A stretch of 64,000 nt of DNA from Flavobacteriales bacterium. Lineage in GTDB: Bacteria; Bacteroidota; Bacteroidia; UBA10329. The position numbers and the translations under genes are program-made. This document shows positions 1-64,000 of this stretch, in pieces (position 1 is the stretch's first letter; each line of letters begins with the position of its first letter). The DNA is taken from the NCBI GenBank assembly GCA_021739695.1, contig JAIPBM010000005.1, forward strand, positions 62,001-126,000, given 5' to 3'. The notes beneath the pieces were generated by a model. The model did not search any database. It had not been told where the DNA came from and saw only the letters and a program-made list of their open reading frames with translations.

Positions 1-61
1 TTTTATCCAACCTCCTGTTATCCTTCCATTACCGCTTTGTCAAAACATTGAAGTTCGAACA

Positions 62-89
62 TTGAAGCGGTCAAACATTCCTAACTTTG
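62..89 (+). promoter_or_regulatory. Bacteroidota-type promoter for the ABC exporter gene
   Basis: A perfect -7 box (TAACTTTG, 82-89) is preceded by a TTG at 62-64, near the expected -33 position. The TTG lies inside a 10-base direct repeat (AACATTGAAG at 44-53 and 58-67). The box is 54 bases before the ATG at 144, so this gene would have a normal leader. Confidence 0.5.
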
Positions 90-143
90 GGCAAAAGTAT
101 GTTTATTTTTCACAATCTTTTCGGGGGATTTCGGAGCTGAGGA

Positions 144-1943
144 ATGCGGTCGCTTGCACATTTGAATAAGTATTTCTGGCGCTACAAAACGCGGTTCTTC
201 CTCGGGATGATCTTCGTTACCATCAGCAACGTCTATGCGGTCGTTCCTCCCAAGGTTGTGCGCATCACGTTTGATCTTCTACAGGAGATGAGCCTTATTG
301 CCCCGCAGTTCAAGGGCTCGCCTTTTTCCAGTATTGCCGGAGAATCATTCATCGGTATCTGGTTCTTTTTTGGTGCTGTTATCGTGATCACTGCCATCCT
401 GAAAGGGATTTTCATGTTTCTGATGCGGCAGACCATCGTGATCATGAGCCGCCTGATAGAGTACGATCTGAAAAACGAGATCTACAACCACTACCAGCAG
501 CTTTCGCTCTCGTTCTTTAAACGCAACAATACGGGCGATCTGATGGCCCGCATTACCGAAGATGTAAGTCAGGTGCGTATGTATCTGGGGCCTGCGGTGC
601 TTTATGCCGTCAACCTTATCGTCTTGTTTGCGCTGGTCATTTATAATATGATAAAGGTGAGCCCAACGCTTACTGCCTATGTGCTTATTCCGCTGCCTAT
701 TCTTTCGTTCACCATTTACCATGTGAGCCGAATGATCAACATCCGTAGCGTGAAAGTGCAAAAGCAGCTGAGTGCCATGAGCACATTTGTGCAGGAAGGT
801 TTTTCGGGAATCCGTGTATTGAAGGCCTATGCCAAAGAAGAGCAATGGGCGCAGACATTCGATGCCGAAACAGAGAAATACAAAGACACATCGCTAGAAC
901 TGGTGCGCATCAATGCCCTGTTCTTTCCAACCATGCTTATCCTTATCGGACTAAGCACCATTCTAACGGTTTATGTGGGTGGAAAACAGGCAATGGCCGG
1001 AGACATCACCACAGGGAACATTGCCGAATTCATCATTTACATCAACATGCTGACTTGGCCCGTGGCCGCCATTGGCTGGATAACGAGCATTGTTCAGCGC
1101 GCTGCTGCTTCGCAAATGCGTATCAACGAATTTCTGAATACCGATCCAAAGATCACCAGCAAACTCGACACTCCTTCTGTCATTAACGGCAACATCACCT
1201 TCGACCATGTCAGATTCATTTATCCCGATAGCGGTACGCTAGCCTTGGATGATGTGAGTTTTGAAGTGAAACAGGGAGAAAGCCTTGCCATTTTGGGAAG
1301 GACCGGCAGCGGAAAATCTACCATCGCATCGCTTATTGCCCGAACCTACGACACCACAGAAGGTCAGGTATTGATGGATGGAAGACCCATCAACGAACTC
1401 AACCTTTCGTCTGTTCGTTCTAGCATCGGGTATGTTCCTCAAGATGTATTCCTGTTTTCGGATTCCATTGCCAACAACATTGCTTTTGGGGTAGATCTGG
1501 ATGAACTAGGCATAGAATCCGTGCATCGCGCAGCAACACAATCAGACATTTACAGCAACATCATCGAATTTCCGCAGGGCTTCGATACACGTGTTGGCGA
1601 ACGGGGTATCACCCTTTCGGGCGGGCAGAAACAGCGCATTTCCATTGCGCGCGCCATCATCCGCGATCCGCAGATCCTCATTTTTGACGATTGCCTTTCT
1701 GCCGTTGATACCGAAACCGAAGAGAAGATACTCTCGCACCTCAAAGACCTGATGCAAGGCAAAACCACGGTCATCGTCAGCCATCGCGTTTCGTCTGTAA
1801 AACATGCCGATCAGATCATTGTACTCGATAAGGGAAAGATCATCGAACGTGGCAGCCACCAACAGTTGCTACAAAAGCAAGGAGCTTATTTCTCGCTGTA
1901 TCAAAAACAGCTGCTAGAAGACGATCAACGGAAGTCCGCTTAA
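144..1943 (+). CDS. ABC exporter half-transporter (permease fused to ATPase), MsbA/MDR-like
   Basis: A 599-residue half-transporter of the type I ABC exporter family. About 320 N-terminal residues form the six-helix membrane domain, followed by one nucleotide-binding domain. Visible motifs are Walker A GRTGSGKST (385-393), signature LSGGQKQR, and Walker B ILIFDDCLSAVD. The residue after the Walker B Asp is Asp516, where an active ATPase site normally has Glu. In known heterodimeric exporters (TM287/288, BmrCD) this change marks the degenerate site, so the protein may work with a partner half-transporter; none is adjacent. The substrate cannot be told from sequence; lipid, drug or peptide export are all possible. 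The ATG at 144 is the first in frame and follows a promoter. The gene stands alone, with DUF3276 downstream under its own promoter. Confidence 0.9.
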   Translation: MRSLAHLNKYFWRYKTRFFLGMIFVTISNVYAVVPPKVVRITFDLLQEMSLIAPQFKGSPFSSIAGESFIGIWFFFGAVIVITAILKGIFMFLMRQTIVIMSRLIEYDLKNEIYNHYQQLSLSFFKRNNTGDLMARITEDVSQVRMYLGPAVLYAVNLIVLFALVIYNMIKVSPTLTAYVLIPLPILSFTIYHVSRMINIRSVKVQKQLSAMSTFVQEGFSGIRVLKAYAKEEQWAQTFDAETEKYKDTSLELVRINALFFPTMLILIGLSTILTVYVGGKQAMAGDITTGNIAEFIIYINMLTWPVAAIGWITSIVQRAAASQMRINEFLNTDPKITSKLDTPSVINGNITFDHVRFIYPDSGTLALDDVSFEVKQGESLAILGRTGSGKSTIASLIARTYDTTEGQVLMDGRPINELNLSSVRSSIGYVPQDVFLFSDSIANNIAFGVDLDELGIESVHRAATQSDIYSNIIEFPQGFDTRVGERGITLSGGQKQRISIARAIIRDPQILIFDDCLSAVDTETEEKILSHLKDLMQGKTTVIVSHRVSSVKHADQIIVLDKGKIIERGSHQQLLQKQGAYFSLYQKQLLEDDQRKSA

Positions 1944-1984
1944 TTTATCGACCAACGGGCTATTTTAATCGACAGAAACATTTA

Positions 1985-1992
1985 TATATTTG
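1985..1992 (+). promoter_or_regulatory. -7 box upstream of the DUF3276 gene
   Basis: TATATTTG matches TAnnTTTG exactly and lies 31 bases before the ATG at 2024, in the 80-base gap after the ABC exporter gene. No clear -33 TTG is seen. Confidence 0.45.
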
Positions 1993-2023
1993 ATCTGATC
2001 ATGTAGCTATCAAATTAGAGCAG

Positions 2024-2416
2024 ATGGACGGAAAGGACACGAACAGGCGAGAGGACATCTTCTCTAAACCCGTAAAGGCGGGAAAAAGAACTTACTTTTT
2101 TGATGTGAAGGCCACTCGCGGAGACGACTTTTACGTGACCATTACCGAAAGCAAACGTAGGATTGATGAGAACGGGAAGTTCCACTACGACAAGCACAAA
2201 CTGTTCCTATACAAAGAAGATTTCGAGAAGTTTGCCGAAGGCCTGAATGAGGCCATCGCTTTTATTAAAGGCGAAAAAGGCGAAGACTACGGCACCGAAG
2301 AACACATGGATGATGCCGACCACTACGAAACCAAAGTAACGCCAAGCCTTACATCCAACACGCAAGGTTACTCTTCAGACATCAGTTTTGATGATCTGGG
2401 AGATGACGACAAATAA
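2024..2416 (+). CDS. DUF3276 family protein (PUR-alpha-like nucleic-acid binding)
   Basis: A 130-residue protein. Residues about 15-85 match the DUF3276/PUR family fold: RTYFFDVKATRGDDFYVTI, then a lysine/arginine-rich strand pair and a helix ending in AIAFIKG. The C-terminal 45 residues are acidic and low complexity, ending DDLGDDDK, and are probably disordered. Members of this family are small Bacteroidota (and Borrelia) proteins related to eukaryotic Pur-alpha that bind single-stranded DNA and RNA, so a cytoplasmic nucleic-acid-binding role is likely, but the target is unknown. The gene has its own -7 box and a strong terminator just downstream, so it appears to be monocistronic. Confidence 0.85.
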   Translation: MDGKDTNRREDIFSKPVKAGKRTYFFDVKATRGDDFYVTITESKRRIDENGKFHYDKHKLFLYKEDFEKFAEGLNEAIAFIKGEKGEDYGTEEHMDDADHYETKVTPSLTSNTQGYSSDISFDDLGDDDK

Positions 2417-2440
2417 TCAGCCATTCTATTACTGAAACCG

Positions 2441-2470
2441 AAAAGCCTTCCAGAAATGGGAGGCTTTTTT
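2441..2470 (+). terminator. Rho-independent terminator after the DUF3276 gene
   Basis: AAAGCCTTCC and GGGAGGCTTT form a stem of about 10 bp with one G-T pair and a short loop (AGAAAT), followed by a run of T. It begins 24 bases after the stop codon. Confidence 0.85.
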
Positions 2471-2552
2471 TTATGGCTTCCATTTAGAGTGCCATTAAAG
2501 CATGAAGGAGCCAAAACTGTGCTCCCAAGTTGCTTAGTAACTTCAGCAGGAA

Positions 2553-2775
2553 CCTCCGCAGGCTACGAAGCGCCCTTAGCAGCGCTGGCGGCACTGTCCG
2601 CAAAACCTTCCGAGCTGTCCGCAACGTTCTCCGAAATCTCCGAAATCCTCATCGAACCGTCCGCAACGCGAACCGAGTCCTCCGCAATAAGCAACTAATC
2701 GTCCGCAATACATAAAGAGCCGTCCGCAACACGCAGCGAACCGTCCGCAATACATAAAGAGCCGTCCGCAGTAGG
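2553..2775. repeat. Degenerate 21-bp tandem repeat array
   Basis: A core resembling CCGTCCGCAA recurs with an exact 21-base period, with copies starting at about 2553, 2595, 2616, 2637, 2658, 2679, 2700, 2721, 2742 and 2763; the 2574 unit is barely recognisable. The best-conserved stretch (AATACATAAAGAGCCGTCCG) occurs twice near 2707 and 2749. Because 21 is a multiple of three, each frame encodes a heptad repeat. One forward frame gives units like TVRNxxR, and a reverse frame gives ADGSLxI. The forward frame is broken by TAA at 2713 and 2755. There are no spacers, so it is not a CRISPR array. It could be an intergenic minisatellite or a decayed repeat-protein gene. Confidence 0.85.
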
Positions 2776-2986
2776 AAAAGCAGTGTTATTTATGCTGATG
2801 ACCATCCATTTGACATTCCTGACAAATGGAAGCATTCTGCGGAGCACGCCAAGCGTATTGCTCACGCTCACAATCGATGTCAGGAGAACCTAGAAGATGC
2901 TCATTAAACAAACGCTACGCTTCAACTGTAATTTATGGGCGAAAATTGGTTTGCTACAACCACTTCTAACACCCAACTTTGGGCAA
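2776..2986. other. Intergenic stretch after the repeat array; possible gene relic
   Basis: No gene with a usable start is seen here. The forward frame running through the repeat array stays open from 2758 to a TAA at 2905-2907 and gives a hydrophilic, protein-like tail (for example YADDHPFDIPDKWKHSAEH) with no ATG, GTG or TTG. This suggests the C-terminal remnant of a broken gene, but it may be chance. The last 20 bases hold the weak promoter box for the next gene. Confidence 0.3.
2974..2981 (+). promoter_or_regulatory. Probable -7 box directly before the T9SS cargo gene
   Basis: CAACTTTG differs from TAnnTTTG at one base and ends 5 bases before the ATG at 2987. The following GGGC resembles the box at 82-92. 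Transcription from here would give a leaderless or nearly leaderless mRNA. Confidence 0.35.
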
Positions 2987-3979
2987 ATGAGATCATGGCT
3001 CATCATACTGGCTCTGCTGCCTCTGTTTGTTCAGGGGCAGAACCTTGTGCCGAACCCATCTTTTGAGGAACACACCGAATGTCCTGATGGCCCTGGAAAA
3101 ATAGCCTTTGCGTATCCATGGGAAAATGTACTGGGGAGTTGTGATTATTTCAATGAATGCGGAACAAATGGGTATAGGGCATCTGCGAACATAGTAGGGG
3201 GTGGGGGTGCAAGAACAGGACAGGCAAATGGTCATTTCCTTCTGTGGTCGATAAATAATCAGCAAACAGAAATATTAGGAATCGAGTTAATCACTGAAAT
3301 GGAAGCGGGAGTGCGGTATAGAGTGGAGTTTTATTTGAGCATGACCGATAGTATTTGGTACGCCTCTAAGAACTTTGGTGCGTATTTCTCCGCAGTTCAA
3401 CCTCCGAACGATATAGACAACATACAGAGCTGTCAGCCGCAGGTACGGTACGAGGGAGCCTTCATTACGAACAAAGAAGGATGGACGCGTGTGTCGGGCA
3501 CCTTTGTGGCGCAGGGCGGGGAACGATTTCTGAGCATCGGCAACTTAGATAAATACGAGGATACCGAGACCCTGTTTGTTCCAGGTGGCGGGGTGTACCG
3601 TCCACAGCAACCAGTTTACTGGAGCAGCTCCGCCTACTTCATAGACGATGTGTCTGTTGTGCCGGATAGCACCACCAGCATTCAGGAGGCGGCTGTTGCA
3701 GAAAAAGGGATGGCATTTGAGCTTTGGCCCAACCCCGCAAAGGAGTTCGTACAGTTCAGGATATCAGATTCCTCCACTCGTTCCTCGGTCGGAATGACGG
3801 TGCAGGTATTGGATGCCCTTGGGCGTTCGGTGGCCGCGTTCCCCCTTCAAAAGGGGGTGTCCGCAGGACGGGGGATTTCAGGAGAAGTAGACGTAAGCAC
3901 CCTGCCAACAGGCATCTATTTCCTTCAACTTACAGACGAGGAAGGAAAACACGCGGTAAGCAAGTTTGTGAAGGAATAA
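2987..3979 (+). CDS. Secreted protein with T9SS type A sorting domain
   Basis: A 330-residue exported protein of unknown function. It starts with a signal peptide (MRSWLIILALLPLFVQGQ) followed by NLVPNPSFE, a common opening of Bacteroidota carbohydrate-binding-like beta-sandwich domains. The last 80 or so residues are a type A Por sorting domain (FELWPNPAKE ... DVSTLPTGIYFLQL ... KFVKE), so the protein should be secreted by T9SS and attached to the cell surface. The ATG at 2987 is chosen because it starts the signal peptide; the in-frame ATG at 2897 would add 30 residues ahead of it. A palindromic repeat at 3841-3874 contributes about 12 residues inside the sorting domain. It is convergent with rluD. 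Confidence 0.85.
   Translation: MRSWLIILALLPLFVQGQNLVPNPSFEEHTECPDGPGKIAFAYPWENVLGSCDYFNECGTNGYRASANIVGGGGARTGQANGHFLLWSINNQQTEILGIELITEMEAGVRYRVEFYLSMTDSIWYASKNFGAYFSAVQPPNDIDNIQSCQPQVRYEGAFITNKEGWTRVSGTFVAQGGERFLSIGNLDKYEDTETLFVPGGGVYRPQQPVYWSSSAYFIDDVSVVPDSTTSIQEAAVAEKGMAFELWPNPAKEFVQFRISDSSTRSSVGMTVQVLDALGRSVAAFPLQKGVSAGRGISGEVDVSTLPTGIYFLQLTDEEGKHAVSKFVKE
3841..3874. repeat. Palindromic repeat element inside a coding region
   Basis: CCCCCTT (3841-3847) pairs with AAGGGGG (3851-3857), followed at once by GTCC-GCA-GGAC (3859-3869) and GGGGG (3870-3874). Two hairpins in about 35 bases, G/C-runs unlike the surrounding coding sequence, and a general resemblance to short palindromic repeats I recall from intergenic regions of other Bacteroidota genomes suggest an inserted repeat element. 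It is in frame and encodes PLQKGVSAGRGI between two conserved strands of the sorting domain. Confidence 0.5.
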
Positions 3980-3989
3980 GTAGAAGGCC

Positions 3990-4109
3990 TTAAGCCAAAA
4001 TATACAGATTGATGATGGCCACAATAAAGTAAGGCACCAATCCGCCAAATTGAATTATTGTCATTAGGTATAAAATTGGATCGGCAAGAAATTCAACAAA
4101 CTTGTCAAT
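3990..4109 (-). other. Possible small membrane peptide downstream of rluD
   Basis: In the 125-base gap between the T9SS cargo gene and rluD, one reverse frame is open for about 40 codons. It gives an amphipathic start (DKFVEFLADPILYL) and a hydrophobic helix ending LVPYFIVAIINLYILA before TAA at 3990-3992. The only ATG (4064) would give 24 residues. A full-length version would need the ATT at 4109, which overlaps the rluD stop the way ATGA overlaps do. It could be a real small protein or a coincidence. Confidence 0.2.
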
Positions 4110-5151
4110 CTTTCCTGCTACTTACATAGCCGCGCCATTTTTCGAGCAGCAGTTGCATGTCTTCGGGCAGGTCGGTCTCAAAGTTGAGTCGCTCTTTGGT
4201 CATTGGCTGTGTAAACCCGAGCGAACGCGCATGCAATACAGCACGCGGAGCAATCTCAAAACAATTCTGAATGAACTGGGTGTATTTGGTAAACGTGGTG
4301 CCTTTCAGCGCTCTATCTCCGCCATAGCGTTCATCATTGAACAGCGTATGTCCGGCATATTTCATATGCACCCGTATCTGATGCGTGCGACCCGTTTCCA
4401 GTTTGCATTGCACCAGCGTTACGTAGCCAAAACGCTCTAGCACCTTATAGTGTGTAACGGCATGCTTTCCTTGACTTCCATCAGGGAACACATCCATCTG
4501 TAAGCGATTTTTTACCGATCGACCGATATTTCCGGTAATGGTTCCTTCATCCTCATCAAAATCTCCCCATACCAGTGCGTTGTATAACCTATCGGTAGTA
4601 CGGTCAAAAAACTGCTTTGCAAGACCCGACATCGTCAGTTCGTTCTTGGCAATCACCATTACTCCCGATGTTCCTTTATCCAAGCGATGCACCAGCCCGG
4701 GGCGAGGTTCTTCCTTCTTGCCCATATCCGGCAAATTCTTGAAATGGTGCATCAATCCGTTGACCAACGTTCCCGTATAATTGCCGTGGCCGGGATGTAC
4801 CACAAGGTCGGGCTGCTTGTTTATCACCACCACATCTTCATCCTCATACAGAATATCCAAGGGGATGTTTTCGGGATGAATGGTCTTATCGCGTGGAGGA
4901 TATGCCAGCACAATGGTCACCTCATCCTTGGGCTTCACCCGGTAATTCGGCTTTACAGCCACGCCATTCACATGCACGTTTCCAGCATGACCAGCAATTT
5001 GGATCTTATTGCGCGTAGCGTTGGCCACACGGTCCATCAGAAACTTATCTATGCGCAAGGGCTCTTGGCCTTTATCGGCCACAAAGCGATGATGTTCGTA
5101 AAGGTCTTCTTGTTCGTTTTCCTCTTCGTAGAGGTCCGATTCAACACTCAT
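4105..5151 (-). CDS. rluD: Ribosomal large subunit pseudouridine synthase, RluD family
   Basis: A 348-residue enzyme that isomerises uridine to pseudouridine in 23S rRNA (the RluD family targets helix 69). An S4 RNA-binding domain spans about residues 30-95 (RIDKFL ... VHVNGVAVKPNYRVKPKD), then the catalytic domain with HRLDKGTSG, where Asp158 is the nucleophile, and a C-terminal KLETGRTHQIRVH motif. The length is slightly above the usual 320 or so because of an acidic N-terminus. The start overlaps the stop of the upstream T9SS cargo gene as ATGA. It is last in a leftward operon with the PASTA and T9SS genes. Exact target uridines are inferred from the family. Confidence 0.93.
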   Translation of the reverse strand: MSVESDLYEEENEQEDLYEHHRFVADKGQEPLRIDKFLMDRVANATRNKIQIAGHAGNVHVNGVAVKPNYRVKPKDEVTIVLAYPPRDKTIHPENIPLDILYEDEDVVVINKQPDLVVHPGHGNYTGTLVNGLMHHFKNLPDMGKKEEPRPGLVHRLDKGTSGVMVIAKNELTMSGLAKQFFDRTTDRLYNALVWGDFDEDEGTITGNIGRSVKNRLQMDVFPDGSQGKHAVTHYKVLERFGYVTLVQCKLETGRTHQIRVHMKYAGHTLFNDERYGGDRALKGTTFTKYTQFIQNCFEIAPRAVLHARSLGFTQPMTKERLNFETDLPEDMQLLLEKWRGYVSSRKD

Positions 5152-7106
5152 TCTTGTATGATTATCCGTTGCGCAAAAACGCCATCGGCAGCATCCACTC
5201 GCAGGATGTACGTACCCGTTTTAAGATGCCCAAGCTCTAATTGACGAGCATATCCTTTCTGAGAAAAAACCACCCTTCCGGATAGGTCAAACATCGAAAT
5301 CTGTGCATTGGAAAATTGTCCTGACTTTGATTCTTCCAGAAAAAGCGTACCGCTTGTCGGGTTCGGATATGCCTTCACGTACAATTGTTCAGACGTTTCT
5401 TTTACACCCACCCAGTCGTCATATGGTTTTCCGAACGAAGGTCTTATCATGATGGCACCTGGAATAGAGCTTTGGCTCCAATTTGTTCCCAAGTTGTAGT
5501 AGACCTTGCTTGATACATCCGTCCGTTTATCAAACCCAACAGAGAATTTGAGATTGGTGGCGGGCTGCTGAATCCAACCTATCCAAATGTTCTCATTAAC
5601 GATAAGGGTCGTATCAAGCGGATAATGGTAGAAATAATTGAACTGATCGGTATATTGTAGATTGATGGATTCGGGTGATGTCCAGATCAACTGTCCTGGC
5701 TGTTCACTTCCAACCCAAACAGCAAGTAGTACTGGTTGATTGGATAAATCGAACTGAACTGGATTAAGATATATCTGAATAGCCTGTAGTGTATCCTCTT
5801 TCTTGATATTGTACTTGACCGCTACCATTCCAATATTCTCCAACTCACCCAATCCATAGGCAGCTTCGGCCGTTCCATCATCGTATGCGTAGTAGTTGTA
5901 GAATTCCTGTTTTTCTACACGTACATTATTCTCTGGATGATCATCAGCTACTTCCAAGGTAAATCTTAGTTCATAAAATGTTGAATCCGGCTTCCATTCA
6001 TCATCAGTAGGAAAACTTGTAATCAAAGTATCAAAATTGTTTAAAAGATTACTGGATGTCCCAATATTACATGATCCTGTAATCACATTATCGCAGATCC
6101 GATTGGCAAAAACAGTAGCAGTTCTAGTGAACACATCATACTTCAGCGCCCCCGTATAATCAAGCATTTGAAGAGAGAAGGTAGTGGGTATATCTGTGGT
6201 ATCGTTATTCCGCAGAGCGATGAACGCTGTGTCTCCGATAAATCCGACAGAATCCATTTTATAATGCTCCCATGGCATAGAACTGAACTCCTTCAACAGT
6301 GAAAAGGTCGCGGTTCTGTTTAGGTCCAATTCAGGAAGAAAAGATGTCTGGCATAGCTGAGACACATCTTTTCTGACCGTATCAGCAGCCGTTCTTCCTC
6401 CATCCAGTTCCACATAATCGATGTGCCAATGGTCTACACTTCCAGCACGCGAAGCATAGTTTTTGAATCGGAATTGAAACCCGTTGTACAAGTATTCTTG
6501 ATCAAGTATTGGCAGCATTGCCCGCTTGAACTTATAATTCTCTAGCGTGTAGCCCTGCGCATCCCAAACCTGTGTCCAAGCATCGGCCGTGTCTTTGAAC
6601 TCCAGCACAAGAAGGTCTTCAGCTTCTGGAGCATTTCCAAGTCCCTGCGCTTGGTAGTAGAAACTGAGATAAACCGTATCTGCAGCAGTGGCAAGATTGA
6701 GCGGTTTTGACGTGAGACTATCTGAAAGTGTTGGCAAAGAAGTACCGAAACCATAAGCCCTGCCGCGCTCATCCAATCCATCAAACGTGGCCACTCCTTG
6801 AGAAATTGGATTAACAGCCATGTGATTGTTGATGTAAACCGTGTTGCCTATCCACCTATCAGGGTTAGGCCACAGGTCAGCATTGGTTCTCAATCGAGAG
6901 AACGGCTCCGAAAAATCATCGAAAAAAGGCAGGTCAAGCGTATCGCCCAGAGCACGTGCGTTTGTCTGCTCCGAACGCAAGTAGGCATCATAATCTTTCA
7001 ATGCACGATTTCCTGTCAGATCCATAAGCATCTCTTGACCAAATCCCGCAAACCAAAGGGTGGTAAGAATGAAACTACTGATCGCCTTCTTCAAAATCAT
7101 CATCAT
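5148..7106 (-). CDS. Large secreted protein with T9SS type A sorting domain
   Basis: A 652-residue secreted protein of unknown function. A signal peptide (KKAISSFILTTLWFAGFGQ) is followed by a MAM/jellyroll-like region (FFDDFSEPF ... VYLSFYYQAQG ... DHWHIDYVEL), which in Bacteroidota often has an adhesive or carbohydrate-binding role. The C-terminus is a type A Por sorting domain (YVKAYPNPTSGTLFL ... LKTGTYILRV), pointing to T9SS export and surface attachment. The start is one of three consecutive ATGs at 7106, 7103 or 7100; all overlap the end of the PASTA gene. The stop overlaps rluD as ATGA. This family often sits beside rluD and ddl in Flavobacteriia, so a cell-envelope role is likely, but the ligand is unknown. 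Confidence 0.88.
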   Translation of the reverse strand: MMMILKKAISSFILTTLWFAGFGQEMLMDLTGNRALKDYDAYLRSEQTNARALGDTLDLPFFDDFSEPFSRLRTNADLWPNPDRWIGNTVYINNHMAVNPISQGVATFDGLDERGRAYGFGTSLPTLSDSLTSKPLNLATAADTVYLSFYYQAQGLGNAPEAEDLLVLEFKDTADAWTQVWDAQGYTLENYKFKRAMLPILDQEYLYNGFQFRFKNYASRAGSVDHWHIDYVELDGGRTAADTVRKDVSQLCQTSFLPELDLNRTATFSLLKEFSSMPWEHYKMDSVGFIGDTAFIALRNNDTTDIPTTFSLQMLDYTGALKYDVFTRTATVFANRICDNVITGSCNIGTSSNLLNNFDTLITSFPTDDEWKPDSTFYELRFTLEVADDHPENNVRVEKQEFYNYYAYDDGTAEAAYGLGELENIGMVAVKYNIKKEDTLQAIQIYLNPVQFDLSNQPVLLAVWVGSEQPGQLIWTSPESINLQYTDQFNYFYHYPLDTTLIVNENIWIGWIQQPATNLKFSVGFDKRTDVSSKVYYNLGTNWSQSSIPGAIMIRPSFGKPYDDWVGVKETSEQLYVKAYPNPTSGTLFLEESKSGQFSNAQISMFDLSGRVVFSQKGYARQLELGHLKTGTYILRVDAADGVFAQRIIIQE

Positions 7107-7947
7107 TTGGCTTTACGTTCAAAAGCAGCGAATCCAGTGGTGGAAGCGCCTTGGAGTAGAGTGCCGTATCGTACTTGATAGAGGCTGTATCTCCGGTGAA
7201 ATAAAGGATAACACTACTTCCCATTGGAAGAAGTTCGCCTTCCCTGAATTCAGGAATCTGTCGGTAAACGCGGACAAGCGAAGTATCCGTAAATGGCGTA
7301 TCCACCCTGAAAGTTCCCAAATTGAGCGAAAACGCATTCAAGCGTTCAACCGCTTCTTCCAACCGATAATAAAGCAGATATGGAACAGGCACACGTGTGT
7401 TGCTGAGGCCGTCTCCAAGCACCAGATCTACCACGGTATTCACAAATACGTTCTTTCCCTTTTGCACCGATCTACCACCGATCTTCTGATCTAGCACAGC
7501 ATTTTTGGCAATGTCTGGTCTGTATTCCAAATTACCGAGCTGAAGACCAACGCTTTCCAACACTGCCTTTGCCTGTCTCAAACTAAGATTGTGAACATCA
7601 GGCATCACAACTTGGCGCGGCATAACCGCATTCACCGTCAGGTAAACTTTTCTGCCTCTTTTTACTCGATATCCCGGCTTCGGCTCTTGGTCGGCAACCG
7701 CTCCGCGAGGAAGATCTGAGGAATAAAGTGAATCCACCACCTCAAATTCAATGTCAGTCGTATCGGCAAAAGCAGCTATCTGCGCTACAGGAACACCGGT
7801 AAAATCAGGCACTTCAACGGTCACTCCGTGTTCGGTGTACGAATCCAACCAAAAGAAAAGGCCAACTGCTGCAAATACTGCTACCAGCACTGCTATGCCA
7901 ACGTTGACCAGGAATTTTTTCGTAAAAATGAACTGGATAAAACCCAT
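7075..7947 (-). CDS. Membrane-anchored PASTA domain protein
   Basis: A 290-residue protein with one N-terminal transmembrane helix (about residues 13-33) and three PASTA repeats outside the membrane: about 42-108 (VEVPDFTGVPVAQI), 112-180 (VVMPDVHNLSLRQA) and 187-255 (VPVPYLLYYRLEEA). The acidic C-terminal tail ends DDDFEEGDQ. PASTA domains bind muropeptides or lipid II in Ser/Thr kinases and penicillin-binding proteins; here no kinase or transpeptidase domain is attached, so the likely role is peptidoglycan sensing or scaffolding. It heads a leftward operon with the T9SS cargo gene and rluD, and diverges from ddl, which makes the D-Ala-D-Ala of peptidoglycan. Confidence 0.88.
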   Translation of the reverse strand: MGFIQFIFTKKFLVNVGIAVLVAVFAAVGLFFWLDSYTEHGVTVEVPDFTGVPVAQIAAFADTTDIEFEVVDSLYSSDLPRGAVADQEPKPGYRVKRGRKVYLTVNAVMPRQVVMPDVHNLSLRQAKAVLESVGLQLGNLEYRPDIAKNAVLDQKIGGRSVQKGKNVFVNTVVDLVLGDGLSNTRVPVPYLLYYRLEEAVERLNAFSLNLGTFRVDTPFTDTSLVRVYRQIPEFREGELLPMGSSVILYFTGDTASIKYDTALYSKALPPLDSLLLNVKPNDDDFEEGDQ

Positions 7948-7984
7948 ATTATCAGACAGAAGTTGCGCTTACAGCAACGGAGGC

Positions 7985-7992
7985 CAAAGATA
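7985..7992 (-). promoter_or_regulatory. -7 box for the PASTA-T9SS-rluD operon
   Basis: On the reverse strand TATCTTTG matches TAnnTTTG exactly, 37 bases before the PASTA start at 7947. The leader contains a small inverted repeat (GTTGC ... GCAAC). Confidence 0.45.
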
Positions 7993-8060
7993 TAAATTAT
8001 GCACCCGCAGCCGTTTAGCATTTATTGGCACACAGAATATGCGCCACTCATAATTTGAAG

Positions 8061-8068
8061 TACATTGG
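8061..8068 (+). promoter_or_regulatory. Possible -7 box for ddl
   Basis: TACATTGG differs from TAnnTTTG at one base and lies 17 bases before the ATG at 8086. It is divergent from the PASTA operon promoter about 70 bases away. Confidence 0.3.
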
Positions 8069-8085
8069 TGCCGTTACATCTCCAA

Positions 8086-9069
8086 ATGAAAAAGACCGTT
8101 GCTATCGTTTTTGGCGGATATTCATCAGAATGGGTGATTTCTGAAATGAGCGCCAAGGTTGTTCACAAACACCTCGATTCCCTCAAGTACAATTTATATC
8201 TGGTCCGAATTGCCAAAGATGGCTGGACCGTCAATTTAGATGATGGTTCAACGGCTGTTGTTGACCGAAATGATTTTTCGTTTGTTAAGAATGGAAACAA
8301 ACACACATTCGATGTGGTTTTCAACGCCATTCACGGAACGCCAGGCGAAGACGGAAAGCTTCAAGGCTATTGGGACATGCTCGGAATTCCGTACACATCG
8401 CCCGGAGTTCTAGCCTCTTCGCTCACGTTCAGTAAGAGCTATTGCAATGGTTTTCTTCGCCAATTTGATGATGTGAATATTGCCGCTTCGGTGATGGTTA
8501 GAAAAGGAGAGAATGTGGATGCAAAAGCCATCCTCGACAAGGTTGGATTGCCATGTTTCGTTAAGCCGAACAACTTGGGTTCAAGCTTCGGGATTACCAA
8601 ACTGAAGGAAGCCGACAAATTCGGTGAAGCACTGTTCACAGCCTTGGAGAATGATGAAGAAGCCGTGATCGAGCAATTCATCAACGGAATTGAAGTTGCT
8701 AGCGGAGTTTACAGCCACAATGGCGAAGTGATTGCCCTTCCGCTGACCGAGATTGTTTCCAAGAATGAATACTTCGATTATCAAGCGAAGTACGAAGGCG
8801 CCAGCGAGGAAATTACACCAGCACGGATTCCAGATTCGGTTCGTGAGCTGATTCAGGAAACCACTCGTAGAATTTTCAAACGCCTGAAACTGAAAGGCAT
8901 GTCGCGCATCGATTACATTGTTCAAGATGGCGTTCCATACCTGATAGAAGTGAACACGATTCCCGGACTATCCGAAGCAAGCCTGTTACCACAGCAAGTG
9001 GTTTATTCTGGAAAGAGCCTACAGGAATTCTTTGGTCTATTGGTGGAAGATGCCTTAGCGGGAAGCTAG
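8086..9069 (+). CDS. ddl: D-alanine--D-alanine ligase
   Basis: A 327-residue ATP-grasp enzyme joining two D-alanines for peptidoglycan precursors in the cytoplasm. Family marks are MKKTVAIVFGGYSSE at the start, HGTPGEDGKLQGYWDMLGIP, LPCFVKPNNLGSSFGI for ATP binding, and IDYIVQDGVPYLIEVNTIPGL with the metal-binding E-x-N near the C-terminus. The ATG at 8086 is used because it gives the normal N-terminus (IVFGG); an upstream in-frame start at 8065 would add seven unrelated residues. It diverges from the PASTA operon and its 3' end overlaps rdgB by 15 bases. Confidence 0.95.
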   Translation: MKKTVAIVFGGYSSEWVISEMSAKVVHKHLDSLKYNLYLVRIAKDGWTVNLDDGSTAVVDRNDFSFVKNGNKHTFDVVFNAIHGTPGEDGKLQGYWDMLGIPYTSPGVLASSLTFSKSYCNGFLRQFDDVNIAASVMVRKGENVDAKAILDKVGLPCFVKPNNLGSSFGITKLKEADKFGEALFTALENDEEAVIEQFINGIEVASGVYSHNGEVIALPLTEIVSKNEYFDYQAKYEGASEEITPARIPDSVRELIQETTRRIFKRLKLKGMSRIDYIVQDGVPYLIEVNTIPGLSEASLLPQQVVYSGKSLQEFFGLLVEDALAGS

Positions 9070-9630
9070 AAAATCAACCAGTTTCTGCACTGCAAGTCCT
9101 CGGTGACTGATGTCATTCTTCTGCGCCAAGGTCATTTCTGCAAAGGATTCATTGAAACCATTCGGACGAAAGATCGGGTCGTAGCCGAAGCCTTTTTCGC
9201 CATGTTCTTCTGTCAGAATTTCGCCATCCACGCGACCTTCAAAGAAGTGTTCTTCCCCATTTAAAATAAGACTGATAACGGTTCTGAAACAGGCCGACCG
9301 GTCTTCTGCCCCTTTCATCTTCGCAAGCACTTTATCCATATTATCCTGAAAAGAACAGCCTTCGCCAGCGTATCGTGCTGAATAAACGCCAGGCTCACCG
9401 TTCAAGGCCGAAATCTCCAAACCTGTGTCGTCCGAAAAGCAGTTTTTCCCTGTTCGTTCAAACACGTAGCGCGATTTAATGCTGGCGTTCGCATCCAAGG
9501 TTTCGCCTGTTTCAGGAATGTCAACTTCTCCTAAAACATCCTTTAATAATAGTACGGTGAATTCCTTCGGCAACTTGGACCGGACCTCCTCCAACTTGTG
9601 TGCATTATTGCTTGCAAAAACGATTTCCAT
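9055..9630 (-). CDS. rdgB: Non-canonical purine NTP pyrophosphatase (RdgB/HAM1)
   Basis: A 191-residue Ham1-family enzyme that hydrolyses ITP, dITP and XTP to monophosphates, keeping deaminated purines out of nucleic acids. Visible motifs are MEIVFASNNAHKLEEV (substrate binding), FSDDTGLEISALNGEPGVYSARY (catalytic Asp, metal site) and GFGYDPIFRP followed by SHRG (base recognition). Length is normal for the family. The ATG at 9630 gives the standard start. The 3' end overlaps ddl by 15 bases on the opposite strand, with no terminator between them. Confidence 0.95.
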   Translation of the reverse strand: MEIVFASNNAHKLEEVRSKLPKEFTVLLLKDVLGEVDIPETGETLDANASIKSRYVFERTGKNCFSDDTGLEISALNGEPGVYSARYAGEGCSFQDNMDKVLAKMKGAEDRSACFRTVISLILNGEEHFFEGRVDGEILTEEHGEKGFGYDPIFRPNGFNESFAEMTLAQKNDISHRGLAVQKLVDFLASR

Positions 9631-9734
9631 GCCGTGAAGGTAAAATGAGAAAAGGGGGAAATGAAAAAAGTAGCAGTCGTTTTCTCCTTTTTCCTTTTCC
9701 CGTTTTTCCTAGTCGGTCTTCGTTACTTAGCAGC

Positions 9735-11375
9735 ATGGATTTTCTGAAGAACAATCGTTTGGCGCTGCACCTCTTTATGGGCGTGCTTCTGACGATGATC
9801 TATCCAATGCAAGAACTGTTCTCTGGCAATCAGAACATCTATTTTCTGTGGGGAATGGCCGATCTGCTGCCGAATGCTTTTACTGCCGACCCACTGCTCA
9901 ATTCTCCCGATCCGTATCCACTTTTCAGTTGGCTCATCTCTATTTTTCCCGTTCAGTTTCTTGTAGTTTGGACAGGCTTTCTGTACATCCTTCTGAATGC
10001 GGTTTACTCCTTTTCGCTCTTCGGAATTGCTAATCAAGTGGCTGGAATCTATTATCAGAAAAGTCGCCTTTTTTCCTTTTTCGCTTTTTTCCTTTTTCTC
10101 CATACTTCTCCCATTTGGGGAACATACTTCAAATTGATTGCTGATGTTGACCTCCGTTGGGTCTGGGACAGCGGCATTGCCGAGCAAGGTGTGCTGCGTG
10201 GTTATTTGCAACCGAGTGTGTTCGGGGTTTTTCTGTTGCTGAGTTTCTACTTCGCTTCGCGGAGAAATTTCGCAGCAGCCATTTTATCCATCGCGCCAGC
10301 CGCTGCCATCCACGCCAACTACCTTTTTCTTGGCGGAATATTGACCCTTATTTATTTGCTTCAAGCCCGGTTTGAACGCAGATCAATCATTGCTTCAGCG
10401 CTTTTATTGCTGATGGCTCTGCCCTACTCTATCTATGTATTAAATCACTTTTTACTGCTTGATGCCGACACGAAAAACGCCATCAACCAAGCTGTGATGG
10501 CAGGATATGAAAGCAACATTCACATCAATCCAAGTAATTGGCTTAACGCGAAGTTCTTCTTGCAATTGGGCGTGTTACTAATTGGTTTGATAGCCATTTG
10601 GAACACGCGTTTCCGAACGCTGTTTCTCAGCATGTTGGGCATTGCGGTAACGCTGACAGCAATTGCTTACGCAACCGACAACACAACGTTGATCAGTCTG
10701 AATCCGTGGCGGTTTTCCATTTTACTGATTCCTGTTTCGGTAGTCGCTATTCTTTCCAAAATTGTGGAAAGCGGACTTTGGAATTTACTTCGTCCGACAT
10801 CTATTGCAGTAATCGGAAGCGTCTGTGTGATGCTGGTCTATTATCGTGTTTTCGGCAACGCATCAGGTGCTTTTCACAATCAATGGTTGATGATTCATTC
10901 TGCGTTAACCGCAGGAACCGTAACGATTATCATTCTACTCGCAAAGCGCGAATGGTTCTCGAAATTGCTGGAACCTCTTCTGGTCATCGCGTTGCTGGTA
11001 GTTGGAACGACTGACATTTTCGTTGAACGATCAACCAAAGAAAACGCTGAGCAATTCCAAGCAATTACCAACCTCAAAGGCAGCGAACCGAACACAACTT
11101 ACATCATTCCGCCTGATTGGACTTCCTTTAGAATGAATGCAGAAAAAGCTGTTTTTGTGGATGAAAATCTGGTTTATGGCCCAGCCTTGCCGAGTTTGAT
11201 GCAGCGATTGGAAATGGCTACAATTGCTTCTGAAACCAACGACTATTCGGAGATTTTAGATTCAATTCCATTCGGTACATCCGTAAAACTGATTGCTCCA
11301 AATAATCAAGTTATCGAAGCTGCGATTTCAAACGAACACACCACAGCAAACTACACCTGTTACGTTCTGCGGTAA
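9735..11375 (+). CDS. Polytopic membrane protein of unknown function
   Basis: A 546-residue, very hydrophobic protein with roughly ten or more predicted membrane helices and a hydrophilic C-terminal stretch of about 110 residues. The arrangement, with an N-terminal loop rich in acidic and aromatic residues after the first helix (WGMADLLPNAFTADPLL), recalls GT-C-type glycosyltransferases or DUF6798-like proteins, but I cannot assign it. The ATG at 9735 starts at a hydrophobic N-terminus; an in-frame extension back to 9600 runs through a low-complexity purine/pyrimidine tract and overlaps the rdgB start. It opens the polysaccharide cluster and is 27 bases before the first ABC-2 permease, which has its own -7 box. 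Confidence 0.7.
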   Translation: MDFLKNNRLALHLFMGVLLTMIYPMQELFSGNQNIYFLWGMADLLPNAFTADPLLNSPDPYPLFSWLISIFPVQFLVVWTGFLYILLNAVYSFSLFGIANQVAGIYYQKSRLFSFFAFFLFLHTSPIWGTYFKLIADVDLRWVWDSGIAEQGVLRGYLQPSVFGVFLLLSFYFASRRNFAAAILSIAPAAAIHANYLFLGGILTLIYLLQARFERRSIIASALLLLMALPYSIYVLNHFLLLDADTKNAINQAVMAGYESNIHINPSNWLNAKFFLQLGVLLIGLIAIWNTRFRTLFLSMLGIAVTLTAIAYATDNTTLISLNPWRFSILLIPVSVVAILSKIVESGLWNLLRPTSIAVIGSVCVMLVYYRVFGNASGAFHNQWLMIHSALTAGTVTIIILLAKREWFSKLLEPLLVIALLVVGTTDIFVERSTKENAEQFQAITNLKGSEPNTTYIIPPDWTSFRMNAEKAVFVDENLVYGPALPSLMQRLEMATIASETNDYSEILDSIPFGTSVKLIAPNNQVIEAAISNEHTTANYTCYVLR

Positions 11376-11389
11376 TGCAGCCGCAATCG

Positions 11390-11397
11390 TACTTTTG
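11390..11397 (+). promoter_or_regulatory. -7 box directly before the first wzm-like gene
   Basis: TACTTTTG matches TAnnTTTG exactly and ends 5 bases before the ATG at 11403, so the transcript should be leaderless or nearly so. Confidence 0.45.
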
Positions 11398-11402
11398 AGC
11401 AA

Positions 11403-12236
11403 ATGGCCGCACCGAAACCTGTTCGTTACATCCGCCCAAACCAGCCGTTTTCGGATTGGCTCAAGCAACTGATCGACAGGCGCGAAACACTGTGGTTCTT
11501 CATTTGGAAAGACCTGAAAGTGCAGTATCAGAAACCCATTTTCGGGCTGCTTTGGTCCGTTTTCCAACCACTGGTCTATTTCGGTATCATCTTATCCGTG
11601 GTGAAGTTTTCTGGCAGAACGGCAAGTGTTTCCGAAATGCCATTTTCACTCTATCTCATCAGCGGATTGTCCATTTGGAATTTCACTACCTCTAGCATTT
11701 TGGGTGCGGTGAACAGCATCCAATCCAACGCGGGCATCATAAGCAAATCATTCTTTCCAAGATTCTATCTCATCCTCTCGCCTATTCTCAAAAGCACACT
11801 CGATCTGCTCATTATGTTGTTGATCGTTTTCGCGCTTGCCTTGTATATGCAACAACCGATCACATTCAGCACTATCGGTTTTTTAATCACTTCGATCATG
11901 TTCGTTTGGACAACCACACTTGGTTGGTCGGCCATTGCGGCCAGTTTGGTGGTAAGCAACCGCCATATCCGACATGCCATTCCCGTTTTGCTGTACGCAA
12001 TGATATTTGCGCTGCCTGTCTTCTATTCGATGCAGAAAATCGACAATCAAGCGCTGCAAACCATTTATCAATTCAATCCAATTGCTGGCGCGATGGATTT
12101 CTTGCGAAGCGGTTTCGGAATGGAATCGCTTTCAATAATGACGATGGCATCTTGGTCGCTTCAATCGTTGATCTGGCTCATAATCGGAATCATCGTTTTC
12201 CGTAGAACCGAAAAAACCTTAGCCGATAAGGTATGA
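11403..12236 (+). CDS. Polysaccharide ABC transporter permease (Wzm-like), copy 1
   Basis: A 277-residue ABC-2 type membrane subunit with about six helices. The conserved N-terminal cytoplasmic entry (LIDRRETLWFFIWKDLKVQYQKPIFGLLWSV) and the C-terminal FNPIAGAMDFLRSGF are typical of Wzm/TagG/KpsM permeases, which form a dimeric channel moving undecaprenyl-linked glycans across the inner membrane. Its stop overlaps the start of the ATPase gene by 4 bases (ATGA), so the two are translationally coupled and form a complete exporter. A second, divergent pair lies at 17176-19298. Confidence 0.92.
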   Translation: MAAPKPVRYIRPNQPFSDWLKQLIDRRETLWFFIWKDLKVQYQKPIFGLLWSVFQPLVYFGIILSVVKFSGRTASVSEMPFSLYLISGLSIWNFTTSSILGAVNSIQSNAGIISKSFFPRFYLILSPILKSTLDLLIMLLIVFALALYMQQPITFSTIGFLITSIMFVWTTTLGWSAIAASLVVSNRHIRHAIPVLLYAMIFALPVFYSMQKIDNQALQTIYQFNPIAGAMDFLRSGFGMESLSIMTMASWSLQSLIWLIIGIIVFRRTEKTLADKV

Positions 12237-13324
12237 AAGTGGTTACTGCACATGGCCTTTCGAAATCGTACTGCCTCAAAACGGAGGGCGAGCGGGAATT
12301 CCATGCGCTGAAAAACATTTCGTTTGAGGTGAACAAAGGCGAAACCATCGGCATTATCGGACAGAACGGAGCTGGGAAAAGCACCCTGCTGAAGATGCTT
12401 TCTGGCATTACACTGCCCACTTCGGGCGAAGCAAAAGTGGTCGGTTCATTCTCCAGTCTGCTGGAAGTCGGAACGGGATTTCATCCGGATCTAAGCGGCC
12501 GGGACAACATCTTTTTGAACGCTTCCATACTCGGAATCTCTCGAAAAGAAGTGCAGACCGAAATGGTGAATATCGTTGCATTTTCGGGTGTGGAAAAGTT
12601 CATCGACCAGCCGCTACGCACCTACTCCAGCGGCATGAAACTACGCTTGGCGTTTTCCATCATCGCGCATCTCAAAACCGACATTATTGCGTTGGATGAA
12701 GTATTGGCCGTGGGCGATTCGATGTTCCAAGTGAAATGTATGGAACGCATCTTCGATTTCAAACAGCAAGGCAGAACCATTCTGTTCGTTTCGCACAACT
12801 TGAGCGCAGTGAAAAAACTCTGCGAACGCACAATTGTGCTTAAAGCTGGCGAAATCGTTTTTGATGGACCGACAGAGGAAGCCGTTAGGTTTTATTTAGA
12901 ATCGAATCGCGTTCAATCGAATCTTGGCGATAACCAATTCATCCGTTCGATTGACGTTTCGGCAACTGATAAAACCGGAATAATTGAACTTGAAATAGAT
13001 AATATTTCTTCTGATTCGGAACTCGATCTTGGCATCAACATCAGCACACTAGATGGCTTACCGTTGTATCATTTCAGCAATCGATTCATCGGAAAAACGC
13101 TTGTTCCTAAAAACGGCAAACTCCGGCTGCAATTGACCTTCAACCAGCAGCTGAAAGCTGCCAATTACAGCGTTTCTGTACATCTCGGTCAGAACGAGCA
13201 GCAACTTTTGTGGCAAGAGAACGTTGCCACGCTGACCGTACCGCCTTACACGCCTTACGGATTCCACAATCCTGACGCGATTCAAGGGCCGATCATCACT
13301 CAATTCGACATAAACGAAGTGTGA
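12233..13324 (+). CDS. Polysaccharide ABC transporter ATPase (Wzt-like), copy 1
   Basis: A 363-residue ATPase. The first 230 or so residues are the nucleotide-binding domain with Walker A GIIGQNGAGKST, signature YSSGMKLRLAF and Walker B IIALDEVLAVGD. The remaining 130 residues form a beta-rich C-terminal extension of the kind Wzt proteins use to recognise a modified end of the O-glycan before export, which suggests length or end control for this glycan. Its start overlaps the permease by 4 bases, and its stop shares one base with the start of the next glycosyltransferase gene (TGATG). Confidence 0.92.
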   Translation: MKVVTAHGLSKSYCLKTEGEREFHALKNISFEVNKGETIGIIGQNGAGKSTLLKMLSGITLPTSGEAKVVGSFSSLLEVGTGFHPDLSGRDNIFLNASILGISRKEVQTEMVNIVAFSGVEKFIDQPLRTYSSGMKLRLAFSIIAHLKTDIIALDEVLAVGDSMFQVKCMERIFDFKQQGRTILFVSHNLSAVKKLCERTIVLKAGEIVFDGPTEEAVRFYLESNRVQSNLGDNQFIRSIDVSATDKTGIIELEIDNISSDSELDLGINISTLDGLPLYHFSNRFIGKTLVPKNGKLRLQLTFNQQLKAANYSVSVHLGQNEQQLLWQENVATLTVPPYTPYGFHNPDAIQGPIITQFDINEV

Positions 13325-15273
13325 TGGAAACGCCTGTTCTATTGCTGGTCTACAATCGCCCACGGCAGACCGAAAAGGTGCTTTTGCGCTTACAGCAATG
13401 CGGAATTTCCAACATTTTCGTTTCTGCGGATGGACCGAAAAACACATGCGACAGAAAACGGATCGATGAAGTGAAATCCGTCCTAAACCGATTCGATTCC
13501 ATCATCAAACACAAACGATTTTCAGAGAAGAATCTTGGTTGTAAAAACGGTGTCCTTTCAGGCATCAGTTGGTTTTTCGACCAAGTTGATGAAGGCATCA
13601 TTCTGGAAGACGATTGTCTGCCAAATCCGCACTTTTTTCCGTTCATCAACCACATGCTTCACCGCTATCGCGATGAACAGAAAGTGATGATGGTTAGCGG
13701 CAACAATCCGCTTGGCAGTTGGCAAACGGAAGGGGGCCATTTCCTCTCGCGCATTGGTCCAATTTGGGGTTGGGCAACCTGGAAAAACCGCTGGCAAGGA
13801 TTCAATCCTGAACTTCCGGAGTTCGATAAATTCGTTTTGAATCGTGGTTTTGAACGTGCTTTCGGTCCTACGAAATTGACTTCTTCAAGAATTGACCTGA
13901 CCAGAAAATCGCTGCGTGAAGAAATCGATACCTGGGATTACCAATGGAATGCACACATCTTAATGAACCACGGATTAGCGGTTATTCCAGAACAGAACTT
14001 GGTCGAAAACATCGGTTTTAATTCCGATGGAACAAACATTCGATCGAAACCGAATTGGATCTCAAATACCATTTCGAATGAACCGATAGAAATAGACTCG
14101 CGGCCGATTGAAATTGACCGCGAATATGAAATGGAATGGGAACTGGCCAGAAAATCGAATTCCCCTGCAAGCGAATCTTCATTGTCGTTTGAAGAAAAAG
14201 GGAAAACGGAAAAACGGAAGCTTCGAGTTCTGCTCATCAATTCCACCGATGTTGGCGGTGGCGCAGAGAAAATCGCTCTTACGCTGCATCAACAGTTATT
14301 GTCTCTTGGGCATGATTCCAATCTACTGGTTCAAGTCAAGAAATCTGAACTTGATTCGATTGAAGAAATAGAAGATTGGAAATCGCAGATCAGCAGTTTT
14401 AAACCCGATGTGATTCACGTTCATAACCTGCATGGAACTTCCATTCCGTTAAATGAATTCTCAGATTTCGTTCAAGAGATTCCCGTTCTTTTCACGCTTC
14501 ACGATTCCTGGCTTGCTTCAGGTAGTACCGAACACCCATTTGAACAGAATTCTTCCAAGTTGGATTTATTGGAATTGAAAGCTTGGAAGAAGGAATTCCT
14601 ACAACGACATGAGGCAATTCTCAACAGCAATTTCAGATTTGCCGCACCAAGCCAATGGATGCGCGAATTATTGTTCCACGCACATGGAATTCGTCCATTT
14701 TATGTTCCTAACGCAATTGAAAATGTCCTTTCTGCGGAAGTTCAGATTCCTTCTGATCGGTTCATCTTATTCGTTGCAAATAGACCGGAAACAAATCCGT
14801 ATAAGGATTTCGCAACACTGAAAAAAGCTTGGAAGAAAGCCAATGAAAAGATTGGAGTAAATGGTTGTGACTTGATTGTTCTGGGTGGAAATCAAACAAC
14901 TGAAAAGATTGGAGACCACTCCATGTTCGTTCTCGAAAAGCAAACATCTGAACAGGTCAGTGCTTTCATGGAACGGTCACTTTTTATTGTTCAGGCCAGT
15001 TTACAAGACAATGCTCCGCTCACCATTTTGGAAGCTCACGCAGCCGGAAAGAAAGTGGTCGCTTCGCTGGTTGGAGGAATTCCAGAGTTGATGGATGAGG
15101 AAAATCTAGATTGGCTTTACGAAGCTGAAAACGCTGATGATCTTTGCGAAAAGCTGATTGCCGCATTGAGTTCAGAAGCAAGAGACAGAGAGATAAGAGA
15201 CAAGAAAAAGTGTTCTGTAGAATCGATGGTGAACACGTATCTTGGTCATTACCTGAATTTAATGGATGCCTGA
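13324..15273 (+). CDS. Two-domain glycosyltransferase: GT-A-type domain fused to GT4 domain
   Basis: A 649-residue fusion. Residues 1 to about 270 form a GT-A nucleotide-sugar domain (PVLLLVYNRPRQTEKVL, then ILEDDCLPNP as the likely DxD metal site, and WGWATWKNRW). Residues about 300-649 are a GT-B family 4 transferase (LLINSTDVGGGAEKIALTL at the N-terminus, LFVANRPETNPYKDF and TILEAHAAGKKVVAS near the donor site). A lysine-rich linker (EEKGKTEKRK) lies at the junction, encoded by an almost pure purine tract. Such a protein could add two sugars in succession. The start is ATG 13324, sharing one base with the Wzt stop; GTG at 13321 is the alternative. Confidence 0.85.
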   Translation: METPVLLLVYNRPRQTEKVLLRLQQCGISNIFVSADGPKNTCDRKRIDEVKSVLNRFDSIIKHKRFSEKNLGCKNGVLSGISWFFDQVDEGIILEDDCLPNPHFFPFINHMLHRYRDEQKVMMVSGNNPLGSWQTEGGHFLSRIGPIWGWATWKNRWQGFNPELPEFDKFVLNRGFERAFGPTKLTSSRIDLTRKSLREEIDTWDYQWNAHILMNHGLAVIPEQNLVENIGFNSDGTNIRSKPNWISNTISNEPIEIDSRPIEIDREYEMEWELARKSNSPASESSLSFEEKGKTEKRKLRVLLINSTDVGGGAEKIALTLHQQLLSLGHDSNLLVQVKKSELDSIEEIEDWKSQISSFKPDVIHVHNLHGTSIPLNEFSDFVQEIPVLFTLHDSWLASGSTEHPFEQNSSKLDLLELKAWKKEFLQRHEAILNSNFRFAAPSQWMRELLFHAHGIRPFYVPNAIENVLSAEVQIPSDRFILFVANRPETNPYKDFATLKKAWKKANEKIGVNGCDLIVLGGNQTTEKIGDHSMFVLEKQTSEQVSAFMERSLFIVQASLQDNAPLTILEAHAAGKKVVASLVGGIPELMDEENLDWLYEAENADDLCEKLIAALSSEARDREIRDKKKCSVESMVNTYLGHYLNLMDA

Positions 15274-16207
15274 TTTTTCCATCATAACGCCTGTGCTCAA
15301 TCAAGCCTCAACCATCGAGAAATGCATCGAGTCGGTTGCTTCGCAGAATGTTGATGTGGAACATATCATTGTTGATGGTGGAAGCACTGACGGTACGGTT
15401 GACATCATCCGAAAACATGAAAGCAAACTGGCGTTTTGGGTGAGCGAGAAAGATTGCGGACAAAGCCACGCCATCAATAAAGGATTGGAACGTGCTACCG
15501 GAACATGGTTCAATTGGCTGAATGCAGATGATCAACTGACTGAGGATTCACTAAAAACTGTTTTAGAAACGGCAAAATCAGACTCAAAAGTGGTCATTGG
15601 CAAATGCCGACACATCAATCAGAATGACGAAAACCTTGACGAAGGTTCAGCGCGCATTTGGAATTCTTTGGAAGCAACTTTAGGCAACTATAGCATGGGT
15701 CAGCCTTCCGTTTTTTACCGAACTGAACTTGTGAAGGAATTGAACGGTTTGAACGAAAACCTCCACTTGTGTCTGGATATGGATCTGTGGTTTCGTTTTC
15801 TGCTAAAGCATGGTCAGAATCAAATTAAAACTACAGCGAAGGTTCTGTCCAAGTTTTTGGTGCACGATGATTCGAAGTCCAGTCTACAGGCAGAAAAAAT
15901 GAGATCCGAGAAATACGGAATCTATCACGCTTTGCTTTCAAAGTTTGAACTTCCAACTATTCTCAAAGAGTTCTTTTCTGATTATCCGATTCCAAATTCC
16001 GTTCAGTATGCATTGACTACAGAACTGAACAAGAACGAACTTCTCTCTCATTTTGCTTGGCACTTGATGGTTGATGCCTACGGTAAAAAGCAACATGCGA
16101 CATGTTCGGCCTATTTTGATGTTGTCAAAAAAGGAGCGCGGCTTTCTAGAGTAGAAAATTTGGAATGGAAAGCACGCATTGCTTCCGCAAAAATTCTGAA
16201 AGCATGA
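15266..16207 (+). CDS. Glycosyltransferase family 2
   Basis: A 313-residue GT-A glycosyltransferase. The donor domain is clear: FSIITPVLNQASTIEKCIES at the N-terminus, VDGGSTDGT, GQSHAINKGLERATG and WLNADDQL as the metal-binding DxD equivalent. The C-terminal third probably binds the acceptor. It acts on the cytoplasmic face in glycan assembly; donor and linkage cannot be told. The start lies inside the end of the upstream fusion gene (8-base overlap), and the stop overlaps the next glycosyltransferase as ATGA. Confidence 0.9.
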   Translation: MPDFSIITPVLNQASTIEKCIESVASQNVDVEHIIVDGGSTDGTVDIIRKHESKLAFWVSEKDCGQSHAINKGLERATGTWFNWLNADDQLTEDSLKTVLETAKSDSKVVIGKCRHINQNDENLDEGSARIWNSLEATLGNYSMGQPSVFYRTELVKELNGLNENLHLCLDMDLWFRFLLKHGQNQIKTTAKVLSKFLVHDDSKSSLQAEKMRSEKYGIYHALLSKFELPTILKEFFSDYPIPNSVQYALTTELNKNELLSHFAWHLMVDAYGKKQHATCSAYFDVVKKGARLSRVENLEWKARIASAKILKA

Positions 16208-17145
16208 GTGACCAGCCTTTGGTGAGCGTGCTGATGCCTGCCTACAACGCAGAGAAATTCGTTGCAGAAGCGGTCAAATCCATTCTCAATCAGGATCATG
16301 AAAACTGGGAATTGCTCATTCTGGATGATGCCAGCACTGATTCAACCTTGGCAATTGCTAACTCAATCAATGACGAGCGAATCAAGGTCTTTCGAAACGA
16401 TGAAAACCGTGGTTATCTGCTCTCATGTAACGAGCTATTTGAAAAAGCAAGTGGTGATTTCATCACGTTTTTAGATGCAGATGATACTTGCGCAGCAAAT
16501 AGACTTTCCGTTTGCGTCCAAGAATTTATCAATCAACCAGACCTAGATTTCCTGACTACGGATCATACACGAATCAATGACTCTGGGAATCAACTTTCCG
16601 AACGTCTGGTTTCTGTCGATTATGACCGATACGCTTCCGAACCAAGCTACTATCCTACCATCTGCTGTGCAGCCATATTTCTACGTAAAGAACTGTTGCA
16701 AAAGGTCGGTGGTTATCATCCGTTCTTCAAAGAAATCGGGGGCGAAGATTACCATTGGCTATTTCAATTAAGCAGAAACGGAAAGGGTACTCACGTTAAA
16801 AGATCGTTGTATTTCTATCGCACACACAGACATCAAACACATCTTAAAAACACCAATCCGCTTAAGTATTTTGCAAAAGACATCGATCAGGAAATCCGAA
16901 GCTCCGTGCTGATGGGTGATGATGTACTTGAGAATGACGAAAAATTAGGCATAAAGTGGAATGAATTCGTTTCGAAGCATCCCTCAGAACTCTATTTGAG
17001 AAAAGCTTCCGAGGCATTGAACCTCAACCAAAACTCCGATTTCCTTCAAGCCTTAGCCAAGGCAGTATTTTCATGGCCGCCAAGTTTTAAAATTATAAAA
17101 AAAGCAAGCTATTTGGCCTATTCAAAACTTGCGCGAATCACGTAG
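16204..17145 (+). CDS. Glycosyltransferase family 2
   Basis: A 313-residue GT-A family 2 enzyme: LVSVLMPAYNAEKFVAEAV at the N-terminus, LDDASTDST, and ITFLDADDTC as the metal-binding site. The C-terminal 100 residues are helical and variable. The ATG at 16204 forms an ATGA overlap with the previous gene and gives a normal family N-terminus; an in-frame upstream start at 16165 lies inside that gene. The last gene of this run, it is followed by a -7 box for the second export pair. Confidence 0.9.
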   Translation: MSDQPLVSVLMPAYNAEKFVAEAVKSILNQDHENWELLILDDASTDSTLAIANSINDERIKVFRNDENRGYLLSCNELFEKASGDFITFLDADDTCAANRLSVCVQEFINQPDLDFLTTDHTRINDSGNQLSERLVSVDYDRYASEPSYYPTICCAAIFLRKELLQKVGGYHPFFKEIGGEDYHWLFQLSRNGKGTHVKRSLYFYRTHRHQTHLKNTNPLKYFAKDIDQEIRSSVLMGDDVLENDEKLGIKWNEFVSKHPSELYLRKASEALNLNQNSDFLQALAKAVFSWPPSFKIIKKASYLAYSKLARIT

Positions 17146-17155
17146 CTCAGAATAT

Positions 17156-17163
17156 TATCTTTG
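17156..17163 (+). promoter_or_regulatory. -7 box before the second wzm/wzt pair
   Basis: TATCTTTG matches TAnnTTTG exactly, 12 bases before the ATG at 17176, in the 30-base gap after the previous glycosyltransferase gene. Confidence 0.45.
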
Positions 17164-17175
17164 GCCGCAATCTGA

Positions 17176-18030
17176 ATGGCACAAACAGAAGAAAATTGGT
17201 CGCTTATCATCAAACCAAAATCTAATTGGTGGGATTTGAAGCTTGGCGAGATTTGGGATTACCGAGACCTGGTTTGGATTTTTGTCAGGCGCGATATAGT
17301 TGCCGTATATAAGCAAACCGTACTTGGACCGTTGTGGTTTTTTCTTGCTCCGATATTCACTGTAATTGCATACAATTTTGTTTTCGGGTCTATTGCTGGC
17401 ATGTCCACGGACGGAATTCCTCGGCCAGTTTTCTATTTGAGCGGCACCACTCTTTGGAATTATTTCTCTGTATGTTTTACAACAACTTCCAACACCTTCA
17501 CTAGCAATGCTGCCATATTCGGGAAGGTTTACTTTCCTAGATTGATTGCTCCCATCTCGACTGTTCTATCAACTCTATTCAAATTTGGAGTGCAAATGCT
17601 CATGTTTCTAGCAGTGCTTGCTTATTACATGATCTATACAGACTCTGGAATACACTTTACTTCATGGGTATTGTTGTTTCCAGTCTTAGTTTTGATGATG
17701 GGTGGTCTATCGCTTGGAATTGGAATTATCTTGTCTGCAATGACCACTAAGTATCGCGACCTACAGAATTTCATTGGTTTCGGAGTAACCTTGCTAATGT
17801 ATGCCAGTCCAGTTATTTATCCTGTTTCGGCAGTTCAGGGGTCTTATGCATGGCTAGTTAAGTTCAATCCAATTACACCGATTATTGAAGCTTTCAGACT
17901 CGGTTTTACTGGAACTGGAACCGTAAGTGGTTTAGAACTGATTTATAGCGGCTCGTTCATCGTGGTTATCGTTGTTATTGGAGCTATGTTGTTTCATAAT
18001 GTTGAACGCACCTTTATGGATACGGTATAA
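17176..18030 (+). CDS. Polysaccharide ABC transporter permease (Wzm-like), copy 2
   Basis: A 284-residue ABC-2 permease with about six helices: DLVWIFVRRDIVAVYKQTVLG at the cytoplasmic entry, LSGTTLWNYF, and KFNPITPIIEAFRLGF near the C-terminus. It is clearly a different lineage from copy 1 at 11403. It carries the same membrane role in export of a lipid-linked glycan. The stop TAA and the ATG of the ATPase share a base (TAATG at 18028-18032), so the two are coupled. The presence of two full exporters in one cluster suggests two exported glycans or a fusion of two loci. Confidence 0.92.
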   Translation: MAQTEENWSLIIKPKSNWWDLKLGEIWDYRDLVWIFVRRDIVAVYKQTVLGPLWFFLAPIFTVIAYNFVFGSIAGMSTDGIPRPVFYLSGTTLWNYFSVCFTTTSNTFTSNAAIFGKVYFPRLIAPISTVLSTLFKFGVQMLMFLAVLAYYMIYTDSGIHFTSWVLLFPVLVLMMGGLSLGIGIILSAMTTKYRDLQNFIGFGVTLLMYASPVIYPVSAVQGSYAWLVKFNPITPIIEAFRLGFTGTGTVSGLELIYSGSFIVVIVVIGAMLFHNVERTFMDTV

Positions 18031-19298
18031 TGAGTAAAGTGGTCATTTCTGCAGAACATGTTTCTAAGCAGTATCGCTTAGGAATGGTTGGGGCCGGAAC
18101 GCTTCGAGAAGACCTTGTAGGATGGTGGCATCAATTCCGCGGAAAAGAAGACCCTTATTCAAAAATAGCCGAAACGAATGACCGGACAAGCAGCGGTAAC
18201 AGCAATTATGTTTGGGCCCTTCGAGATGTGAATTTTGATGTGCAACAAGGAGAGGTTCTTGGCATTGTAGGTAAAAATGGAGCCGGCAAAAGCACACTAT
18301 TAAAAATCCTATCAAGAGTTACAGCGCCAACTGTTGGAACAATTAAAGCTAAAGGACGAATTGCAAGCCTTCTAGAGGTTGGCACTGGTTTTCACCCAGA
18401 ATTAACCGGGCGGGAAAACATCTATCTTAACGGAGCAATCATGGGAATGAGAAGCGCTGAAATCACCCGTAAACTTGATGAGATTGTCGACTTTGCGGGA
18501 GTACAGCGCTACCTTGACACACCAGTAAAGCGTTATTCATCTGGAATGTATGTTCGACTGGCGTTTGCGGTAGCCGCACATTTGGAACCGGAGATTCTCA
18601 TTGTAGATGAAGTGCTTGCAGTAGGAGACGCTGAATTCCAGAAAAAAGCCTTAGGAAAAATGGAATCCGTATCTAAGGGTCAAGGACGAACCGTTTTGTT
18701 TGTAAGCCACAACATGGCTAGCGTAAAGAACCTTTGCAGTCGGGCAATTCTGATGTCGAACGGCACCATTGGTTCCGTTGGGTCGGCAGAACAGGTAGTA
18801 AATGATTACTTAACTTCTCAGGTAGCCCGTCAACCTGTTCAAAAGTGGCTCAATGGATGCCCATCAGATACAGATAAGGTGCACCTTTTAGAAGCGTCTG
18901 TAAATAATCTGACCAGCGGCAAAGAACTTTTCTTTGTTGGTGACGAATTGGGAATTCGGTTCAAATTCAACCTGAATCTAGAACGAATAGAACGGATTAA
19001 TTTGAGCTTAAATCTGTTTCACGTCTCTGGGCAGATAATTTTTAATTCATTATCAGAAGTTATTGACATCAAAAATGGCCTAATTGAGTCTGAAATGATC
19101 ATTCCGAAGGACCTGATGAACAACGGGCTTTTTCGCGTAATGATCATTGTTGCAAAAGATAAATCAATCCCTCTTTTTCAAATGGATGAGGCCATAACAT
19201 TTGAAGTGCAAGACAAGAGAGAAAGTGATGAAAAGTGGTTCGGAGATTTAAGTGGCCACTTGATAAGACCAAATCTCACATGGCGCATGAATATGTGA
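18030..19298 (+). CDS. Polysaccharide ABC transporter ATPase (Wzt-like), copy 2
   Basis: A 422-residue ATPase. It has the N-terminal insertion of about 50 residues before the core that is common in Wzt/TagH proteins (LREDLVGWWHQFRGKEDPYS), then Walker A GIVGKNGAGKST, signature YSSGMYVRLAF and Walker B ILIVDEVLAVGD. A C-terminal domain of about 150 residues, mostly beta strands, ends in WFGDLSGHLIRPNLTW and probably recognises the glycan. It pairs with the permease at 17176. A 59-base gap with no clear promoter separates it from the fucosyltransferase-like gene. Confidence 0.92.
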   Translation: MSKVVISAEHVSKQYRLGMVGAGTLREDLVGWWHQFRGKEDPYSKIAETNDRTSSGNSNYVWALRDVNFDVQQGEVLGIVGKNGAGKSTLLKILSRVTAPTVGTIKAKGRIASLLEVGTGFHPELTGRENIYLNGAIMGMRSAEITRKLDEIVDFAGVQRYLDTPVKRYSSGMYVRLAFAVAAHLEPEILIVDEVLAVGDAEFQKKALGKMESVSKGQGRTVLFVSHNMASVKNLCSRAILMSNGTIGSVGSAEQVVNDYLTSQVARQPVQKWLNGCPSDTDKVHLLEASVNNLTSGKELFFVGDELGIRFKFNLNLERIERINLSLNLFHVSGQIIFNSLSEVIDIKNGLIESEMIIPKDLMNNGLFRVMIIVAKDKSIPLFQMDEAITFEVQDKRESDEKWFGDLSGHLIRPNLTWRMNM

Positions 19299-19357
19299 TG
19301 CGGAAATTGTATTGGTTTGGAGTTTAAGCATTCGCAATTGCCATTACCAAAGTATAG

Positions 19358-20245
19358 ATGATAATAACCAGAATATATCAAGGTCTTGGCAACCAACTTT
19401 TTCAATATGCCTGCGGTAAAGCATTGGCTTTGCGTAATGGAGATCAATTAAAGTTGGACACCACATTCTATGAAAATTCTGAAGTAACGCAGTTCGGATT
19501 CACTTATAAGCGCAATTTCGAAATTGCTAGGTATAGCGTGGCAATTGTCGAAGCGTCCAAACAAGAAATTGATGTATTTAAAGGTGTGGCTGTTCCAAGT
19601 ATCTGGCAGCGTATTCTGTATAGATTGAACAAGAATTCCCGACCTCAAAGAATCGAAGAAGATCTTTCGAAATTCACTCCAGAAATAACCGGCCTAAAAG
19701 GCGATGTTTATCTCAATGGATATTTTACAAGCGAGGAGTTCTTTAAAGACTACGCCCACGTGATACGAAAAGAGTTCACACTCAAAAACGAGATGAGTGA
19801 AGAAAACTGCGGTTGGGCGGAAAAAATGGCCAATTGTAATTCTGTGTGTATTAGCTACCGCAGAACCAATTTTGTCAACAACCCTCTTCATGAGGTCTGT
19901 TTTATGGACTATTACTTGGATGGGCTTCGCAAAGTAGAACAGTTGTTGGGACAAAATATCACTGTTTTCATTTGGAGTGATGACAACGAATGGACAAGGG
20001 AAAACTTCCGACCTCCGTATGAATGTCATTACATGACCCACAATTTTCCCGATTTTCATGAAGACCTTCGACTTATGACTCGATGTAAGCACCACGTGAT
20101 TCCAAACAGTACCTTCAGTTGGTGGGCTGCTTGGCTGGGAGAATGGGAGAATCAGATTGTAATTGCTCCTGAAAGATGGCTTAATAGTACTGAAATTGAA
20201 TATGGCCATGTTATCCCTGAACGTTGGCACAAAATCAAGAATTGA
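19358..20245 (+). CDS. GT11 family (alpha-1,2-fucosyltransferase-like) glycosyltransferase
   Basis: A 295-residue protein of the GT11 family, which usually transfers fucose from GDP-fucose in alpha-1,2 linkage. Clear marks are IYQGLGNQLFQYACGKALAL at the N-terminus, NGYFTSEEFF, FIWSDDNEW and IPNSTFSWWAAWL. The donor-binding motif is normally HxRRGDY; here it reads S166-Y-R-R-T-N-F, with the His and Asp replaced while the two arginines are kept. This may shift donor or activity. The gene lies 5 bases before the SDR epimerase gene, so the two are probably co-expressed. Confidence 0.85.
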   Translation: MIITRIYQGLGNQLFQYACGKALALRNGDQLKLDTTFYENSEVTQFGFTYKRNFEIARYSVAIVEASKQEIDVFKGVAVPSIWQRILYRLNKNSRPQRIEEDLSKFTPEITGLKGDVYLNGYFTSEEFFKDYAHVIRKEFTLKNEMSEENCGWAEKMANCNSVCISYRRTNFVNNPLHEVCFMDYYLDGLRKVEQLLGQNITVFIWSDDNEWTRENFRPPYECHYMTHNFPDFHEDLRLMTRCKHHVIPNSTFSWWAAWLGEWENQIVIAPERWLNSTEIEYGHVIPERWHKIKN

Positions 20246-20250
20246 GAAAA

Positions 20251-21381
20251 ATGAATGTTCTAATAACCGGAGGCGCAGGCTTCATTGGATCTTCTATGGC
20301 CGTTGAACTTATATCGAGAGGTCATTCTGTAAGGATTTTGGATAATCTGTCACCTCAGATTCACGGCACAGACCCGAACTTTTCGCCCACTCTACTACGC
20401 GTAAAAGGAAAAGTAGATCTTCATGTTGGCGATGTTACCAACCTAGATGATTGGAAAAAAGCACTACAGGGGATTGATTGCGTAGTGCATTTGGCAGCTG
20501 AAACCGGTACAGGCCAGTCGATGTACGAAGCTCATCACTACATGAATGTGAACGTATGTGGCACTGCTCACCTACTTGACCTTCTCAGCCATGAAGGATC
20601 AAACGTAAAACGAATAGTAGTAGCTTCTTCTAGAGCAATTTATGGGGAAGGTAAATATGTCGATGGCCATGGAACTGTTCATTACCCTGTGGCCAGGCAT
20701 GAAACGGACCTGAAATCAGGTGTTTTCAATCCCACTTACAATGGCGAGGAATTGGAATCAGTTCCTACTACTGAAGACACTCCATTTTCACCAACGTCAA
20801 TCTATGGTATTTCCAAGCAAGTGCAGGAACAGATGATTCTGGTGGCTGCTAGAACAAAAGGAATATCAGCTTTTGCACTGAGATATCAGAACGTGTATGG
20901 CCCAGGTCAATCGCTGAAGAATCCTTACACTGGAATCATTTCCATATTCTCCAAATTACTACTAGCCAACCAGCCGATCAACATTTTCGAAGATGGACTG
21001 GAATCGCGGGATTTTGTATTCATAGATGACGTGGTAAACGCAACCTGCGCAGCTATCGAACATCCCGATGCTTCAGCAATTGAAAGTATCAATATTGGAA
21101 ATGGAATTGCCACATCTGTAGCTAGGGTGGCCGATATTCTCAAAGACCTGTACCGATCTGATTCGGCATTGACAACAACTGGAAATTACCGCCTTGGTGA
21201 CATTCGGCATAATACTGCTGACCTTACGAAGGCCAAACAGATTCTTGGATATGCTTCAAAAACGACTGTAGAAACTGGTCTGAAGCGGTTTTCTGAGTGG
21301 GTGAACACTCAGAAAGTGAACACTGACGACAGTTACCAGAATAGCTTGGATGAGTTGAAAGAAAAAGGATTATTGAAATAA
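20251..21381 (+). CDS. SDR-family NAD-dependent nucleotide-sugar epimerase
   Basis: A 376-residue extended short-chain dehydrogenase. The Rossmann motif is ITGGAGFIGSS at the N-terminus, and the catalytic pair is Tyr185-xxx-Lys189 (SIYGISKQ). The segment DNLSPQIHG after the second strand, and a long insertion before the catalytic motif, resemble dTDP-L-rhamnose 4-epimerases, so it may make dTDP-6-deoxy-L-talose or a related sugar; this is inference. It could equally act on a UDP-sugar. The ATG at 20251 is used; the in-frame ATG at 20224 lies inside the upstream gene. Confidence 0.85.
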   Translation: MNVLITGGAGFIGSSMAVELISRGHSVRILDNLSPQIHGTDPNFSPTLLRVKGKVDLHVGDVTNLDDWKKALQGIDCVVHLAAETGTGQSMYEAHHYMNVNVCGTAHLLDLLSHEGSNVKRIVVASSRAIYGEGKYVDGHGTVHYPVARHETDLKSGVFNPTYNGEELESVPTTEDTPFSPTSIYGISKQVQEQMILVAARTKGISAFALRYQNVYGPGQSLKNPYTGIISIFSKLLLANQPINIFEDGLESRDFVFIDDVVNATCAAIEHPDASAIESINIGNGIATSVARVADILKDLYRSDSALTTTGNYRLGDIRHNTADLTKAKQILGYASKTTVETGLKRFSEWVNTQKVNTDDSYQNSLDELKEKGLLK

Positions 21382-21385
21382 AAGC

Positions 21386-22837
21386 ATGCTTTTCAACTCT
21401 ATCGAGTTTTTCATTTTTTTCCCGGTGGTATTCATCACCTATTATGTAATTCCCCATCGGTTCCGTTGGATTTTTCTGCTTATTGCCAGCTACTACTTCT
21501 ATATGAGTTGGAAGCCAGAATACGCGATACTCATCATGGCAAGTACGGTAATCGATTATTTTACTGGGCTAGGAATTGGAAATAGCAACAGCAAGAAACT
21601 CAAACTCTCGTTATTGGCAGTAAGCCTTAGCACCAATTTAGGGCTGCTATTCACATTCAAATATTTCAATTTTTTTATCGACTCGTTGAATGCCATTTCA
21701 AGCTTATTTCCACATGGCCCAACCCTAAGCAATGCAAATCTGATACTGCCAGTGGGTATTTCATTTTACACTTTTCAAACGCTTAGCTACACCATAGACA
21801 TTTACAAAGGCGGACAAGCTCCAGAGCGGAATTTTGGAAAATTCGCTCTTTTTGTTTCGTTTTTCCCACAGCTTGTTGCAGGACCAATTGAACGGTCAGT
21901 ACACCTGCTTCCACAGTTCAGTAGAAAGATTGAATTCAATTACGGTCTGGCAGTTTCCGGCATGCGACTTATGCTTTGGGGGCTATTCAAAAAAATGGTG
22001 ATTGCCGATCGACTTGCGCTCATCGTTAATGAGGTTTACGGAAACCACGAAAACTATATGGGTTTTCAGCTCATATTAGGAACCGTGTTCTTCGCATTCC
22101 AGATCTACTGCGATTTCTCTGGATATTCCGACATAGCCATTGGTTTGGCCCGAACACTAGGATTTGATCTCATGACCAATTTTACGCTACCATATTTCTC
22201 CAAGAACATTCGAGAATTCTGGTCACGATGGCATATTTCGCTCAGTACTTGGTTCAGAGATTACGTCTATCTTCCGCTTGGTGGAAACCGGGTAACCGAA
22301 TCCAGATGGTTCTTCAATCTATTCATCACATTCCTTATCAGTGGGCTATGGCACGGTGCCAATTGGACCTTTGTCATCTGGGGAGCGCTTCATGGAACGT
22401 ATCTGATAGCGGCCATTGTTCGCGATAAGATTTTAAATCACTTCAATCTAACGCAGTTAAAATTCAACTCTGACAATCTATTCGGTCGGATCGCCAACGT
22501 GGCTTTTACGTTTGCATTGGCATGTATTGGATGGGTATTTTTCAGAGCTGATAATGTATCTGATGCTTTTGACATCATTAGCAATATGGCCCATATCAGC
22601 AAAAGTCAAATTGGCTTTTTTGCGTTCGGAGAATCGTTGAAAGATGAACTTCTTGTCTCATTGATTTTTCTTCCCATAATGATCGTTGCAGAATACTTGA
22701 CAAGAAAAGGAACCGTTGAGGGAATTGTAGGCAAACTGCCTTGGTACGGAAGATGGACCCTTTATCTGGTCTTCGGATTGTTTATCACGCTATTCTCCGT
22801 TTTCGGCAGTCACGAATTCATTTATTTTCAATTCTAA
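21386..22837 (+). CDS. MBOAT family O-acyltransferase (AlgI/DltB-like)
   Basis: A 483-residue polytopic protein of the MBOAT family. The N-terminus (MLFNSIEFFIFFPVVFITYY) and the run FFPQLVAGPIER are typical of AlgI-type enzymes; the likely catalytic histidine is His323 in SGLWHGANWTFVIWG. These enzymes carry an acyl group, usually acetyl, across the inner membrane for O-acylation of a glycan. It is followed 3 bases later by two SGNH-like proteins, matching the logic of alginate, cellulose or peptidoglycan O-acetylation operons, where the SGNH partner transfers the group outside. Confidence 0.92.
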   Translation: MLFNSIEFFIFFPVVFITYYVIPHRFRWIFLLIASYYFYMSWKPEYAILIMASTVIDYFTGLGIGNSNSKKLKLSLLAVSLSTNLGLLFTFKYFNFFIDSLNAISSLFPHGPTLSNANLILPVGISFYTFQTLSYTIDIYKGGQAPERNFGKFALFVSFFPQLVAGPIERSVHLLPQFSRKIEFNYGLAVSGMRLMLWGLFKKMVIADRLALIVNEVYGNHENYMGFQLILGTVFFAFQIYCDFSGYSDIAIGLARTLGFDLMTNFTLPYFSKNIREFWSRWHISLSTWFRDYVYLPLGGNRVTESRWFFNLFITFLISGLWHGANWTFVIWGALHGTYLIAAIVRDKILNHFNLTQLKFNSDNLFGRIANVAFTFALACIGWVFFRADNVSDAFDIISNMAHISKSQIGFFAFGESLKDELLVSLIFLPIMIVAEYLTRKGTVEGIVGKLPWYGRWTLYLVFGLFITLFSVFGSHEFIYFQF

Positions 22838-22840
22838 GAC

Positions 22841-23857
22841 ATGAAGACACTGATTATTAAGTTAGTGCTTCTAACCATATCGGTTACTTCATTCACGCAA
22901 TTGGCCGTAAACCATATAAACGTATCCAGATATAAGAATTTCGACCCTGCAAGGTTCAATTATCTGAATGAAAATCTTGAAGAATACAATGTCTATTTTG
23001 TTGGTTCTAGTCGGTTTGGCAGGCAGATTCACCCCGTATTGTTTGATTCACTGAATACTGACTTAGGCTATCATTCATACAATTATTCTTTTGACGCAGC
23101 CTATGCTCCAACCACCATAAATCTTGCAGAAGAGTTGATTGATAAGATTCCTGATGATTTAAAAATGTTAATCCTAGAATTATCTCCTTTAGAATTTTCT
23201 GGCAACATGGACGCTGATCACATTGCAAGGACAATACCTTGGTACACGCTTGAAGATTTTTTATTTCTAGCTCAATCAACCCATCTACTTACGCCTAAAA
23301 TCAGCGAGCAATTAAGGCTTTGGAAAAATCAAGTCTATCTATTTACGTACAACGTACTTGATATAGGTGAGTTCTGGAAGAGACTGAAACTTAGCTTGAA
23401 TCATTACATTTCTGATTCGAGAGAAATTCTGTGTTCTACAGAAGTTATTTCGGACCATAAAGAAATCGTGAAGCTCCAAGCATCAACAATTGCAAATCTA
23501 CCTGAGCAACTAGCGACTTATGATTTGAATTTGACCAATTCCCCTTACCTGAGAAGGGTAAATTCATTGCAAAAAAAATGCACAAATCAGCATATCGAAC
23601 TAATACTTGTTGTAACTCCCAAAATGCAGCAGCCTGATATTCGTTATATCGAATCCTTAGCTAAACTTATTGATCAGGATAATGTGATCCGCGTCAATGA
23701 TTCGAAGGAATACAGCCAATATTATACGATAGAATATGCTTCAGATGCAGACCACCTAAACAACAAGGCAGTTAATCTGTACACTTCCAACATCAGCAGT
23801 TCAATCAGGAATCTGACCATGAAAAACCAGATAAAGTCTATCCGTGAAATACCGTAG
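22841..23857 (+). CDS. SGNH-like membrane-anchored protein, probable O-acyltransferase partner 1
   Basis: A 338-residue protein with an N-terminal signal or anchor (KTLIIKLVLLTISVTSF) and an extracytoplasmic domain. Two marks of the SGNH hydrolase fold can be seen: VGSSR at 54-58, where Ser57 sits as in the GDS block, and Asp302-Ala-Asp-His305-Leu-Asn near the C-terminus, as the catalytic Asp/His block. No other domain is recognised. Its place between an MBOAT and a paralogue points to O-acyl transfer onto an exported glycan. The function is inferred from context, and the overall family is unnamed to me. Confidence 0.7.
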   Translation: MKTLIIKLVLLTISVTSFTQLAVNHINVSRYKNFDPARFNYLNENLEEYNVYFVGSSRFGRQIHPVLFDSLNTDLGYHSYNYSFDAAYAPTTINLAEELIDKIPDDLKMLILELSPLEFSGNMDADHIARTIPWYTLEDFLFLAQSTHLLTPKISEQLRLWKNQVYLFTYNVLDIGEFWKRLKLSLNHYISDSREILCSTEVISDHKEIVKLQASTIANLPEQLATYDLNLTNSPYLRRVNSLQKKCTNQHIELILVVTPKMQQPDIRYIESLAKLIDQDNVIRVNDSKEYSQYYTIEYASDADHLNNKAVNLYTSNISSSIRNLTMKNQIKSIREIP

Positions 23858-23863
23858 TTAAAA

Positions 23864-24916
23864 ATGTATAGGCTTCTCCTTCGATTTATACTATTCTCGA
23901 TTCTGCTATTAGCTACGTCACAACTCTTGATACGTCCATTTATTTATCATTCTTTTTGGGGCGACCCAGATTACATCGTCAAATTCGATCGATTTTTCAG
24001 CTCACCCAATGATTTCAACACAGTTTTCGTTGGGTCGTCAAGAACCATGAGGCATATCGACCCAATTATCTTTGACTCAATAACTGGTTTGAACAGCTTC
24101 AATTTCGGGATTGACGGAGTTGGTTGTCCATTCAATTACAAATTATGCGAAGAAATCCTTGATTCCAAAGAATCAGAACATTTGACCTTCATGTTCTTGG
24201 AGCTCTTTTCGCCACGTACAAATCTGACAGAAGAAGTGATGCATACAGATAAAGTCATTTATCGATATGATTTTGATGACTTTTATTTTACCCTTAGGTC
24301 AACTTTTCAGGACGGGAATATGACCTTCCGCCAAAAATTGAATGAAGTATCGTTGCATTCCAGAAATCTAATTGAAACGTCATTCAGATTTGGTCAGTTT
24401 CATAGAGTTTCAAATTCAATTCAGAAACACTATTACGATAGATTAGGAATATCAGGTCGAGGATTTATCAATGGCACCACGGAAGTACTACAATTGCAGG
24501 ATTCATTTCTGATCAGGTCACATGATGAAATACTGGAACATCCAAAGTTACTGAACTATCAAATAAAGAACAATCGATCATCTAATTTAAATCCTAGACC
24601 TTGCATAGATTGCTTCAAATATCATTGGGAGTATGTATCAAACATTCAGCAAAAGTGCGCAACCAAAGGAATTATGTTGGTTTTGATGGTTCAACCTCTA
24701 ATGAATGAACGTCACGCTGAATTCATTAGTCAATTTCTTTTAGAATCCCCCAAAACAATGGAAATCCTAAATTATGCTGACAGTGAAAGATTCCCTGACT
24801 ATTACAAGCTGGAAAACGTATTTGACAAAGGCCACCTGAATTCCAGTGGCGCAACCTTATTTACGACTACTTTAGCTTTAGATGTAAATGACATCTACCA
24901 ACTCACTGCCGAATGA
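23864..24916 (+). CDS. SGNH-like membrane-anchored protein, probable O-acyltransferase partner 2
   Basis: A 350-residue paralogue of the preceding protein, with an N-terminal hydrophobic helix (LILFSILLLATSQLLI-like), VGSSR at 56-60 with Ser59 as the likely nucleophile, and Asp321-Lys-Gly-His324-Leu-Asn as the Asp/His block. Overall sequence similarity to its neighbour seems low outside these blocks. Two tandem SGNH partners for one MBOAT could mean two acceptor positions or a two-step transfer. The stop overlaps the DegT aminotransferase start by 4 bases (ATGA), which links this module to the amino-sugar module. Confidence 0.7.
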   Translation: MYRLLLRFILFSILLLATSQLLIRPFIYHSFWGDPDYIVKFDRFFSSPNDFNTVFVGSSRTMRHIDPIIFDSITGLNSFNFGIDGVGCPFNYKLCEEILDSKESEHLTFMFLELFSPRTNLTEEVMHTDKVIYRYDFDDFYFTLRSTFQDGNMTFRQKLNEVSLHSRNLIETSFRFGQFHRVSNSIQKHYYDRLGISGRGFINGTTEVLQLQDSFLIRSHDEILEHPKLLNYQIKNNRSSNLNPRPCIDCFKYHWEYVSNIQQKCATKGIMLVLMVQPLMNERHAEFISQFLLESPKTMEILNYADSERFPDYYKLENVFDKGHLNSSGATLFTTTLALDVNDIYQLTAE

Positions 24917-26007
24917 CGCAAAAGCCGATTTACGTTACCCAATCGTTTTTACCTCCTATTGAAGAATATCAAAAGAGGATAAATGACATATGGGAATCTG
25001 GACACTTAACCAACCATGGACCTAACGTTTTACAGTTAGAATTGGAGTTAAAGAAGCATTTGGGAGTGAAGCACTTGTTCTTGGTGAACAACGGGACAAT
25101 TGCCTTGCAGATAGCTATAAAAGCGCTAGATCTCCAACGTGAGATCATCACAACCCCTTTTTCCTACGTAGCTACAGTTTCATCAATCGTTTGGGAAAAT
25201 TGCAAACCCGTTTTTGTCGATATAAACAATCGCGATTTCTGCATTGATCCGTCTAAAATAGAAGAAGCCATTACGAAAAACACCACGGCCATTTTAGCAA
25301 CTCATGTTTACGGTCACCCCTGCGATGTAATGGAACTTGAACGCATTGCAACCAAACACAAGCTGAAAGTAATTTATGATGCTGCCCATGCATTTGGCGT
25401 GAAACGTGCTGGAGTTTCAATCCTGAATCATGGCGATATTTCGACCTTGAGTTTCCATGCAACCAAAATATTTCATACCGGAGAAGGGGGTGCGATTGTA
25501 ACTAATGATGACGATCTGGCCGTTCGCATTGAATATATGCGAAATTTCGGTCATGATGGGCCTGAGAAATTTCAAGGAGTTGGAGTAAACGGAAAAGTGT
25601 CAGAATTTCATGGTGCGATGGGGCTCTCGGTTCTTCCTCACATGGGAAAAATCGTCCACCACAGAAAACATGCGGTTGAACTGTACACTCAATTGCTTGG
25701 AAACGATGACCGACTTTACCTTATTAATTCGAAGAGCAATGTTCTGCACAATTTCTCTTACTTTCCAATTGTATTTGCAAATGAACAGACTCTCTTGACC
25801 GTAATGAAGGCGCTAAATGAAAACAACATATTTCCAAGGAGGTACTTCTATCCATCTCTCAATAAGTTGCCTTATGTTACTGAGCAAATAATGCCCGTTG
25901 CAGAAGACATTTCAACTCGGGTGCTTTGCCTTCCACTTTCTTCAGAAATATCTGATACCGATATTCAGCGTATTTCGAATTGCATTCTCAACCATATCAC
26001 CGAATAA
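24913..26007 (+). CDS. DegT/DnrJ/EryC1/StrS family sugar aminotransferase
   Basis: A 364-residue PLP enzyme of the nucleotide-sugar aminotransferase family. The PLP lysine is Lys185 in SFHATKIFHTGEGGAIV; other family marks are FLVNNGTIALQIAIKAL at the N-terminus, HVYGHPCD and YDAAHAFGV. It transfers an amino group from glutamate to a keto-sugar nucleotide, probably a dTDP-4-keto- or 3-keto-6-deoxyhexose. The formyltransferase gene 29 bases downstream suggests the product is then N-formylated. C3 versus C4 specificity cannot be decided from the sequence. Confidence 0.92.
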   Translation: MTQKPIYVTQSFLPPIEEYQKRINDIWESGHLTNHGPNVLQLELELKKHLGVKHLFLVNNGTIALQIAIKALDLQREIITTPFSYVATVSSIVWENCKPVFVDINNRDFCIDPSKIEEAITKNTTAILATHVYGHPCDVMELERIATKHKLKVIYDAAHAFGVKRAGVSILNHGDISTLSFHATKIFHTGEGGAIVTNDDDLAVRIEYMRNFGHDGPEKFQGVGVNGKVSEFHGAMGLSVLPHMGKIVHHRKHAVELYTQLLGNDDRLYLINSKSNVLHNFSYFPIVFANEQTLLTVMKALNENNIFPRRYFYPSLNKLPYVTEQIMPVAEDISTRVLCLPLSSEISDTDIQRISNCILNHITE

Positions 26008-26036
26008 ACAAAACCCTCAATCACGTTTCGGCTTAA

Positions 26037-26777
26037 ATGAAATTACGCGTTTTGCTCATATCAGATATTGGTTTTCAAATAGACCATTTCAGGAAACTGT
26101 TTGCCCAACATCGTTGCTTGGAATTTGCAGAACTTACCGTTCATTGTTCACCGGGAAGTGAAAAGGAATTGAATACAGTGGTACCTGCCGTATCTGCCTT
26201 AAATATCAAAGAACACGCTAATAAAATAGCGCAAAGCTTCGATCTGATAATCTCATATCATTGTCGGCAATTGTTTCCTTCCGAAATTGTCAGAACGGTT
26301 CGATGCATCAATATCCATCCTGGGTTTAATCCGTATAATAAAGGATGGTATCCGGGTGTATTTAGCATTGCCAATGGCCTACCTGCAGGCGCCACTATTC
26401 ACGAGATAGATGAGAAAATTGACAATGGGCCTATCATTGCGCAAAAACGAATAGAAATCCTTCCCGAAGACACTTCTGGAACAGTATATCCAAAAATCAT
26501 TGAAGCAGAATATGAGCTATTGGAAGAATGGTTTATGCCTATGCTAACGGGTAAATACACCACGTTTTTGCCAAAAGAAAAAGGCAATCTCAATTACAAG
26601 AAAGACTTTTACGCACTGCAGGAATTGGACCTCAAAGAGAAACTTACAATGAAAGATTGTATAAACAAGCTACGCGCACTAACCCATCCTCCATTTCAAA
26701 ATGCGTTTTACTTAGATAAAGAAACAGGCGATAGAATTTACATATCTGTAACGTTAAACCGAAAGTCGAGCAGTTGA
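26037..26777 (+). CDS. Nucleotide-sugar N-formyltransferase (WlaRD/VioF-like)
   Basis: A 246-residue formyltransferase-fold protein. The catalytic triad is visible as Asn92 and His94 in INIHPGFNPYNKGWYPG and Asp129 in KIDNGPII. The motif around the His matches sugar N-formyltransferases such as those making dTDP-Qui3NFo or dTDP-Qui4NFo, which use N10-formyltetrahydrofolate, rather than methionyl-tRNA formyltransferase. Together with the upstream aminotransferase it should make an N-formylated 6-deoxy amino sugar for the glycan. It is followed after one base by a NeuD-like acyltransferase gene. Confidence 0.9.
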   Translation: MKLRVLLISDIGFQIDHFRKLFAQHRCLEFAELTVHCSPGSEKELNTVVPAVSALNIKEHANKIAQSFDLIISYHCRQLFPSEIVRTVRCINIHPGFNPYNKGWYPGVFSIANGLPAGATIHEIDEKIDNGPIIAQKRIEILPEDTSGTVYPKIIEAEYELLEEWFMPMLTGKYTTFLPKEKGNLNYKKDFYALQELDLKEKLTMKDCINKLRALTHPPFQNAFYLDKETGDRIYISVTLNRKSSS

Positions 26778-26778
26778 G

Positions 26779-27417
26779 ATGAACAAGATGTTATGCATAT
26801 TTGGTGCTGGTGGCCAGGGAAGAGAAACACTCGTTACTATCAGAGATGTTTTCGATACGAAAAATATTAAATTGGAAACGAACGTATGCTTTTTAGTTGA
26901 CGACTCATTTCATGTAGATCAACAGGTCATGGGAATTGATGTTATCAAGTTCTCCGATTTCGACCCAAATAAACATACTGTGGTGGTGGCTGTATCCAAC
27001 CCTTTACATAGGGAATCAATTGTAAGCAAATTTCCTCCTGAAACTGAATTCAGCACAATCATACATCCAACGTGTGTAATTGGTATGGAAGTAATTATTG
27101 GCGAGGGAACTGTTGTTATGCCCTTTACCCAGCTTACGCACAACATCAAAATTGGAAAACATGCCCATATCAACAATAACTCAAATATTGGACACGATTC
27201 CTGTATCGGAGATTATTTCACAATTGCTTCAGGCGTAAGAATTTCAGGCCACAACAATATTGGACATCGGGTGTACTTTGGACAAAACTCCTGCACAAAA
27301 CAAAAAATCAGTATCTGCGATGACGTTACGGTAGGATTGGGCGCAGGAGTTATCAGTAACATACAAGAACCAGGAACATACATTGGTCTACCAGCCTCCA
27401 AAATGAGAAAATCCTGA
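26779..27417 (+). CDS. NeuD/PglD-like sugar acyltransferase (left-handed beta helix)
   Basis: A 212-residue protein with an N-terminal PglD-type nucleotide-sugar domain (LCIFGAGGQGRETL) and C-terminal hexapeptide repeats (for example IGEGTVVMPFTQLTHNIKIG and AHINNNSNIGHDSCIGDY) forming a left-handed beta helix, the fold of acetyl-CoA-dependent sugar acyltransferases. The His in IGHDS is the usual catalytic base. It may O- or N-acylate a cluster sugar; given the formyltransferase just upstream, it may act on another sugar or as an alternative. Spacing of one base to the formyltransferase indicates co-translation. Confidence 0.88.
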   Translation: MNKMLCIFGAGGQGRETLVTIRDVFDTKNIKLETNVCFLVDDSFHVDQQVMGIDVIKFSDFDPNKHTVVVAVSNPLHRESIVSKFPPETEFSTIIHPTCVIGMEVIIGEGTVVMPFTQLTHNIKIGKHAHINNNSNIGHDSCIGDYFTIASGVRISGHNNIGHRVYFGQNSCTKQKISICDDVTVGLGAGVISNIQEPGTYIGLPASKMRKS

Positions 27418-27452
27418 ATTCAAACAAAAGCTTTGGAAACGCCAATTTGACG

Positions 27453-28403
27453 ATGATTAAGACGGAAGAAAATGCAGATATCACTGTGAGTGTTGCCATT
27501 ATAACCTACAACCAAGAAAATTACATTTCAGAAACAATAGAAGGCATACTTGGTCAACAAACAAACTTCAGGTTCAACATTTTTATTGGTGAGGATTGTG
27601 GATCAGATGGCACATTTGACATATGCAAGCGTTACGAGCAACAAAACGATAACATACATGTACTTGGCGGTTCAAAAAATTTAGGAGTGAGTAAAAATTT
27701 TTTACGAACCTTGGATGCTTGCAATGGGGAATTCGTAGCAATATGCGAAGGGGATGATTATTGGATCGACCGTTTCAAATTGCAAAAGCAAGTCGAGACA
27801 ATGCGTTCAGATGAATCGCTATCTATGGTATTTACCAATGCGAGTAAACTGATTCGTGGCGAATATTATCCATTCTACGTGAATGATTGGCCTCCCGAAC
27901 ATAAGTTGGATCTTAGAGGATACCTTTCCATTAAATTCCCGATTCCTACAGCCACGGCTCTTATACGAAACGAATCTGTCAAAATATTTGTTGATTTTTT
28001 CAGAAATGTCGCCCATCGGGTTTTTCATGCAGATTATCTTCTCTGGTGTATGGTTGCGCAAAGCGGGCAGATATTGTTCCTGAATCAAGATACTGCAGTA
28101 TACAGAGAACATTCAAGCAGCATTTTGCGATCTACCCCAAGTAAGATAATGCTACAGCGTGGACTTGAATTAGACCACATTCTTGCGAAACTTCTTGGAG
28201 ATGAGTTTAAACTTCGTTTTCTAGGCAACAATTGGTGGAATTATCTCGAACTATCTTTCATAGAAATTGAGTCAAGAAATTGGCTTTGGTCCATCGTTTA
28301 TCTGTATAAGGCAATATGGAATTCTCTTGTATACCGCACTATAAGCCCATGGAGGCTGGTTAAAGATTACCTATTCCGTGTAAAGAGACGAATAACAAAT
28401 TAG
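27453..28403 (+). CDS. Glycosyltransferase family 2
   Basis: A 316-residue GT-A enzyme: VAIITYNQENYISETIEG at the N-terminus, IFIGEDCGSDGT, and EGDDYWIDRFKLQKQ as the metal-binding region. It is closely similar in layout to the next gene, suggesting an old tandem duplication. ATG 27453 is used; an upstream TTG at 27447 would add two residues. The gap of 35 bases before it contains AATTTG but no clean promoter box. Donor and acceptor are unknown. Confidence 0.9.
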   Translation: MIKTEENADITVSVAIITYNQENYISETIEGILGQQTNFRFNIFIGEDCGSDGTFDICKRYEQQNDNIHVLGGSKNLGVSKNFLRTLDACNGEFVAICEGDDYWIDRFKLQKQVETMRSDESLSMVFTNASKLIRGEYYPFYVNDWPPEHKLDLRGYLSIKFPIPTATALIRNESVKIFVDFFRNVAHRVFHADYLLWCMVAQSGQILFLNQDTAVYREHSSSILRSTPSKIMLQRGLELDHILAKLLGDEFKLRFLGNNWWNYLELSFIEIESRNWLWSIVYLYKAIWNSLVYRTISPWRLVKDYLFRVKRRITN

Positions 28404-28416
28404 ACGTATCAGATAA

Positions 28417-29268
28417 ATGAATCAACCTCCACTGGTTAGCATATGCATAATCACTTACAACCAAGTAAATTACATAAGGCAAGCTATTGAAAGTGCCTTG
28501 ATGCAGGAAGGTATGCTGAACGTTGAAGTTGTTATTTCTGACGATCGATCTACCGATGGTACTGATACTATTGCACAGCAATATGCCGAAGAGCATGAGA
28601 AGATCAGTTTCATTCAGCCAGAAAAAAACCTTGGAGTGTGCGGCAATTGGGCGCATGCCATCCAAGCTTGCTCAGGAAAGTATATTGCATTGCTGGAAGG
28701 TGATGATTTCTGGACCGACCCGGTAAAATTGAAAAAACAGGTAGCGTTACTTGAAAAGGACGCAAATATGTCTGGTTGTTTCAGCAATGCAACTGTTATT
28801 GGTCCAGAAAATGTAGTATCAGATTATCCATATGTTCCGGACGAGAAGTTTAAGAATTTAAGTAGCACCATGTTTTTTGAAAAAAATCTCAATCCTGTTC
28901 CAACTTGTACACTGGTTTTCAGGCGTTCAAATTTCATAGGGTTTCCATCTGTTTACTACAAAAGTCCCTTTGCTGATTGGATCTTGCACACATTATTGAT
29001 TCAACAGGGTGATTACGTCTATTTGAATGAATCGACATCTAGCTACAGGAAACACGATGCAGGAGTTTGGTCTGGACTGAAGCAAGAAAAACAAATGCTC
29101 AATAAACTGAAAGCGCTGCATATTATTAGATCCTTGATTCGAGATGAGTTTAAAAAAGAAAACCTCAGGGCCATTCAACTACAGCTTGATGCAATGCTCT
29201 ATTTTTACAGAGATAATAAACTTCGAATTAAATTTCTATCCACTTGGCTGAAGTTGAAAGCGCTTTGA
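28417..29268 (+). CDS. Glycosyltransferase family 2
   Basis: A 283-residue GT-A enzyme and probable paralogue of its upstream neighbour: VSICIITYNQVNYIRQAI at the N-terminus, VVISDDRSTDGT, and EGDDFWTDPVKLKKQ as the metal-binding region. The C-terminal part is shorter than in the neighbour. Its stop overlaps the likely start of the next glycosyltransferase (TTGA at 29265-29268). It is part of a run of seven or more glycosyltransferase genes on the plus strand that probably assembles one repeat unit. Confidence 0.9.
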   Translation: MNQPPLVSICIITYNQVNYIRQAIESALMQEGMLNVEVVISDDRSTDGTDTIAQQYAEEHEKISFIQPEKNLGVCGNWAHAIQACSGKYIALLEGDDFWTDPVKLKKQVALLEKDANMSGCFSNATVIGPENVVSDYPYVPDEKFKNLSSTMFFEKNLNPVPTCTLVFRRSNFIGFPSVYYKSPFADWILHTLLIQQGDYVYLNESTSSYRKHDAGVWSGLKQEKQMLNKLKALHIIRSLIRDEFKKENLRAIQLQLDAMLYFYRDNKLRIKFLSTWLKLKAL

Positions 29269-30299
29269 CACGACCGGAAGGTATTTCGGTAATCATTTGT
29301 TGTTATAATAGCGAAAATAGGATAACTCCTACCCTTGAGCATCTTTTCCTTCAAAAAATTGAGTTTGAACTGAGATGGGAAATCATCGTGGTTGATAATA
29401 ATTGTACTGACAACACGAATGAATTGGCCACTTCATTATTAACATCGACAAGTCATGTTCCTTTCAAAATAGTTTCTCAGCCTATTCCAGGCCTGATGAA
29501 TGCGAGAGAAATGGGCATTGAATATGCAACGTTCAACTTCCTGCTTTTTGTCGATGACGACAATAGTCTGTGCAATAATTATGTAGGATCCATTTTCACA
29601 GCTTTGTCCACCAATCCTTCATATGGGATGATAGGAGGAAAAGGAATACCAGTGATTGAAGGAAAAACACCCGATTGGTTTCCTGAACTTTCCTATTGCT
29701 TTGCGGTGGGAGATCAAGGTGTTCCAGATAATCAGAATATCATAGAAACCGAACTTCTCTATGGTGCGGGTATGGCCCTACGCTATGAAGCAATAGCGAA
29801 AATTAAAAATGCAGGATTTCAAAGCATGTTGGTTGGAAGGAAAGGTGCAAGCCTTTCTTCTGGAGAAGACAACGAAATTGCATGGGCATTAAAGATGGCT
29901 GGATATAAGATCGGATACATTTCTTCATTGACATTTAATCACCATCTACCTCAAGGAAGACTCAATTGGGCTTACATGAAAAAGCTTTTCTACCATTTTG
30001 GTCAAGCAAAACCCAGATTGGACCTATATCGAGATGCAATTGAATTGAAGCCAAGGTTAAAAAACAATCGACTTCCGTATTGGATCGACAGGGCAATTTT
30101 CCTAATTAAACAAGCATTCCCTGATCTCTTTCTGGTCGTGAGGAGTCATTTCAGCGATACCGAAGGAAACATCAAGATTTTGTTTGCCTTCGGTCGGATG
30201 GGAGAAATCATGGATCTGCTCAAAATGCGTGGTGAATACCTTAGATTCAGCGCCATCGTACATGATTTCAGACAACGATTGCACGAGAATGAAAAGTAA
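29265..30299 (+). CDS. Glycosyltransferase family 2
   Basis: A 344-residue GT-A enzyme: ISVIICCYNSENRITPTLEH at the N-terminus, VVDNNCTDNT, and FLLFVDDDNSL as the metal-binding site, then a substrate region with GAGMALRYEA and GEDNEIAWALK, the latter common in this branch of family 2. The likely start is TTG at 29265, forming a TTGA overlap with the previous stop; TTG at 29244 is the alternative, with seven more residues. No ATG lies nearby. The 3' end overlaps the next gene by 11 bases. Confidence 0.88.
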   Translation: MTRPEGISVIICCYNSENRITPTLEHLFLQKIEFELRWEIIVVDNNCTDNTNELATSLLTSTSHVPFKIVSQPIPGLMNAREMGIEYATFNFLLFVDDDNSLCNNYVGSIFTALSTNPSYGMIGGKGIPVIEGKTPDWFPELSYCFAVGDQGVPDNQNIIETELLYGAGMALRYEAIAKIKNAGFQSMLVGRKGASLSSGEDNEIAWALKMAGYKIGYISSLTFNHHLPQGRLNWAYMKKLFYHFGQAKPRLDLYRDAIELKPRLKNNRLPYWIDRAIFLIKQAFPDLFLVVRSHFSDTEGNIKILFAFGRMGEIMDLLKMRGEYLRFSAIVHDFRQRLHENEK

Positions 30300-31323
30300 T
30301 TCTCTTTCAAATTCAGATAAGACGTTAACCGTTCTTATGCCGGTCTATAACGCAGCGCCTTTTCTAAATCAGGCTATTGACAGCATTTTATCACAAACCT
30401 TTGAGAATTTCGATTTACTTATTATCAATGACGGATCTACGGATAAATCTGTAGAAATAATTGAATCTTATTCAGACAACAGGATAAGAATAATCCACAA
30501 CCGGGAAAATATGGGGCTGATAGCTTCTCTTAACCTGGGAATGGAGCAAATAAAAACGAAATACATTGCTAGAGCAGACGCTGATGATGTGTGTCTTCCC
30601 GCCCGTTTAGAGAATCAGGTTGGATATATGGATGCACACCCTAACGTAGGTATATGTGGTACGTGGTTCGAAAATTTCGACAAGAACGGTTTACAGCTAG
30701 GTGCCCGTTATGCCAATGACAACCTGCATATCAAACTCAAACACCTGTACCAAATTCACGTTTCTCACGGAACAGCTATTTTCCGTAACTCGGTGATAAA
30801 AGACAATAACCTTAAGTTCAATCCCGAATTTGCCCATGCAGAAGATTACGACTTCTTCGACCGAATGGGGCAGGTATGTGAATTGGCTAATCTTCCTAAA
30901 GTATTATACCAAGTTCGACAGCATGAACAAAGTGTTTCAAAGACCTTCTCGACAACTCAACAAGAAAACTCTGAGCGAGTAAAAGCTCGGATTTTTCAAA
31001 GAATGGGAATAACTGTAAATTCAACTGAACTTGAACTTTACAGAACACTGCAACATCAATCCTATTATGAATTGAGACAGAATGCTGAGCAACTATTATC
31101 ATTATTGAATCGAATGTTTGAGGCCAACTTGGAAAGCCAATTATTTCCCGTTGAGTTCTTTAGAAAGCATCTGTTTGCAACATGGTTTAGCTATTGCAAC
31201 GCCAATTCTAATCGAAGATTCCCCGCACATCAATGGCTTAAAAAAGCTGTATTTGTGAATGGCAGTAATCTGAGTTTCACACAGCTACTCAAGCTCAGAA
31301 TCAAGGAGGTGATTCGCCAATGA
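30289..31323 (+). CDS. Glycosyltransferase family 2
   Basis: A 344-residue GT-A enzyme: LTVLMPVYNAAPFLNQAID at the N-terminus, IINDGSTDKS, NMGLIASLNLGM and ARADADDVCLPARL as the metal-binding site. The C-terminal part is helical. The ATG at 30289 overlaps the end of the previous gene by 11 bases and is preferred to the in-frame extension that begins at 30184 inside that gene. The stop overlaps the next gene as ATGA. Confidence 0.9.
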   Translation: MKSNSLSNSDKTLTVLMPVYNAAPFLNQAIDSILSQTFENFDLLIINDGSTDKSVEIIESYSDNRIRIIHNRENMGLIASLNLGMEQIKTKYIARADADDVCLPARLENQVGYMDAHPNVGICGTWFENFDKNGLQLGARYANDNLHIKLKHLYQIHVSHGTAIFRNSVIKDNNLKFNPEFAHAEDYDFFDRMGQVCELANLPKVLYQVRQHEQSVSKTFSTTQQENSERVKARIFQRMGITVNSTELELYRTLQHQSYYELRQNAEQLLSLLNRMFEANLESQLFPVEFFRKHLFATWFSYCNANSNRRFPAHQWLKKAVFVNGSNLSFTQLLKLRIKEVIRQ

Positions 31324-32237
31324 ATAACATCAAGCCTGTCTTCTCAGTCATAATCCCCACCTACAATAGATCGCATTCGGTGGTAGAAGCCGTTGAAAGC
31401 GTACTAGCTCAAACATTCGAGGATTTTGAGCTTCTAGTCATTGATGATGGCTCTACTGATAACACGCGCGAATTGATTGGGCCTTTTGCAGAAAAAGATC
31501 TTCGAATAAAATACGTTTATCAGGAAAATGCAGAACGAAGTGCTGCCAGAAACCATGGAATCCGACTTGCCAAAGGCCAGTACATTTGCTTTCTAGACAG
31601 CGATGACCTTTATCTGCCCGATCATCTGCAACAATTTCGAAAAGCAATTGAAATCAATGAATTTCCCGTGGCAATGTTGGTTTCGAATGTTGTGTATCCC
31701 ACTGAAAACAGCTTTACTGAGGTGGGACAATTTGTGACCGACACGAATGACCCCATGGAGTTAGTGGTTAAAACGCCAATCTGTTCGCAGCAGATGTGCA
31801 TCCATACTCAAATTCTGAAGGAAGAGCAGTTCGATACGAACATAAGGATCGGAGAGGATCAGGAACTTTGGACTCGAATTTTAAAAAAACATACGCTCAT
31901 AAAATCTAATCAGGCTACGGTTGTGATTCGAGACCTTGGTGATCGCACAATCGATTTTACCAAAATAGATAGTCACATTGCCAATCTGAACCTGAAGAAA
32001 TTGCTGATAAAAGCTGACACTGATAACAGAATCAGACCTGAATGGAGACGATTCATGTTAAGCGGGGCATACTATAAATTAGCAACGGTTCATCTGCATA
32101 GAGGCGAAAAAGGAGCATTCTTTTGGAATATGTTGTGCTCGTTTGTTGTTTCGCCAACTCACTACTGGAAAGACAAAGTACTTGTCGTATTTTCCGCATT
32201 GCCTCTTCTAAATAAATTCGCAAAAGGTAAATTGTGA
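31320..32237 (+). CDS. Glycosyltransferase family 2
   Basis: A 305-residue GT-A enzyme: FSVIIPTYNRSHSVVEAVES at the N-terminus, VIDDGSTDNT, ARNHGIRLAKG and FLDSDDLYLPDH as the metal-binding site. IGEDQELWTRILK is typical of this subfamily. The ATG at 31320 forms an ATGA overlap with the previous gene, indicating coupling. A 25-base gap precedes the DUF6625-like gene. Confidence 0.9.
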   Translation: MNNIKPVFSVIIPTYNRSHSVVEAVESVLAQTFEDFELLVIDDGSTDNTRELIGPFAEKDLRIKYVYQENAERSAARNHGIRLAKGQYICFLDSDDLYLPDHLQQFRKAIEINEFPVAMLVSNVVYPTENSFTEVGQFVTDTNDPMELVVKTPICSQQMCIHTQILKEEQFDTNIRIGEDQELWTRILKKHTLIKSNQATVVIRDLGDRTIDFTKIDSHIANLNLKKLLIKADTDNRIRPEWRRFMLSGAYYKLATVHLHRGEKGAFFWNMLCSFVVSPTHYWKDKVLVVFSALPLLNKFAKGKL

Positions 32238-32262
32238 TTCAAGTAAAGAACGCGTTGATTCA

Positions 32263-33225
32263 ATGAAAAAAGCTGCCATTTGCATACTTATTCCTTACTA
32301 CGGAAAATGGCCTTCCTATTTCAAGCTTTTTGTTGAGAGTTGTAGACCTAATCCGATTGTTGATGTGTACTTGATCTCTGACTTAAAGGTGAATTTTGAA
32401 CTACCGACCAATGTCAAGCTCATTAATGTGCCTTTAGCTGATTTTGTGACCCGACTGAACCAAGTTGCTGGAATTGAAAGAACAGACATCCATCCCACCA
32501 AACTAAGCGACATTAAACCGGCTTACGGCCTAATGTTCAACGAACTTACCGAAGGCTACGATTTTTGGGGATACGGAGATATAGACATGGTTTATGGCGA
32601 TCTGAGCAGATACCTTAAACCCGATGTTCTTGCCAGCAACGACCTGCTCACTTTCAGAGAAGAATGGATTCATGGTCCACTCACGATTCTAAGGAATAAC
32701 GACCAGACCAAGAATCTGTTCCGACTATCTACCGATCACGTTAAGGTTTTTTCTTCTGAAAGGAATTTCTGTTTTGATGAATGTGGAAGGAAGCACGGTA
32801 TTTTGCGAACTGGGATTGACCCATTGGATGTGAAAGTACCTCACGCGGAACATGACGTTCACTGCATGACCCAAGTGGTAAGAGCAGAAGAATTGGCCGG
32901 CAGACTCAACGTTTACAGGAGATATTACGCCAAGGAATCACTTCCTTTTGATGAGATCATATGGTGGGAAGGTGGAAAAATCAAAGGTGCAGGATTTGCT
33001 GAATACATTTTCTACCACTTTGTTTGGGACAAAAAGCAGAAAGAGTTCGTATTTCCAAATTGGGACAAAATTCCAAGCAGGTATTTTATTACCACCACAG
33101 GTTTTTACAAACCCGGGAATAGATTTTGGAGATTGACTCACTTTAAAAGAAAAATATCGGCCGTTTTTCAGAATCTTTTCGAAAGGGCTTCATTATCCAT
33201 CAAGTATCGGCTGAAATTATCTTAA
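32263..33225 (+). CDS. DUF6625-like protein, probable glycosyltransferase
   Basis: A 320-residue protein of a family I recognise as DUF6625, found in polysaccharide loci. The N-terminus IPYYGKWPSYFKLFVESC and the run FWGYGDIDMVYGDL, a DxD-like metal site within a GT-A-like fold, suggest a nucleotide-sugar transferase. It has no signal peptide or membrane segment. Its setting between a family 2 and a family 4 transferase gene supports a role in glycan assembly, but the activity has not been shown as far as I know. Confidence 0.75.
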   Translation: MKKAAICILIPYYGKWPSYFKLFVESCRPNPIVDVYLISDLKVNFELPTNVKLINVPLADFVTRLNQVAGIERTDIHPTKLSDIKPAYGLMFNELTEGYDFWGYGDIDMVYGDLSRYLKPDVLASNDLLTFREEWIHGPLTILRNNDQTKNLFRLSTDHVKVFSSERNFCFDECGRKHGILRTGIDPLDVKVPHAEHDVHCMTQVVRAEELAGRLNVYRRYYAKESLPFDEIIWWEGGKIKGAGFAEYIFYHFVWDKKQKEFVFPNWDKIPSRYFITTTGFYKPGNRFWRLTHFKRKISAVFQNLFERASLSIKYRLKLS

Positions 33226-33238
33226 CACGATTTCCAAA

Positions 33239-34378
33239 ATGAGAATCCTTCAGGTAATTCCAACTCTTGGTCGTGGTGGAGCCGAAAGACTGGTTCTGAA
33301 CATATCCGAGGCGCTTGAGAAATTAGGGCACGAAGTTCTCATCGTCATTTTTAGGCCGGAAATCGGTTATCCGGAACTTGTCGGGAATCTTAACGTTCAA
33401 GTCGTTCCAAGTCGTGTCAGTTATTCGGTATTAGGAAAAGATATTCTCGAAACTGATGAATTCGACAAACTGGTTGCGAAATACAAACCAGATGTGATTC
33501 ACTCTCATTTACTAGAATCTGAATTCGTGAGCAGACGCAATCCCGCGAAAGGAGTGACTTATGTAACGCACTGGCATGGTTGCCATCCACCAACAAATCC
33601 ACGCTCATTTTCGGATTATTTTAAAAAAGATACTTGGTGGAACATCAATGCTATAAGACTGCTACAGCGCGGCTATGCGAAATGCGATAACCAATTCATA
33701 TGTATATCGGAATTCATTGGAAACTACGTTATGCGCGCATTGCACCCAAAGAAGGATCATTTAAAGGTGATCCTAAACGGATGCGATATAAATGAATTCA
33801 TTTATGAAGGATTAGAAAAAGACAACAACACATTCACTCTACTGAGTGTGGGATCATTCCATGCTTACAAGAATCATATCTTCTTGTTGAAAGTGATGAA
33901 ACACCTATCTGATAATGGAGTGAACGATTTAAGACTACAATTCTTGGGCGATGGTGCGGAAAGACAGCAACTTGAAAACTTTGTGAAATCAAACGACTTA
34001 AACAATCAGGTTGAATTTTTGGGATATGTAAAAAACCCAAACAGTTACATGAATCAGGCACATGCATTGGTTCATTCTGCTATTGACGAGCCATTTGGCT
34101 TGATTCTGTTAGAAGCCATGAGCGTTGGACTTCCAATTGTGGCGTTTAATTCTGGAGGAGTTCCAGAAATCGTTGAAAACGGAAAAACCGGATTTCTTAC
34201 TGACGTGAATGACATTGATGGATTTGCAAATTCTATTCTCAAATTAAAATCAGACCCTTCATTGGTTGCCCAATTCAGCAAAGCAGGAAGAGCCTCCGTT
34301 CAGAAATTCAATATGATCGATTACGTTAAGAAAATCGAAGCGCTGTATTTTGAATTAGTCAAAACCAAACCCGTTTAA
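33239..34378 (+). CDS. Glycosyltransferase family 4
   Basis: A 379-residue GT-B enzyme: LQVIPTLGRGGAERLVLNIS at the N-terminus; donor site near LLSVGSFHAYKNHIFLLK and FGLILLEAMSVGLPIVAFNS (the E-x7-E region). It is a retaining transferase using a nucleotide sugar. Its stop is 3 bases before the start of the asparagine synthetase gene, which continues the plus-strand run. Linkage and donor are unknown. Confidence 0.92.
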   Translation: MRILQVIPTLGRGGAERLVLNISEALEKLGHEVLIVIFRPEIGYPELVGNLNVQVVPSRVSYSVLGKDILETDEFDKLVAKYKPDVIHSHLLESEFVSRRNPAKGVTYVTHWHGCHPPTNPRSFSDYFKKDTWWNINAIRLLQRGYAKCDNQFICISEFIGNYVMRALHPKKDHLKVILNGCDINEFIYEGLEKDNNTFTLLSVGSFHAYKNHIFLLKVMKHLSDNGVNDLRLQFLGDGAERQQLENFVKSNDLNNQVEFLGYVKNPNSYMNQAHALVHSAIDEPFGLILLEAMSVGLPIVAFNSGGVPEIVENGKTGFLTDVNDIDGFANSILKLKSDPSLVAQFSKAGRASVQKFNMIDYVKKIEALYFELVKTKPV

Positions 34379-34381
34379 TAA

Positions 34382-36220
34382 ATGTGCGGAATCACAGGAA
34401 TAATGTTGAGAGGAAATGAAGTTGTTCCGAAGGAACTTCTGCAAAAAATGACCGATTCCATGTTCCATCGTGGGCCTGACGAAGACGGCATGCACATTCA
34501 CGCGAATGTTGGCATAGGTATGCGAAGGCTGAGTATTATGGACGTGGCTGGTGGAAGTCAGCCGCTTTATAGCCAAGATGCAACTGTGGCGATGGTCGGT
34601 AACGGGGAAATTTACAATTATCGCCAGCTTCAAAAAGAACTTTCGGATATGCATACATTCCGAACCACAACAGACATGGAAGTCGTGGCTCCGCTGTATC
34701 AGAAATTCGGATTGGATTTTCCGAAACACATGGAAGGCATGTTCGGGCTGGCCATTTTAGACAAATCTCAGCGCAAACTTCATTTGGTGCGAGATCAGAT
34801 GGGTGTAAAACCACTGTTCTACAGCATAGTTGATGATGCCATAGTTTTCTCTTCAGATATCAATTCGATCTTGTCATCTGGAAAAATATCCACGTCCATT
34901 AATGAGAATGCCGTATCGAATTATTTCAACTATCGATTTGGCGCGCTTGGAAATGAATCGTTCTTCAATGGGATCAATGCTCTTTTTCCGGGTGAAATTC
35001 TGACGATTGATACCGAAACATTTGAAATCTCCAGTTCAACTTTTCATGATTCTGTTACGTTTTCAAATGATGACCTACTTAAGTCCAGCGAAGCTGAACT
35101 GATTGATGAACTTGACAAAAGGTTACGTGCTTCTGTAAGCAAGCGACTTATGGCTGATGTGCCTCTTGGCACACTGCTTAGCTCTGGTATTGACTCAACG
35201 CTGCTTACCGCCATCGCAAACGACATCAACAGTAATAAGGTTGATGCATTTACCATCTCATATGCGGAACAAGAATATGACGAAAGTCTAGACGCCAAAG
35301 AATCAGCAGATCATCTGGGAATCAAATGGCATCCGTATTCAGTAAGCAACCAAGAATACACTTCGCTAATTGTTGAGGGAATAAGGAAAAACGAGGCTCC
35401 GATCACTCATCCGAATTCGCTTTCAGTGCATTTGATCACCAAAATTGCTCGCGAAAATGGATACAAGGTTTTATTGAGCGGAGAAGGTGCCGATGAACTT
35501 TTTGCAGGCTACGGACGCACTACCAATCTTTTTCATTTAGAACAGATCAGGAAAAAGTATCCTGATCTGCTACTGAAGTTCTTATCAAGCACGGGATTGA
35601 AGTTTGACAGACGGGAAGCAGCGATTCTAAAGGCTTTATCCAATAAGAATTCGACCAACCTTCTTTCCGAATATTTCAGCGTGGTTGATCAGGATTTCGT
35701 TGAGAAACACGCTATTCCAGAATTTATGCGAAAGCTGGGTAAGCAGTTGGATTTCAATCAGTTGTTTAACCATATTCTTCAAGCAGAACAACGGTCGTAC
35801 TTGCAAGAACTGCTGCTGAGACAGGATAAAATGAGCATGTGGTCGAGTATGGAGGTTCGAGTTCCTTTTGTTGGCGACCCAAATATGGTTTCGTTTGCCA
35901 ATCAGGTACCGATTGAGCTCAAATTGAAGGATGGCGTGAACAAGTATTTGCTCAGAAAAGTAGCCGAGAAATATTTACCTAAGCATATATGTTACCGTAA
36001 AAAGCGTGGTTTTGGATCCCCTATTGGAGAATGGCTCCGTCAGAATAATCAATTGAAAGACCTTGCTTATTCTCTGACATCAAGCGAATACATGGATTCT
36101 AAACAGCGTGCTTATTATGAAAAAACACTTAACGCCCACGTTAATAATAAGACCGATAATTATGAGATCATCTGGAAAATGATGAACTACCTTATTTTCC
36201 GTCAGGAATACAAATTCTGA
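34382..36220 (+). CDS. Glutamine-hydrolysing asparagine synthase homologue, copy 1
   Basis: A 612-residue AsnB-type enzyme. Cys2 of the class II glutaminase is present (MCGITGIM), followed by FHRGPDEDGM and the synthetase domain with the pyrophosphate loop SSGIDSTLLT and the C-terminal KKRGFGSPIGEW. In metabolism it would make asparagine from aspartate; in polysaccharide clusters homologues are thought to amidate sugar uronic acids (as WbpS does for GalNAcA), and the context here suggests that role. The stop TGA at 36218-36220 abuts the stop of the opposing gene at 36221, forming TGATCA. Confidence 0.88.
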   Translation: MCGITGIMLRGNEVVPKELLQKMTDSMFHRGPDEDGMHIHANVGIGMRRLSIMDVAGGSQPLYSQDATVAMVGNGEIYNYRQLQKELSDMHTFRTTTDMEVVAPLYQKFGLDFPKHMEGMFGLAILDKSQRKLHLVRDQMGVKPLFYSIVDDAIVFSSDINSILSSGKISTSINENAVSNYFNYRFGALGNESFFNGINALFPGEILTIDTETFEISSSTFHDSVTFSNDDLLKSSEAELIDELDKRLRASVSKRLMADVPLGTLLSSGIDSTLLTAIANDINSNKVDAFTISYAEQEYDESLDAKESADHLGIKWHPYSVSNQEYTSLIVEGIRKNEAPITHPNSLSVHLITKIARENGYKVLLSGEGADELFAGYGRTTNLFHLEQIRKKYPDLLLKFLSSTGLKFDRREAAILKALSNKNSTNLLSEYFSVVDQDFVEKHAIPEFMRKLGKQLDFNQLFNHILQAEQRSYLQELLLRQDKMSMWSSMEVRVPFVGDPNMVSFANQVPIELKLKDGVNKYLLRKVAEKYLPKHICYRKKRGFGSPIGEWLRQNNQLKDLAYSLTSSEYMDSKQRAYYEKTLNAHVNNKTDNYEIIWKMMNYLIFRQEYKF

Positions 36221-37273
36221 TCAGCGGAGCACTTTTTGTTCCCACTCAAGATCTGCTTGAGTAGGATGATATTCCAGCATCTCCGTATCCGATCTATCCA
36301 ACCGAATGTATGGTACACAATCTTTCTGAATGATTCGGTAGTGCTGTGTATCACTATTCATTTCATCCTTAAGCACATCAGGATATTCTCCAAACAACTC
36401 CTTTTGTACCGGTCGTAACCTGAAACAATCCATTCTTGAAAAACGCCATTTCAAGGCTTTCTTATCATTCGTGCCAAATTCCTTTATGCACCAATCTTCT
36501 TGATACTGCTTAAAGTCTTCCACCTCGGCAGGTCGGTTGTTGTCTGAGTACGAATTGTATAGCTCTCGCCACTCAAAATATTGCCGTCTGTAAATCATAT
36601 TCTCATCAGACTTCAAGCCTTCGCAATGGAAGTAGAAATGCCGATGATCTTTAACAATGGCGTAATAAAAAGGCACTCGAATCACATCAAACTTGCCGTA
36701 TTCAACATACTTGATATCTCTACCAAAACGCAACAAAATCGGCTCACCAGGATCCATTGCTAATGCATGGCGCGTGTGATGGAAATCGCCACGCAAGTTT
36801 GTTCGTGGCAACTGAATGGTCCGTGGTCTATCATCTTTTATCAATTCACGGATCTGCGTCATGCTATTTTCACCCGAAGTGCGGCAGACCATGTCAGCAT
36901 CCCAACGCAGATGCCATTTGTAGCGAGTTTGCCTCAGCCCTGCATTTCGGCAATCTCCCAATAATGCTCCAGGCATCTCAAGTACATCAACCTCAATTCG
37001 GCCTTCATTTTCTTCTTTGAAGTCCTTCATTATCTGAAGCGTTGCATCATCAGAACCATTATCCACAAGCACGACCTGATCGACAACTCTTACCAAACTC
37101 TTTAAACAGAAAGGCAGTATATACTCTTCATTTCTGGCACTGACAACAGCTGTAATACCGTCCTTAAGGATCTCGCCATTCCAGCCTCTATCCCACGACC
37201 GCTCCCATCGGTAATAACCATGATAAAGAATCACAGCCAAGACCTTTCTTACTACAGTTTTGAGTTGATTCAT
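36221..37273 (-). CDS. Glycosyltransferase family 2 (WaaE-like)
   Basis: A 350-residue GT-A family 2 protein: ITAVVSARNEEYILPFCLKS at the N-terminus, LVDNGSDDAT and HLRWDADMVC as the metal-binding site. The latter resembles the WaaE/LgtF-like branch. It is transcribed against the main run, coupled to the CapA-like gene (ATGA at 37270-37273). Its stop abuts the stop of the opposing asparagine synthase homologue with no spacer or terminator. Donor and acceptor are unknown. Confidence 0.85.
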   Translation of the reverse strand: MNQLKTVVRKVLAVILYHGYYRWERSWDRGWNGEILKDGITAVVSARNEEYILPFCLKSLVRVVDQVVLVDNGSDDATLQIMKDFKEENEGRIEVDVLEMPGALLGDCRNAGLRQTRYKWHLRWDADMVCRTSGENSMTQIRELIKDDRPRTIQLPRTNLRGDFHHTRHALAMDPGEPILLRFGRDIKYVEYGKFDVIRVPFYYAIVKDHRHFYFHCEGLKSDENMIYRRQYFEWRELYNSYSDNNRPAEVEDFKQYQEDWCIKEFGTNDKKALKWRFSRMDCFRLRPVQKELFGEYPDVLKDEMNSDTQHYRIIQKDCVPYIRLDRSDTEMLEYHPTQADLEWEQKVLR

Positions 37274-38337
37274 TTGCCTGTGAAAATCTTTAAGAGCTTT
37301 TTCAAAGCCACCTGAGCTACGGTAATATTGTTCAGCTGCGCATGATAATAAATCGGTTCAACTCTGCGCAGTGCCCAATAGTAGACCGGATATCCACCTG
37401 GAACTTTACGCACGATTCGAAACAGAAAATTCCACCACCGGTATGTCGCATTCAGTTCTGTGCGGAAGACAATTGTGTTATCCACATTTGCAATGGCTTC
37501 TACAGAGTGTGCTACGCTGCCATCTTCAAAAAATTCGAGCGCAACTATTCCACTCTTCTTACCACTATTTCGAACGTAGTAAATTCCTCCATCGCAGTGA
37601 ATATCTGCAAAGCAAAAATTACCGAGACTGTAATAAACAGGCTTGCCGTTAATTACTTCGCTCACTTGAAACGTATGAGTATGACAACCGATCAACGCGT
37701 CTGCCCCAGCATCAATAATGGCTTTGGCTTGGGCTAGTTGTTCTTGATGAGGAAAATATCCATAATCAGTTTTGCCGCCCCAATGCATGAGCGCAACTAC
37801 CCTGTCAACATTAGGTCTAAGGTCTTTGATGGCTGAGACAATCTTGTCGAGATCAAAAAAATTCGTGTAAACATCAGCATCCTCAGGCAAGCTGGGGTGC
37901 GTATCCGGATGGACAAAATTGACAAATCCAACCTTCCATCCGCCCACTTCCAGAATAGCAGGTTCCCCTGCCTTTTCTCGATCAACATTTGAACCAACAT
38001 AGGCAATTCCCAATTCGGTCAATTTGTTAACCGTGTTTACGAATCCCTCGTTAAGATTATCATAGAAATGATTGGTGGCCAAGGTTACAAGTCCAAGGTT
38101 CAGATTTTTCAGTTCATTTAACGCCTCTAAAGATGTTCCGATTCGTGGCGTTTTCTTCATGTTCTGTGCTGCCCCAAAAGCCACCACTTCCAAATTACCG
38201 ACTACAAGATCCGCGTCTTTCAAAGTCGATTTCACTTCGTTGAATGGATCTTCGGCCTGTTCAATACGTTTCTGAAAATCATCGTTGAAGGCTACATCGC
38301 CAACAAACTTGATCTGTATTGATTGCCTCCTTTTCAT
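37270..38337 (-). CDS. CapA family protein (poly-gamma-glutamate/capsule synthesis type)
   Basis: A 355-residue protein of the CapA/PGA_cap family with the metallophosphatase-like fold: IKFVGDVAFNDDF at the N-terminus, VVGNLEVVAFG, LVTLATNHFYDN, VVALMHWGGKTDYGY and IGCHTHTFQ as likely metal-binding residues. No signal peptide is seen. Bacillus CapA is needed for poly-gamma-glutamate assembly; related proteins sit in many capsule clusters with unknown biochemistry. ATG 38337 is preferred, with a TTG at 38349 as the alternative. It is the first gene of a two-gene minus-strand operon and diverges from the asparagine-synthase-like gene. Confidence 0.88.
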   Translation of the reverse strand: MKRRQSIQIKFVGDVAFNDDFQKRIEQAEDPFNEVKSTLKDADLVVGNLEVVAFGAAQNMKKTPRIGTSLEALNELKNLNLGLVTLATNHFYDNLNEGFVNTVNKLTELGIAYVGSNVDREKAGEPAILEVGGWKVGFVNFVHPDTHPSLPEDADVYTNFFDLDKIVSAIKDLRPNVDRVVALMHWGGKTDYGYFPHQEQLAQAKAIIDAGADALIGCHTHTFQVSEVINGKPVYYSLGNFCFADIHCDGGIYYVRNSGKKSGIVALEFFEDGSVAHSVEAIANVDNTIVFRTELNATYRWWNFLFRIVRKVPGGYPVYYWALRRVEPIYYHAQLNNITVAQVALKKLLKIFTGK

Positions 38338-38346
38338 GTGCCTGCC

Positions 38347-38354
38347 CAATACTA
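38347..38354 (-). promoter_or_regulatory. Possible -7 box for the capA operon
   Basis: On the reverse strand TAGTATTG differs from TAnnTTTG at one base and ends 9 bases before the ATG at 38337. It supports that ATG over the TTG at 38349, which would overlap the box. Confidence 0.3.
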
Positions 38355-38390
38355 AAGATTAATTGCGAATTTTAGCCACAACGCACGTTC

Positions 38391-40169
38391 ATGTTACTCG
38401 GAACAGTAAAAAATTCAAGTCGATTTTTAGCGGAAAATGAAGATGGTTTCCAATCATTTCCGTTTGGAGAAATGATCCTTGTTGTGAAGGATTTCGGTCG
38501 CGGTTCGCGGGGTCTGTTTGAACAGCATGCTGACCGATTCACCTTTACATCCGAAACACCTTATTTAAGAACAGAATCAGGCTATAGAAAACTTGAAAAG
38601 GCAGAAGAGAGTCTAAGTCAGACCGTTCCGAAAGCAGAGAACAATTTTGCGGCATTTGAAGTGAGCAAAACTGTTTCGGGCTGGTCTGCATTCGCTTCTT
38701 CGGCACGCATTACACGAGCACGAATTTATTTCTTGTTCGTGGATGGTGGAATTCTGTGGTCGGATGATCTGAGAGAGCTTATTCCCTACTCCACTCGAGA
38801 AATGAACCCGATGGGCGCATTTTCTATTCTGAAATATGGAGACGTTCCTGAATACATCACGGTTGTCAAAGGCATTCATTGTATTCCGGTCGGACAAGAG
38901 TTGAAATTCGGCCCAACGGAATTTGATACATGGTTGAAGCAAGGAGAAATTCCACGTTCGGCATTTGAATTTTTCTTCAAGCTAGATTTTCCGATGGACG
39001 GTGGCGACATTCCAAAAACGGAAAAACTGTTGGATGCAGAATTTGAATTCGTGGCAAGTTTGAACCCGATCGTTCCCATTTCGGGCGGTGTTGATAGCAC
39101 GCTGGCGAATTGCCTTATTGATAAGTTCATCGACAAACCATATCCAGCGTATTACATCCAATTTGGGAAAGACGACCCAGAAGTGAAATTCGCGCAAGAA
39201 GCCGCCAAGGCTTCAAAAGCAGAACTGGAAATTGCGCTCTTCACTCCAGAAGACACGATTCCTAGTTTTGAATATCAGAACGAACACGCCATTCAGCCAA
39301 TTGGCGAAAGTTCCACGATTTCCACCGCGTATCATTTTAGAAACCAGAAGCACGCTGGGCATAAGATCATTGATGGAACCTTGGCCGATGGTTGCTACGG
39401 TTCTACTAATTACAATCGGAATGTGATTGGCGATATTCCCGAACGTCCGCAATGGCAACAGCGTTTGAACGAATGGATCGCTGCGCAACTCCAAAGCAGA
39501 AAACTGCCTGGTTTTGAGCGATTTCACCCTCGCGACAGCTATATCAACGATCCATATCTGCAATTCATGGATGTGTATCTCGGTCCATTCGGAAACATGT
39601 GGCTGAAAGATTCGAAGAAGCATTCAGAAAATCTCTTGCCGCTTTGGCAGTACTACTACGATTACTTGAAAGCCGAAAAATCGAATCAGGACGATTGGAT
39701 GAAATACAGCGTTTTCAAAATGGTGAATTACGCTTGCAAGAACAATACGGCAAAGAGTTACGATAACTCGCAGCCTGAAAATTCAGGACTTTATCCATTT
39801 ACCTGGAAATCGATATTAGAAGATCAAGGACACTATTCATGGGCGGAGAAAACCTTGGAAAACACCATTAAATACCCACTCAAAAAAATACTTGACCAGT
39901 ACATGAGCAAAGATTTCATCTACCGAAAAAAGGTAGGATTAAATTCTTGTTTCGAGGATTGGATTCATCTTCCATTTCTCAAAGATCATTTTTCAAAGAT
40001 CATTTCCAGACCTAACGGTGTGGCCGAATATTTCCTCGGAAGCAGAAAGAATTATCTCTTAAACCTGTATTCAAAATCGGAACCAGTACACCCGAATCTC
40101 GCCCGCTTGATCATAAACATGAGCATTTTAGATGCTTGGCTGGAACGACACAACATCTCAATAAAATAG
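38391..40169 (+). CDS. Asparagine-synthase-like protein lacking the glutaminase cysteine
   Basis: A 592-residue relative of asparagine synthetase. The C-terminal half has the ATP pyrophosphate loop PISGGVDSTLANCL (near residue 230) and a C-terminal KKVGLNSCFEDW that corresponds to KxGFxxP in normal AsnB. The N-terminal domain starts MLLGTVKNSSRF, has no Cys2 and keeps only vague Ntn-hydrolase structure, so it should not hydrolyse glutamine. It might use free ammonia or, as in lasso-peptide cyclases, activate an acid for another amine. The neighbours are capA (divergent) and a family 4 glycosyltransferase one base downstream. Confidence 0.82.
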   Translation: MLLGTVKNSSRFLAENEDGFQSFPFGEMILVVKDFGRGSRGLFEQHADRFTFTSETPYLRTESGYRKLEKAEESLSQTVPKAENNFAAFEVSKTVSGWSAFASSARITRARIYFLFVDGGILWSDDLRELIPYSTREMNPMGAFSILKYGDVPEYITVVKGIHCIPVGQELKFGPTEFDTWLKQGEIPRSAFEFFFKLDFPMDGGDIPKTEKLLDAEFEFVASLNPIVPISGGVDSTLANCLIDKFIDKPYPAYYIQFGKDDPEVKFAQEAAKASKAELEIALFTPEDTIPSFEYQNEHAIQPIGESSTISTAYHFRNQKHAGHKIIDGTLADGCYGSTNYNRNVIGDIPERPQWQQRLNEWIAAQLQSRKLPGFERFHPRDSYINDPYLQFMDVYLGPFGNMWLKDSKKHSENLLPLWQYYYDYLKAEKSNQDDWMKYSVFKMVNYACKNNTAKSYDNSQPENSGLYPFTWKSILEDQGHYSWAEKTLENTIKYPLKKILDQYMSKDFIYRKKVGLNSCFEDWIHLPFLKDHFSKIISRPNGVAEYFLGSRKNYLLNLYSKSEPVHPNLARLIINMSILDAWLERHNISIK

Positions 40170-40170
40170 G

Positions 40171-41322
40171 ATGACACGCGTCCTTTATATCGGAGACCCC
40201 AATAGCGTCCATGATTTCAAATGGATAAGTTGGATGAGTTCCAAACCTGAATTTGAGACTTTTCTTATTGCTCAGGAACACGAGATGTCTCTTCTCAGCA
40301 GCAATCAACGCTCATTACTTGGCGCATCCAAAATAACACTCCTTGAACCGATTAAAAGCTATTCTCTTTGGAGGTTTTGGGAGAACCAAGCTTCGCTGAA
40401 AACAATCACTGAAGCGATAGACAAGTATAAGATACATGTGGTGCATCCGCTTTTCGCCACGCCATTTTCGCTGTGGACACGGAATCTTCCCGTGCCATCG
40501 GTCATCACTTCTCGTGGTTCGGATATTCATGTGGTGTTGGCTGGTCTGGGCAAAGGTTCGTTCCTGCATCGCATCCATGGAAAATTATTGTTGCAGCAAT
40601 TCAAATCAGCCTTCGAAAATGCGGCAGCAATTACCTGCACATCGCAAGGACAGTTGAATAAAATCAATTCCGTTTTCGGCACAAACCTGAAAGGCGAGAT
40701 TATCCGAACAGGTGTCAACGTGGATGAGATAAATGCGCTTCAGCCAGAAGTAAATCTGCCCAATAATCTCACCGACAAACGGATCATTTTTCTGCCACGC
40801 TACATTCGTCCGATCTATCAGACCGAATTACAGATTCGAGCGTTAGCTGCCATTCCTGAAACGTTGAAACAACAGCTTGCTATTGTGCTGATTGAAGGTA
40901 AAAAGACTGATTCTGAATACGCTGATTTCATCAAGCTAGAATTAGAAAATTGCGGCATTCAGCATCACACGTTCGAATCCTTGTCTCAGCACGAAATGTG
41001 GTCGATGTTCAAACTGAGTGCGCTTACCATCATGACTCCCAAAACAGATGGAACACCCAATTCAGCATTGGAAGCCATGGCCGCAAGATGCCCGTTGATT
41101 CTGGGTTCATTCAATTATGATGAAGACCTTTTTTCTGAAGAATTCTGTGAACGGATGAAAACAGATTCGACAGAAGAACTCGCACAGCTCATTGAAAATT
41201 CTCTTTCAAACTATCCACTCGAAAAAGTAGAATGTGCGTTTGAAAATGCTTCGAAATTCGGCAACCGTCCAATTGAAATGGAACGACTTCACCAGTTATA
41301 TCTGGCGCTCGCGAAGCGCTAA
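40171..41322 (+). CDS. Glycosyltransferase family 4-like
   Basis: A 383-residue GT-B protein: VLYIGDPNSVHDFKWISWM at the N-terminus, ITSRGSDIHVVLAG, and a C-terminal donor site TPNSALEAMAARCPLILG. It lacks the usual strong GGAE start seen in other copies. It begins one base after the asparagine-synthase-like gene, so the two are coupled, which suggests both act on the same sugar. Its 3' end overlaps the opposing glycosyltransferase gene by 27 bases. Confidence 0.88.
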   Translation: MTRVLYIGDPNSVHDFKWISWMSSKPEFETFLIAQEHEMSLLSSNQRSLLGASKITLLEPIKSYSLWRFWENQASLKTITEAIDKYKIHVVHPLFATPFSLWTRNLPVPSVITSRGSDIHVVLAGLGKGSFLHRIHGKLLLQQFKSAFENAAAITCTSQGQLNKINSVFGTNLKGEIIRTGVNVDEINALQPEVNLPNNLTDKRIIFLPRYIRPIYQTELQIRALAAIPETLKQQLAIVLIEGKKTDSEYADFIKLELENCGIQHHTFESLSQHEMWSMFKLSALTIMTPKTDGTPNSALEAMAARCPLILGSFNYDEDLFSEEFCERMKTDSTEELAQLIENSLSNYPLEKVECAFENASKFGNRPIEMERLHQLYLALAKR

Positions 41323-42573
41323 CACCTTCGCGCAAAAATCAGGATAGTTGATGTTGGCAGAATAGAATGTGCCCCAAATATTCTTGGCCTCCATTCGTAA
41401 TTTATTGTACTCATCAGTACTCATTTGTGCTGTATGAATGATCACCTCAGCCACATCTTCGGGGCTCACTTCTTGGTCCAACAGAAATCCAGTTTTACCA
41501 TTGATCACAATCTCAGAAACACCGCCCACATCGGTTGCGATGGCAGGAATTCCGAACGACATAGCCTCCATAATGCTGACAGGAATTCCATCATACCTAC
41601 TCAAGCTGATAAACAGATCCACCATATGCGTGGAGTAATACTCCAAAACTTTCCAATTTGGAATCCGCCCTAAAAAATGGAATTGGACATTCTCTTTCTT
41701 ACCAAGCAACTTATCGCACAATTCAACTAACGCATTCTTTTCTGGACCATCACCAAAATGTGTCCATTCAATTTCCAATCCATCAATGTGCGAAAGTGCT
41801 TTTGCAATCAGATGCACGCGTTTAATCGGAATAAGATTTGAACAACTAATGAGTTTGAAACGTCTGAAATTCCGTTCGTGCGGCTCCAGTTTATCTACGG
41901 TTCGAATTCCTAATCGGCTTTGATAGATTCTGCCTTCATTGATGATGGAACTGAAGTGGCTCAGCAGGTAATTTCTCCCGTTTTCTGAAATGGCAAAAAT
42001 GGCATCTACGCCATTGAAAATAGACTTTCTGAAGGGCAGATAGTGATACTGACTGCGTTCGAAATAAAGATCCCATCCATGTAATCTACAGAAAGCAGTA
42101 ATGGTCGGATTCTCGTTTTTCAAGTGCGAAATCGCCAAAGCAGCATCATCTGTCCAATAGCTGTAGAGGAAAATCTCCTCATTTTTTGCAAAGTCAACTT
42201 TCGCTAGGATCTGCGCTTGCATTTTCAATGCGCGTATCCGAGAAACCAATAAGGTCTTAATTTTTCCGAGGCTCAAAGAGCCGTGAAAATCGTCTGTAAT
42301 GGTGTTGAGTTCACTTCTCACTTCTGCATCGAACACCAAACGCCAAACTGAAAACAACTTTTGTAGAAAGGTTGGATCCGATTGAAGCTCAATCAGCGAT
42401 ACCGTTTCAGACACTTCAAATTGCTTTGTATTGTCCACTTTACCAGTTGTGCAAATGCTGATCTTGGAAAAATGATGCTTCAAAAAGTCCAATTCCACTT
42501 CGAGAAATGGCTCGCCAAATCCGTAAGGGAAATTGCTGCACACAATAACTAGATGTCGATTCGATGCACTCAC
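41296..42573 (-). CDS. Glycosyltransferase family 4
   Basis: A GT-B transferase of about 425 residues: HLVIVCSNFPYGFGEPFLEVE at the N-terminus (like the WbaZ/AmsK branch that starts FP..GEPFLE), FCRLHGWDLYFERS, LISCSNLIPIKRVHLI, and GIPVSIMEAMSFGIPAIATDVGG. The start is uncertain: GTG 42573 fits the family N-terminus and leaves a divergent promoter region, while the frame stays open to 42693 through sequence that must hold the asnB promoter. It is a single-gene unit facing leftward. Confidence 0.85.
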   Translation of the reverse strand: MSASNRHLVIVCSNFPYGFGEPFLEVELDFLKHHFSKISICTTGKVDNTKQFEVSETVSLIELQSDPTFLQKLFSVWRLVFDAEVRSELNTITDDFHGSLSLGKIKTLLVSRIRALKMQAQILAKVDFAKNEEIFLYSYWTDDAALAISHLKNENPTITAFCRLHGWDLYFERSQYHYLPFRKSIFNGVDAIFAISENGRNYLLSHFSSIINEGRIYQSRLGIRTVDKLEPHERNFRRFKLISCSNLIPIKRVHLIAKALSHIDGLEIEWTHFGDGPEKNALVELCDKLLGKKENVQFHFLGRIPNWKVLEYYSTHMVDLFISLSRYDGIPVSIMEAMSFGIPAIATDVGGVSEIVINGKTGFLLDQEVSPEDVAEVIIHTAQMSTDEYNKLRMEAKNIWGTFYSANINYPDFCAKVLALRERQI

Positions 42574-42635
42574 ATCGCTAATTACTGCATAATTGATGTA
42601 TTCGAGACGGACCAAGCAAATTGAAGTGCATTGCG

Positions 42636-42643
42636 TATCATTG
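42636..42643 (+). promoter_or_regulatory. Possible -7 box for the second asparagine synthase gene
   Basis: TATCATTG differs from TAnnTTTG at one base and ends 19 bases before the ATG at 42663. It lies in the divergent region shared with the GT4 gene. Confidence 0.3.
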
Positions 42644-42662
42644 GAATCAAGAATCTGAACAC

Positions 42663-44519
42663 ATGTGCGGCATAGCAGGCATCTATCATCCAAAAGGCGT
42701 TGATCAAGAAACGGTGAAACTGATGACCGATGCCATTTCGCACCGCGGACCAGATGCCGAAGGTTTTTTTGTGGATGGGAATTTTGGTCTCGGGCACCGG
42801 AGATTGAGCATCATCGACCTCAGCACAGCCGCCAATCAACCCATGCAATCGAGTTGCGGGCGCTATTGGATGGTGTTCAATGGCGAGGTTTACAACTACC
42901 GCGAAATTGCCAAAGACTTGGACGTTCGTCTCAAAACCACTGGCGATTCGGAGGTGATTTTAGAAGCGTTTGCAAAATGGGGACCGCAAATGGTCACCAA
43001 ACTGAACGGAATGTTCACCATTGCCATTTTCGACACGACCGAAAAGAAATTGTTTCTTTTCCGCGATCGGCTTGGCATCAAACCTCTTTTCGTTTATCAA
43101 AACGATGGAGTTCTCGCATTCGCATCTGAACTGAAGGCAATTGTTGCGCTGAAAAACCAATTGAAACTGACGGTTAATCAAGCTGCCATTCCGTACTTCT
43201 TGCATCTCGGCTACATTCCGCAACCATTGTCCATTTACAATGAAGTAGAGAAATTTCCTTCGGGAAGTTGGGCTGTAGCGGATGGCAATTCTTTTCGAGT
43301 TGAAGAATACTGGAATCCTGAAACGAAGATCACATCAAATCTTATTACCGATGAGCGGGAAGCGAAACAGCGGCTTTCGAAATTGCTGCAAGATTCCGTA
43401 AGCAGAAGGTTGGTTTCGGATGTTCCTTTTGGAACTTTCCTAAGTGGTGGAATCGATTCAAGCTTGGTAACCGCGTTGGCGCAGAAAGCATCTTCCGAAA
43501 AACTGAAGACATTCTCCATTGGTTTTGATGATGTCAAGCACGATGAATCGGGTTTTGCACGAAAGGTTTCGGAGCACCTCGGAACAGAACATCACGAATA
43601 TCGGTTAACCGAAAAAGATGCGTTGGAACTGATAACCGAGATCATTCCGCAGTACGATGAGCCATATGCAGATTCATCGGCCATTCCAACCATGTTGGTT
43701 TCAAAGATGGCGCGTCAAGAAGTAACCATGACACTTTCTGGCGATGGTGGTGATGAACTTTTTCATGGTTACGGCATGTATAATTGGGCGCAACGATTGG
43801 CCAATCCAGCAGTTAAAGCATACAGCTGGTCACTAAGCAAAGCGCTTTCCTTTGGTGATGACCGCTACAAGCGTATCGCCAAGGTGCTGGATCATTCGAA
43901 ATCCGATCAGCTTCATTCTCATATCTTCTCGCAAGAACAATACATGTTCTCTGGTTCTGAGATTCAAAACCTTTTGGTTGATAATTCGAAGACAGATTTC
44001 TCCATTCTGGACATGAAAGTCTCGTTGGCAAGAAATCTTTCTCCAGCGGAGTTCCAAGCACTTTTCGATATCGAATTCTATTTAAAAGACGACCTGCTGA
44101 CCAAAGTTGACCGTGCTTCAATGAAATACTCATTAGAAACACGAGTTCCAATTTTGGATCACACCGTGGTTGAATTCGCTTTAAACCTTGACCCGAAGCT
44201 GAAAGTAAAGGATGGTGTTGCCAAGTATCTGCTCAAACAAGTGCTTTATGACCACGTTCCGAAGGAATTGTTCGACCGACCAAAATGGGGCTTCAGCATT
44301 CCTTTAGACAAATGGTTGAAGAATGAACTATCCTATTTGGTGGATGAATACCTGAATGAAAAAGTGGTGACTGAAATCGATGTTGTGAAATGGTCTGAAG
44401 TACGCATTCTGCTCACAAAATGGAATGGCGGACAGAATCATCTCTACAACCGAATTTGGTTATTGATCTTGCTTCATCAATGGTTCACCGATATTCACCT
44501 GGCTGACCGTCAGGTTTAG
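42663..44519 (+). CDS. Glutamine-hydrolysing asparagine synthase homologue, copy 2
   Basis: A 618-residue AsnB-type enzyme with Cys2 (MCGIAGIYHP), ISHRGPDAEGFF, HRRLSIIDLS, the pyrophosphate loop LSGGIDSSLVTAL and the C-terminal PKWGFSIPLDKWL. It has the standard length and full motif set, and the sequence differs clearly from copy 1. ATG 42663 is used because Cys must be residue 2 after Met removal; an upstream in-frame start at 42621 would abolish this. It may be the housekeeping enzyme or amidate a uronic acid in the cluster. The 3' end overlaps the opposing membrane-protein gene by 35 bases. Confidence 0.9.
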   Translation: MCGIAGIYHPKGVDQETVKLMTDAISHRGPDAEGFFVDGNFGLGHRRLSIIDLSTAANQPMQSSCGRYWMVFNGEVYNYREIAKDLDVRLKTTGDSEVILEAFAKWGPQMVTKLNGMFTIAIFDTTEKKLFLFRDRLGIKPLFVYQNDGVLAFASELKAIVALKNQLKLTVNQAAIPYFLHLGYIPQPLSIYNEVEKFPSGSWAVADGNSFRVEEYWNPETKITSNLITDEREAKQRLSKLLQDSVSRRLVSDVPFGTFLSGGIDSSLVTALAQKASSEKLKTFSIGFDDVKHDESGFARKVSEHLGTEHHEYRLTEKDALELITEIIPQYDEPYADSSAIPTMLVSKMARQEVTMTLSGDGGDELFHGYGMYNWAQRLANPAVKAYSWSLSKALSFGDDRYKRIAKVLDHSKSDQLHSHIFSQEQYMFSGSEIQNLLVDNSKTDFSILDMKVSLARNLSPAEFQALFDIEFYLKDDLLTKVDRASMKYSLETRVPILDHTVVEFALNLDPKLKVKDGVAKYLLKQVLYDHVPKELFDRPKWGFSIPLDKWLKNELSYLVDEYLNEKVVTEIDVVKWSEVRILLTKWNGGQNHLYNRIWLLILLHQWFTDIHLADRQV

Positions 44520-45927
44520 GTATAAACGGTGGCCTGATTTCTTTTGACCCGCTAAAATCCTCCACCTTGAGCAGATCGGATTCAGATTCTTCTTCGTCTT
44601 CAAATCCTTTTCGATTCTGATGATAACGTATCATGTATAGGCTGGCAAGAAAGAACGGGAGTGCTGGAATCTTATAACGCACCAACGCTCCAAAATTGGC
44701 CGTTGTAAGCCCCACTGCAAACGAAAAAATAATTGCGAACGTAAATGAAAAAAGCACCATAGGCTTACCAAAGACATAACGCGCAAAAGCAAGCGGGCCA
44801 ATCTTGAATAGCATATACAGTAGAAATAACATTAGAATCGTGTTTTCTAATGCAGAAATGAACATCACCGGATTGCGCACATCCAAAAATGTAGGACGAA
44901 ATAGGCCAGCAAAAATTGCAACAGGTGCTTTTGTCAACATGCCTCCAATCGAGGGGTCAATCGTTCCGATGTCAAAAGAGTTGCCCTGATACGCCTCTCT
45001 TTGAAGGTCTTCTTGTGTTGCGATAGCTTTATCAACGATGGTATCAACAGAACCATAAGCACCCAAGCTTTCTGAGGCACTTGAAAATATCAAAGTTGCC
45101 CCTACAACTCCAAGCATAAGTATAATAGGCGCTGCCATGACTCTGACTATTTGATTCTGGACTTTTTGAATCCTGTTGAAAACAAGCCACAAAGACAAAC
45201 CAGGAAGAAGTGCAACAAAAATGTAAGGTTTCATTGCAATCATAACATACGCTGCAAAAGCCATATAAAAAAGATTCCAAAATACTTTCCTTTTCTTAAA
45301 CAACAAACCATAAACGGATGACGTCATCCAGCATAACGCAGTAAAAGTGTAGGTATCTTTCATCACACCAGACCCCCAAAACACAACTGATGGAATAAAA
45401 AGAAAGGCAATGGCCAACTCTTTTCTTAGACTAGGGTATTCTTCCAAAAACACCAAATACAATCTCCAAACACCGCCAAAAGAGAACCACGATACTAGTA
45501 TGGTGCAGCCCAAAAAACTATCTACGGACAAGGTTGCAAACGGGCTACTTATTCGAGTAACTGTATACGCTTGATGATCTCGAAGATAGTAATAAGGAAT
45601 ATTATCCCGTAAATCAAAACAATACAACCACTTATGACTAGTGTCACCAAAAAGAATCCTTAGGTAGCAGACCGGCTCTGAAGTAATTAAAGTAGATAGT
45701 ATTTTAGCATCCAGCCAATATGCTGTAGTATCTCCTCCTCCGTAATAAAACATATAGATGAAAGCAAACAACAGTCCTCCATATACCTTAGCCAATAGTC
45801 CCGGACGATAATACTTGTAGGCAGGATTTTCTTCAATATTGTTCCTCGTTCCTCGATTTGCGAAATAATGCACCAGAAATAAGTAGACCGGTACCCAAAT
45901 AAAATCCCAAATTCCGATGTACTTCAT
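44485..45927 (-). CDS. Polytopic membrane protein, possible glycan polymerase or transporter
   Basis: A 480-residue protein with about ten hydrophobic segments, starting in a helix (MKYIGIWDFIWVPVYLFLVH). A large loop near residues 90-140 has GGGDTTAYW and TRISSPFATLS. An acidic cytoplasmic tail follows the last helix (DEEESESDL ... PFIPKPDGQPGEYR). The shape, in a polysaccharide cluster, resembles Wzy-type polymerases, but sequence gives no firm match, and an ABC-exported glycan would not require one. It is monocistronic, has a good -7 box, and diverges from a glycosyltransferase gene. Confidence 0.75.
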   Translation of the reverse strand: MKYIGIWDFIWVPVYLFLVHYFANRGTRNNIEENPAYKYYRPGLLAKVYGGLLFAFIYMFYYGGGDTTAYWLDAKILSTLITSEPVCYLRILFGDTSHKWLYCFDLRDNIPYYYLRDHQAYTVTRISSPFATLSVDSFLGCTILVSWFSFGGVWRLYLVFLEEYPSLRKELAIAFLFIPSVVFWGSGVMKDTYTFTALCWMTSSVYGLLFKKRKVFWNLFYMAFAAYVMIAMKPYIFVALLPGLSLWLVFNRIQKVQNQIVRVMAAPIILMLGVVGATLIFSSASESLGAYGSVDTIVDKAIATQEDLQREAYQGNSFDIGTIDPSIGGMLTKAPVAIFAGLFRPTFLDVRNPVMFISALENTILMLFLLYMLFKIGPLAFARYVFGKPMVLFSFTFAIIFSFAVGLTTANFGALVRYKIPALPFFLASLYMIRYHQNRKGFEDEEESESDLLKVEDFSGSKEIRPPFIPKPDGQPGEYR

Positions 45928-45961
45928 CTGTTTCGAAAAATTGAATTTAGGTTCATGGCTT

Positions 45962-45969
45962 CAAATTTA
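45962..45969 (-). promoter_or_regulatory. -7 box for the membrane protein gene
   Basis: On the reverse strand TAAATTTG matches TAnnTTTG exactly, 34 bases before the ATG at 45927. The opposing GT4 promoter lies about 25 bases away. Confidence 0.45.
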
Positions 45970-45991
45970 CTCAAGGTGTCGGGAGATGGGC

Positions 45992-45999
45992 TAATTTCG
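45992..45999 (+). promoter_or_regulatory. Possible -7 box directly before a GT4 gene
   Basis: TAATTTCG differs from TAnnTTTG at one base and ends 5 bases before the ATG at 46005, so a transcript would be leaderless or nearly so. Confidence 0.35.
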
Positions 46000-46004
46000 C
46001 TCAA

Positions 46005-47255
46005 ATGAATGTGCTGTATTTGAGTTATGATGGTTTGACGGATGGTTTAGGGCGTTCTCAAGTGCTGCCGTACATTTTCGGACTTGAAAAATCAGGACAT
46101 CACTTCTCTATCATCAGTTTCGAAAAAAAAGAACCATTCAAACGTGATGGAGCAAATATTCAAAGACTAGTTGACGATGCTGGCGTTCGTTGGATTCCAC
46201 TGGCTTATACTTCTTCTCCGCCAATTGTTTCTACCGTATATGATGTTTACCAACTGACCAAAACGGTTGAGAAAATCTACAGCGAAAATCCGTTCGATAT
46301 CATTCATTGCAGAAGCTACATTACTTCGTTGATTGGCTTAAGAATGAAGCAGAAATACGGAGTGAAATTCGTGTTTGACATGCGCGCTTTCTATGCCGAT
46401 GAACGCGTTGATGGAGGACTTTGGAACTTGAAAAACCCCATCTTCAAGACGGTTTACGATTTTTTCAAACGAAAGGAAATCGCCTTTCTCAGCAATGCTG
46501 ATTATTCCATCAGCCTGACAGAAAAAGGAAAAGAGATCATTCATTCGTGGAATACAATTCCTCATCAGCCAGTGCCAGTTCAGGTCATTCCATGCTGTGC
46601 CGACCTGGATCATTTTCATCCTTCGAAAATTGATGAAGCACTTCAATCTCAATTGAAATTGAAATTTGATTTGAAAAATGACGATTTCGTAATCACGTAT
46701 TTAGGTTCAATTGGCACTTGGTATCTGCTAGACGAAATGCTGGATTTTTTCAAGGTTTTAAATGACAAAAGACCTACCGCCAAATTTCTTTTCATCACTA
46801 CCGACAGTCCAGATTCGATTCTTCCCAAGGCTGAATCAAAAGGAATTCCAGTTGACCGAATTCTTATTTCACCCGCAAAACGAGAAGAAGTTCCAACGTT
46901 TCTGAGTTTGGCCAATGCAGCCATCTTTTTTATTCAACCTGTATTTTCAAAGTCAGGCTCTTCTCCTACCAAACATGGAGAAATGCTTGGCATGGGATTG
47001 CCAGTGATCGCAAATTCAGGAGTTGGCGATGTAGACCGAATTATTGAAGACACAAATAGCGGAATCCTCGTTCGGGAATTTACCGATGAGGCTTACGAGA
47101 AAGCCATTGAACAGATTGATGACCTCTTGAAAATTCCAGTTTCTATGCTTCAAGATGCTGCGCAGAAATATTACTCGTTGGAAGAAGGTGTGAAAAAGTA
47201 CAACTTCGTTTACGAGTCCATTTCCAGTTCTAATGATGATACTTCTCGTTCTTGA
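46005..47255 (+). CDS. Glycosyltransferase family 4
   Basis: A 416-residue GT-B transferase: VLYLSYDGLTDGLGRSQVL at the N-terminus, IIHCRSYITSLIGLRMKQKYG, FDMRAFYADERVDGG, and donor region FVITYLGSIGTWYLLDEML with SSPTKHGEMLGMGLPVIAN. It is the last gene of the polysaccharide region and diverges from a membrane-protein gene. The final 26 bases overlap rlmH on the other strand. Donor and linkage are unknown. Confidence 0.92.
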   Translation: MNVLYLSYDGLTDGLGRSQVLPYIFGLEKSGHHFSIISFEKKEPFKRDGANIQRLVDDAGVRWIPLAYTSSPPIVSTVYDVYQLTKTVEKIYSENPFDIIHCRSYITSLIGLRMKQKYGVKFVFDMRAFYADERVDGGLWNLKNPIFKTVYDFFKRKEIAFLSNADYSISLTEKGKEIIHSWNTIPHQPVPVQVIPCCADLDHFHPSKIDEALQSQLKLKFDLKNDDFVITYLGSIGTWYLLDEMLDFFKVLNDKRPTAKFLFITTDSPDSILPKAESKGIPVDRILISPAKREEVPTFLSLANAAIFFIQPVFSKSGSSPTKHGEMLGMGLPVIANSGVGDVDRIIEDTNSGILVREFTDEAYEKAIEQIDDLLKIPVSMLQDAAQKYYSLEEGVKKYNFVYESISSSNDDTSRS

Positions 47256-47700
47256 GGATCGTAAAAGCCCTGTAAAGTTGCTCTGTAAAAAATAGGCGGA
47301 CCATCTGATGGGTCAATGTCATTTTGGAAAGTCCAAGCTTGAAATCGGCACGTTGATAAACTTCTTCTGAAAATCCGAATGCTCCGCCTATCAGAAATAC
47401 AATCCGCTTATTCCCGCCATTCAACCACTTTTGCAACTTCTCGGAAAAAGCAACTGACGAGAATTCGGTTCCTCGTTCATCCAACAGAACAAGAAAATCT
47501 TGATTGCTCAGATTTTCCAAAATCAGTTTTCCTTCTGCTGTTTTCAGTTCAGACTGTCCCAATCTCTTAAACTGTTTAGGCGTTTTCAGCACTTCAACTT
47601 CAAAAGCGCAATAATGCTTCAATCGACCAACGTAACGGTCAATTGCTCCACTCAATTCAGCATCATCGGTTTCTCCGACCAGAAAAAGACACAACTTCAT
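47230..47700 (-). CDS. rlmH: 23S rRNA (pseudouridine1915-N3)-methyltransferase
   Basis: A 156-residue SPOUT-family enzyme that methylates pseudouridine 1915 in helix 69 of 23S rRNA, a site made by RluD; rluD is also in this window. Family marks are VLLDERGTEFSSVAFSEKL, IVFLIGGAFGFSEEVYQRA (SAM-binding knot) and the C-terminal LFFTEQLYRAFTILKNEKYHH-type tail. ATG 47700 gives the usual N-terminus MKLCLFLVG; the in-frame start at 47724 adds eight residues. The 3' end overlaps the polysaccharide GT4 gene. Confidence 0.95.
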   Translation of the reverse strand: MKLCLFLVGETDDAELSGAIDRYVGRLKHYCAFEVEVLKTPKQFKRLGQSELKTAEGKLILENLSNQDFLVLLDERGTEFSSVAFSEKLQKWLNGGNKRIVFLIGGAFGFSEEVYQRADFKLGLSKMTLTHQMVRLFFTEQLYRAFTILKNEKYHH

Positions 47701-47794
47701 GGCATTGCCTTTGGTGATGGTCAAAGTATAGATTTATTTTGTGCTGCACCAAATTGGCGTGGCGCGGTTCTTGCGAAACGGTACCTTAGCAACT

Positions 47795-48184
47795 ATGAAG
47801 AAATTAGCATCCATACTCGTATTATTCTGTCTCTCTTTGACAATCGGCTTTGCACAAGAGGCGAGCGAAACAATCAATACGGCCATCAAAGTGGGGAATT
47901 ATAAAGAACTTTCTAAGTATTTCGATACGAAAGTGGAACTGACCATCGGCCCTAAAGAAGATAGTTACAGCAAAGCTCAAGCTGAGCTAATCGTAAAGGA
48001 TTTCTTTGCAAAGGATAAAGTGACCAATTATCAGGTCATTCACCGTGGTAAATCTCCAGATGGTGCGCAATATGCCATTGGTACGCTTACTACTACCAAA
48101 GGCTCATTCCGAACATACGTGCTTACGAAAGAAGTTGGCGGAAATCTCCGTATTCAACAGCTTCGGTTCGAGCCAAACGAGTAA
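47795..48184 (+). CDS. Exported DUF4783 family protein
   Basis: A 129-residue exported protein with a signal peptide (KKLASILVLFCLSLTIGFAQ) and one DUF4783 domain, an NTF2/SnoaL-like alpha+beta fold: INTAIKVGNYKELSKYFD, VELTIGPKEDSYSKAQAELI and the C-terminal GNLRIQQLRFEPNE. It is common in Bacteroidota, usually beside nadC as here, and its function is unknown. The ATG at 47795 starts the signal peptide; the frame is open back to 47741 without reason to use it. A weak box (TACCTTAG) ends 5 bases before the start. Confidence 0.85.
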   Translation: MKKLASILVLFCLSLTIGFAQEASETINTAIKVGNYKELSKYFDTKVELTIGPKEDSYSKAQAELIVKDFFAKDKVTNYQVIHRGKSPDGAQYAIGTLTTTKGSFRTYVLTKEVGGNLRIQQLRFEPNE

Positions 48185-48193
48185 AACCACTTT

Positions 48194-49027
48194 ATGACGA
48201 TCGTTCAAATCATTGACGAGGCGCTGAAGGAAGACATTGGCGATGGCGATCACACTGCCGATGCGTGCATTCCTGAATCTGCCAAAGGCAAAGCCAAACT
48301 TCTGGTTAAAGAAGATGGCATTATTGCTGGAGTTGAATTGGCCCAGCAGATTTTTTCTCAGTTTGATAAAGACCTGAAAGTCGAGGTCTTTCTTAATGAT
48401 GGGTCGGCAATTCAGATCGGTGATGTGGTTCTAACCGTTGAAGGTTCTTCTCGGTCTATCCTGAAAACAGAACGTTTGGTGCTCAATTTCATGCAACGCA
48501 TGAGCGGAATTGCCACCAAAACAGCCCATTACAACAAACTTATCGAAGGCACTTCGGCCAAATTGCTCGACACACGAAAGACAACTCCGTTGCTTCGCGA
48601 ATTGGAAAAGCTAGCAGTCAAAATCGGTGGTGGCGTCAATCATCGTTTTGGATTGTACGATATGGTGATGATCAAAGACAATCACATCGACCTGGCCGGT
48701 GGAATTCCTCAAGCAATAGAACGTGTTCACGATCATTTGAAATCAATCGGAAAGAATCTTAGAGTTGAGATTGAAGTGCGCGATTTTGACGAATTGAACG
48801 AAGCCCTTTCAGTAGGTGGTTTCCATCGCATCATGTTGGATAATTTCCATCCTGATGACGAGAAAAAAGCCGTTGAATTGATTGCAGGACGATACGAAAC
48901 CGAAGCTTCTGGCGGTATCAACGAAACAACCATTCGAGCGCATGCACTAACCGGAGTTGATTACATTTCGGTGGGAGCATTGACACATAATATCAAAAGT
49001 CTCGACCTTAGTCTGAAAGCGGTCTGA
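48194..49027 (+). CDS. nadC: Nicotinate-nucleotide pyrophosphorylase (carboxylating)
   Basis: A 277-residue quinolinate phosphoribosyltransferase that converts quinolinate and PRPP to nicotinate mononucleotide in de novo NAD synthesis. Key motifs are GDGDHTADACIP near the N-terminus, ERLVLNFMQRMSGIATKT, LDTRKTTPLLRELEK (substrate-binding Arg-Lys), GGGVNHRFGLYDMVMIKDNH and EASGGI near the C-terminus. Length is normal. It begins 9 bases after the DUF4783 gene and ends 1 base before the BrkB-family gene, so the three form one operon. nadA and nadB are not in the window. Confidence 0.97.
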   Translation: MTIVQIIDEALKEDIGDGDHTADACIPESAKGKAKLLVKEDGIIAGVELAQQIFSQFDKDLKVEVFLNDGSAIQIGDVVLTVEGSSRSILKTERLVLNFMQRMSGIATKTAHYNKLIEGTSAKLLDTRKTTPLLRELEKLAVKIGGGVNHRFGLYDMVMIKDNHIDLAGGIPQAIERVHDHLKSIGKNLRVEIEVRDFDELNEALSVGGFHRIMLDNFHPDDEKKAVELIAGRYETEASGGINETTIRAHALTGVDYISVGALTHNIKSLDLSLKAV

Positions 49028-49028
49028 C

Positions 49029-50018
49029 ATGATCAGAAAACTCATTGTCAAAATCCTTCGTCTTCCGATCATTCGGAACATCATTCGTTTCTCGAAAGAG
49101 GTACGAATTCCAGGATTTGACGGTCTGCCACTTTATGACGTAACCGCGTTCTTCGTAAAAGGATTGCAGAACGGTTGGCTCGGCTTGCGCGCTTCGGCTG
49201 TTGCATTCAATTTCATTCTTGCCATTTTTCCGGCCATCATTTTCGTATTCACGCTCATCGCCTACATTCCAATTGATGGATTTCAGGAACAATTACTGAA
49301 TTTGATGGAAGTTTTTCTTCCAACAAACGTTTTCGAAAGTGTGAATGAAACCTTCGAAGACATTATTACCCGACAGCGTGGCGGATTGCTTTCCGTCACG
49401 GTTATTTCTGCGCTTTATTTTTCCACCAATGGATTGCACACGCTCATTGACAGTTTCAACACCACATTTCACACAATTGAAAGTCGACCATATTTTGTTC
49501 AACGAGGTATTTCCATTCTTCTCACGCTCATTCTGACCATGTTCACATTGGTGGCGATCGCCCTTATTGTATTCGGGGAAATAGGCATGGATTTCATTCG
49601 CCAAAAAGGTTGGATTGAAGATGACCTTTTGAGTTTTGGACTCAACATTGCCCGATGGATCATCATTCTTGGGTTGATGTTCTTCGCTATTTCCGTTCTG
49701 TATTTCCTTGGCCCAGCAAAACAGACCAAATGGCGCTTTTTCTCTGCGGGATCAACATTGGCAACGGTGCTGGTACTGATCACCTCCATCGGCTTCAGCT
49801 ATTTTGTAGAGAATTTTGGTCAGTACAATAAATTGTATGGTTCTATCGGAACGCTGGTAATTGTAATGCTTTGGACGTATTTCAACTCCATCGCATTATT
49901 GATCGGATTCGAACTGAATGCAAGCATTGAGGATGCTAAACTCCGCGAAATTGCACTCAACAAGCGTTCTCTTCATATTTCACTTGAAGACGAAATTGAA
50001 AAAGGCAGTCAATCATGA
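49029..50018 (+). CDS. YihY/BrkB family inner-membrane protein
   Basis: A 329-residue protein of the YihY/BrkB (formerly mis-assigned RNase BN) family with about six helices: AVAFNFILAIFPAIIFVFTLI in the first, FSTNGLHTLIDSFN in the central loop, and LYGSIGTLVIVMLWTYFNSIALLIG near the C-terminus. The family has been linked to lipid transport across the envelope but has no settled activity. It overlaps the M1 peptidase gene by 4 bases (ATGA), so the two are co-translated. Confidence 0.9.
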   Translation: MIRKLIVKILRLPIIRNIIRFSKEVRIPGFDGLPLYDVTAFFVKGLQNGWLGLRASAVAFNFILAIFPAIIFVFTLIAYIPIDGFQEQLLNLMEVFLPTNVFESVNETFEDIITRQRGGLLSVTVISALYFSTNGLHTLIDSFNTTFHTIESRPYFVQRGISILLTLILTMFTLVAIALIVFGEIGMDFIRQKGWIEDDLLSFGLNIARWIIILGLMFFAISVLYFLGPAKQTKWRFFSAGSTLATVLVLITSIGFSYFVENFGQYNKLYGSIGTLVIVMLWTYFNSIALLIGFELNASIEDAKLREIALNKRSLHISLEDEIEKGSQS

Positions 50019-53000
50019 AGAAACTCTTACCTGTACTGATTCTGTTGATTGCCCAAACTGCTTTCGGACAGTATAATCCACTTTCTCCACCCAACACATT
50101 TCGCTCAGCGGACAATCCTTTGTATTGGAAAAATCGTGCGCCAAGCACCGATTACTGGCAGCAAGACGTGCATTACCGCATTGCGGCCAATGTGGACGAG
50201 CAGACCGACATTATCTCTGCCAAAATGGAGTTGAGTTATTGGAACAATTCGCCCGATACGCTTTATGAGGTTTTCTTCCATTTATATCAGAATGCTTTTC
50301 AGCCAAATTCTTACGCAGATAAGAACGACCAAGCGAAAGGCACGAAAAACCATTTTGGGAAGTACGAGAAGGCTGGGAAAGGAACGGAAGTCCTCTCGCT
50401 GACCATGAACGGCAAAGATGTTCAGCAAGAATTGGACAATACGATCCTGCGCATCATTCCGAACGAACCAATACTTCCCAATTCAAAAACGGAATTCAAA
50501 ATTGAATTCAAAACCTACTTCGATCAAGGTTCGATGGGACGTAGGATGAAGCTTTTCTCATCAGGAGAATTCACGCATTATGATGGCGTGCATTGGTATC
50601 CGCGCATTTCGGTTTACGATAGAAAATTCGGTTGGACAACAGATCAACATCTTGGTAGTGAGTTTTATGGAGATTTCGGAACCTTTGATGTAGCGCTCAC
50701 TTTTGCAAGCAATTATGTGGTTGGAGCAACGGGTTTTCTGCTCAATCGAAATACGGTTCTTCCACAGGAACTCCGCCAGAAACTGGACGTGAAGAATTTT
50801 GCTGGTAAACCTTGGGATGAAGCTGCTTCCGTCATCATTCCATACGATAGCACTGAGCACAAAACATGGATCTATCATGCAGAGAACGTGCACGATTTTG
50901 CCTTTACAGCTGACCCGAATTACCGTATTGGCGAAGCTGAATGGAATGGCGTCAAATGCTATTCACTGGCGCAAGAAGGTCATGCTTCGGGTTGGCAGAA
51001 TGCTGCAGAATACACCGCCAAGACCATTCAGGTTTTCTCTGAAGGAATTGGCATGTATCAATATCACAAAATGATTGTTGCCGATGCAGAAGACGGCATG
51101 GAATATCCGATGCTTACCTTGGATGGAGGAAGTGATCCTGACTACCGCGGATTGCTTGTTCACGAAGTAGGACACAACTGGTTTTTCGGTCAAGTTGGCA
51201 ACAACGAAACCTATCGCGCAGCCTTGGATGAGGGATTTACCCAATATCTGACCGCCTACGGAATGCGCAAAATTGATGGCGACACCGTTATTGAAGAACC
51301 TTCAAAAAATTGGTACAGACGAAGATTTGAGAAAGAACGACTGGTTATGGACGATGAGATCTACTATGGTTTCATGAACAGCGCCATGCAGTTTCTTGAC
51401 CCGCACTTGAATACGCATTCCGATCAATTTGATGATTACAGACACGGTTACGGCCACGTTTATTACAAAACAGCCACCATGCTCTACAATCTCGAATACG
51501 TTCTGGGCGATACGCTTTTTGCTAACGCAATGAAGCATTATTTCAATGAGTGGCGCTTCTGTCATCCGTACTTTGAAGATTTTAGGAATTCCATCATCCA
51601 CTACACCAAAGTAGACCTTAACTGGTTCTTTGACCAATGGTTAGAAACCGACAAGCGCATCGATTATGCGATTGCTGGTATACGCAGATCGGATGAGCCA
51701 GGGAAATTCATGGTGAAATTCAAACGGAAAGGAGACTTGCAGATGCCACTCGATTTTGAGGTGACGGATCAAAACGACAGCATCCACCGATTCCACATTC
51801 CGAACACATGGTTCAGTAAAGAAACCGATGCCACAGTGCTTCCAAAATGGACAGGTTTCAATGAATTGAATAAGACGTATGAGGTGGCTATTTCCATTCT
51901 GGAAGGAATAAAACGTGTCGACATAGACCCAACATACCGGTTGGCAGACATAAACATGCTTGATAATTCTTCTGCCTCAGCGATAGAATTCGAATTCGAC
52001 CATCAATTGTACGGTCGGCCTGATTGGAAAAAATATGAGGTCTTTGCACGACCTGACTTTTGGTACAATGGTTATGATGGCATCAAATTCGGAATTCACC
52101 TCAACGGAAGCCATTTCAACCTCAATCATAAATTCAATCTGTACCTCTGGGCAAATTCCGGATTGGCACAATGGGATATTCCAAGCAATGTTAGCGTGAA
52201 CGAATTCATGCCGATTTCCGTGCTTTTCGATTACAAAACCTCCTTGGCCCGTTATTGGAAAAACAGCTCAGTAGATGTTGCGGCTCGGATTCTTGATGGA
52301 CTGTACAACGCGGAATTTGGCTTCGAAAAGCAGAATAAAAAGCGCACAACCACCTTCCGATTGTATTTCCGCTCTCTTTATCGACAGAGAGACCGCGATA
52401 TCGCGTACTTGCTGAATCGCGATACCTGGAATGCAGACATGTGGAATAACTCGTTCAATCTAGATATCAAGCATGTTTATCGTTATGGTTCTGGAAATGG
52501 AGAGTTGAAAATCGGTCTCCGAAGCAGTTCGCTTGGCAGCGATTACGACTTTCATCAACTGAAATTGGAAGCCAAGAATACCACGCAACTTTGGCACTTG
52601 ATTCTCAAAACACGCATGTTTGCGCAGCTTGGAACTGGCAGTAATTGGGCGCCCGAATCGCAATTGTATGTAGGCGGAGCCAATCCAGAGGAAATGATGT
52701 ACAACAAATACATGCGCTCATCTGGAATACTGCCTTCTGATTGGGCCACATTCCGCGAAACCTCCAACCATTTACAATACGGTGGTGGATTGAATTTGCG
52801 AGGATATGTCGGCTATTTGGCACCAGAAAATGTAGGAGACGGAGTGGTGCTCGCCTACGCTGGAAACAGCGGAGCTTCCATCAATGCAGAATTGGAATTT
52901 GATGAGATTTTTGGTCTACGTCCAAATTGGACCAGAAGATGGCTGGACATCGACATGTATATTTTTGGAGATCTTGGATTCATCAACACGAACCGACCAG

Positions 53001-53200
53001 GAGAAAAATTGGCCTTTGCTAAGCCACGAGCTGACGCAGGGTTAGGCGCAGCACTCACCATTAAAAAATGGGGATTATTGAATAAAGTGAAACCGCTAAC
53101 CATCCGATTTGATATGCCATTGTTCTTAAATCGAAGCCCAGCGTTAGATCCTGAACCTTGGGCTTTCCGATGGATGCTGGGAATCAGCAGAGCTTTTTAA
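50015..53200 (+). CDS. M1 family metallopeptidase with C-terminal outer-membrane barrel-like domain
   Basis: A 1061-residue exported peptidase. The signal peptide (KKLLPVLILLIAQTAFGQ) is followed by an M1 domain with DGMEYPM (GAMEN equivalent) near 360 and HEVGH at 383-387, then 18 residues to Glu406, the full HExxH-x18-E zinc site. From about residue 600 the protein is rich in alternating aromatic and polar beta strands, has GGGLNLRGY (923-931), similar to the RGF/RGY turn of BamA/D15 barrels, and ends in ISRAF with a terminal Phe, as many outer-membrane barrels do. I infer a peptidase anchored in or inserted through the outer membrane. Confidence 0.88.
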   Translation: MKKLLPVLILLIAQTAFGQYNPLSPPNTFRSADNPLYWKNRAPSTDYWQQDVHYRIAANVDEQTDIISAKMELSYWNNSPDTLYEVFFHLYQNAFQPNSYADKNDQAKGTKNHFGKYEKAGKGTEVLSLTMNGKDVQQELDNTILRIIPNEPILPNSKTEFKIEFKTYFDQGSMGRRMKLFSSGEFTHYDGVHWYPRISVYDRKFGWTTDQHLGSEFYGDFGTFDVALTFASNYVVGATGFLLNRNTVLPQELRQKLDVKNFAGKPWDEAASVIIPYDSTEHKTWIYHAENVHDFAFTADPNYRIGEAEWNGVKCYSLAQEGHASGWQNAAEYTAKTIQVFSEGIGMYQYHKMIVADAEDGMEYPMLTLDGGSDPDYRGLLVHEVGHNWFFGQVGNNETYRAALDEGFTQYLTAYGMRKIDGDTVIEEPSKNWYRRRFEKERLVMDDEIYYGFMNSAMQFLDPHLNTHSDQFDDYRHGYGHVYYKTATMLYNLEYVLGDTLFANAMKHYFNEWRFCHPYFEDFRNSIIHYTKVDLNWFFDQWLETDKRIDYAIAGIRRSDEPGKFMVKFKRKGDLQMPLDFEVTDQNDSIHRFHIPNTWFSKETDATVLPKWTGFNELNKTYEVAISILEGIKRVDIDPTYRLADINMLDNSSASAIEFEFDHQLYGRPDWKKYEVFARPDFWYNGYDGIKFGIHLNGSHFNLNHKFNLYLWANSGLAQWDIPSNVSVNEFMPISVLFDYKTSLARYWKNSSVDVAARILDGLYNAEFGFEKQNKKRTTTFRLYFRSLYRQRDRDIAYLLNRDTWNADMWNNSFNLDIKHVYRYGSGNGELKIGLRSSSLGSDYDFHQLKLEAKNTTQLWHLILKTRMFAQLGTGSNWAPESQLYVGGANPEEMMYNKYMRSSGILPSDWATFRETSNHLQYGGGLNLRGYVGYLAPENVGDGVVLAYAGNSGASINAELEFDEIFGLRPNWTRRWLDIDMYIFGDLGFINTNRPGEKLAFAKPRADAGLGAALTIKKWGLLNKVKPLTIRFDMPLFLNRSPALDPEPWAFRWMLGISRAF

Positions 53201-53224
53201 CTTCATTGTCTAAAATCAACTTTT

Positions 53225-53656
53225 ATGAAAAGACCAATTTCACTTTGTCTCGTTTTCAGCTTTTTCGTCATTCAATCATTTGCTCAGGGCGTTACGCCAA
53301 TCGGCAAATGGAAAACGGTAGATGACAATACCGGAAAAACCAAATCGGTTGTAGAGATCTACGAGAAAGGCGGGAAACTTTTCGGGAAAGTGTTGCAGCT
53401 CTTCGACCCTGAAAAACCCGATCCAAAATGCGAGGAATGTGCTGCAGATGATCCGCGCCACATGAAACCAATTGTTGGACTGGAGATCATCAGAAATTTG
53501 ACGAAAGACGGCTCAGAATATGCGCATGGTGATATTCTTGACCCTGAAAATGGAAAGGTTTATAAGTGCAAGATCTGGGTTGAAGAAGGAAAACTGATGG
53601 TTCGCGGTTACATTTCTTTCCTTTATCGTACACAAACGTGGTTACCTGCTGATTAA
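53225..53656 (+). CDS. Exported DUF2147 family protein
   Basis: A 143-residue protein with a signal peptide (MKRPISLCLVFSFFVIQSFAQG) and a DUF2147 lipocalin-like beta domain: IGKWKTVDDNTGKTKSVVEIYE at its start, LFGKVLQLFDPEKPDPKC, and the C-terminal VRGYISFLYRTQTWLPA. Two cysteines within CEEC could form a disulfide outside the cytoplasm. The function of the family is not known; small-molecule binding is a reasonable guess. It ends 45 bases before a strong bidirectional terminator. Confidence 0.88.
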   Translation: MKRPISLCLVFSFFVIQSFAQGVTPIGKWKTVDDNTGKTKSVVEIYEKGGKLFGKVLQLFDPEKPDPKCEECAADDPRHMKPIVGLEIIRNLTKDGSEYAHGDILDPENGKVYKCKIWVEEGKLMVRGYISFLYRTQTWLPAD

Positions 53657-53700
53657 GGTCTTGGACTTTAGAATCCCTTCTAAACCGACAGAAACAAAAA

Positions 53701-53729
53701 AGCCCGCTCAAATTTTGAGCGGGCTTTTT
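53701..53729. terminator. Bidirectional Rho-independent terminator
   Basis: AGCCCGCTCAAA (53701-53712) is a perfect inverted repeat of TTTGAGCGGGCT (53714-53725), with A-tract before and T-tract after. It lies between the convergent DUF2147 and rpmH genes and can serve both strands. Confidence 0.92.
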
Positions 53730-53750
53730 CACTATTCGACCTATTAGATC

Positions 53751-53909
53751 TTATTTCTTGTCTGCTCTTTCGTCAGAAACAGTAAGCTTTTTTCTTCCTT
53801 TTGCTCTTCGGGCCGCAAGAACGTTACGTCCGTTTGCTGAAGCCATTCTGCTACGGAATCCGTGCTTGTTGCTTCTCTTTCTTCTTGATGGCTGAAATGT
53901 TCTTTTCAT
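53751..53909 (-). CDS. rpmH: 50S ribosomal protein L34
   Basis: A 52-residue, very basic ribosomal protein. The start [19 protein letters not shown] and the central [21 protein letters not shown] are diagnostic of L34. The C-terminal extension ([11 protein letters not shown]) is usual in Bacteroidota. A canonical promoter stands upstream and the bidirectional terminator downstream, so it is monocistronic; rnpA and dnaA, the classical neighbours, are not here. Confidence 0.97.
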
Positions 53910-53931
53910 AACTCCGACTTATTTGGGCGTG

Positions 53932-53963
53932 CAAAGATAGACTTCGTTTTAATTTGTGCAAAC
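53932..53963 (-). promoter_or_regulatory. Promoter of rpmH
   Basis: On the reverse strand a GTTTGC at about 53963-53958 (the -33 element) is followed 18 bases later by TATCTTTG at 53939-53932, a perfect -7 box, 22 bases before the ATG at 53909. This is the most complete promoter in the window. Confidence 0.65.
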
Positions 53964-53992
53964 ATATCTTCCGCAAAATAGTTTCATTCAAA

Positions 53993-54000
53993 TAACTTTG
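53993..54000 (+). promoter_or_regulatory. -7 box before the second ABC exporter gene
   Basis: TAACTTTG matches TAnnTTTG exactly, identical to the box at 82-89, and ends 10 bases before the ATG at 54011. It is divergent from the rpmH promoter. Confidence 0.5.
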
Positions 54001-54010
54001 CAGCGCAAAT

Positions 54011-55843
54011 ATGGCTAGAAGAGATAGATTAGACACAGAAGACCTTCCGAAAGTGAAGGTTTCGGGCGAGAGTATTAAGAAGATTTCTCGGCTTTTCCGC
54101 TACTTCAAACCACATCGTTTCAAATACTACTTAGGACTTTTCTTCCTATTTCTGACTGGAATCACTGCGTTGATCTTCCCGAAATTGATCGGAGACATGG
54201 TAGATACGGCAGAAGAAGCCATGTTGGCAGACATTGATAGGATTGCCCTCTTCCTATTGGTCGTATTCGTATTTCAGGCCATTTTCTCCTTCTTCCGCAT
54301 TTACCTTTTTGTAAATGTGACCGAACACGTGCTTGCGGACCTTAGAAAAGACACATATAATAAGTTGATCAGACTCCCGATGTCGTACTTCTCTCAAAAC
54401 CGTGTTGGAGAGATGAACAGCCGAATAGCTACTGACATCAATATGCTTTCGGACACATTTACAACGGTTGTTGCTGAGTTTCTTCGGCAGTCAATGCTGA
54501 TAGTTGGTGGAATTGCATTCTTGGCTTACACTTCGGTGGAGTTAACGATGGTGATGCTTGGTGTTGTTCCGTTAGTGGCCGTTTTTGCCGTTGTTTTTGG
54601 ACGGATCATTCGAAGAATTTCGAAAGAAACTCAAGATAGAATTGCACAATCGAACACGATTGTTGAAGAAACACTGGCAGGAATCACAAACGTAAAATCC
54701 TTCGCCAACGAGATGTACGAAAGTGCGCGCTACGCGAAAAGCACAACAGCCATCATCGAAAAAGCGCTTCAAGGAGCAAAAGCGCGAGGATTTTTTGCTT
54801 CGTTCATCATCTTCTGTCTTTTCGGTTCCATTGTAGGTGTGATCTGGTATGGAGCGCGTTTAGTGAATCAAGATATTGCCCGATTAGCTGCTGACCCTTC
54901 AATCCCAGAAAGTGATTTATTTACAATTGGCCAGTTACTGCAATTCGTTCTCTATTCGGTTTTCGTAGGAGCTTCTATTGGTGGAATTGCCGAAATGTAT
55001 GCGCAAATTCAGAAAGCAATTGGTGCTGCCGAGCGAATTTTGGAGATCATGGATGAAGACCCTGAACCATATGAATCTGCAAAACCAGTTAATATTTCGG
55101 CCATTTCGGGTTCGCTGAAATTCGACAATGTTCAATTCACCTACCCAAGTCGTCCAGATATTTCTGTACTGAATGGGGTAAGTTTTGATGCAAAACAAGG
55201 CGAGACAATTGCGTTGGTCGGCCCTTCCGGATCTGGAAAATCGACCATTGCATCGTTGGTTCTTCGGTTTTACGATCCCGTTTCTGGAAGCATCACCATA
55301 GATGGAATTGACACGAGCGAAATGGGCTTAGAGTTTTTGAGAAATCAAATGGCCATTGTTCCGCAAGACGTGATTTTGTTCGGAGGAACGATTCGTGAGA
55401 ACATTGAATACGGAAAACCTGGCGCATCTCTGAAAGAGATTGAGGAAGCTGCTAAAAAAGCCAATGCTCACATTTTCGTAGACAGTTTCCCTGAAAAATA
55501 TGACACGGTTGTAGGCGAACGCGGCATTCAGCTTTCTGGTGGTCAGCGGCAGCGAATTGCCATTGCGCGAGCGGTTTTGAAAGACCCACGGATTCTGATC
55601 TTGGATGAGGCCACAAGTTCTTTGGATTCAGAATCTGAACGTTTGGTTCAGGAAGCGTTGGACAAACTGATGGTAGGTAGAACCTCGCTTGTAATTGCTC
55701 ATAGACTTTCAACTATCCGCAAGGCAGACCGAATTCTAGTTTTGGATAAAGGTTCCATTTCTGAAAATGGCCGACACGAGGAACTTCTTACGAAGGAAGG
55801 AGGACTTTACAGAGGTTTGCTAGAGCTGCAAATGCAAGCTTAG
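54011..55843 (+). CDS. ABC exporter half-transporter, MsbA/BmrA-like
   Basis: A 610-residue half-transporter: a six-helix membrane domain (about 35-340) with the coupling region NTIVEETLAGITNVKSFANE, and a nucleotide-binding domain with Walker A GPSGSGKST (404-412), signature LSGGQRQR, and Walker B ILILDEATSSLD with the normal catalytic Glu. It should be an active homodimer exporting lipids or drugs; Bacteroidota use such proteins for several roles. Compare the degenerate exporter at 144. The last 4 bases overlap rsmG on the other strand. Confidence 0.92.
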   Translation: MARRDRLDTEDLPKVKVSGESIKKISRLFRYFKPHRFKYYLGLFFLFLTGITALIFPKLIGDMVDTAEEAMLADIDRIALFLLVVFVFQAIFSFFRIYLFVNVTEHVLADLRKDTYNKLIRLPMSYFSQNRVGEMNSRIATDINMLSDTFTTVVAEFLRQSMLIVGGIAFLAYTSVELTMVMLGVVPLVAVFAVVFGRIIRRISKETQDRIAQSNTIVEETLAGITNVKSFANEMYESARYAKSTTAIIEKALQGAKARGFFASFIIFCLFGSIVGVIWYGARLVNQDIARLAADPSIPESDLFTIGQLLQFVLYSVFVGASIGGIAEMYAQIQKAIGAAERILEIMDEDPEPYESAKPVNISAISGSLKFDNVQFTYPSRPDISVLNGVSFDAKQGETIALVGPSGSGKSTIASLVLRFYDPVSGSITIDGIDTSEMGLEFLRNQMAIVPQDVILFGGTIRENIEYGKPGASLKEIEEAAKKANAHIFVDSFPEKYDTVVGERGIQLSGGQRQRIAIARAVLKDPRILILDEATSSLDSESERLVQEALDKLMVGRTSLVIAHRLSTIRKADRILVLDKGSISENGRHEELLTKEGGLYRGLLELQMQA

Positions 55844-56490
55844 AATTTCTCGACCCAAACCACCATTTTAGTTTCGAAGAATTCTTCTTCAAACATATCG
55901 CTGATGTTGTAAAGGTTCGCCTTCACTTTGGCGGCAATGATTTCTTCGGTCAGGTCGCCACCTTTTAGACAGAAGAGGCCTTTAACAGATTTCTTGCTTT
56001 TAGCATCCAATTTACCAACGAGCCAATGTTTCAGTTGTGCCATAGGTGCAACTGCTCGCGTCACAATCACATCGTATTTCTCTCTGCCCTGCTCCATTCT
56101 TGCCTGCTGAGCTTTGACGTTTTTCAACCCAATAGCCTCAGCCACTCCATTGGCAACCTTGATCTTCTTACCTATACTATCTACCAACAGGAATTGACAT
56201 TCTGGAAACAAAATTGCCAACGGAATTCCTGGAAATCCACCACCAGTTCCAACATCAAGAATCTTCGTTCCATCTTCAAAATCGACAACAGAGGCAATGG
56301 CCAACGAGTGAAGAACGTGACGTTCGTAAAAGAGATGAAAATCCTTTCTGGAAACCACATTTATCTGCGTGTTCCACTCAAAATATGCATCGTATAAAGC
56401 AGCAAATTGCTGCTTCTGCACATCGGTCAGGTTTCCAAAATACTTGAGTATGATCTCCCAAGAAATAGGAGTAGAATCGTCTGGATTCAA
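55840..56490 (-). CDS. rsmG: 16S rRNA (guanine527-N7)-methyltransferase
   Basis: A 216-residue SAM-dependent methyltransferase (GidB/RsmG) that makes m7G527 in 16S rRNA; loss gives low-level streptomycin resistance in other bacteria. Motifs are EWNTQINVVSRKD near the N-terminus, ILDVGTGGGFPGIPLAI (SAM binding) and IVTRAVAPMAQLKHW. The start is TTG at 56490, overlapping the sigma-factor stop as TTGA; no ATG precedes the conserved helix. It is the third gene of a leftward unit after a glycosyltransferase and a sigma factor. Confidence 0.93.
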   Translation of the reverse strand: MNPDDSTPISWEIILKYFGNLTDVQKQQFAALYDAYFEWNTQINVVSRKDFHLFYERHVLHSLAIASVVDFEDGTKILDVGTGGGFPGIPLAILFPECQFLLVDSIGKKIKVANGVAEAIGLKNVKAQQARMEQGREKYDVIVTRAVAPMAQLKHWLVGKLDAKSKKSVKGLFCLKGGDLTEEIIAAKVKANLYNISDMFEEEFFETKMVVWVEKF

Positions 56491-57101
56491 ATCTTCTCCT
56501 TGCTGTTTTTGAGAATATTGTAAAGGAATTCGCGTGCTCGGAACAACTGTGCTTTCACCGTTCCCAGCGGAAGATCGAGTTCCTGCGCAATTTCCTCGTA
56601 AGAGTATTCTTTGAAATAGCGAAGCTCCACCAAGGTTCTGTAGCGCGGTTTCAGTTTCTCAACAACGCCATGCATCAGAATCTTCTTCTGTTCCTTTATG
56701 TAGGCTTCTTCAGGATCAAGCGTTCCAGATGGAACATCCATGGTCATTTCGCCTCCATCGTGGCCTTCCATGGGCTTATCCAAAGAAAGAAGGTTTTTCT
56801 TTTTCTTACGGATGAAATCGATGCAATTATTGGATGCGATCTTGAACAACCACGTACTGAATGCGTAATTGGGTGTGTACTGATGAAGCTTATTGAAGGC
56901 TTTTCCAAAAGCCTCAATGGTAAGATCGTCAGCATCATCTCTGTTGTTGACCATCTTCAATAACATGAAATAGATGCTATCGCGATACCGATCCATCAGC
57001 TGGGCATACGCCTTCTGATCGCCACTATCGATTGCCGCTCTTACGAGTCGGTAATCTAACATTGCTTTATCTGATAGGTCTGGATTTACTTCTACCTCCA
57101 T
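56487..57101 (-). CDS. RNA polymerase sigma-70 family (ECF-type) sigma factor
   Basis: A 204-residue sigma factor with only regions 2 and 4. Region 2: MDRYRDSIYFMLLKMVNN, DADDLTIEAFGKAF and FSTWLFKIASNNCIDFIRKK. Region 4: LVELRYFKEYSYEEIAQELD, then LPLGTVKAQLFRAREFL as the DNA-binding helix-turn-helix. It would direct RNA polymerase to an alternative promoter set. No anti-sigma gene is adjacent, which is unusual for a classical ECF. It overlaps the upstream glycosyltransferase gene by 10 bases and rsmG by 4. Confidence 0.93.
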   Translation of the reverse strand: MEVEVNPDLSDKAMLDYRLVRAAIDSGDQKAYAQLMDRYRDSIYFMLLKMVNNRDDADDLTIEAFGKAFNKLHQYTPNYAFSTWLFKIASNNCIDFIRKKKKNLLSLDKPMEGHDGGEMTMDVPSGTLDPEEAYIKEQKKILMHGVVEKLKPRYRTLVELRYFKEYSYEEIAQELDLPLGTVKAQLFRAREFLYNILKNSKEKI

Positions 57102-58228
57102 CTAATGGGTGGTTTTATTCGGTTTGAAATGGCAACTGCGGTATTGAAAAAAGGTGTGAACAAATCGCCTAGTAGCGAAAATAACAAAAGATCATGCTCT
57201 TCCAAGAGCCGCGCCACCACACTTATGATCGACAAATGAACAAGCCATTTGATGGTAATTCCACATAGCGCCAACCAATACAATGTTTCAGTCGATAGAA
57301 CCCCAAAAAATGACAGATAAAAGAGTAGATGCGAAAGCGTGAATATTCCTAAAAATAATTTGGACGAAGCCTTATAAAAACTCCCAGTTGATAGATGTCG
57401 CCTCTTTTGTCGCCACCAAGCAGAAAAATTTTCGGAAGGAATAGAAAGTGTATGCGACTCTTTTCTGATCTCGATGGCCGTGTTCTTTCCAGTAGAAACC
57501 TCATTCACTAACAGATCGTCATCTCCAGAAGCAACATGTCGATGTTTGATGAAACCTTTGGTCTGAAAGAACAGGTCTTTCCGATAGGCCAAGTTTCGTC
57601 CAACACCCATATACGGAAGTCCTGCGAGCGCATACGACAGATATTGCATGGCAATATGAAGCGCTTCATAGCGATAGAACTTATTGAAAATGCCTGGCTT
57701 CTTCTCAAAACCTCCATAGCCGAGTACAAGCATTTTTTCCTCTTTCAATCCTTCGGCCATAGAACGCAACCAATGCTTCGATTTAGGCCAGCAATCGGCA
57801 TCCGTAAAAACCAGATTCTCGTATTTGGCGCCTTTAATACCAATGGAAATAGCAAACTTCTTACCTCGCATTTTGGCATTTTCCCTACTTAGGTTAATGA
57901 CACGCAAATGCGAATAGCGCTGCTGCCAAGATTGGAGCAACAGATCTGTCTCATCCAAAGAATGGTCGTTTACAACGATCACTTCGAATTCGGGATATTC
58001 CTGTTCAAGTACGGATTGAAGGTTCTTTTTGAGGTTATCTTCCTCGTTCCAAGCACAGATAATGACAGAAACAGGCTCAGGATTTCCCACCGTTTTGCTC
58101 GGTTTATGAAAGGCCAATCGGGCAAAAAAGAAGGCGTAATAGAAAAGCTGAACAGCCAATGAGCTTATGAACACACCCACAACTACAAGCTGCCAGGTCG
58201 GAAGGGTTTGAAAATCGGAGAGGTTCAT
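57092..58228 (-). CDS. Membrane-bound glycosyltransferase family 2
   Basis: A 378-residue GT2 enzyme with an N-terminal helix (LVVVGVFISSLAVQLFYYAFF), the catalytic domain PVSVIICAWNEEDNLKKNL, VVNDHSLDET, LVFTDADCWPKS as the metal site, and QKRRHLSTG (QxxRW-like) near the end, followed by two or three C-terminal helices. This layout is that of processive or lipid-linked-acceptor enzymes. ATG 58228 is used; the frame stays open to 58267 through the promoter. It is first in a leftward unit with a sigma factor and rsmG. The product is unknown. Confidence 0.9.
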   Translation of the reverse strand: MNLSDFQTLPTWQLVVVGVFISSLAVQLFYYAFFFARLAFHKPSKTVGNPEPVSVIICAWNEEDNLKKNLQSVLEQEYPEFEVIVVNDHSLDETDLLLQSWQQRYSHLRVINLSRENAKMRGKKFAISIGIKGAKYENLVFTDADCWPKSKHWLRSMAEGLKEEKMLVLGYGGFEKKPGIFNKFYRYEALHIAMQYLSYALAGLPYMGVGRNLAYRKDLFFQTKGFIKHRHVASGDDDLLVNEVSTGKNTAIEIRKESHTLSIPSENFSAWWRQKRRHLSTGSFYKASSKLFLGIFTLSHLLFYLSFFGVLSTETLYWLALCGITIKWLVHLSIISVVARLLEEHDLLLFSLLGDLFTPFFNTAVAISNRIKPPIRWR

Positions 58229-58240
58229 GCTTGCGTGGCG

Positions 58241-58248
58241 CAAAACTA
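58241..58248 (-). promoter_or_regulatory. -7 box for the glycosyltransferase-sigma-rsmG unit
   Basis: On the reverse strand TAGTTTTG matches TAnnTTTG exactly, 12 bases before the ATG at 58228. The tgt promoter box lies about 25 bases away in the other direction. Confidence 0.45.
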
Positions 58249-58272
58249 ACCAACGGCTGAAGGGCATTTAAG

Positions 58273-58280
58273 TACATTTG
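58273..58280 (+). promoter_or_regulatory. -7 box directly before tgt
   Basis: TACATTTG matches TAnnTTTG exactly and ends 9 bases before the ATG at 58290. It overlaps an in-frame TTG at 58278, which argues against that start codon. Confidence 0.45.
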
Positions 58281-58289
58281 GGCGATTTT

Positions 58290-59432
58290 ATGAACATGGG
58301 ACTGAAGTTCAAACTGACACATACGGATGCGGGGTCAAAAGCCCGAAGAGGGCAGATCACAACGGATCATGGAACCATTGAAACACCCATCTTCATGCCT
58401 GTGGGCACGCTGGGAACGGTGAAGGGAATCCATCAGCAGGAATTGGTGAACGAAGTGAAAGCCGAAGTCATTCTTGGCAATACCTATCATCTTTATCTAC
58501 GACCGGGAACGGAAATTCTGGAAGAGGCCGGAGGTCTTCACAAATTCATGAATTGGAAAAAACCGATCCTGACCGATAGCGGTGGTTATCAGGTGTACTC
58601 CTTGGCGCACAAGAGGAAGATCACCGAAGAAGGCGTCACGTTTGCCTCGCATATCGATGGATCGAAGCATTTTTTCAGTCCAGAAACTTCGATGAACATT
58701 CAGCGAAGCATCGGTGCCGATATCATTATGGCCTTTGACGAATGCACGCCATATCCGTGCGATTACAACTACGCAAAGGATTCGATGCACATGACGCACC
58801 GATGGCTGAAACGATGCTGTGAGCACGTAGATGCGGGCCAACCGCTTTACGGTCATCATCAATCGCTATTCCCTATTGTTCAAGGCTCGACCTATAAGGA
58901 TCTTCGGATTGAAAGCGCTGAGAAAATTGCCTCATTTGAGCGTGAAGGAAATGCCATTGGCGGATTGAGCGTTGGCGAACCAGACGAAGAAATGTACGCC
59001 ATGACAGAAGTTGTTTGCGATATCCTTCCGAAAGACAAACCGCGTTATCTGATGGGCGTTGGCACACCAGCCAATCTGTTAGAAAACATTGCGCTTGGCA
59101 TAGACATGTTCGATTGCGTTTTACCTACTAGAAACGCTCGCCACGGATTGATCTATACTTGGGATGGCATCATCAACATAAAAAACAAGAAGTGGGAACG
59201 CGATTTTTCTCCTTTGGATGCAAAGGGAACAAGCTCGGTAGATAGCATGTACAACCGAGCATATGTTCGCCACTTGTTCGCATGCAGCGAATTGCTTGGA
59301 CCGCAAATAACCAGCATACACAATTTGGCGTTCTATTTGGAGTTGATGCGCCAGGCACGGTTACACATAGAAGCTGGCGATTTCAGCGCATGGAAAGACC
59401 AGACCGTTCCAAAACTCCTTACACGACTCTAA
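58290..59432 (+). CDS. tgt: tRNA-guanine(34) transglycosylase (queuine tRNA-ribosyltransferase)
   Basis: A 380-residue TIM-barrel enzyme that exchanges guanine 34 for preQ1 in GUN-anticodon tRNAs. The family motifs are present: IFMPVGTLGTVKGI, NTYHLYLRPG, LTDSGGYQVYSLA with the catalytic Asp, GGLSVGEPDEEMY, and FDCVLPTRNARHG. Where most bacteria have the zinc motif CxCxxC before the conserved RAY, this protein reads GTSSVDSMYNRAY, so all three cysteines are gone while the following HNL histidine remains. ATG 58290 is chosen; ATG 58296 is also possible. It forms an operon with the LptF/G-type gene 6 bases downstream. Confidence 0.93.
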   Translation: MNMGLKFKLTHTDAGSKARRGQITTDHGTIETPIFMPVGTLGTVKGIHQQELVNEVKAEVILGNTYHLYLRPGTEILEEAGGLHKFMNWKKPILTDSGGYQVYSLAHKRKITEEGVTFASHIDGSKHFFSPETSMNIQRSIGADIIMAFDECTPYPCDYNYAKDSMHMTHRWLKRCCEHVDAGQPLYGHHQSLFPIVQGSTYKDLRIESAEKIASFEREGNAIGGLSVGEPDEEMYAMTEVVCDILPKDKPRYLMGVGTPANLLENIALGIDMFDCVLPTRNARHGLIYTWDGIINIKNKKWERDFSPLDAKGTSSVDSMYNRAYVRHLFACSELLGPQITSIHNLAFYLELMRQARLHIEAGDFSAWKDQTVPKLLTRL

Positions 59433-59438
59433 GCAACG

Positions 59439-60518
59439 GTGTTTACCCGAATAGACAGATACATTCTGAAGCAGTTCCTAGGAACGTTCGTGTTCACCAT
59501 TGGGCTGATCATTAGCATCACCATTGTATTTGATCTTTCTGAAAAGATTGACAATTTCATAGAACACGACCTCTCGTTCTACACGGTTTTCTCTGAGTAT
59601 TACATCTTCTTCATCCCCTACTTTGCCAATCTTTTCAGTCCGCTTTTCATTTTTGTGGCCGTTATTCTGTTCACATCCAGAATGGCGTATCGTTCGGAGA
59701 TTGTAGCCATTCTAAGCGCAGGAGTCAGTTTTTATAGATTGATGGTTCCTTATCTTTTGGGCGCAACGGTTCTTGCTATTGTAAGCTTGGGACTGAACCA
59801 TTTCATCATTCCGAAAGCGAACGAACAGCGGATACTTTTCGAGAATACTTACATCAACAGACCATGGAAATTCTACGGCCGAAATCAGCATTACCAGATT
59901 GAACCCGGAACCTTCATTTACTTCGATTCTTACAGTGCCGAACGAATGACCGGATACAAATTCGCACTCGAAAAGTTTGAGGATGGTAAACTCACCTACA
60001 AATTGATCTCTGACCATATCGTTTTCGACACGACCATACAGAAATGGAGCGTGAAGAAATATTACGAACGCACATTTGATGGATTGCAGGAGAAAATCCG
60101 ACAGTCCGAGCAATTGGACACCGTTTTTCCATTCGAACCAAAAGATTTCGGCCAGCAATTGAAAATTGTGGAAGCCATGGATTATTGGCAATTGAACGAC
60201 TTTATCAAAACGGAAGAAATGCGCGGTTCCGATTATGTCGATTTCTTTAAAGTGGAAAAGGAGAAACGAACTGCCATGCCATTTGCTGCTTTCATCCTAA
60301 CCATCATTGGCGTGAGTTTGGCCAGCCGAAAAGTACGTGGCGGCATCGGCATGCACATCGGCCTTGGTCTACTTCTCAGCTTCTCCTACATCCTTTTCAT
60401 GCAGGTCTCGCAGACCTTTGCCATTGAAGGAAGTATGCCTGTTCGCTTGGCTGTTTGGGTTCCCAATATCATGTACCTGATATTGGGATTGGTGATGCTT
60501 TATAAGGCTCCGAAATAA
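59439..60518 (+). CDS. LptF/LptG family permease (YjgP/YjgQ)
   Basis: A 359-residue permease of the LptF/LptG family with three N-terminal helices (KQFLGTFVFTIGLIISITIVF as the first), a periplasmic beta-jellyroll of about 150 residues (about 125-265), and three C-terminal helices. The paired subunit and the ATPase LptB that extract lipopolysaccharide are not in the window. Many Bacteroidota carry only one or two such genes. The start is GTG at 59439, which gives the usual N-terminus (IDRYILKQFLG); no ATG is close. It converges on the hotdog-fold gene 20 bases away. Confidence 0.9.
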   Translation: MFTRIDRYILKQFLGTFVFTIGLIISITIVFDLSEKIDNFIEHDLSFYTVFSEYYIFFIPYFANLFSPLFIFVAVILFTSRMAYRSEIVAILSAGVSFYRLMVPYLLGATVLAIVSLGLNHFIIPKANEQRILFENTYINRPWKFYGRNQHYQIEPGTFIYFDSYSAERMTGYKFALEKFEDGKLTYKLISDHIVFDTTIQKWSVKKYYERTFDGLQEKIRQSEQLDTVFPFEPKDFGQQLKIVEAMDYWQLNDFIKTEEMRGSDYVDFFKVEKEKRTAMPFAAFILTIIGVSLASRKVRGGIGMHIGLGLLLSFSYILFMQVSQTFAIEGSMPVRLAVWVPNIMYLILGLVMLYKAPK

Positions 60519-60538
60519 TGATCCGATTTATTGCGTCT

Positions 60539-61006
60539 CTACTTCTTTGGCTTATCCGAAACCTTCATTGTAATGGCGGCATTCATCACTTCCACATCAG
60601 AAGTGTCTCGAACAGAAACGTGACAGATCACTTCATCGCAGGTTTCCCAATTGACTGAACTCAGGTCGCAAGTGGCGGTGAGATTAGTCATCGCTTTTTT
60701 CACATAATTCACAGTCATTCCAACCGGAATCCATCTGCGATGCTTCGGAATGGAAGCTTCCATCAGAATGCCGCCAGTGAACTCACACAAATTGCACATG
60801 GCAATGGCATGCACGGTTTTCAAGTGATTATGAACCGCTGGTCGCTTCTTCATGGAAGCCTTCATGTAATTGGGCCGAAGCTCAATTACTCGTGGTTTAA
60901 TAGTAGTGAAGTACGGAGCAAATCGAGCAAGAAAACCGGAGAAAATGCGGTTTCCGAATGGTACTTTCTTGAGTTTTGTTTGTAGGTCGAGGATGCGGTT
61001 TCCCAT
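60539..61006 (-). CDS. DUF4442 hotdog-fold protein (thioesterase-like)
   Basis: A 155-residue hotdog-fold protein of the DUF4442/PaaI-like group. The central helix is seen as NHLKTVHAIAMCNLCEFTGG, followed by the beta sheet ending SVRDTSDVEVMNAAITMKV. It is probably an acyl-CoA thioesterase-like protein, but the substrate is unknown. It begins 4 bases after the aroA stop, so it is likely read through from the aromatic operon, with no obvious functional link. Confidence 0.88.
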   Translation of the reverse strand: MGNRILDLQTKLKKVPFGNRIFSGFLARFAPYFTTIKPRVIELRPNYMKASMKKRPAVHNHLKTVHAIAMCNLCEFTGGILMEASIPKHRRWIPVGMTVNYVKKAMTNLTATCDLSSVNWETCDEVICHVSVRDTSDVEVMNAAITMKVSDKPKK

Positions 61007-61010
61007 TTAT

Positions 61011-62213
61011 TCAGTCTGTTTTAAATCCAATGTTTTGTAATTCCGACCAAAAGGTAGGAAAGCTTTTTTCCACTACTTCAGGATTTTCAATTTCAGTTCT
61101 CATTACTGTTGAAAGAACCGCAGCACTCATCGCCATTCGGTGATCATTGTATGTATTGATGACAGCGGTTTCAGCAGAAATTGAACCCGAAACGGTCAAC
61201 GAATCTCCGCGGATAGCTACATATACCCCCAGTTTTTTCAACTCCCACTTAAGCGCTTTCAACCGGTCTGTTTCTTTGAACCTAAGGTTGTCCAAACCGG
61301 TAAGCGCCAATGACTTTCCAAGAGTTACGGCAAGAAACGCAAATGTCTGCGCGAGGTCCGGGTTGTGGGTAAAATCAATGCTTTTAGGGAAATCGACTAC
61401 TTCAATAGAAGAAATCTCAACTCCATTTTCCTTCTGAACCGATGTTACGCCCATTCCCAAAAACCATTCTTTCAGTATTGAATCGCCCTGAGAAGAATTG
61501 AGCTTCAACCCTTTCAGCAGGAATTTTGAATTTGGTCTTGCTGCGGCAAGTGCGTAGAAATAAGACGCTGCGCTCCAGTCTGCCTCCACATCCAAGTTCG
61601 AAATCTGATAATTCCCTGCTGCTATATCTACGGTATTTCCTTGAAATTGAACTTCAATCCCGGACTGACGCATGCAATCGGCCGTAAGTTCAATGTAAGG
61701 TCGTGAAAGCACTTTCCCATCGAGTAGAATAGTGAGTCCGTCCTTCATTCTTGGAGCAATCATCATCAAAGCCGAAACGAACTGACTACTTACGGAAGCG
61801 GAGATTTCAACTTTTCCTCCTTTAAGCTTCTTTCCAACGATTTTCAACGGTGGAAAACCATCGTTTTCAACATAGTCGATGACCGAACCAAGTTCGCGAA
61901 GCACCGTTACCAATTCGGAAATCGGTCGTTGTTTCATTCGTTCATCGCCTGTAAGCACAACGCTTTTTCCTTCTTGCGCAGAATAATAAGCAGTGAGAAA
62001 TCGCATGGCCGTTCCTGCCATTCCGATGTTGATTTTATCGGAATTTGAACTCAATGCATCGCGCAACACTTTCACATCCTCTGGAAGCGAATTCGGAAGT
62101 TTTACATCTTTTCCTGCAAGCGCTGCAATAATCTGATAACGATTGGCAATGCTTTTCGAAATCGGAAGTTCCACTTCTCCCGTCAACGGTCCATTTGGCA
62201 CAAGCAATTTCAT
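61011..62213 (-). CDS. aroA: 3-phosphoshikimate 1-carboxyvinyltransferase (EPSP synthase)
   Basis: A 400-residue EPSP synthase, step six of the shikimate pathway, joining shikimate 3-phosphate and phosphoenolpyruvate. It is a little shorter than the usual 425-430. Motifs include LPISKSIANRYQIIAAL (substrate-binding Lys and Ser), GMAGTAMRFLTA (in place of GNAGTAMRPL), MKQRPISELV, SSQFVSALMM, and the C-terminal TYNDHRMAMSAAV. Several positions vary from the E. coli type, as in other Bacteroidota. It overlaps aroB by 4 bases (ATGA). Confidence 0.95.
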   Translation of the reverse strand: MKLLVPNGPLTGEVELPISKSIANRYQIIAALAGKDVKLPNSLPEDVKVLRDALSSNSDKINIGMAGTAMRFLTAYYSAQEGKSVVLTGDERMKQRPISELVTVLRELGSVIDYVENDGFPPLKIVGKKLKGGKVEISASVSSQFVSALMMIAPRMKDGLTILLDGKVLSRPYIELTADCMRQSGIEVQFQGNTVDIAAGNYQISNLDVEADWSAASYFYALAAARPNSKFLLKGLKLNSSQGDSILKEWFLGMGVTSVQKENGVEISSIEVVDFPKSIDFTHNPDLAQTFAFLAVTLGKSLALTGLDNLRFKETDRLKALKWELKKLGVYVAIRGDSLTVSGSISAETAVINTYNDHRMAMSAAVLSTVMRTEIENPEVVEKSFPTFWSELQNIGFKTD

Positions 62214-63223
62214 GACCGCGTTGAGTAGAAATGGAACGCTTGGTCCAACAATTCTTCCGAAACAAATTGATCGGTCACTGCATCGCCAATGGCTCGTAGC
62301 AGCACAAATTGAACCTGTCCATCGCGATTCTTCTTATCGTAGATGAGTAATTTCTTGACGGATATCCAGTCGATTTCCGAGATAGAAATTTTTGAAAAAA
62401 TCGAATCAATTGCTGTGCAAATTGAATTCAACTCCACATTAGAAAGACCTGCTACTTTGTGCGAAATCCAAGATTCCAAAATCATACCTGCCGCAATGGC
62501 TTCACCATGCAAAACGGATTTATCAGTTTCCAAAAAATGACTTTCAATGGCATGTCCAACCGTATGCCCGAAGTTCAGTTTCTTGCGTTCGCCCGTCTCA
62601 AACTCATCGCGCTTTACAACATCCAACTTCACCTGCACCGAGCGAGATATCAGCTCGTCTTCATTGGCATCCATCAGATTGAGAATGGAACTATCTGAAA
62701 TGAAGGCGTGCTTCAACACTTCCGCCAAGCCATTTCGGTATTGGCGCGCTGGCAACGTCTTCAAAAAATTGGAATCAATGAGAACGGCTTCAGGCTGAGT
62801 AAAAGTTCCAACCATGTTCTTCAAACCACCAAAATCGACTCCCGTTTTTCCTCCAATGGCCGCATCGACCATTCCCAAAAGCGAAGTGGGAATATTTACA
62901 AATCGGATTCCTCGCATGAACGTGGAAGCCGTAAAACCACCAAGATCGGTAACCACACCGCCACCGATATTTAGCAAAATTGTATTGCGATCGGCACCGA
63001 ATTCGGTAAGTTGATACCAGACCATTTCGCAGGTTTTCAGCGTTTTATGCTGCTCACCAGCTTCCATTTGAATGATGGGTAATTCAGCCGTTTTCGGGCA
63101 CGCCACATGCAGATATTCAAAACATTGATCCGTGTTGGAATCGCAAAGAATGATTGCCTTCTCGTTTGCCAACAGATCCGTCAGAAAACGCCACGCTTGC
63201 TCTCTGAACAGCACTGGACTCAT
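62210..63223 (-). CDS. aroB: 3-dehydroquinate synthase
   Basis: A 337-residue NAD- and metal-dependent enzyme making 3-dehydroquinate, step two of the shikimate pathway. Marks are GGGVVTDLGGFTASTFMRGI (NAD-binding loop), IPTSLLGMVDAAIGGKTGVDF, NGLAEVLKHAFI with a metal ligand, and LNFGHTVGHAIE with further ligands. Length is a little under the usual 350. It overlaps both neighbours by 4 bases (ATGA), making a tightly coupled aromatic operon. Confidence 0.96.
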   Translation of the reverse strand: MSPVLFREQAWRFLTDLLANEKAIILCDSNTDQCFEYLHVACPKTAELPIIQMEAGEQHKTLKTCEMVWYQLTEFGADRNTILLNIGGGVVTDLGGFTASTFMRGIRFVNIPTSLLGMVDAAIGGKTGVDFGGLKNMVGTFTQPEAVLIDSNFLKTLPARQYRNGLAEVLKHAFISDSSILNLMDANEDELISRSVQVKLDVVKRDEFETGERKKLNFGHTVGHAIESHFLETDKSVLHGEAIAAGMILESWISHKVAGLSNVELNSICTAIDSIFSKISISEIDWISVKKLLIYDKKNRDGQVQFVLLRAIGDAVTDQFVSEELLDQAFHFYSTRS

Positions 63224-64000
63224 GCGTTTTTGGATTTGGATGAATTCATTACTTGCGTTTGTTGCTGAATGCTTTCCTCATGGATCGCTTCCAAAAACTT
63301 GTGCAAAAATTTCAATGAAAGGTCTTTCCCTTGAACGTGCGCTTCGCGATCGTGGAGAATTTCATTCCAACGCTGATGCTGCAAAATGGTGATGTTGTGC
63401 TCGCGCTTGTATTCGCCAATGCTGCGAGAAACGGATAATCGCTCAACGAGTAGATCAAGAATGTCTCGATCAAGTCCATCAATGGTGGCGCGAAGCTGCT
63501 CCAATTTAGCCTTCACTTCAAGATCGAGCGAATTGGGATTTCGCCAAACCAATTCAGACAGAATTCTTTCCAATTCCTGTGGCGTGACCTGCTGATCGGC
63601 ATCGCTCCAAGCTTTAATTGGGTCTCGATGGGTTTCCAGCATCAAACCATCCATGTTCAGGTCGATGGCTTTCTGCGCCACTTCCGACAATAATTCTCTG
63701 TTTCCGCAAATATGACTCGGGTCGCAAATGATCGGCAATTCGGGCATTCTACGCTTCAATTCAATCGGAATATTCCAATTGGGACTGTTGCGAAAAGGCG
63801 ATTTTTGAAATGTTGAAAACCCGCGATGAATGGCTCCCAATTTGGTTAACCCGACAGATTGTAGGCGTTCAATAGCTCCAATCCACAACTCAACATCGGG
63901 ATTCACGGGATTCTTCACCAAAACGGGAACGTTTGTTCCTTTCAACGCATCGGCAATTTCTTGCACCATAAATGGATTTACTGTTGTCCGTGCTCCGATC
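63220..64000 (-). CDS. DAHP synthase-chorismate mutase bifunctional enzyme (5' end beyond window)
   Basis: The last 259 or so codons of a fused gene that runs past the right edge. The first visible part is the end of a KDPG-aldolase-like DAHP synthase (ARTTVNPFMVQEIADALKG, HRGFSTFQKSPFRNSPNW, PIICDPSHICGNREL, MDGLMLETH), making DAHP in step one of the pathway. The C-terminal 100 residues are an AroQ-type chorismate mutase (LRATIDGLDRDILDLLVERL, RSIGEYKREHNITI), making prephenate. This order (synthase first, mutase last) is common in Bacteroidota. The frame has no stop up to the edge, so the ATG at 63969 is an internal Met. Confidence 0.95.
   Translation of the reverse strand, partial: IGARTTVNPFMVQEIADALKGTNVPVLVKNPVNPDVELWIGAIERLQSVGLTKLGAIHRGFSTFQKSPFRNSPNWNIPIELKRRMPELPIICDPSHICGNRELLSEVAQKAIDLNMDGLMLETHRDPIKAWSDADQQVTPQELERILSELVWRNPNSLDLEVKAKLEQLRATIDGLDRDILDLLVERLSVSRSIGEYKREHNITILQHQRWNEILHDREAHVQGKDLSLKFLHKFLEAIHEESIQQQTQVMNSSKSKNA

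Follow-up and report, generated by a model that had tools for sequence, protein, structure and literature searches.

A putative AsnB-fold amide synthetase with a degenerate glutaminase half, paired with CapA in a glycan gene cluster of uncultured Bacteroidota

What might an asparagine synthetase (AsnB) family protein without a working glutaminase do next to capA in a glycan gene cluster? The question is raised by a gene within a 64,000-nt stretch of contig JAIPBM010000005.1 from a Flavobacteriales bacterium (hereafter the window; Table 1). Counted from its ATG, the gene encodes 592 aa; its open frame has 597 codons, and none of the five codons between the upstream stop and the ATG encodes Cys. 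Asn_synthase (PF00733) was the sole Pfam match of the protein (E 1.6e-20, 74.5 bits, cut-off 21). Among the NCBIfam models, both TIGR01536 (glutamine-hydrolysing asparagine synthetase; 32.5 bits, cut-off 267.1) and the WbpS-type TIGR03108 (40 bits, cut-off 816.9) stayed below their cut-offs. The answer that we favour, with about even confidence, is that the protein would be an ATP-dependent AsnB-fold amide synthetase. It would link a carboxylate of a glycan to some amine that is not ammonia from glutamine, and CapA, as a soluble metallo-enzyme, would share its substrate.

Table 1. Features of the synthetase locus (window coordinates).
Feature	Position	Strand	Basis
Complete AsnB-type amidotransferase, outside the conserved unit	34382..36220	+	GATase_6/7 and Asn_synthase
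GT2-type glycosyltransferase behind capA	36221..37273	-	PF00535, 50.6 bits
CapA (PGA_cap) protein, divergent partner of the synthetase	37270..38349	-	PF09587, 184.4 bits, cut-off 27
Asparagine-synthase-family protein without working glutaminase, proposed amide synthetase	38391..40169	+	PF00733, orthologues, model and fold match
Degenerate N-terminal-nucleophile (glutaminase-type) domain, residues 1-200, without Cys2, fold predicted to be kept	38391..38990	+	Column loss, hhalign, beta-rich model
Pyrophosphate loop SGGVDS, residues 231-236 (S234-S239 of E. coli AsnB)	39081..39098	+	Alignment with 32 AsnBs
DGTLADGCYG, residues 328-337 (D333 = AsnB D351)	39372..39401	+	Alignment with 32 AsnBs
Lys514 in YRKKVGLN (AsnB Lys449)	39930..39932	+	K in 32/32 AsnBs
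GT4-type glycosyltransferase	40171..41322	+	PF00534, 46.0 bits
Complete AsnB-type amidotransferase	42663..44519	+	GATase_6/7 and Asn_synthase
Protein without Pfam or NCBIfam match, hydrophobic by eye	44485..45927	-	Locus comparison
GT4-type glycosyltransferase, 47% homologue in L036 (G640)	46005..47255	+	Locus comparison

A first-pass annotation of the window had described the N-terminal Cys2 and its surroundings as gone. Cys2 is indeed absent, and none of the nine rows of the family alignment A2 has Cys, Ser or Thr at position 2. Pfam matched neither GATase_6 nor GATase_7 in the protein; the two complete AsnB-type enzymes of the cluster (34382 and 42663), which the annotation had identified correctly, match both. 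We defined near-invariant columns as those at least 90% invariant among 32 ordinary AsnBs, numbering the glutaminase columns after the 42663 AsnB. Within the glutaminase part, 24 of 30 such columns were changed, including Cys2, Arg28-Gly29-Pro30-Asp31, Gln59-Pro60, Asn73-Gly74, Tyr77-Asn78, Asp95 and Glu97, and six were kept (Met1, Gly6, Leu48, Glu75, Gly116 and Arg134). At the Glu97 column, one of the five family members of alignment A5 still has E. The surroundings of Cys2 are thus only partly gone: the first ∼80 residues are rewritten relative to AsnB, but residues ∼88-175 remain alignable with the AsnB glutaminase domain, in its second half (hhalign probability 99.3, E 8.5e-21).

The synthetase loop, by contrast, is as intact as had been annotated: S231, G233, D235 and S236 are identical in all 32 AsnBs and G232 in 30. 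Together with D333, K494 and K514, these residues fit near-invariant AsnB columns (E. coli AsnB numbering was counted by hand along the 1ct9 alignment row), and all hallmarks of the PF00733 superfamily, the SGGxDS PP loop, D333 and the C-terminal K514, are present. D333 corresponds to D351 of AsnB, which we take to be the Mg-binding Asp. The surrounding DGTLADGCYG, with T, L and G in place of AsnB E348, G349 and E352, shows no difference among the eight A2 sequences (of nine) extending to this segment, G640 included, and Lys514 is conserved in the seven of nine that reach its position. The annotation had made its reading depend on conservation of the ATP site, and these residues are kept in orthologues down to 39% identity. 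Across the whole synthetase half, 13 of 23 near-invariant columns were kept and 10 changed. Among the latter are the pocket columns E348 (T here), E352 (G), Y357 (T) and R400 (L); those of E352, Y357 and R400 are invariant in all 32 AsnBs, and their replacement indicates a different acceptor pocket. Judged from the alignments, the protein has kept its ATP/pyrophosphate-site residues, lost those of the glutaminase and altered the surroundings of the aspartate pocket. Amide formation with an amine other than ammonia would fit both the glutaminase loss and the altered pocket columns.

A structure model built from A5 (five family members, the two window AsnBs and 30 AsnBs from viral contigs) reached a pLDDT of 78.1 and a pTM of 0.81; an earlier model from A3 (seven sequences, only two of them AsnBs) had a pLDDT of 43 and was discarded. 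Residues 1-200 were modelled as a beta-rich domain (mean pLDDT 74-94 per block of ten), and residues 339-400 fell below 50. The strongest structural matches cover the whole chain (408-497 residues; Z 21-27): the hydroxyamidotransferase TsnB9 (7ylz; Z 26.7, 3.2 Å, 497 residues), AsnB (23.1), beta-lactam synthetase (22.8), human asparagine synthetase (22.1) and carbapenam synthetase (21.4). Because A5 consists mostly of ordinary AsnBs, this match is partly built in, and we take the superposition as support, not proof. By sequence, neither the single protein nor the family profile found a PDB chain of the asparagine-synthetase family, returning a weak GMP synthase match (E 0.66) and chance matches; the link to AsnB came from profile-profile alignment and structure comparison. 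Weaker superpositions of the synthetase half, on LarE, GMP synthetase and NAD synthetase (Z about 10-12), would suit other PP-loop chemistry, for example sulfur or other group transfer, instead of amide synthesis. We regard this as very improbable, given that the match to TsnB9, AsnB and beta-lactam synthetase takes in both domains and is far stronger, and that the C-terminal Lys motif is of AsnB type.

Beta-lactam synthetase (1jgt) and the carbapenam synthetase CarA (1q15) have lost the catalytic Cys and form amides at the expense of ATP without glutamine. They share with our protein a two-domain fold over the whole chain, in which the N-terminal domain fold is kept beside a PP-loop synthetase domain, and their superpositions run over residues 1-590, at only 10-13% identity in the structural alignments. 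Both differ in closing an intramolecular lactam and in being found in antibiotic clusters. TsnB9, despite being the best structural match, is a complete AsnB-type chain that begins Met-Cys-Gly, at 10% identity. A Tyr-Glu dyad of the beta-lactam and carbapenam synthetases is named in a title cited in PMC13060819; it has no clear counterpart here, the E348 column being occupied by T330 and the Y357 column by T339, where the poorly modelled stretch begins. PMC13060819 also reports a Tyr-Asp dyad as conserved in several asparagine-synthetase family members; no Tyr aligns with it here (T339 again holds the Y357 column), although Y336 and Y341 are close by, bordering the stretch with pLDDT <50. Lasso-peptide cyclases are described there as members of the AsnB family whose amide bond is made with an amine that is not ammonia. 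The annotation had proposed comparison with both kinds of enzyme: beta-lactam synthetase superposes, but the lasso cyclases act on a peptide and our protein was not hit at E 0.1 by their model NF033535 or by any other lasso or RiPP model.

Is the gene a one-off? It is rare, occurring in some uncultured Bacteroidota, but it forms a family. We found it in seven of nine genomes of its own order (one genus) and in two genomes of other families (52% and 39% identity), which disposes of the concern that it might be a one-off decayed copy. In the phylum sample, one of 395 genomes had it, its own (E 1e-20); class samples (E 1e-10) gave 9/395 and 8/394, the latter being the same nine without its own genome. 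These large samples, in which scoring was limited to three candidates per genome, may miss distant members. Within the family and order of G640 the gene was present in one of ten genomes, and G053 was the sole sampled genome for its family and order. A search of 99 genomes gave matches in 20, eight of them orthologues; the other 13 matches, spread over 12 genomes at E 4e-9 to 8e-4, were not counted, being ordinary AsnBs that begin with MCG, VCG or MCR or have MCG a little further on. Four relatives among 15 candidate stretches in a contig search confined to close relatives were all copies of the loci of G001, G002, G003 and G006. A phage or plasmid origin is unsupported: searches with the protein yielded no relative among plasmid or phage sequences, and none among 70 pattern matches in viral contigs.

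The orthologues contain no internal stop (those of G001 and G002 end at contig boundaries), and dN/dS, quoted for pairs with estimable dS (more distant pairs gave none), was 0.020-0.041 against L026-L028, with dS near saturation, which speaks for purifying selection. Decay, a frameshift or a truncated start could be ruled out from the five in-frame upstream codons, the stop-free orthologues and the low dN/dS. Identity of the synthetase to L026-L028 was 86-88%, higher than for all four neighbours compared, vs 65-68% for the GT4 and 52-53% for CapA (L026 and L027; the CapA of L028 stops at the contig end and was left out of this comparison). Against L029 it was 70%, below the 79-80% of the neighbours 34382, 36221 and 46005. 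These values bear on the idea that the protein is a pseudoenzyme, a catalytically silent scaffold or sensor that regulates or docks glycosyltransferases. The absent glutaminase, the ten changed synthetase-half columns and a divergence that hides the family's PDB chains from sequence search would all suit such a role, but the nucleotide-site residues are the very ones retained, even in the 39% orthologue, and an identity above that of four neighbours is the opposite of a decaying active site. There is, in our estimate, a slim chance that it applies.

With regard to gene order, the GT4 gene 40171 starts one base past the synthetase stop (40169/40171), as annotated, and is the next gene in six of the seven loci that reach that side. 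The trio of CapA, AsnB-like protein and GT4 does recur, although in L036 the GT4 lies 6 kb off and is not adjacent. Overall, the synthetase is linked to glycosyltransferases and CapA in three lineages. The GT2 gene was present in all six genus loci covering its position and not seen in L031 or L036. The 44485 gene, which possibly encodes a membrane polymerase, accompanies the unit in the genus and in G640 and was not seen in L031 (short contig). AsnB 34382 occurred in two of the six genus loci covering that side (the window and L029). All 11 genomes examined for the UDP-sugar dehydrogenase family (PF03721) gave matches, whether or not they had the synthetase gene. As the matches occur equally in the two genus members lacking it, we dropped sugar dehydrogenases as a discriminator. 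Taken as a whole, the annotated proposal is partly supported. Like the dehydrogenase matches, a Wbp-like gene set on the same contig as the window (C5:44.8-51.2 kb) fits a glycan role.

The 42663 AsnB scored best with TIGR03108 (510.8 bits, under the cut-off of 816.9), and exceeded the cut-off of TIGR01536 (474.4 vs 267.1), making it a possible WbpS-like uronamide maker. Our protein might then itself be an ammonia-dependent uronamide (or Asn-like) synthetase that lost its glutaminase and takes NH3 either free or from the adjacent complete AsnB. Its ATP-site residues are intact, canonical asparagine synthetases and PesC accept ammonia instead of glutamine (PMC13060819), uronamide formation in Porphyromonas gingivalis needs WbpS (PMC7468200), and a WbpS-like AsnB is encoded in this cluster. 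On the other hand, 42663 already supplies a glutamine-dependent amidotransferase, neither AsnB was seen at the gene-bearing loci L031 and L036 (L031 runs about 1 kb past the GT4), and the replaced E352, Y357 and R400 columns point to a different pocket. Furthermore, the best-known glutaminase-less members of the family, beta-lactam synthetase, carbapenam synthetase and the lasso cyclases, use amines other than ammonia. We consider ammonia dependence unlikely.

Our favoured amide synthetase would adenylate a carboxylate, most likely that of a uronic acid, or else another carboxylate of the glycan precursor, for attack by an amine such as that of an amino acid, amino alcohol or amino sugar. The product would be an amide-decorated glycan unit, used or extended by the adjacent GT4. 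A surface sugar is thus the probable recipient, and the amine it receives is probably not ammonia; a more specific version, in which a beta-lactam-synthetase-like, AsnB-derived enzyme couples a surface-glycan uronate to the amine of an amino acid or of a phosphorylated compound and CapA completes the group in the cytosol, we put forward only tentatively. To our knowledge, the chemistry of amide decorations on surface glycans is established, whereas the ligases behind them have seldom been identified. If correct, an AsnB-fold enzyme without glutaminase would act on a glycan, the asparagine-synthetase fold having been repurposed as a glycan amide ligase, as earlier for beta-lactam making. For CapA proteins, which often lack a clear catalytic role, it would provide a partner and a substrate that can be tested, and a concrete catalytic role beyond lasso peptides and poly-gamma-glutamate. 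Both proteins of the pair are small, conserved and apparently soluble, which makes a direct assay feasible.

Known surface-glycan pathways offer parallels. PMC7468200 describes a WbpS-type AsnB-family enzyme (P. gingivalis PGN_1234) that serves uronamide formation in a Bacteroidota surface glycan; it has a glutaminase, unlike our protein, and the neighbour 42663 is closer to it (510.8 vs 40 bits with TIGR03108). In P. gingivalis the presumed enzyme for adding the amino acid is VimA, which is not of AsnB fold, and this route counts against an AsnB-fold amide ligase. For the C. jejuni capsule, PMC11800397 describes a glycosyltransferase, an ATP-dependent uronate amide ligase and a phosphatase; the C-terminal ligase of Cj1438 yields ADP and the phosphatase Cj1435 is of HAD type. 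This resembles the proposed job (a glucuronate-amine amide with a glycosyltransferase and phosphatase alongside), and we claim no homology. Titles and abstract openings among the matches listed from the open-licence PMC literature mentioned no AsnB-like glycan ligase without glutaminase together with CapA, which is weak evidence of absence.

CapA adjoins the synthetase gene, as annotated: the two are head-to-head, with a gap of 41 bp from the TTG or 53 bp from the first ATG (38337) of capA. A close CapA homologue (>200 bits) was present in all nine genomes with the synthetase gene and in none of the eight tested without it. The nearest relatives of the two proteins differ (a mosaic), and tight co-evolution of the pair need not be assumed. 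Counted from ATG 38337, CapA has the metal- and catalytic-type residues of a calcineurin fold (D14, E50, N89, H90, D93, H185, H219 and H221). By eye, it has no signal peptide or N-terminal anchor, the chain beginning almost at the catalytic domain, and the cytosol is thus more likely its workplace as a soluble protein. The annotated role of helping to assemble or attach the glycan is accordingly weakened, leaving slight support for it. We compared it with the CapA of poly-gamma-glutamate synthesis, considered with CapBC, and with the lasso epimerase MslH, both sharing PF09587. It differs from the former in lacking a signal peptide or anchor, and no CapB-type Mur ligase was found among the 25 window proteins scanned with Pfam (six cluster ORFs lay outside the scan).

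Acting on the same substrate as the synthetase, CapA could remove phosphate from a phosphorylated amine after coupling, cf. Cj1435, or change stereochemistry, as its relative MslH does. The latter step leads to another reading, in which the synthetase joins an amino acid with an amino sugar, or builds a small peptide, while CapA, as an epimerase of MslH type, gives the D configuration. A profile search (E up to 1) found solved relatives of CapA only in 8gq9, 8gqa, 8itg, 8gqb and 8ith, three distinct sequences in all (best E 4.7e-14); these entries are named as capsule proteins, and the residue positions, along with an Asn at 295 in 8ith, show them to be MslH and its variants. Lasso cyclases are related to AsnB (PMC13060819), seryl or glycyl groups are possible on Bacteroidota linking sugars (PMC7468200), and CapA, like MslH, has no residue matching Asn40 of YmdB (V51 by motif). 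Against such a peptide substrate, the MslH model NF038314, the only lasso-type model among the NCBIfam matches of the scanned proteins, gave CapA 49.6 bits, below its cut-off of 700, and the synthetase matched no lasso or RiPP model at E 0.1. Of the MslH Ca ligands (E44, N87, H259 and H261), the first three have counterparts in CapA, but H261 falls on Gly187, and H219 yields an H-x-H that MslH lacks. We judge this reading quite unlikely. As to whether CapA is a two-metal phosphoesterase, the missing YmdB Asn40 counterpart speaks against and the H-x-H in favour.

Sequence comparison places the AsnB-family protein beside capA (the synthetase) in a conserved family that lacks the glutaminase residues, keeps those of the ATP site, differs in the acceptor-pocket columns and is linked to CapA and glycosyltransferases. 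Its only Pfam domain is Asn_synthase (residues 230–585, 74.5 bits), whereas the AsnBs at 34382 and 42663 each carry GATase_6, GATase_7 and Asn_synthase and are complete, as the first-pass annotation had read them. The same annotation held that the catalytic Cys2 was gone. Indeed, the protein begins Met-Leu-Leu, and since only five further codons are open upstream in frame, a misplaced start does not conceal the cysteine; no Cys, Ser or Thr occupies position 2 in any of the nine family sequences (alignment A2). When 32 ordinary AsnBs (30 from viral contigs and two from the window; alignment A5) serve as the reference, 24 of 30 near-invariant columns in the glutaminase part are replaced or deleted, including Cys2, RGPD, QP, NG, YN and Asp95, and the N-terminal ones retained are Met1, Gly6, Leu48, Glu75, Gly116 and Arg134. 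The claim that the surroundings of Cys2 had also disappeared stands for these columns but not for the whole domain, the second half of which can still be aligned (family versus 16 AsnBs by hhalign: probability 99.3, E = 8.5e-21, span 85–586). The glutaminase was lost, and the fold of the N-terminal domain was apparently retained.

The synthetase half retains 13 of 23 near-invariant AsnB columns. Consistent with the reported intact loop, S231–S236 (PP loop), D333, K494 and K514 fall on invariant or almost invariant columns, equivalent to S234–S239, D351, K429 and K449 of AsnB (counted on the 1ct9 row). At the pocket columns E348, E352, Y357 and R400 of AsnB, some of which we take to bind aspartate, the synthetase has T330, G334, T339 and L467; the last three columns are invariant in all 32 AsnBs and the first is D or E in 24. 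On sequence grounds, the ATP-site residues are thus kept and the aspartate-pocket columns changed. A Tyr-Asp dyad is given as conserved among related enzymes in the available text of PMC13060819, and no Tyr of the synthetase aligns to it, which either speaks against the standard mechanism or reflects a loose alignment in that stretch.

The predicted structure (pLDDT 78.1, pTM 0.81; only 339–400 below 50) leans heavily on AsnBs in its alignment, with pLDDT reaching just 43 from seven sequences. TsnB9 superposes along the chain (Z 26.7, 3.2 Å, 497 residues), as do E. coli AsnB (Z 23.1), beta-lactam synthetase (22.8; one of the comparisons proposed initially), human asparagine synthetase (22.1) and carbapenam synthetase (21.4). 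The first 23 Foldseek rows were all chains of these five enzymes (query-length TM-scores 0.47–0.66).

The family is rare but conserved. Within the order, represented by a single genus, seven of the nine genomes carry it (the own genome among them), and it also occurs, at 52% and 39% identity, in two other families (genomes G053 and G640). In the phylum sample, only the own genome among 395 had it, and a second class sample added none. A contig labelled Chryseobacterium gleum (L023, CAMCFW010000042.1) carries an 86% identical copy in a locus syntenic with the uncultured genus; the label may be wrong. Against loci L026–L028, identity is 86–88% and dN/dS 0.020–0.041 (dS 2.3–4.6, close to saturation). 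Loss of the ATP site among orthologues, or a one-off decayed copy, had been named as arguing against glycan amidation; we found neither.

Across nine loci (the window, L026–L032 and L036, the G640 locus), the proposed trio recurs: CapA adjoins the synthetase gene head-to-head in eight, with one GT4 gene between them in L031, and the downstream GT4 is the next gene in six of the seven loci covering that side, its homologue lying 6 kb off in L036. Homologues of 44485 and GT4 46005 also occur in L036. AsnB 42663 is found in 5/5 genus loci covering it and AsnB 34382 in 2/6; neither was seen in L036, or in L031, where the contig ends ∼1 kb past the GT4. A CapA homologue >200 bits was present in all nine synthetase-bearing genomes versus none of eight without it, a chosen set of two from the genus and six from the family of G640. 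In the two of the genus (G005 and G007), the PGA_cap proteins were all more distant, scoring 57 and 49 bits.

Neighbours are less similar to L026 and L027 (CapA 52–53%, AsnB 42663 75–82%, protein 44485 71–72%; GT4 65–68% including L028). Against L029 the ranking flips (synthetase 70%; 34382, 36221 and 46005 79–80%). Window CapA (62%), GT2 36221 (80%), AsnB 34382 (79%) and, on the other side, 46005 (80%) are closest to L029, the synthetase to L026–L028 (86–88% versus 70–71%). This pattern suggests that segments of 33239–47255 have been exchanged and that one boundary lies in or close to the gap between capA and the synthetase gene (∼38.35 kb), in which case CapA and the synthetase would tolerate new partners.

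Coordinates of the synthetase cluster and associated sugar genes
Feature	Position	Remarks
DesI-like aminotransferase	24913	265.9 bits, under cut-off 650
dTDP-4-amino-4,6-dideoxyglucose formyltransferase	26037 (pair spans 24913–26777)	256.6 bits, over NCBIfam cut-off 238
AsnB	34382 (+)	
GT2	36221 (−)	
capA	37270–38349 (−)	
Synthetase	38391–40169 (+)	592 aa
GT4	40171–41322 (+)	
AsnB	42663 (+)	
Protein without Pfam or NCBIfam match	44485–45927 (−)	480 aa; alongside synthetase even in G640 (37% identity)
GT4	46005 (+)	
Wbp-like sugar-nucleotide gene set	G000:C5:43.8–51.2 kb (L058 815–8170)	Upstream of window, same contig; genes named by inspection
UDP-sugar dehydrogenase matches	C5:45.6 and 49.5 kb	Contig of window

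The CapA partner matches PF09587 (184.4 bits). From the ATG at 38337, the catalytic domain begins almost directly, and no signal peptide was visible by eye; the longest ORFs of orthologues in L030 and L032 gain a short hydrophobic stretch, possibly through a wrong start. D14, E50, N89, H90, H185, H219 and H221 are invariant in all eight rows of alignment A6, and D93 in seven, being unreadable in L036. By motif, CapA has counterparts of most residues that the available text of PMC10406935 lists for YmdB, a phosphodiesterase, but YmdB Asn40 has none in CapA (V51), nor in MslH. MslH, the sole solved relative by profile, was identified through residue positions; its ligand H261 is Gly in CapA. Phosphoesterase and epimerase are both candidate chemistries.

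The synthetase probably makes amides; that it joins a glycan carboxylate to an amine other than ammonia has about an even chance of being right, and CapA might conceivably act as a metal-dependent finishing enzyme. Protein 44485 is a possible polymerase. Because the aminotransferase is followed by the formyltransferase, the glycan likely contains a formamido sugar. The Wbp-like set, in which the UDP-sugar dehydrogenase matches lie, recalls WbpA, B, D, E and Ugd in its gene order and initial residues, names given by inspection alone. In P. gingivalis, according to the available text of PMC7468200, WbpS (PGN_1234) is required for glucuronamide and the linking sugar bears a serine, presumably added by VimA; in C. 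jejuni, a glycosyltransferase, an ATP-dependent ligase and a phosphatase attach serinol to capsule glucuronate (PMC11800397, available text). Such products therefore exist, and would bear on the synthetase's own product by analogy only.

Near the G640 copy, L036 2426–3442 and 4400–5374 hold polysaccharide deacetylase and GNAT-type genes reminiscent of VimE/VimA, which act in the synthesis of the linking sugar. In genome G033, L014 157–3225 encodes an AsnB-type protein of 1022 aa, ∼400 residues over the usual length and possibly a fusion.

Follow-up and report, generated by a model that had tools for sequence, protein, structure and literature searches.

An M1 aminopeptidase module joined to a predicted Omp85-like outer-membrane barrel in Bacteroidia

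Enzymes on Omp85-type barrels and the layout of the gene

Proteins that carry an enzyme on an Omp85-type barrel are a known kind. In PlpD, a patatin-Omp85 protein of Pseudomonas aeruginosa, the enzyme is located N-terminal to a 16-stranded Omp85 barrel and is reported not to leave the periplasm (PMC11116518). Heinz and Lithgow (2014, PMC4104836) described two Omp85 subfamilies without POTRA domains: 'Metallo', with a metal-dependent domain, and 'noNterm', without any N-terminal domain. We analysed a gene on the forward strand of a 64,000-nucleotide stretch of Flavobacteriales DNA (the window) that encodes a protein related in its layout to these systems.

Like PlpD, the protein has an enzyme N-terminal to a (predicted) 16-stranded Omp85-like barrel, and the periplasmic position that is reported for the PlpD enzyme (PMC11116518) is the one that we would assign to the enzyme here, so that the two placements agree. 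It differs from PlpD in that the enzyme is an M1 zinc aminopeptidase and not a patatin lipase, in that no POTRA domain was found, and in its Bacteroidota lineage; it thereby also departs from the type Vd layout (patatin, POTRA and barrel), as M1 takes the place of the patatin. With BamA, TamA and TamL it shares 16 predicted strands, an RGY motif in the loop between strands 11 and 12, and the best fold matches in the PDB, whereas it lacks POTRA domains and a match to PF01103 and carries M1 at its N-terminus. The 'Metallo' proteins contain PF00149 where the window protein contains M1, and the 'noNterm' proteins are comparable with the barrel-only homologues described below (PMC4104836). Compared with the soluble M1 enzymes (PepN, ERAP1, IRAP and leukotriene A4 hydrolase), the zinc site, the fold and the probable catalytic tyrosine are alike, but GMEYP is found instead of GAMEN, and a membrane barrel is predicted where those enzymes have a C-terminal helical domain.

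The earlier note on this DNA knew of no described system of this kind, and we likewise found no description of a fusion between an M1 peptidase and an outer-membrane barrel in the open-access literature, although absence there is no proof of novelty; the word 'peptidase' does not occur in the main text of the 2014 Omp85 survey (PMC4104836). The M1 version of the enzyme-barrel protein is therefore apparently undescribed. A role as subunit of the Bacteroidota BAM complex was considered and rejected: 'peptidase' is absent from the paper on the BAM complex of F. johnsoniae, and its BamP and BamM are described as different proteins (PMC12611786).

The features of the gene and its product are as follows (window coordinates, all on the + strand; invariance refers to an alignment of 40 sequences).

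50015-53200, +: whole gene, 1061 aa: predicted signal peptide, M1 peptidase and predicted 16-stranded barrel (ORF with ATG start; orthologues 45-80% identical over the full length)
50015-50071, +: predicted signal peptide, about residues 1-19 (MKKLLPVLILLIAQTAFGQ; from the sequence and a predicted helix at 4-13 followed by disorder)
50147-51661, +: M1 N-terminal and catalytic domains, about residues 45-549 (Pfam PF01433, E=1.1e-13; Foldseek to IRAP, ERAP1 and PepN, best E=1.2e-22)
51095-51109, +: GMEYP, residues 361-365, GxMEN-type exopeptidase motif (G361, E363 and P365 invariant)
51161-51175, +: HEVGH zinc site, residues 383-387 (H383, E384 and H387 invariant)
51230-51232, +: Glu406, third zinc ligand (invariant)
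51461-51463, +: Tyr483, probable catalytic tyrosine (invariant in a VY.K context; role by analogy with PepN)
51662-51934, +: beta linker domain, about residues 550-640 (strands 551-637 in the AlphaFold2 model; kept in genome G012, which has no catalytic domain)
52034-53185, +: predicted 16-stranded Omp85-like barrel, residues 674-1057 (AlphaFold2; Foldseek against the PDB; hydropathy alternation)
52646-52870, +: loop of 75 residues (878-952) joining strands 11 and 12, the counterpart of L6 (strand boundaries in the model)
52781-52807, +: GGGLNLRGY, residues 923-931 (G924, G925, N927, R929 and G930 invariant)
53195-53197, +: C-terminal Phe1061 (invariant)
47741-50018, +: upstream genes DUF4783, nadC and brkB, context outside the protein (ORFs, Pfam); brkB overlaps the start of the M1-barrel gene by 4 bp

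The peptidase module and the predicted barrel

The M1 assignment is carried by Pfam, where residues 380-542 match Peptidase_M1 (PF01433) with 51.8 bits against a curated cut-off of 27.7, and by Foldseek, where all 50 PDB matches listed for the full-length model are M1 aminopeptidases; NCBIfam returned only weak M1 matches, below the cut-offs, for the whole protein. The complete zinc site that the earlier note had read from the letters (HEVGH at 383-387 with Glu406) is exact in its positions, and G361, E363, H383, E384, H387, E406 and Y483 are all invariant among the 40 aligned sequences. Of the 80 loci that were fetched (the best 80 of 455 barrel relatives), 73 show HExxH-18-E in a pattern search; the other seven comprise two barrel-only genes, four that are truncated where their contig ends, and one (L048) split by an in-frame stop, of which the upstream piece still shows HEVGH and the downstream Glu. 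The exopeptidase motif retains the Glu of GxMEN and has Tyr in place of Asn; GMEYP occurs in most of the fetched loci, and GTEFP or GVEYP, again with the Glu, in three. The active site is thus invariant throughout the window's own subfamily wherever the catalytic domain is present, and since its residues do not vary, the window-type enzyme is predicted to be very probably active. Sequence comparison in this way establishes an M1 module with an intact active site, followed by a conserved, separate C-terminal module.

The earlier note had taken the C-terminal 450 or so residues for a barrel-like domain and had named structure prediction as a test. AlphaFold2 gave a mean pLDDT of 83.9 and a pTM of 0.81 for the full protein, the latter of which suggests that the two domains are held in a defined arrangement. 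The Foldseek list for the full protein was filled by M1 matches, and for this reason the barrel was also modelled alone (pLDDT 87.3, pTM 0.83), which resulted in 16 confidently predicted strands between residues 674 and 1057. The barrel thus stood up in prediction, at a smaller size of about 388 residues; the stretch at ~550-640 is a soluble beta linker and belongs to the M1 part. All 50 PDB matches listed for the barrel model were Omp85 proteins (TamA and BamA, that of F. johnsoniae among them; best E=1e-8). Their TM-scores were modest, at 0.36-0.49 by query, and the TamA barrel 4n74 reached 0.56 by target. The viral structure library yielded a single match at E below 0.001 (A0A0R6PI85, without a name in the tables), which was uninformative. 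The hydropathy alternation of the strands was 1.115, compared to a mean of 0.505 and a maximum of 0.833 in 2000 shuffles. Searches by sequence recovered less: the C-terminal region had no Pfam match even at E≤10, and in sequence searches of the PDB neither the protein nor the barrel profile matched a barrel. A closed barrel with an Omp85 fold is what the models predict.

The GGGLNLRGY turn and the terminal Phe were where they had been noted, and the proposed likeness to the RGF motif of BamA/D15 extends to its position: the motif (LRGY, 928-931) lies within the 75-residue loop that joins strands 11 and 12, and its residues are invariant or nearly so among the 40 sequences. The RGY-bearing L6 of BamA is likewise the loop between strands 11 and 12. 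For the BAM complex of F. johnsoniae, LRGY has been described in L6 (PMC12611786).

The relation to Omp85 was harder to trace by sequence. Among 24 family members there was no match to Pfam PF01103 (Omp85) at E≤10, and no POTRA domain was found, M1 being the sole N-terminal Pfam match at E≤10. With hhalign, the window barrel family alone reached at most 18.4% probability against single Omp85 subfamily profiles of the same class (BamA-type, TamA-type), and the pooled family at most 25.7% against single subfamilies; probabilities above 80% were reached only with pooled profiles on both sides (86% local, 91% global; reversed controls ≤6%). Membership of Omp85 is thus only moderately supported by sequence. 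Because of the missing Pfam match and POTRA domains we call the barrel Omp85-like and not a canonical Omp85, and it might qualify as Omp85 under the barrel-based definition of Heinz and Lithgow, which includes POTRA-less subfamilies (PMC4104836). M1 stands where POTRA domains would be expected.

The loops that follow the odd strands sum to 150 residues and the turns after the even strands to 45. Outer-membrane barrels have their long loops outside, and we therefore place both termini and the M1 domain in the periplasm. Of the two sites that the earlier note had considered for the active site, the loop lengths speak for the inner face of the membrane rather than the surface. Prediction and comparison together give good support to an architecture in which an active M1 domain lies in the periplasm and the outer membrane holds an Omp85-like barrel.

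Spread, modularity and a second family

Orthologues that are full-length or nearly so, at 45-80% identity, were found in most of the 39 related genomes searched; because such orthologues occur across the class, the fusion is, by this comparison, not a product of chance. The 455 barrel relatives come from 84,980 species genomes that were scanned. Among genomes drawn evenly from Bacteroidia, the barrel is present in 194 of 396 (83 of 199 genera). With few exceptions the matches listed are fused, their frames measuring about 1060-1110 aa, which answers the earlier suggestion to look for the same fusion in other Bacteroidota. Upstream of the barrel gene, 29 of the 80 fetched loci have a brkB homologue like that of the window, usually together with DUF4783 and nadC in the order of the window.

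The two modules are not always found together. Two species that belong to the genus of the window (G005 and G007) have a gene for the barrel only at this locus, in frames of 444-445 aa with a signal-peptide-like start of their own, and in the tree they stand beside the window branch within the clade of fused forms (support 100/100); as they are nested in this clade, the peptidase was lost in their lineage. In a third genome (G012) the gene after nadC retains the barrel and its linker (36% identity over 578-1061) without the catalytic domain and nests among the fused forms; the loss here was an independent one. Barrels without a peptidase also exist outside Bacteroidia, in homologues about 400-470 aa long that come mostly from one family (f51); their hhalign probability against the window barrel is 100% (E=3.4e-41), and a search for the zinc motif in 12 of their neighbourhoods revealed no split M1 gene beside them. 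Peptidase and barrel are, as these sequences show them, evolutionarily separable modules. The peptidase has been lost repeatedly while the barrel was kept, and the latter therefore seems to be the more conserved function; an older or more general function would accordingly lie with the barrel, the M1 part binding or trimming chains at the membrane's inner face, and the repeated losses in relatives imply that catalysis is not the sole conserved role.

The same genome encodes a second such protein (L152, 1042 aa), in which M1 is likewise followed by a barrel-like region. This region is distantly related to that of the window protein (global hhalign probability of 69% against the pooled family and 90% against the barrel-only set) and lacks the conserved RGY motif. 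The family of L152 (type-2) is found in 52 of 297 genomes of the phylum. HExxH is kept in all nine type-2 genomes examined from families f33, f35 and f37, whereas neither HExxH nor a GxMEN-type motif is left in any of the 12 genomes (G092 and 11 more) examined from f34 (which may be Flavobacteriaceae) and f21. The motif-less form still aligns end to end (22% identity over 986 columns, E=5e-65), and the type-2 proteins of f34 and f21 are probable pseudo-peptidases.

Proposed role and alternatives

We consider it likely that the protein is secreted and anchored in the outer membrane, with an active M1 domain fixed under an Omp85-like barrel, where it binds and probably trims N-termini. The signal peptide would direct secretion, the C-terminal 16-stranded barrel would insert in the outer membrane, and M1 would be held beneath it, at the position that the POTRA domains have in BamA and TamA; there it would bind peptides or unfolded chains by their N-termini at the periplasmic face of the outer membrane and most likely trim them. 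The aminopeptidase activity and a substrate of peptides or unfolded proteins are what we infer from the M1 assignment and the placement.

A possible, if tentative, alternative, which is compatible with the preferred explanation, is that the barrel mainly serves as an assembly or translocation factor of the outer membrane, with M1 replacing POTRA in gripping N-termini and catalysis being secondary. The retention of the barrel in the three genomes that lost the peptidase, the type-2 proteins that gave up both motifs (12 of 12 genomes in f34 and f21) with fold and barrel kept, and the (near) invariance of the RGY motif all agree with such a role, which is less easily reconciled with barrel-only forms that have neither POTRA nor M1, with the presence of BamA-type and TamA-type Omp85 genes as well, and with the invariant active site in the window's subfamily where the catalytic domain is present. 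We would give slightly less credence to the more specific proposal of an outer-membrane biogenesis factor that uses an aminopeptidase fold in place of POTRA to grip incoming N-termini, which active forms would clip and which in some families a pseudo-peptidase would only bind.

It is rather unlikely that the barrel is a pore and the whole a device for nutrient uptake, in which M1 digests entering peptides. The conserved long loop between strands 11 and 12, which carries RGY, enters the lumen in BamA-like barrels, the neighbouring genes are housekeeping and not uptake genes, and no TonB-type partner was seen adjoining the gene, even if small peptides are substrates of M1 aminopeptidases and the predicted placement under the barrel suits their digestion. 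Export of M1 to the cell surface by the barrel, as in an autotransporter of the type Vd kind, was originally proposed for PlpD (PMC4104836), of which the enzyme has since been reported to remain periplasmic (PMC11116518); with an N-terminus put in the periplasm by the loop lengths, and a folded M1 part of about 600 residues N-terminal to the barrel, we find it improbable here. A soluble beta domain in place of a membrane barrel, to which the lack of any library family match might point, is hardly credible for the C-terminal region in view of the confident 16-strand model with its Omp85 fold matches, the strong hydropathy alternation, and the stand-alone copies with their own signal-peptide-like start.

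If the likely reading of an M1 domain held beneath an Omp85-like barrel is right, an aminopeptidase joins the few enzymes known to be built onto Omp85-type barrels, and does so in about half of the sampled Bacteroidia genomes. The lineages with an active, a dead or no enzyme all keep a barrel and so offer a natural test of what such barrels do. Outer-membrane biogenesis in Bacteroidota was recently shown to be unlike that of E. coli (PMC12611786), and an overlooked Omp85-like family in this phylum would therefore be directly relevant to it.

Barrels without a peptidase part

In two species of the window's genus (G005 and G007; loci L036 and L037, respectively), the counterpart of the M1-barrel gene lacks the entire M1 part, and in a distant genome (G012; locus L231) the counterpart is without the catalytic domain. 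The gene neighbourhood of all three is the same as that of the window gene. Homologues that consist of the barrel only were found outside the Bacteroidia (loci L189-L200), and none of these is covered by a Pfam family. Their genes often adjoin genes that we take, from reading the sequences, to be NUDIX-, GreA- and acetate kinase-like.

Other M1 genes and records

The nearest barrel-free relative of the window protein within its own genome is the secreted product of L155:1643-3523 (627-aa frame). A second secreted M1 protein without barrel is encoded ~2.3 kb further on (L155:5868-8204; 779-aa frame). The same genome encodes a 1197-aa protein (L153:2296-5886) in which an M1 domain is fused to membrane-spanning ABC-permease-like segments, probably a known annotation type.

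One M1-barrel gene (L048:4006-7236) carries a single in-frame stop within the M1 part, reflecting either decay or an assembly error. Several records from metagenomes (L043, L046 and L047, among others) contain the uncultured M1-barrel family but bear the title Chryseobacterium gleum or Chitinophaga pinensis; these names look unreliable.

Catalytic motifs in the second M1-barrel family

The second M1-barrel family was compared across loci L233-L253:

L233:3807-6644, second-family M1-barrel gene of genome G092 (further loci in the comparison: L234-L253)

In all genomes examined of bacterial families f34 and f21 the catalytic motifs are gone, while the C-terminal region and the overall sequence alignment are retained. 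The protein of these two families is probably a pseudo-aminopeptidase.
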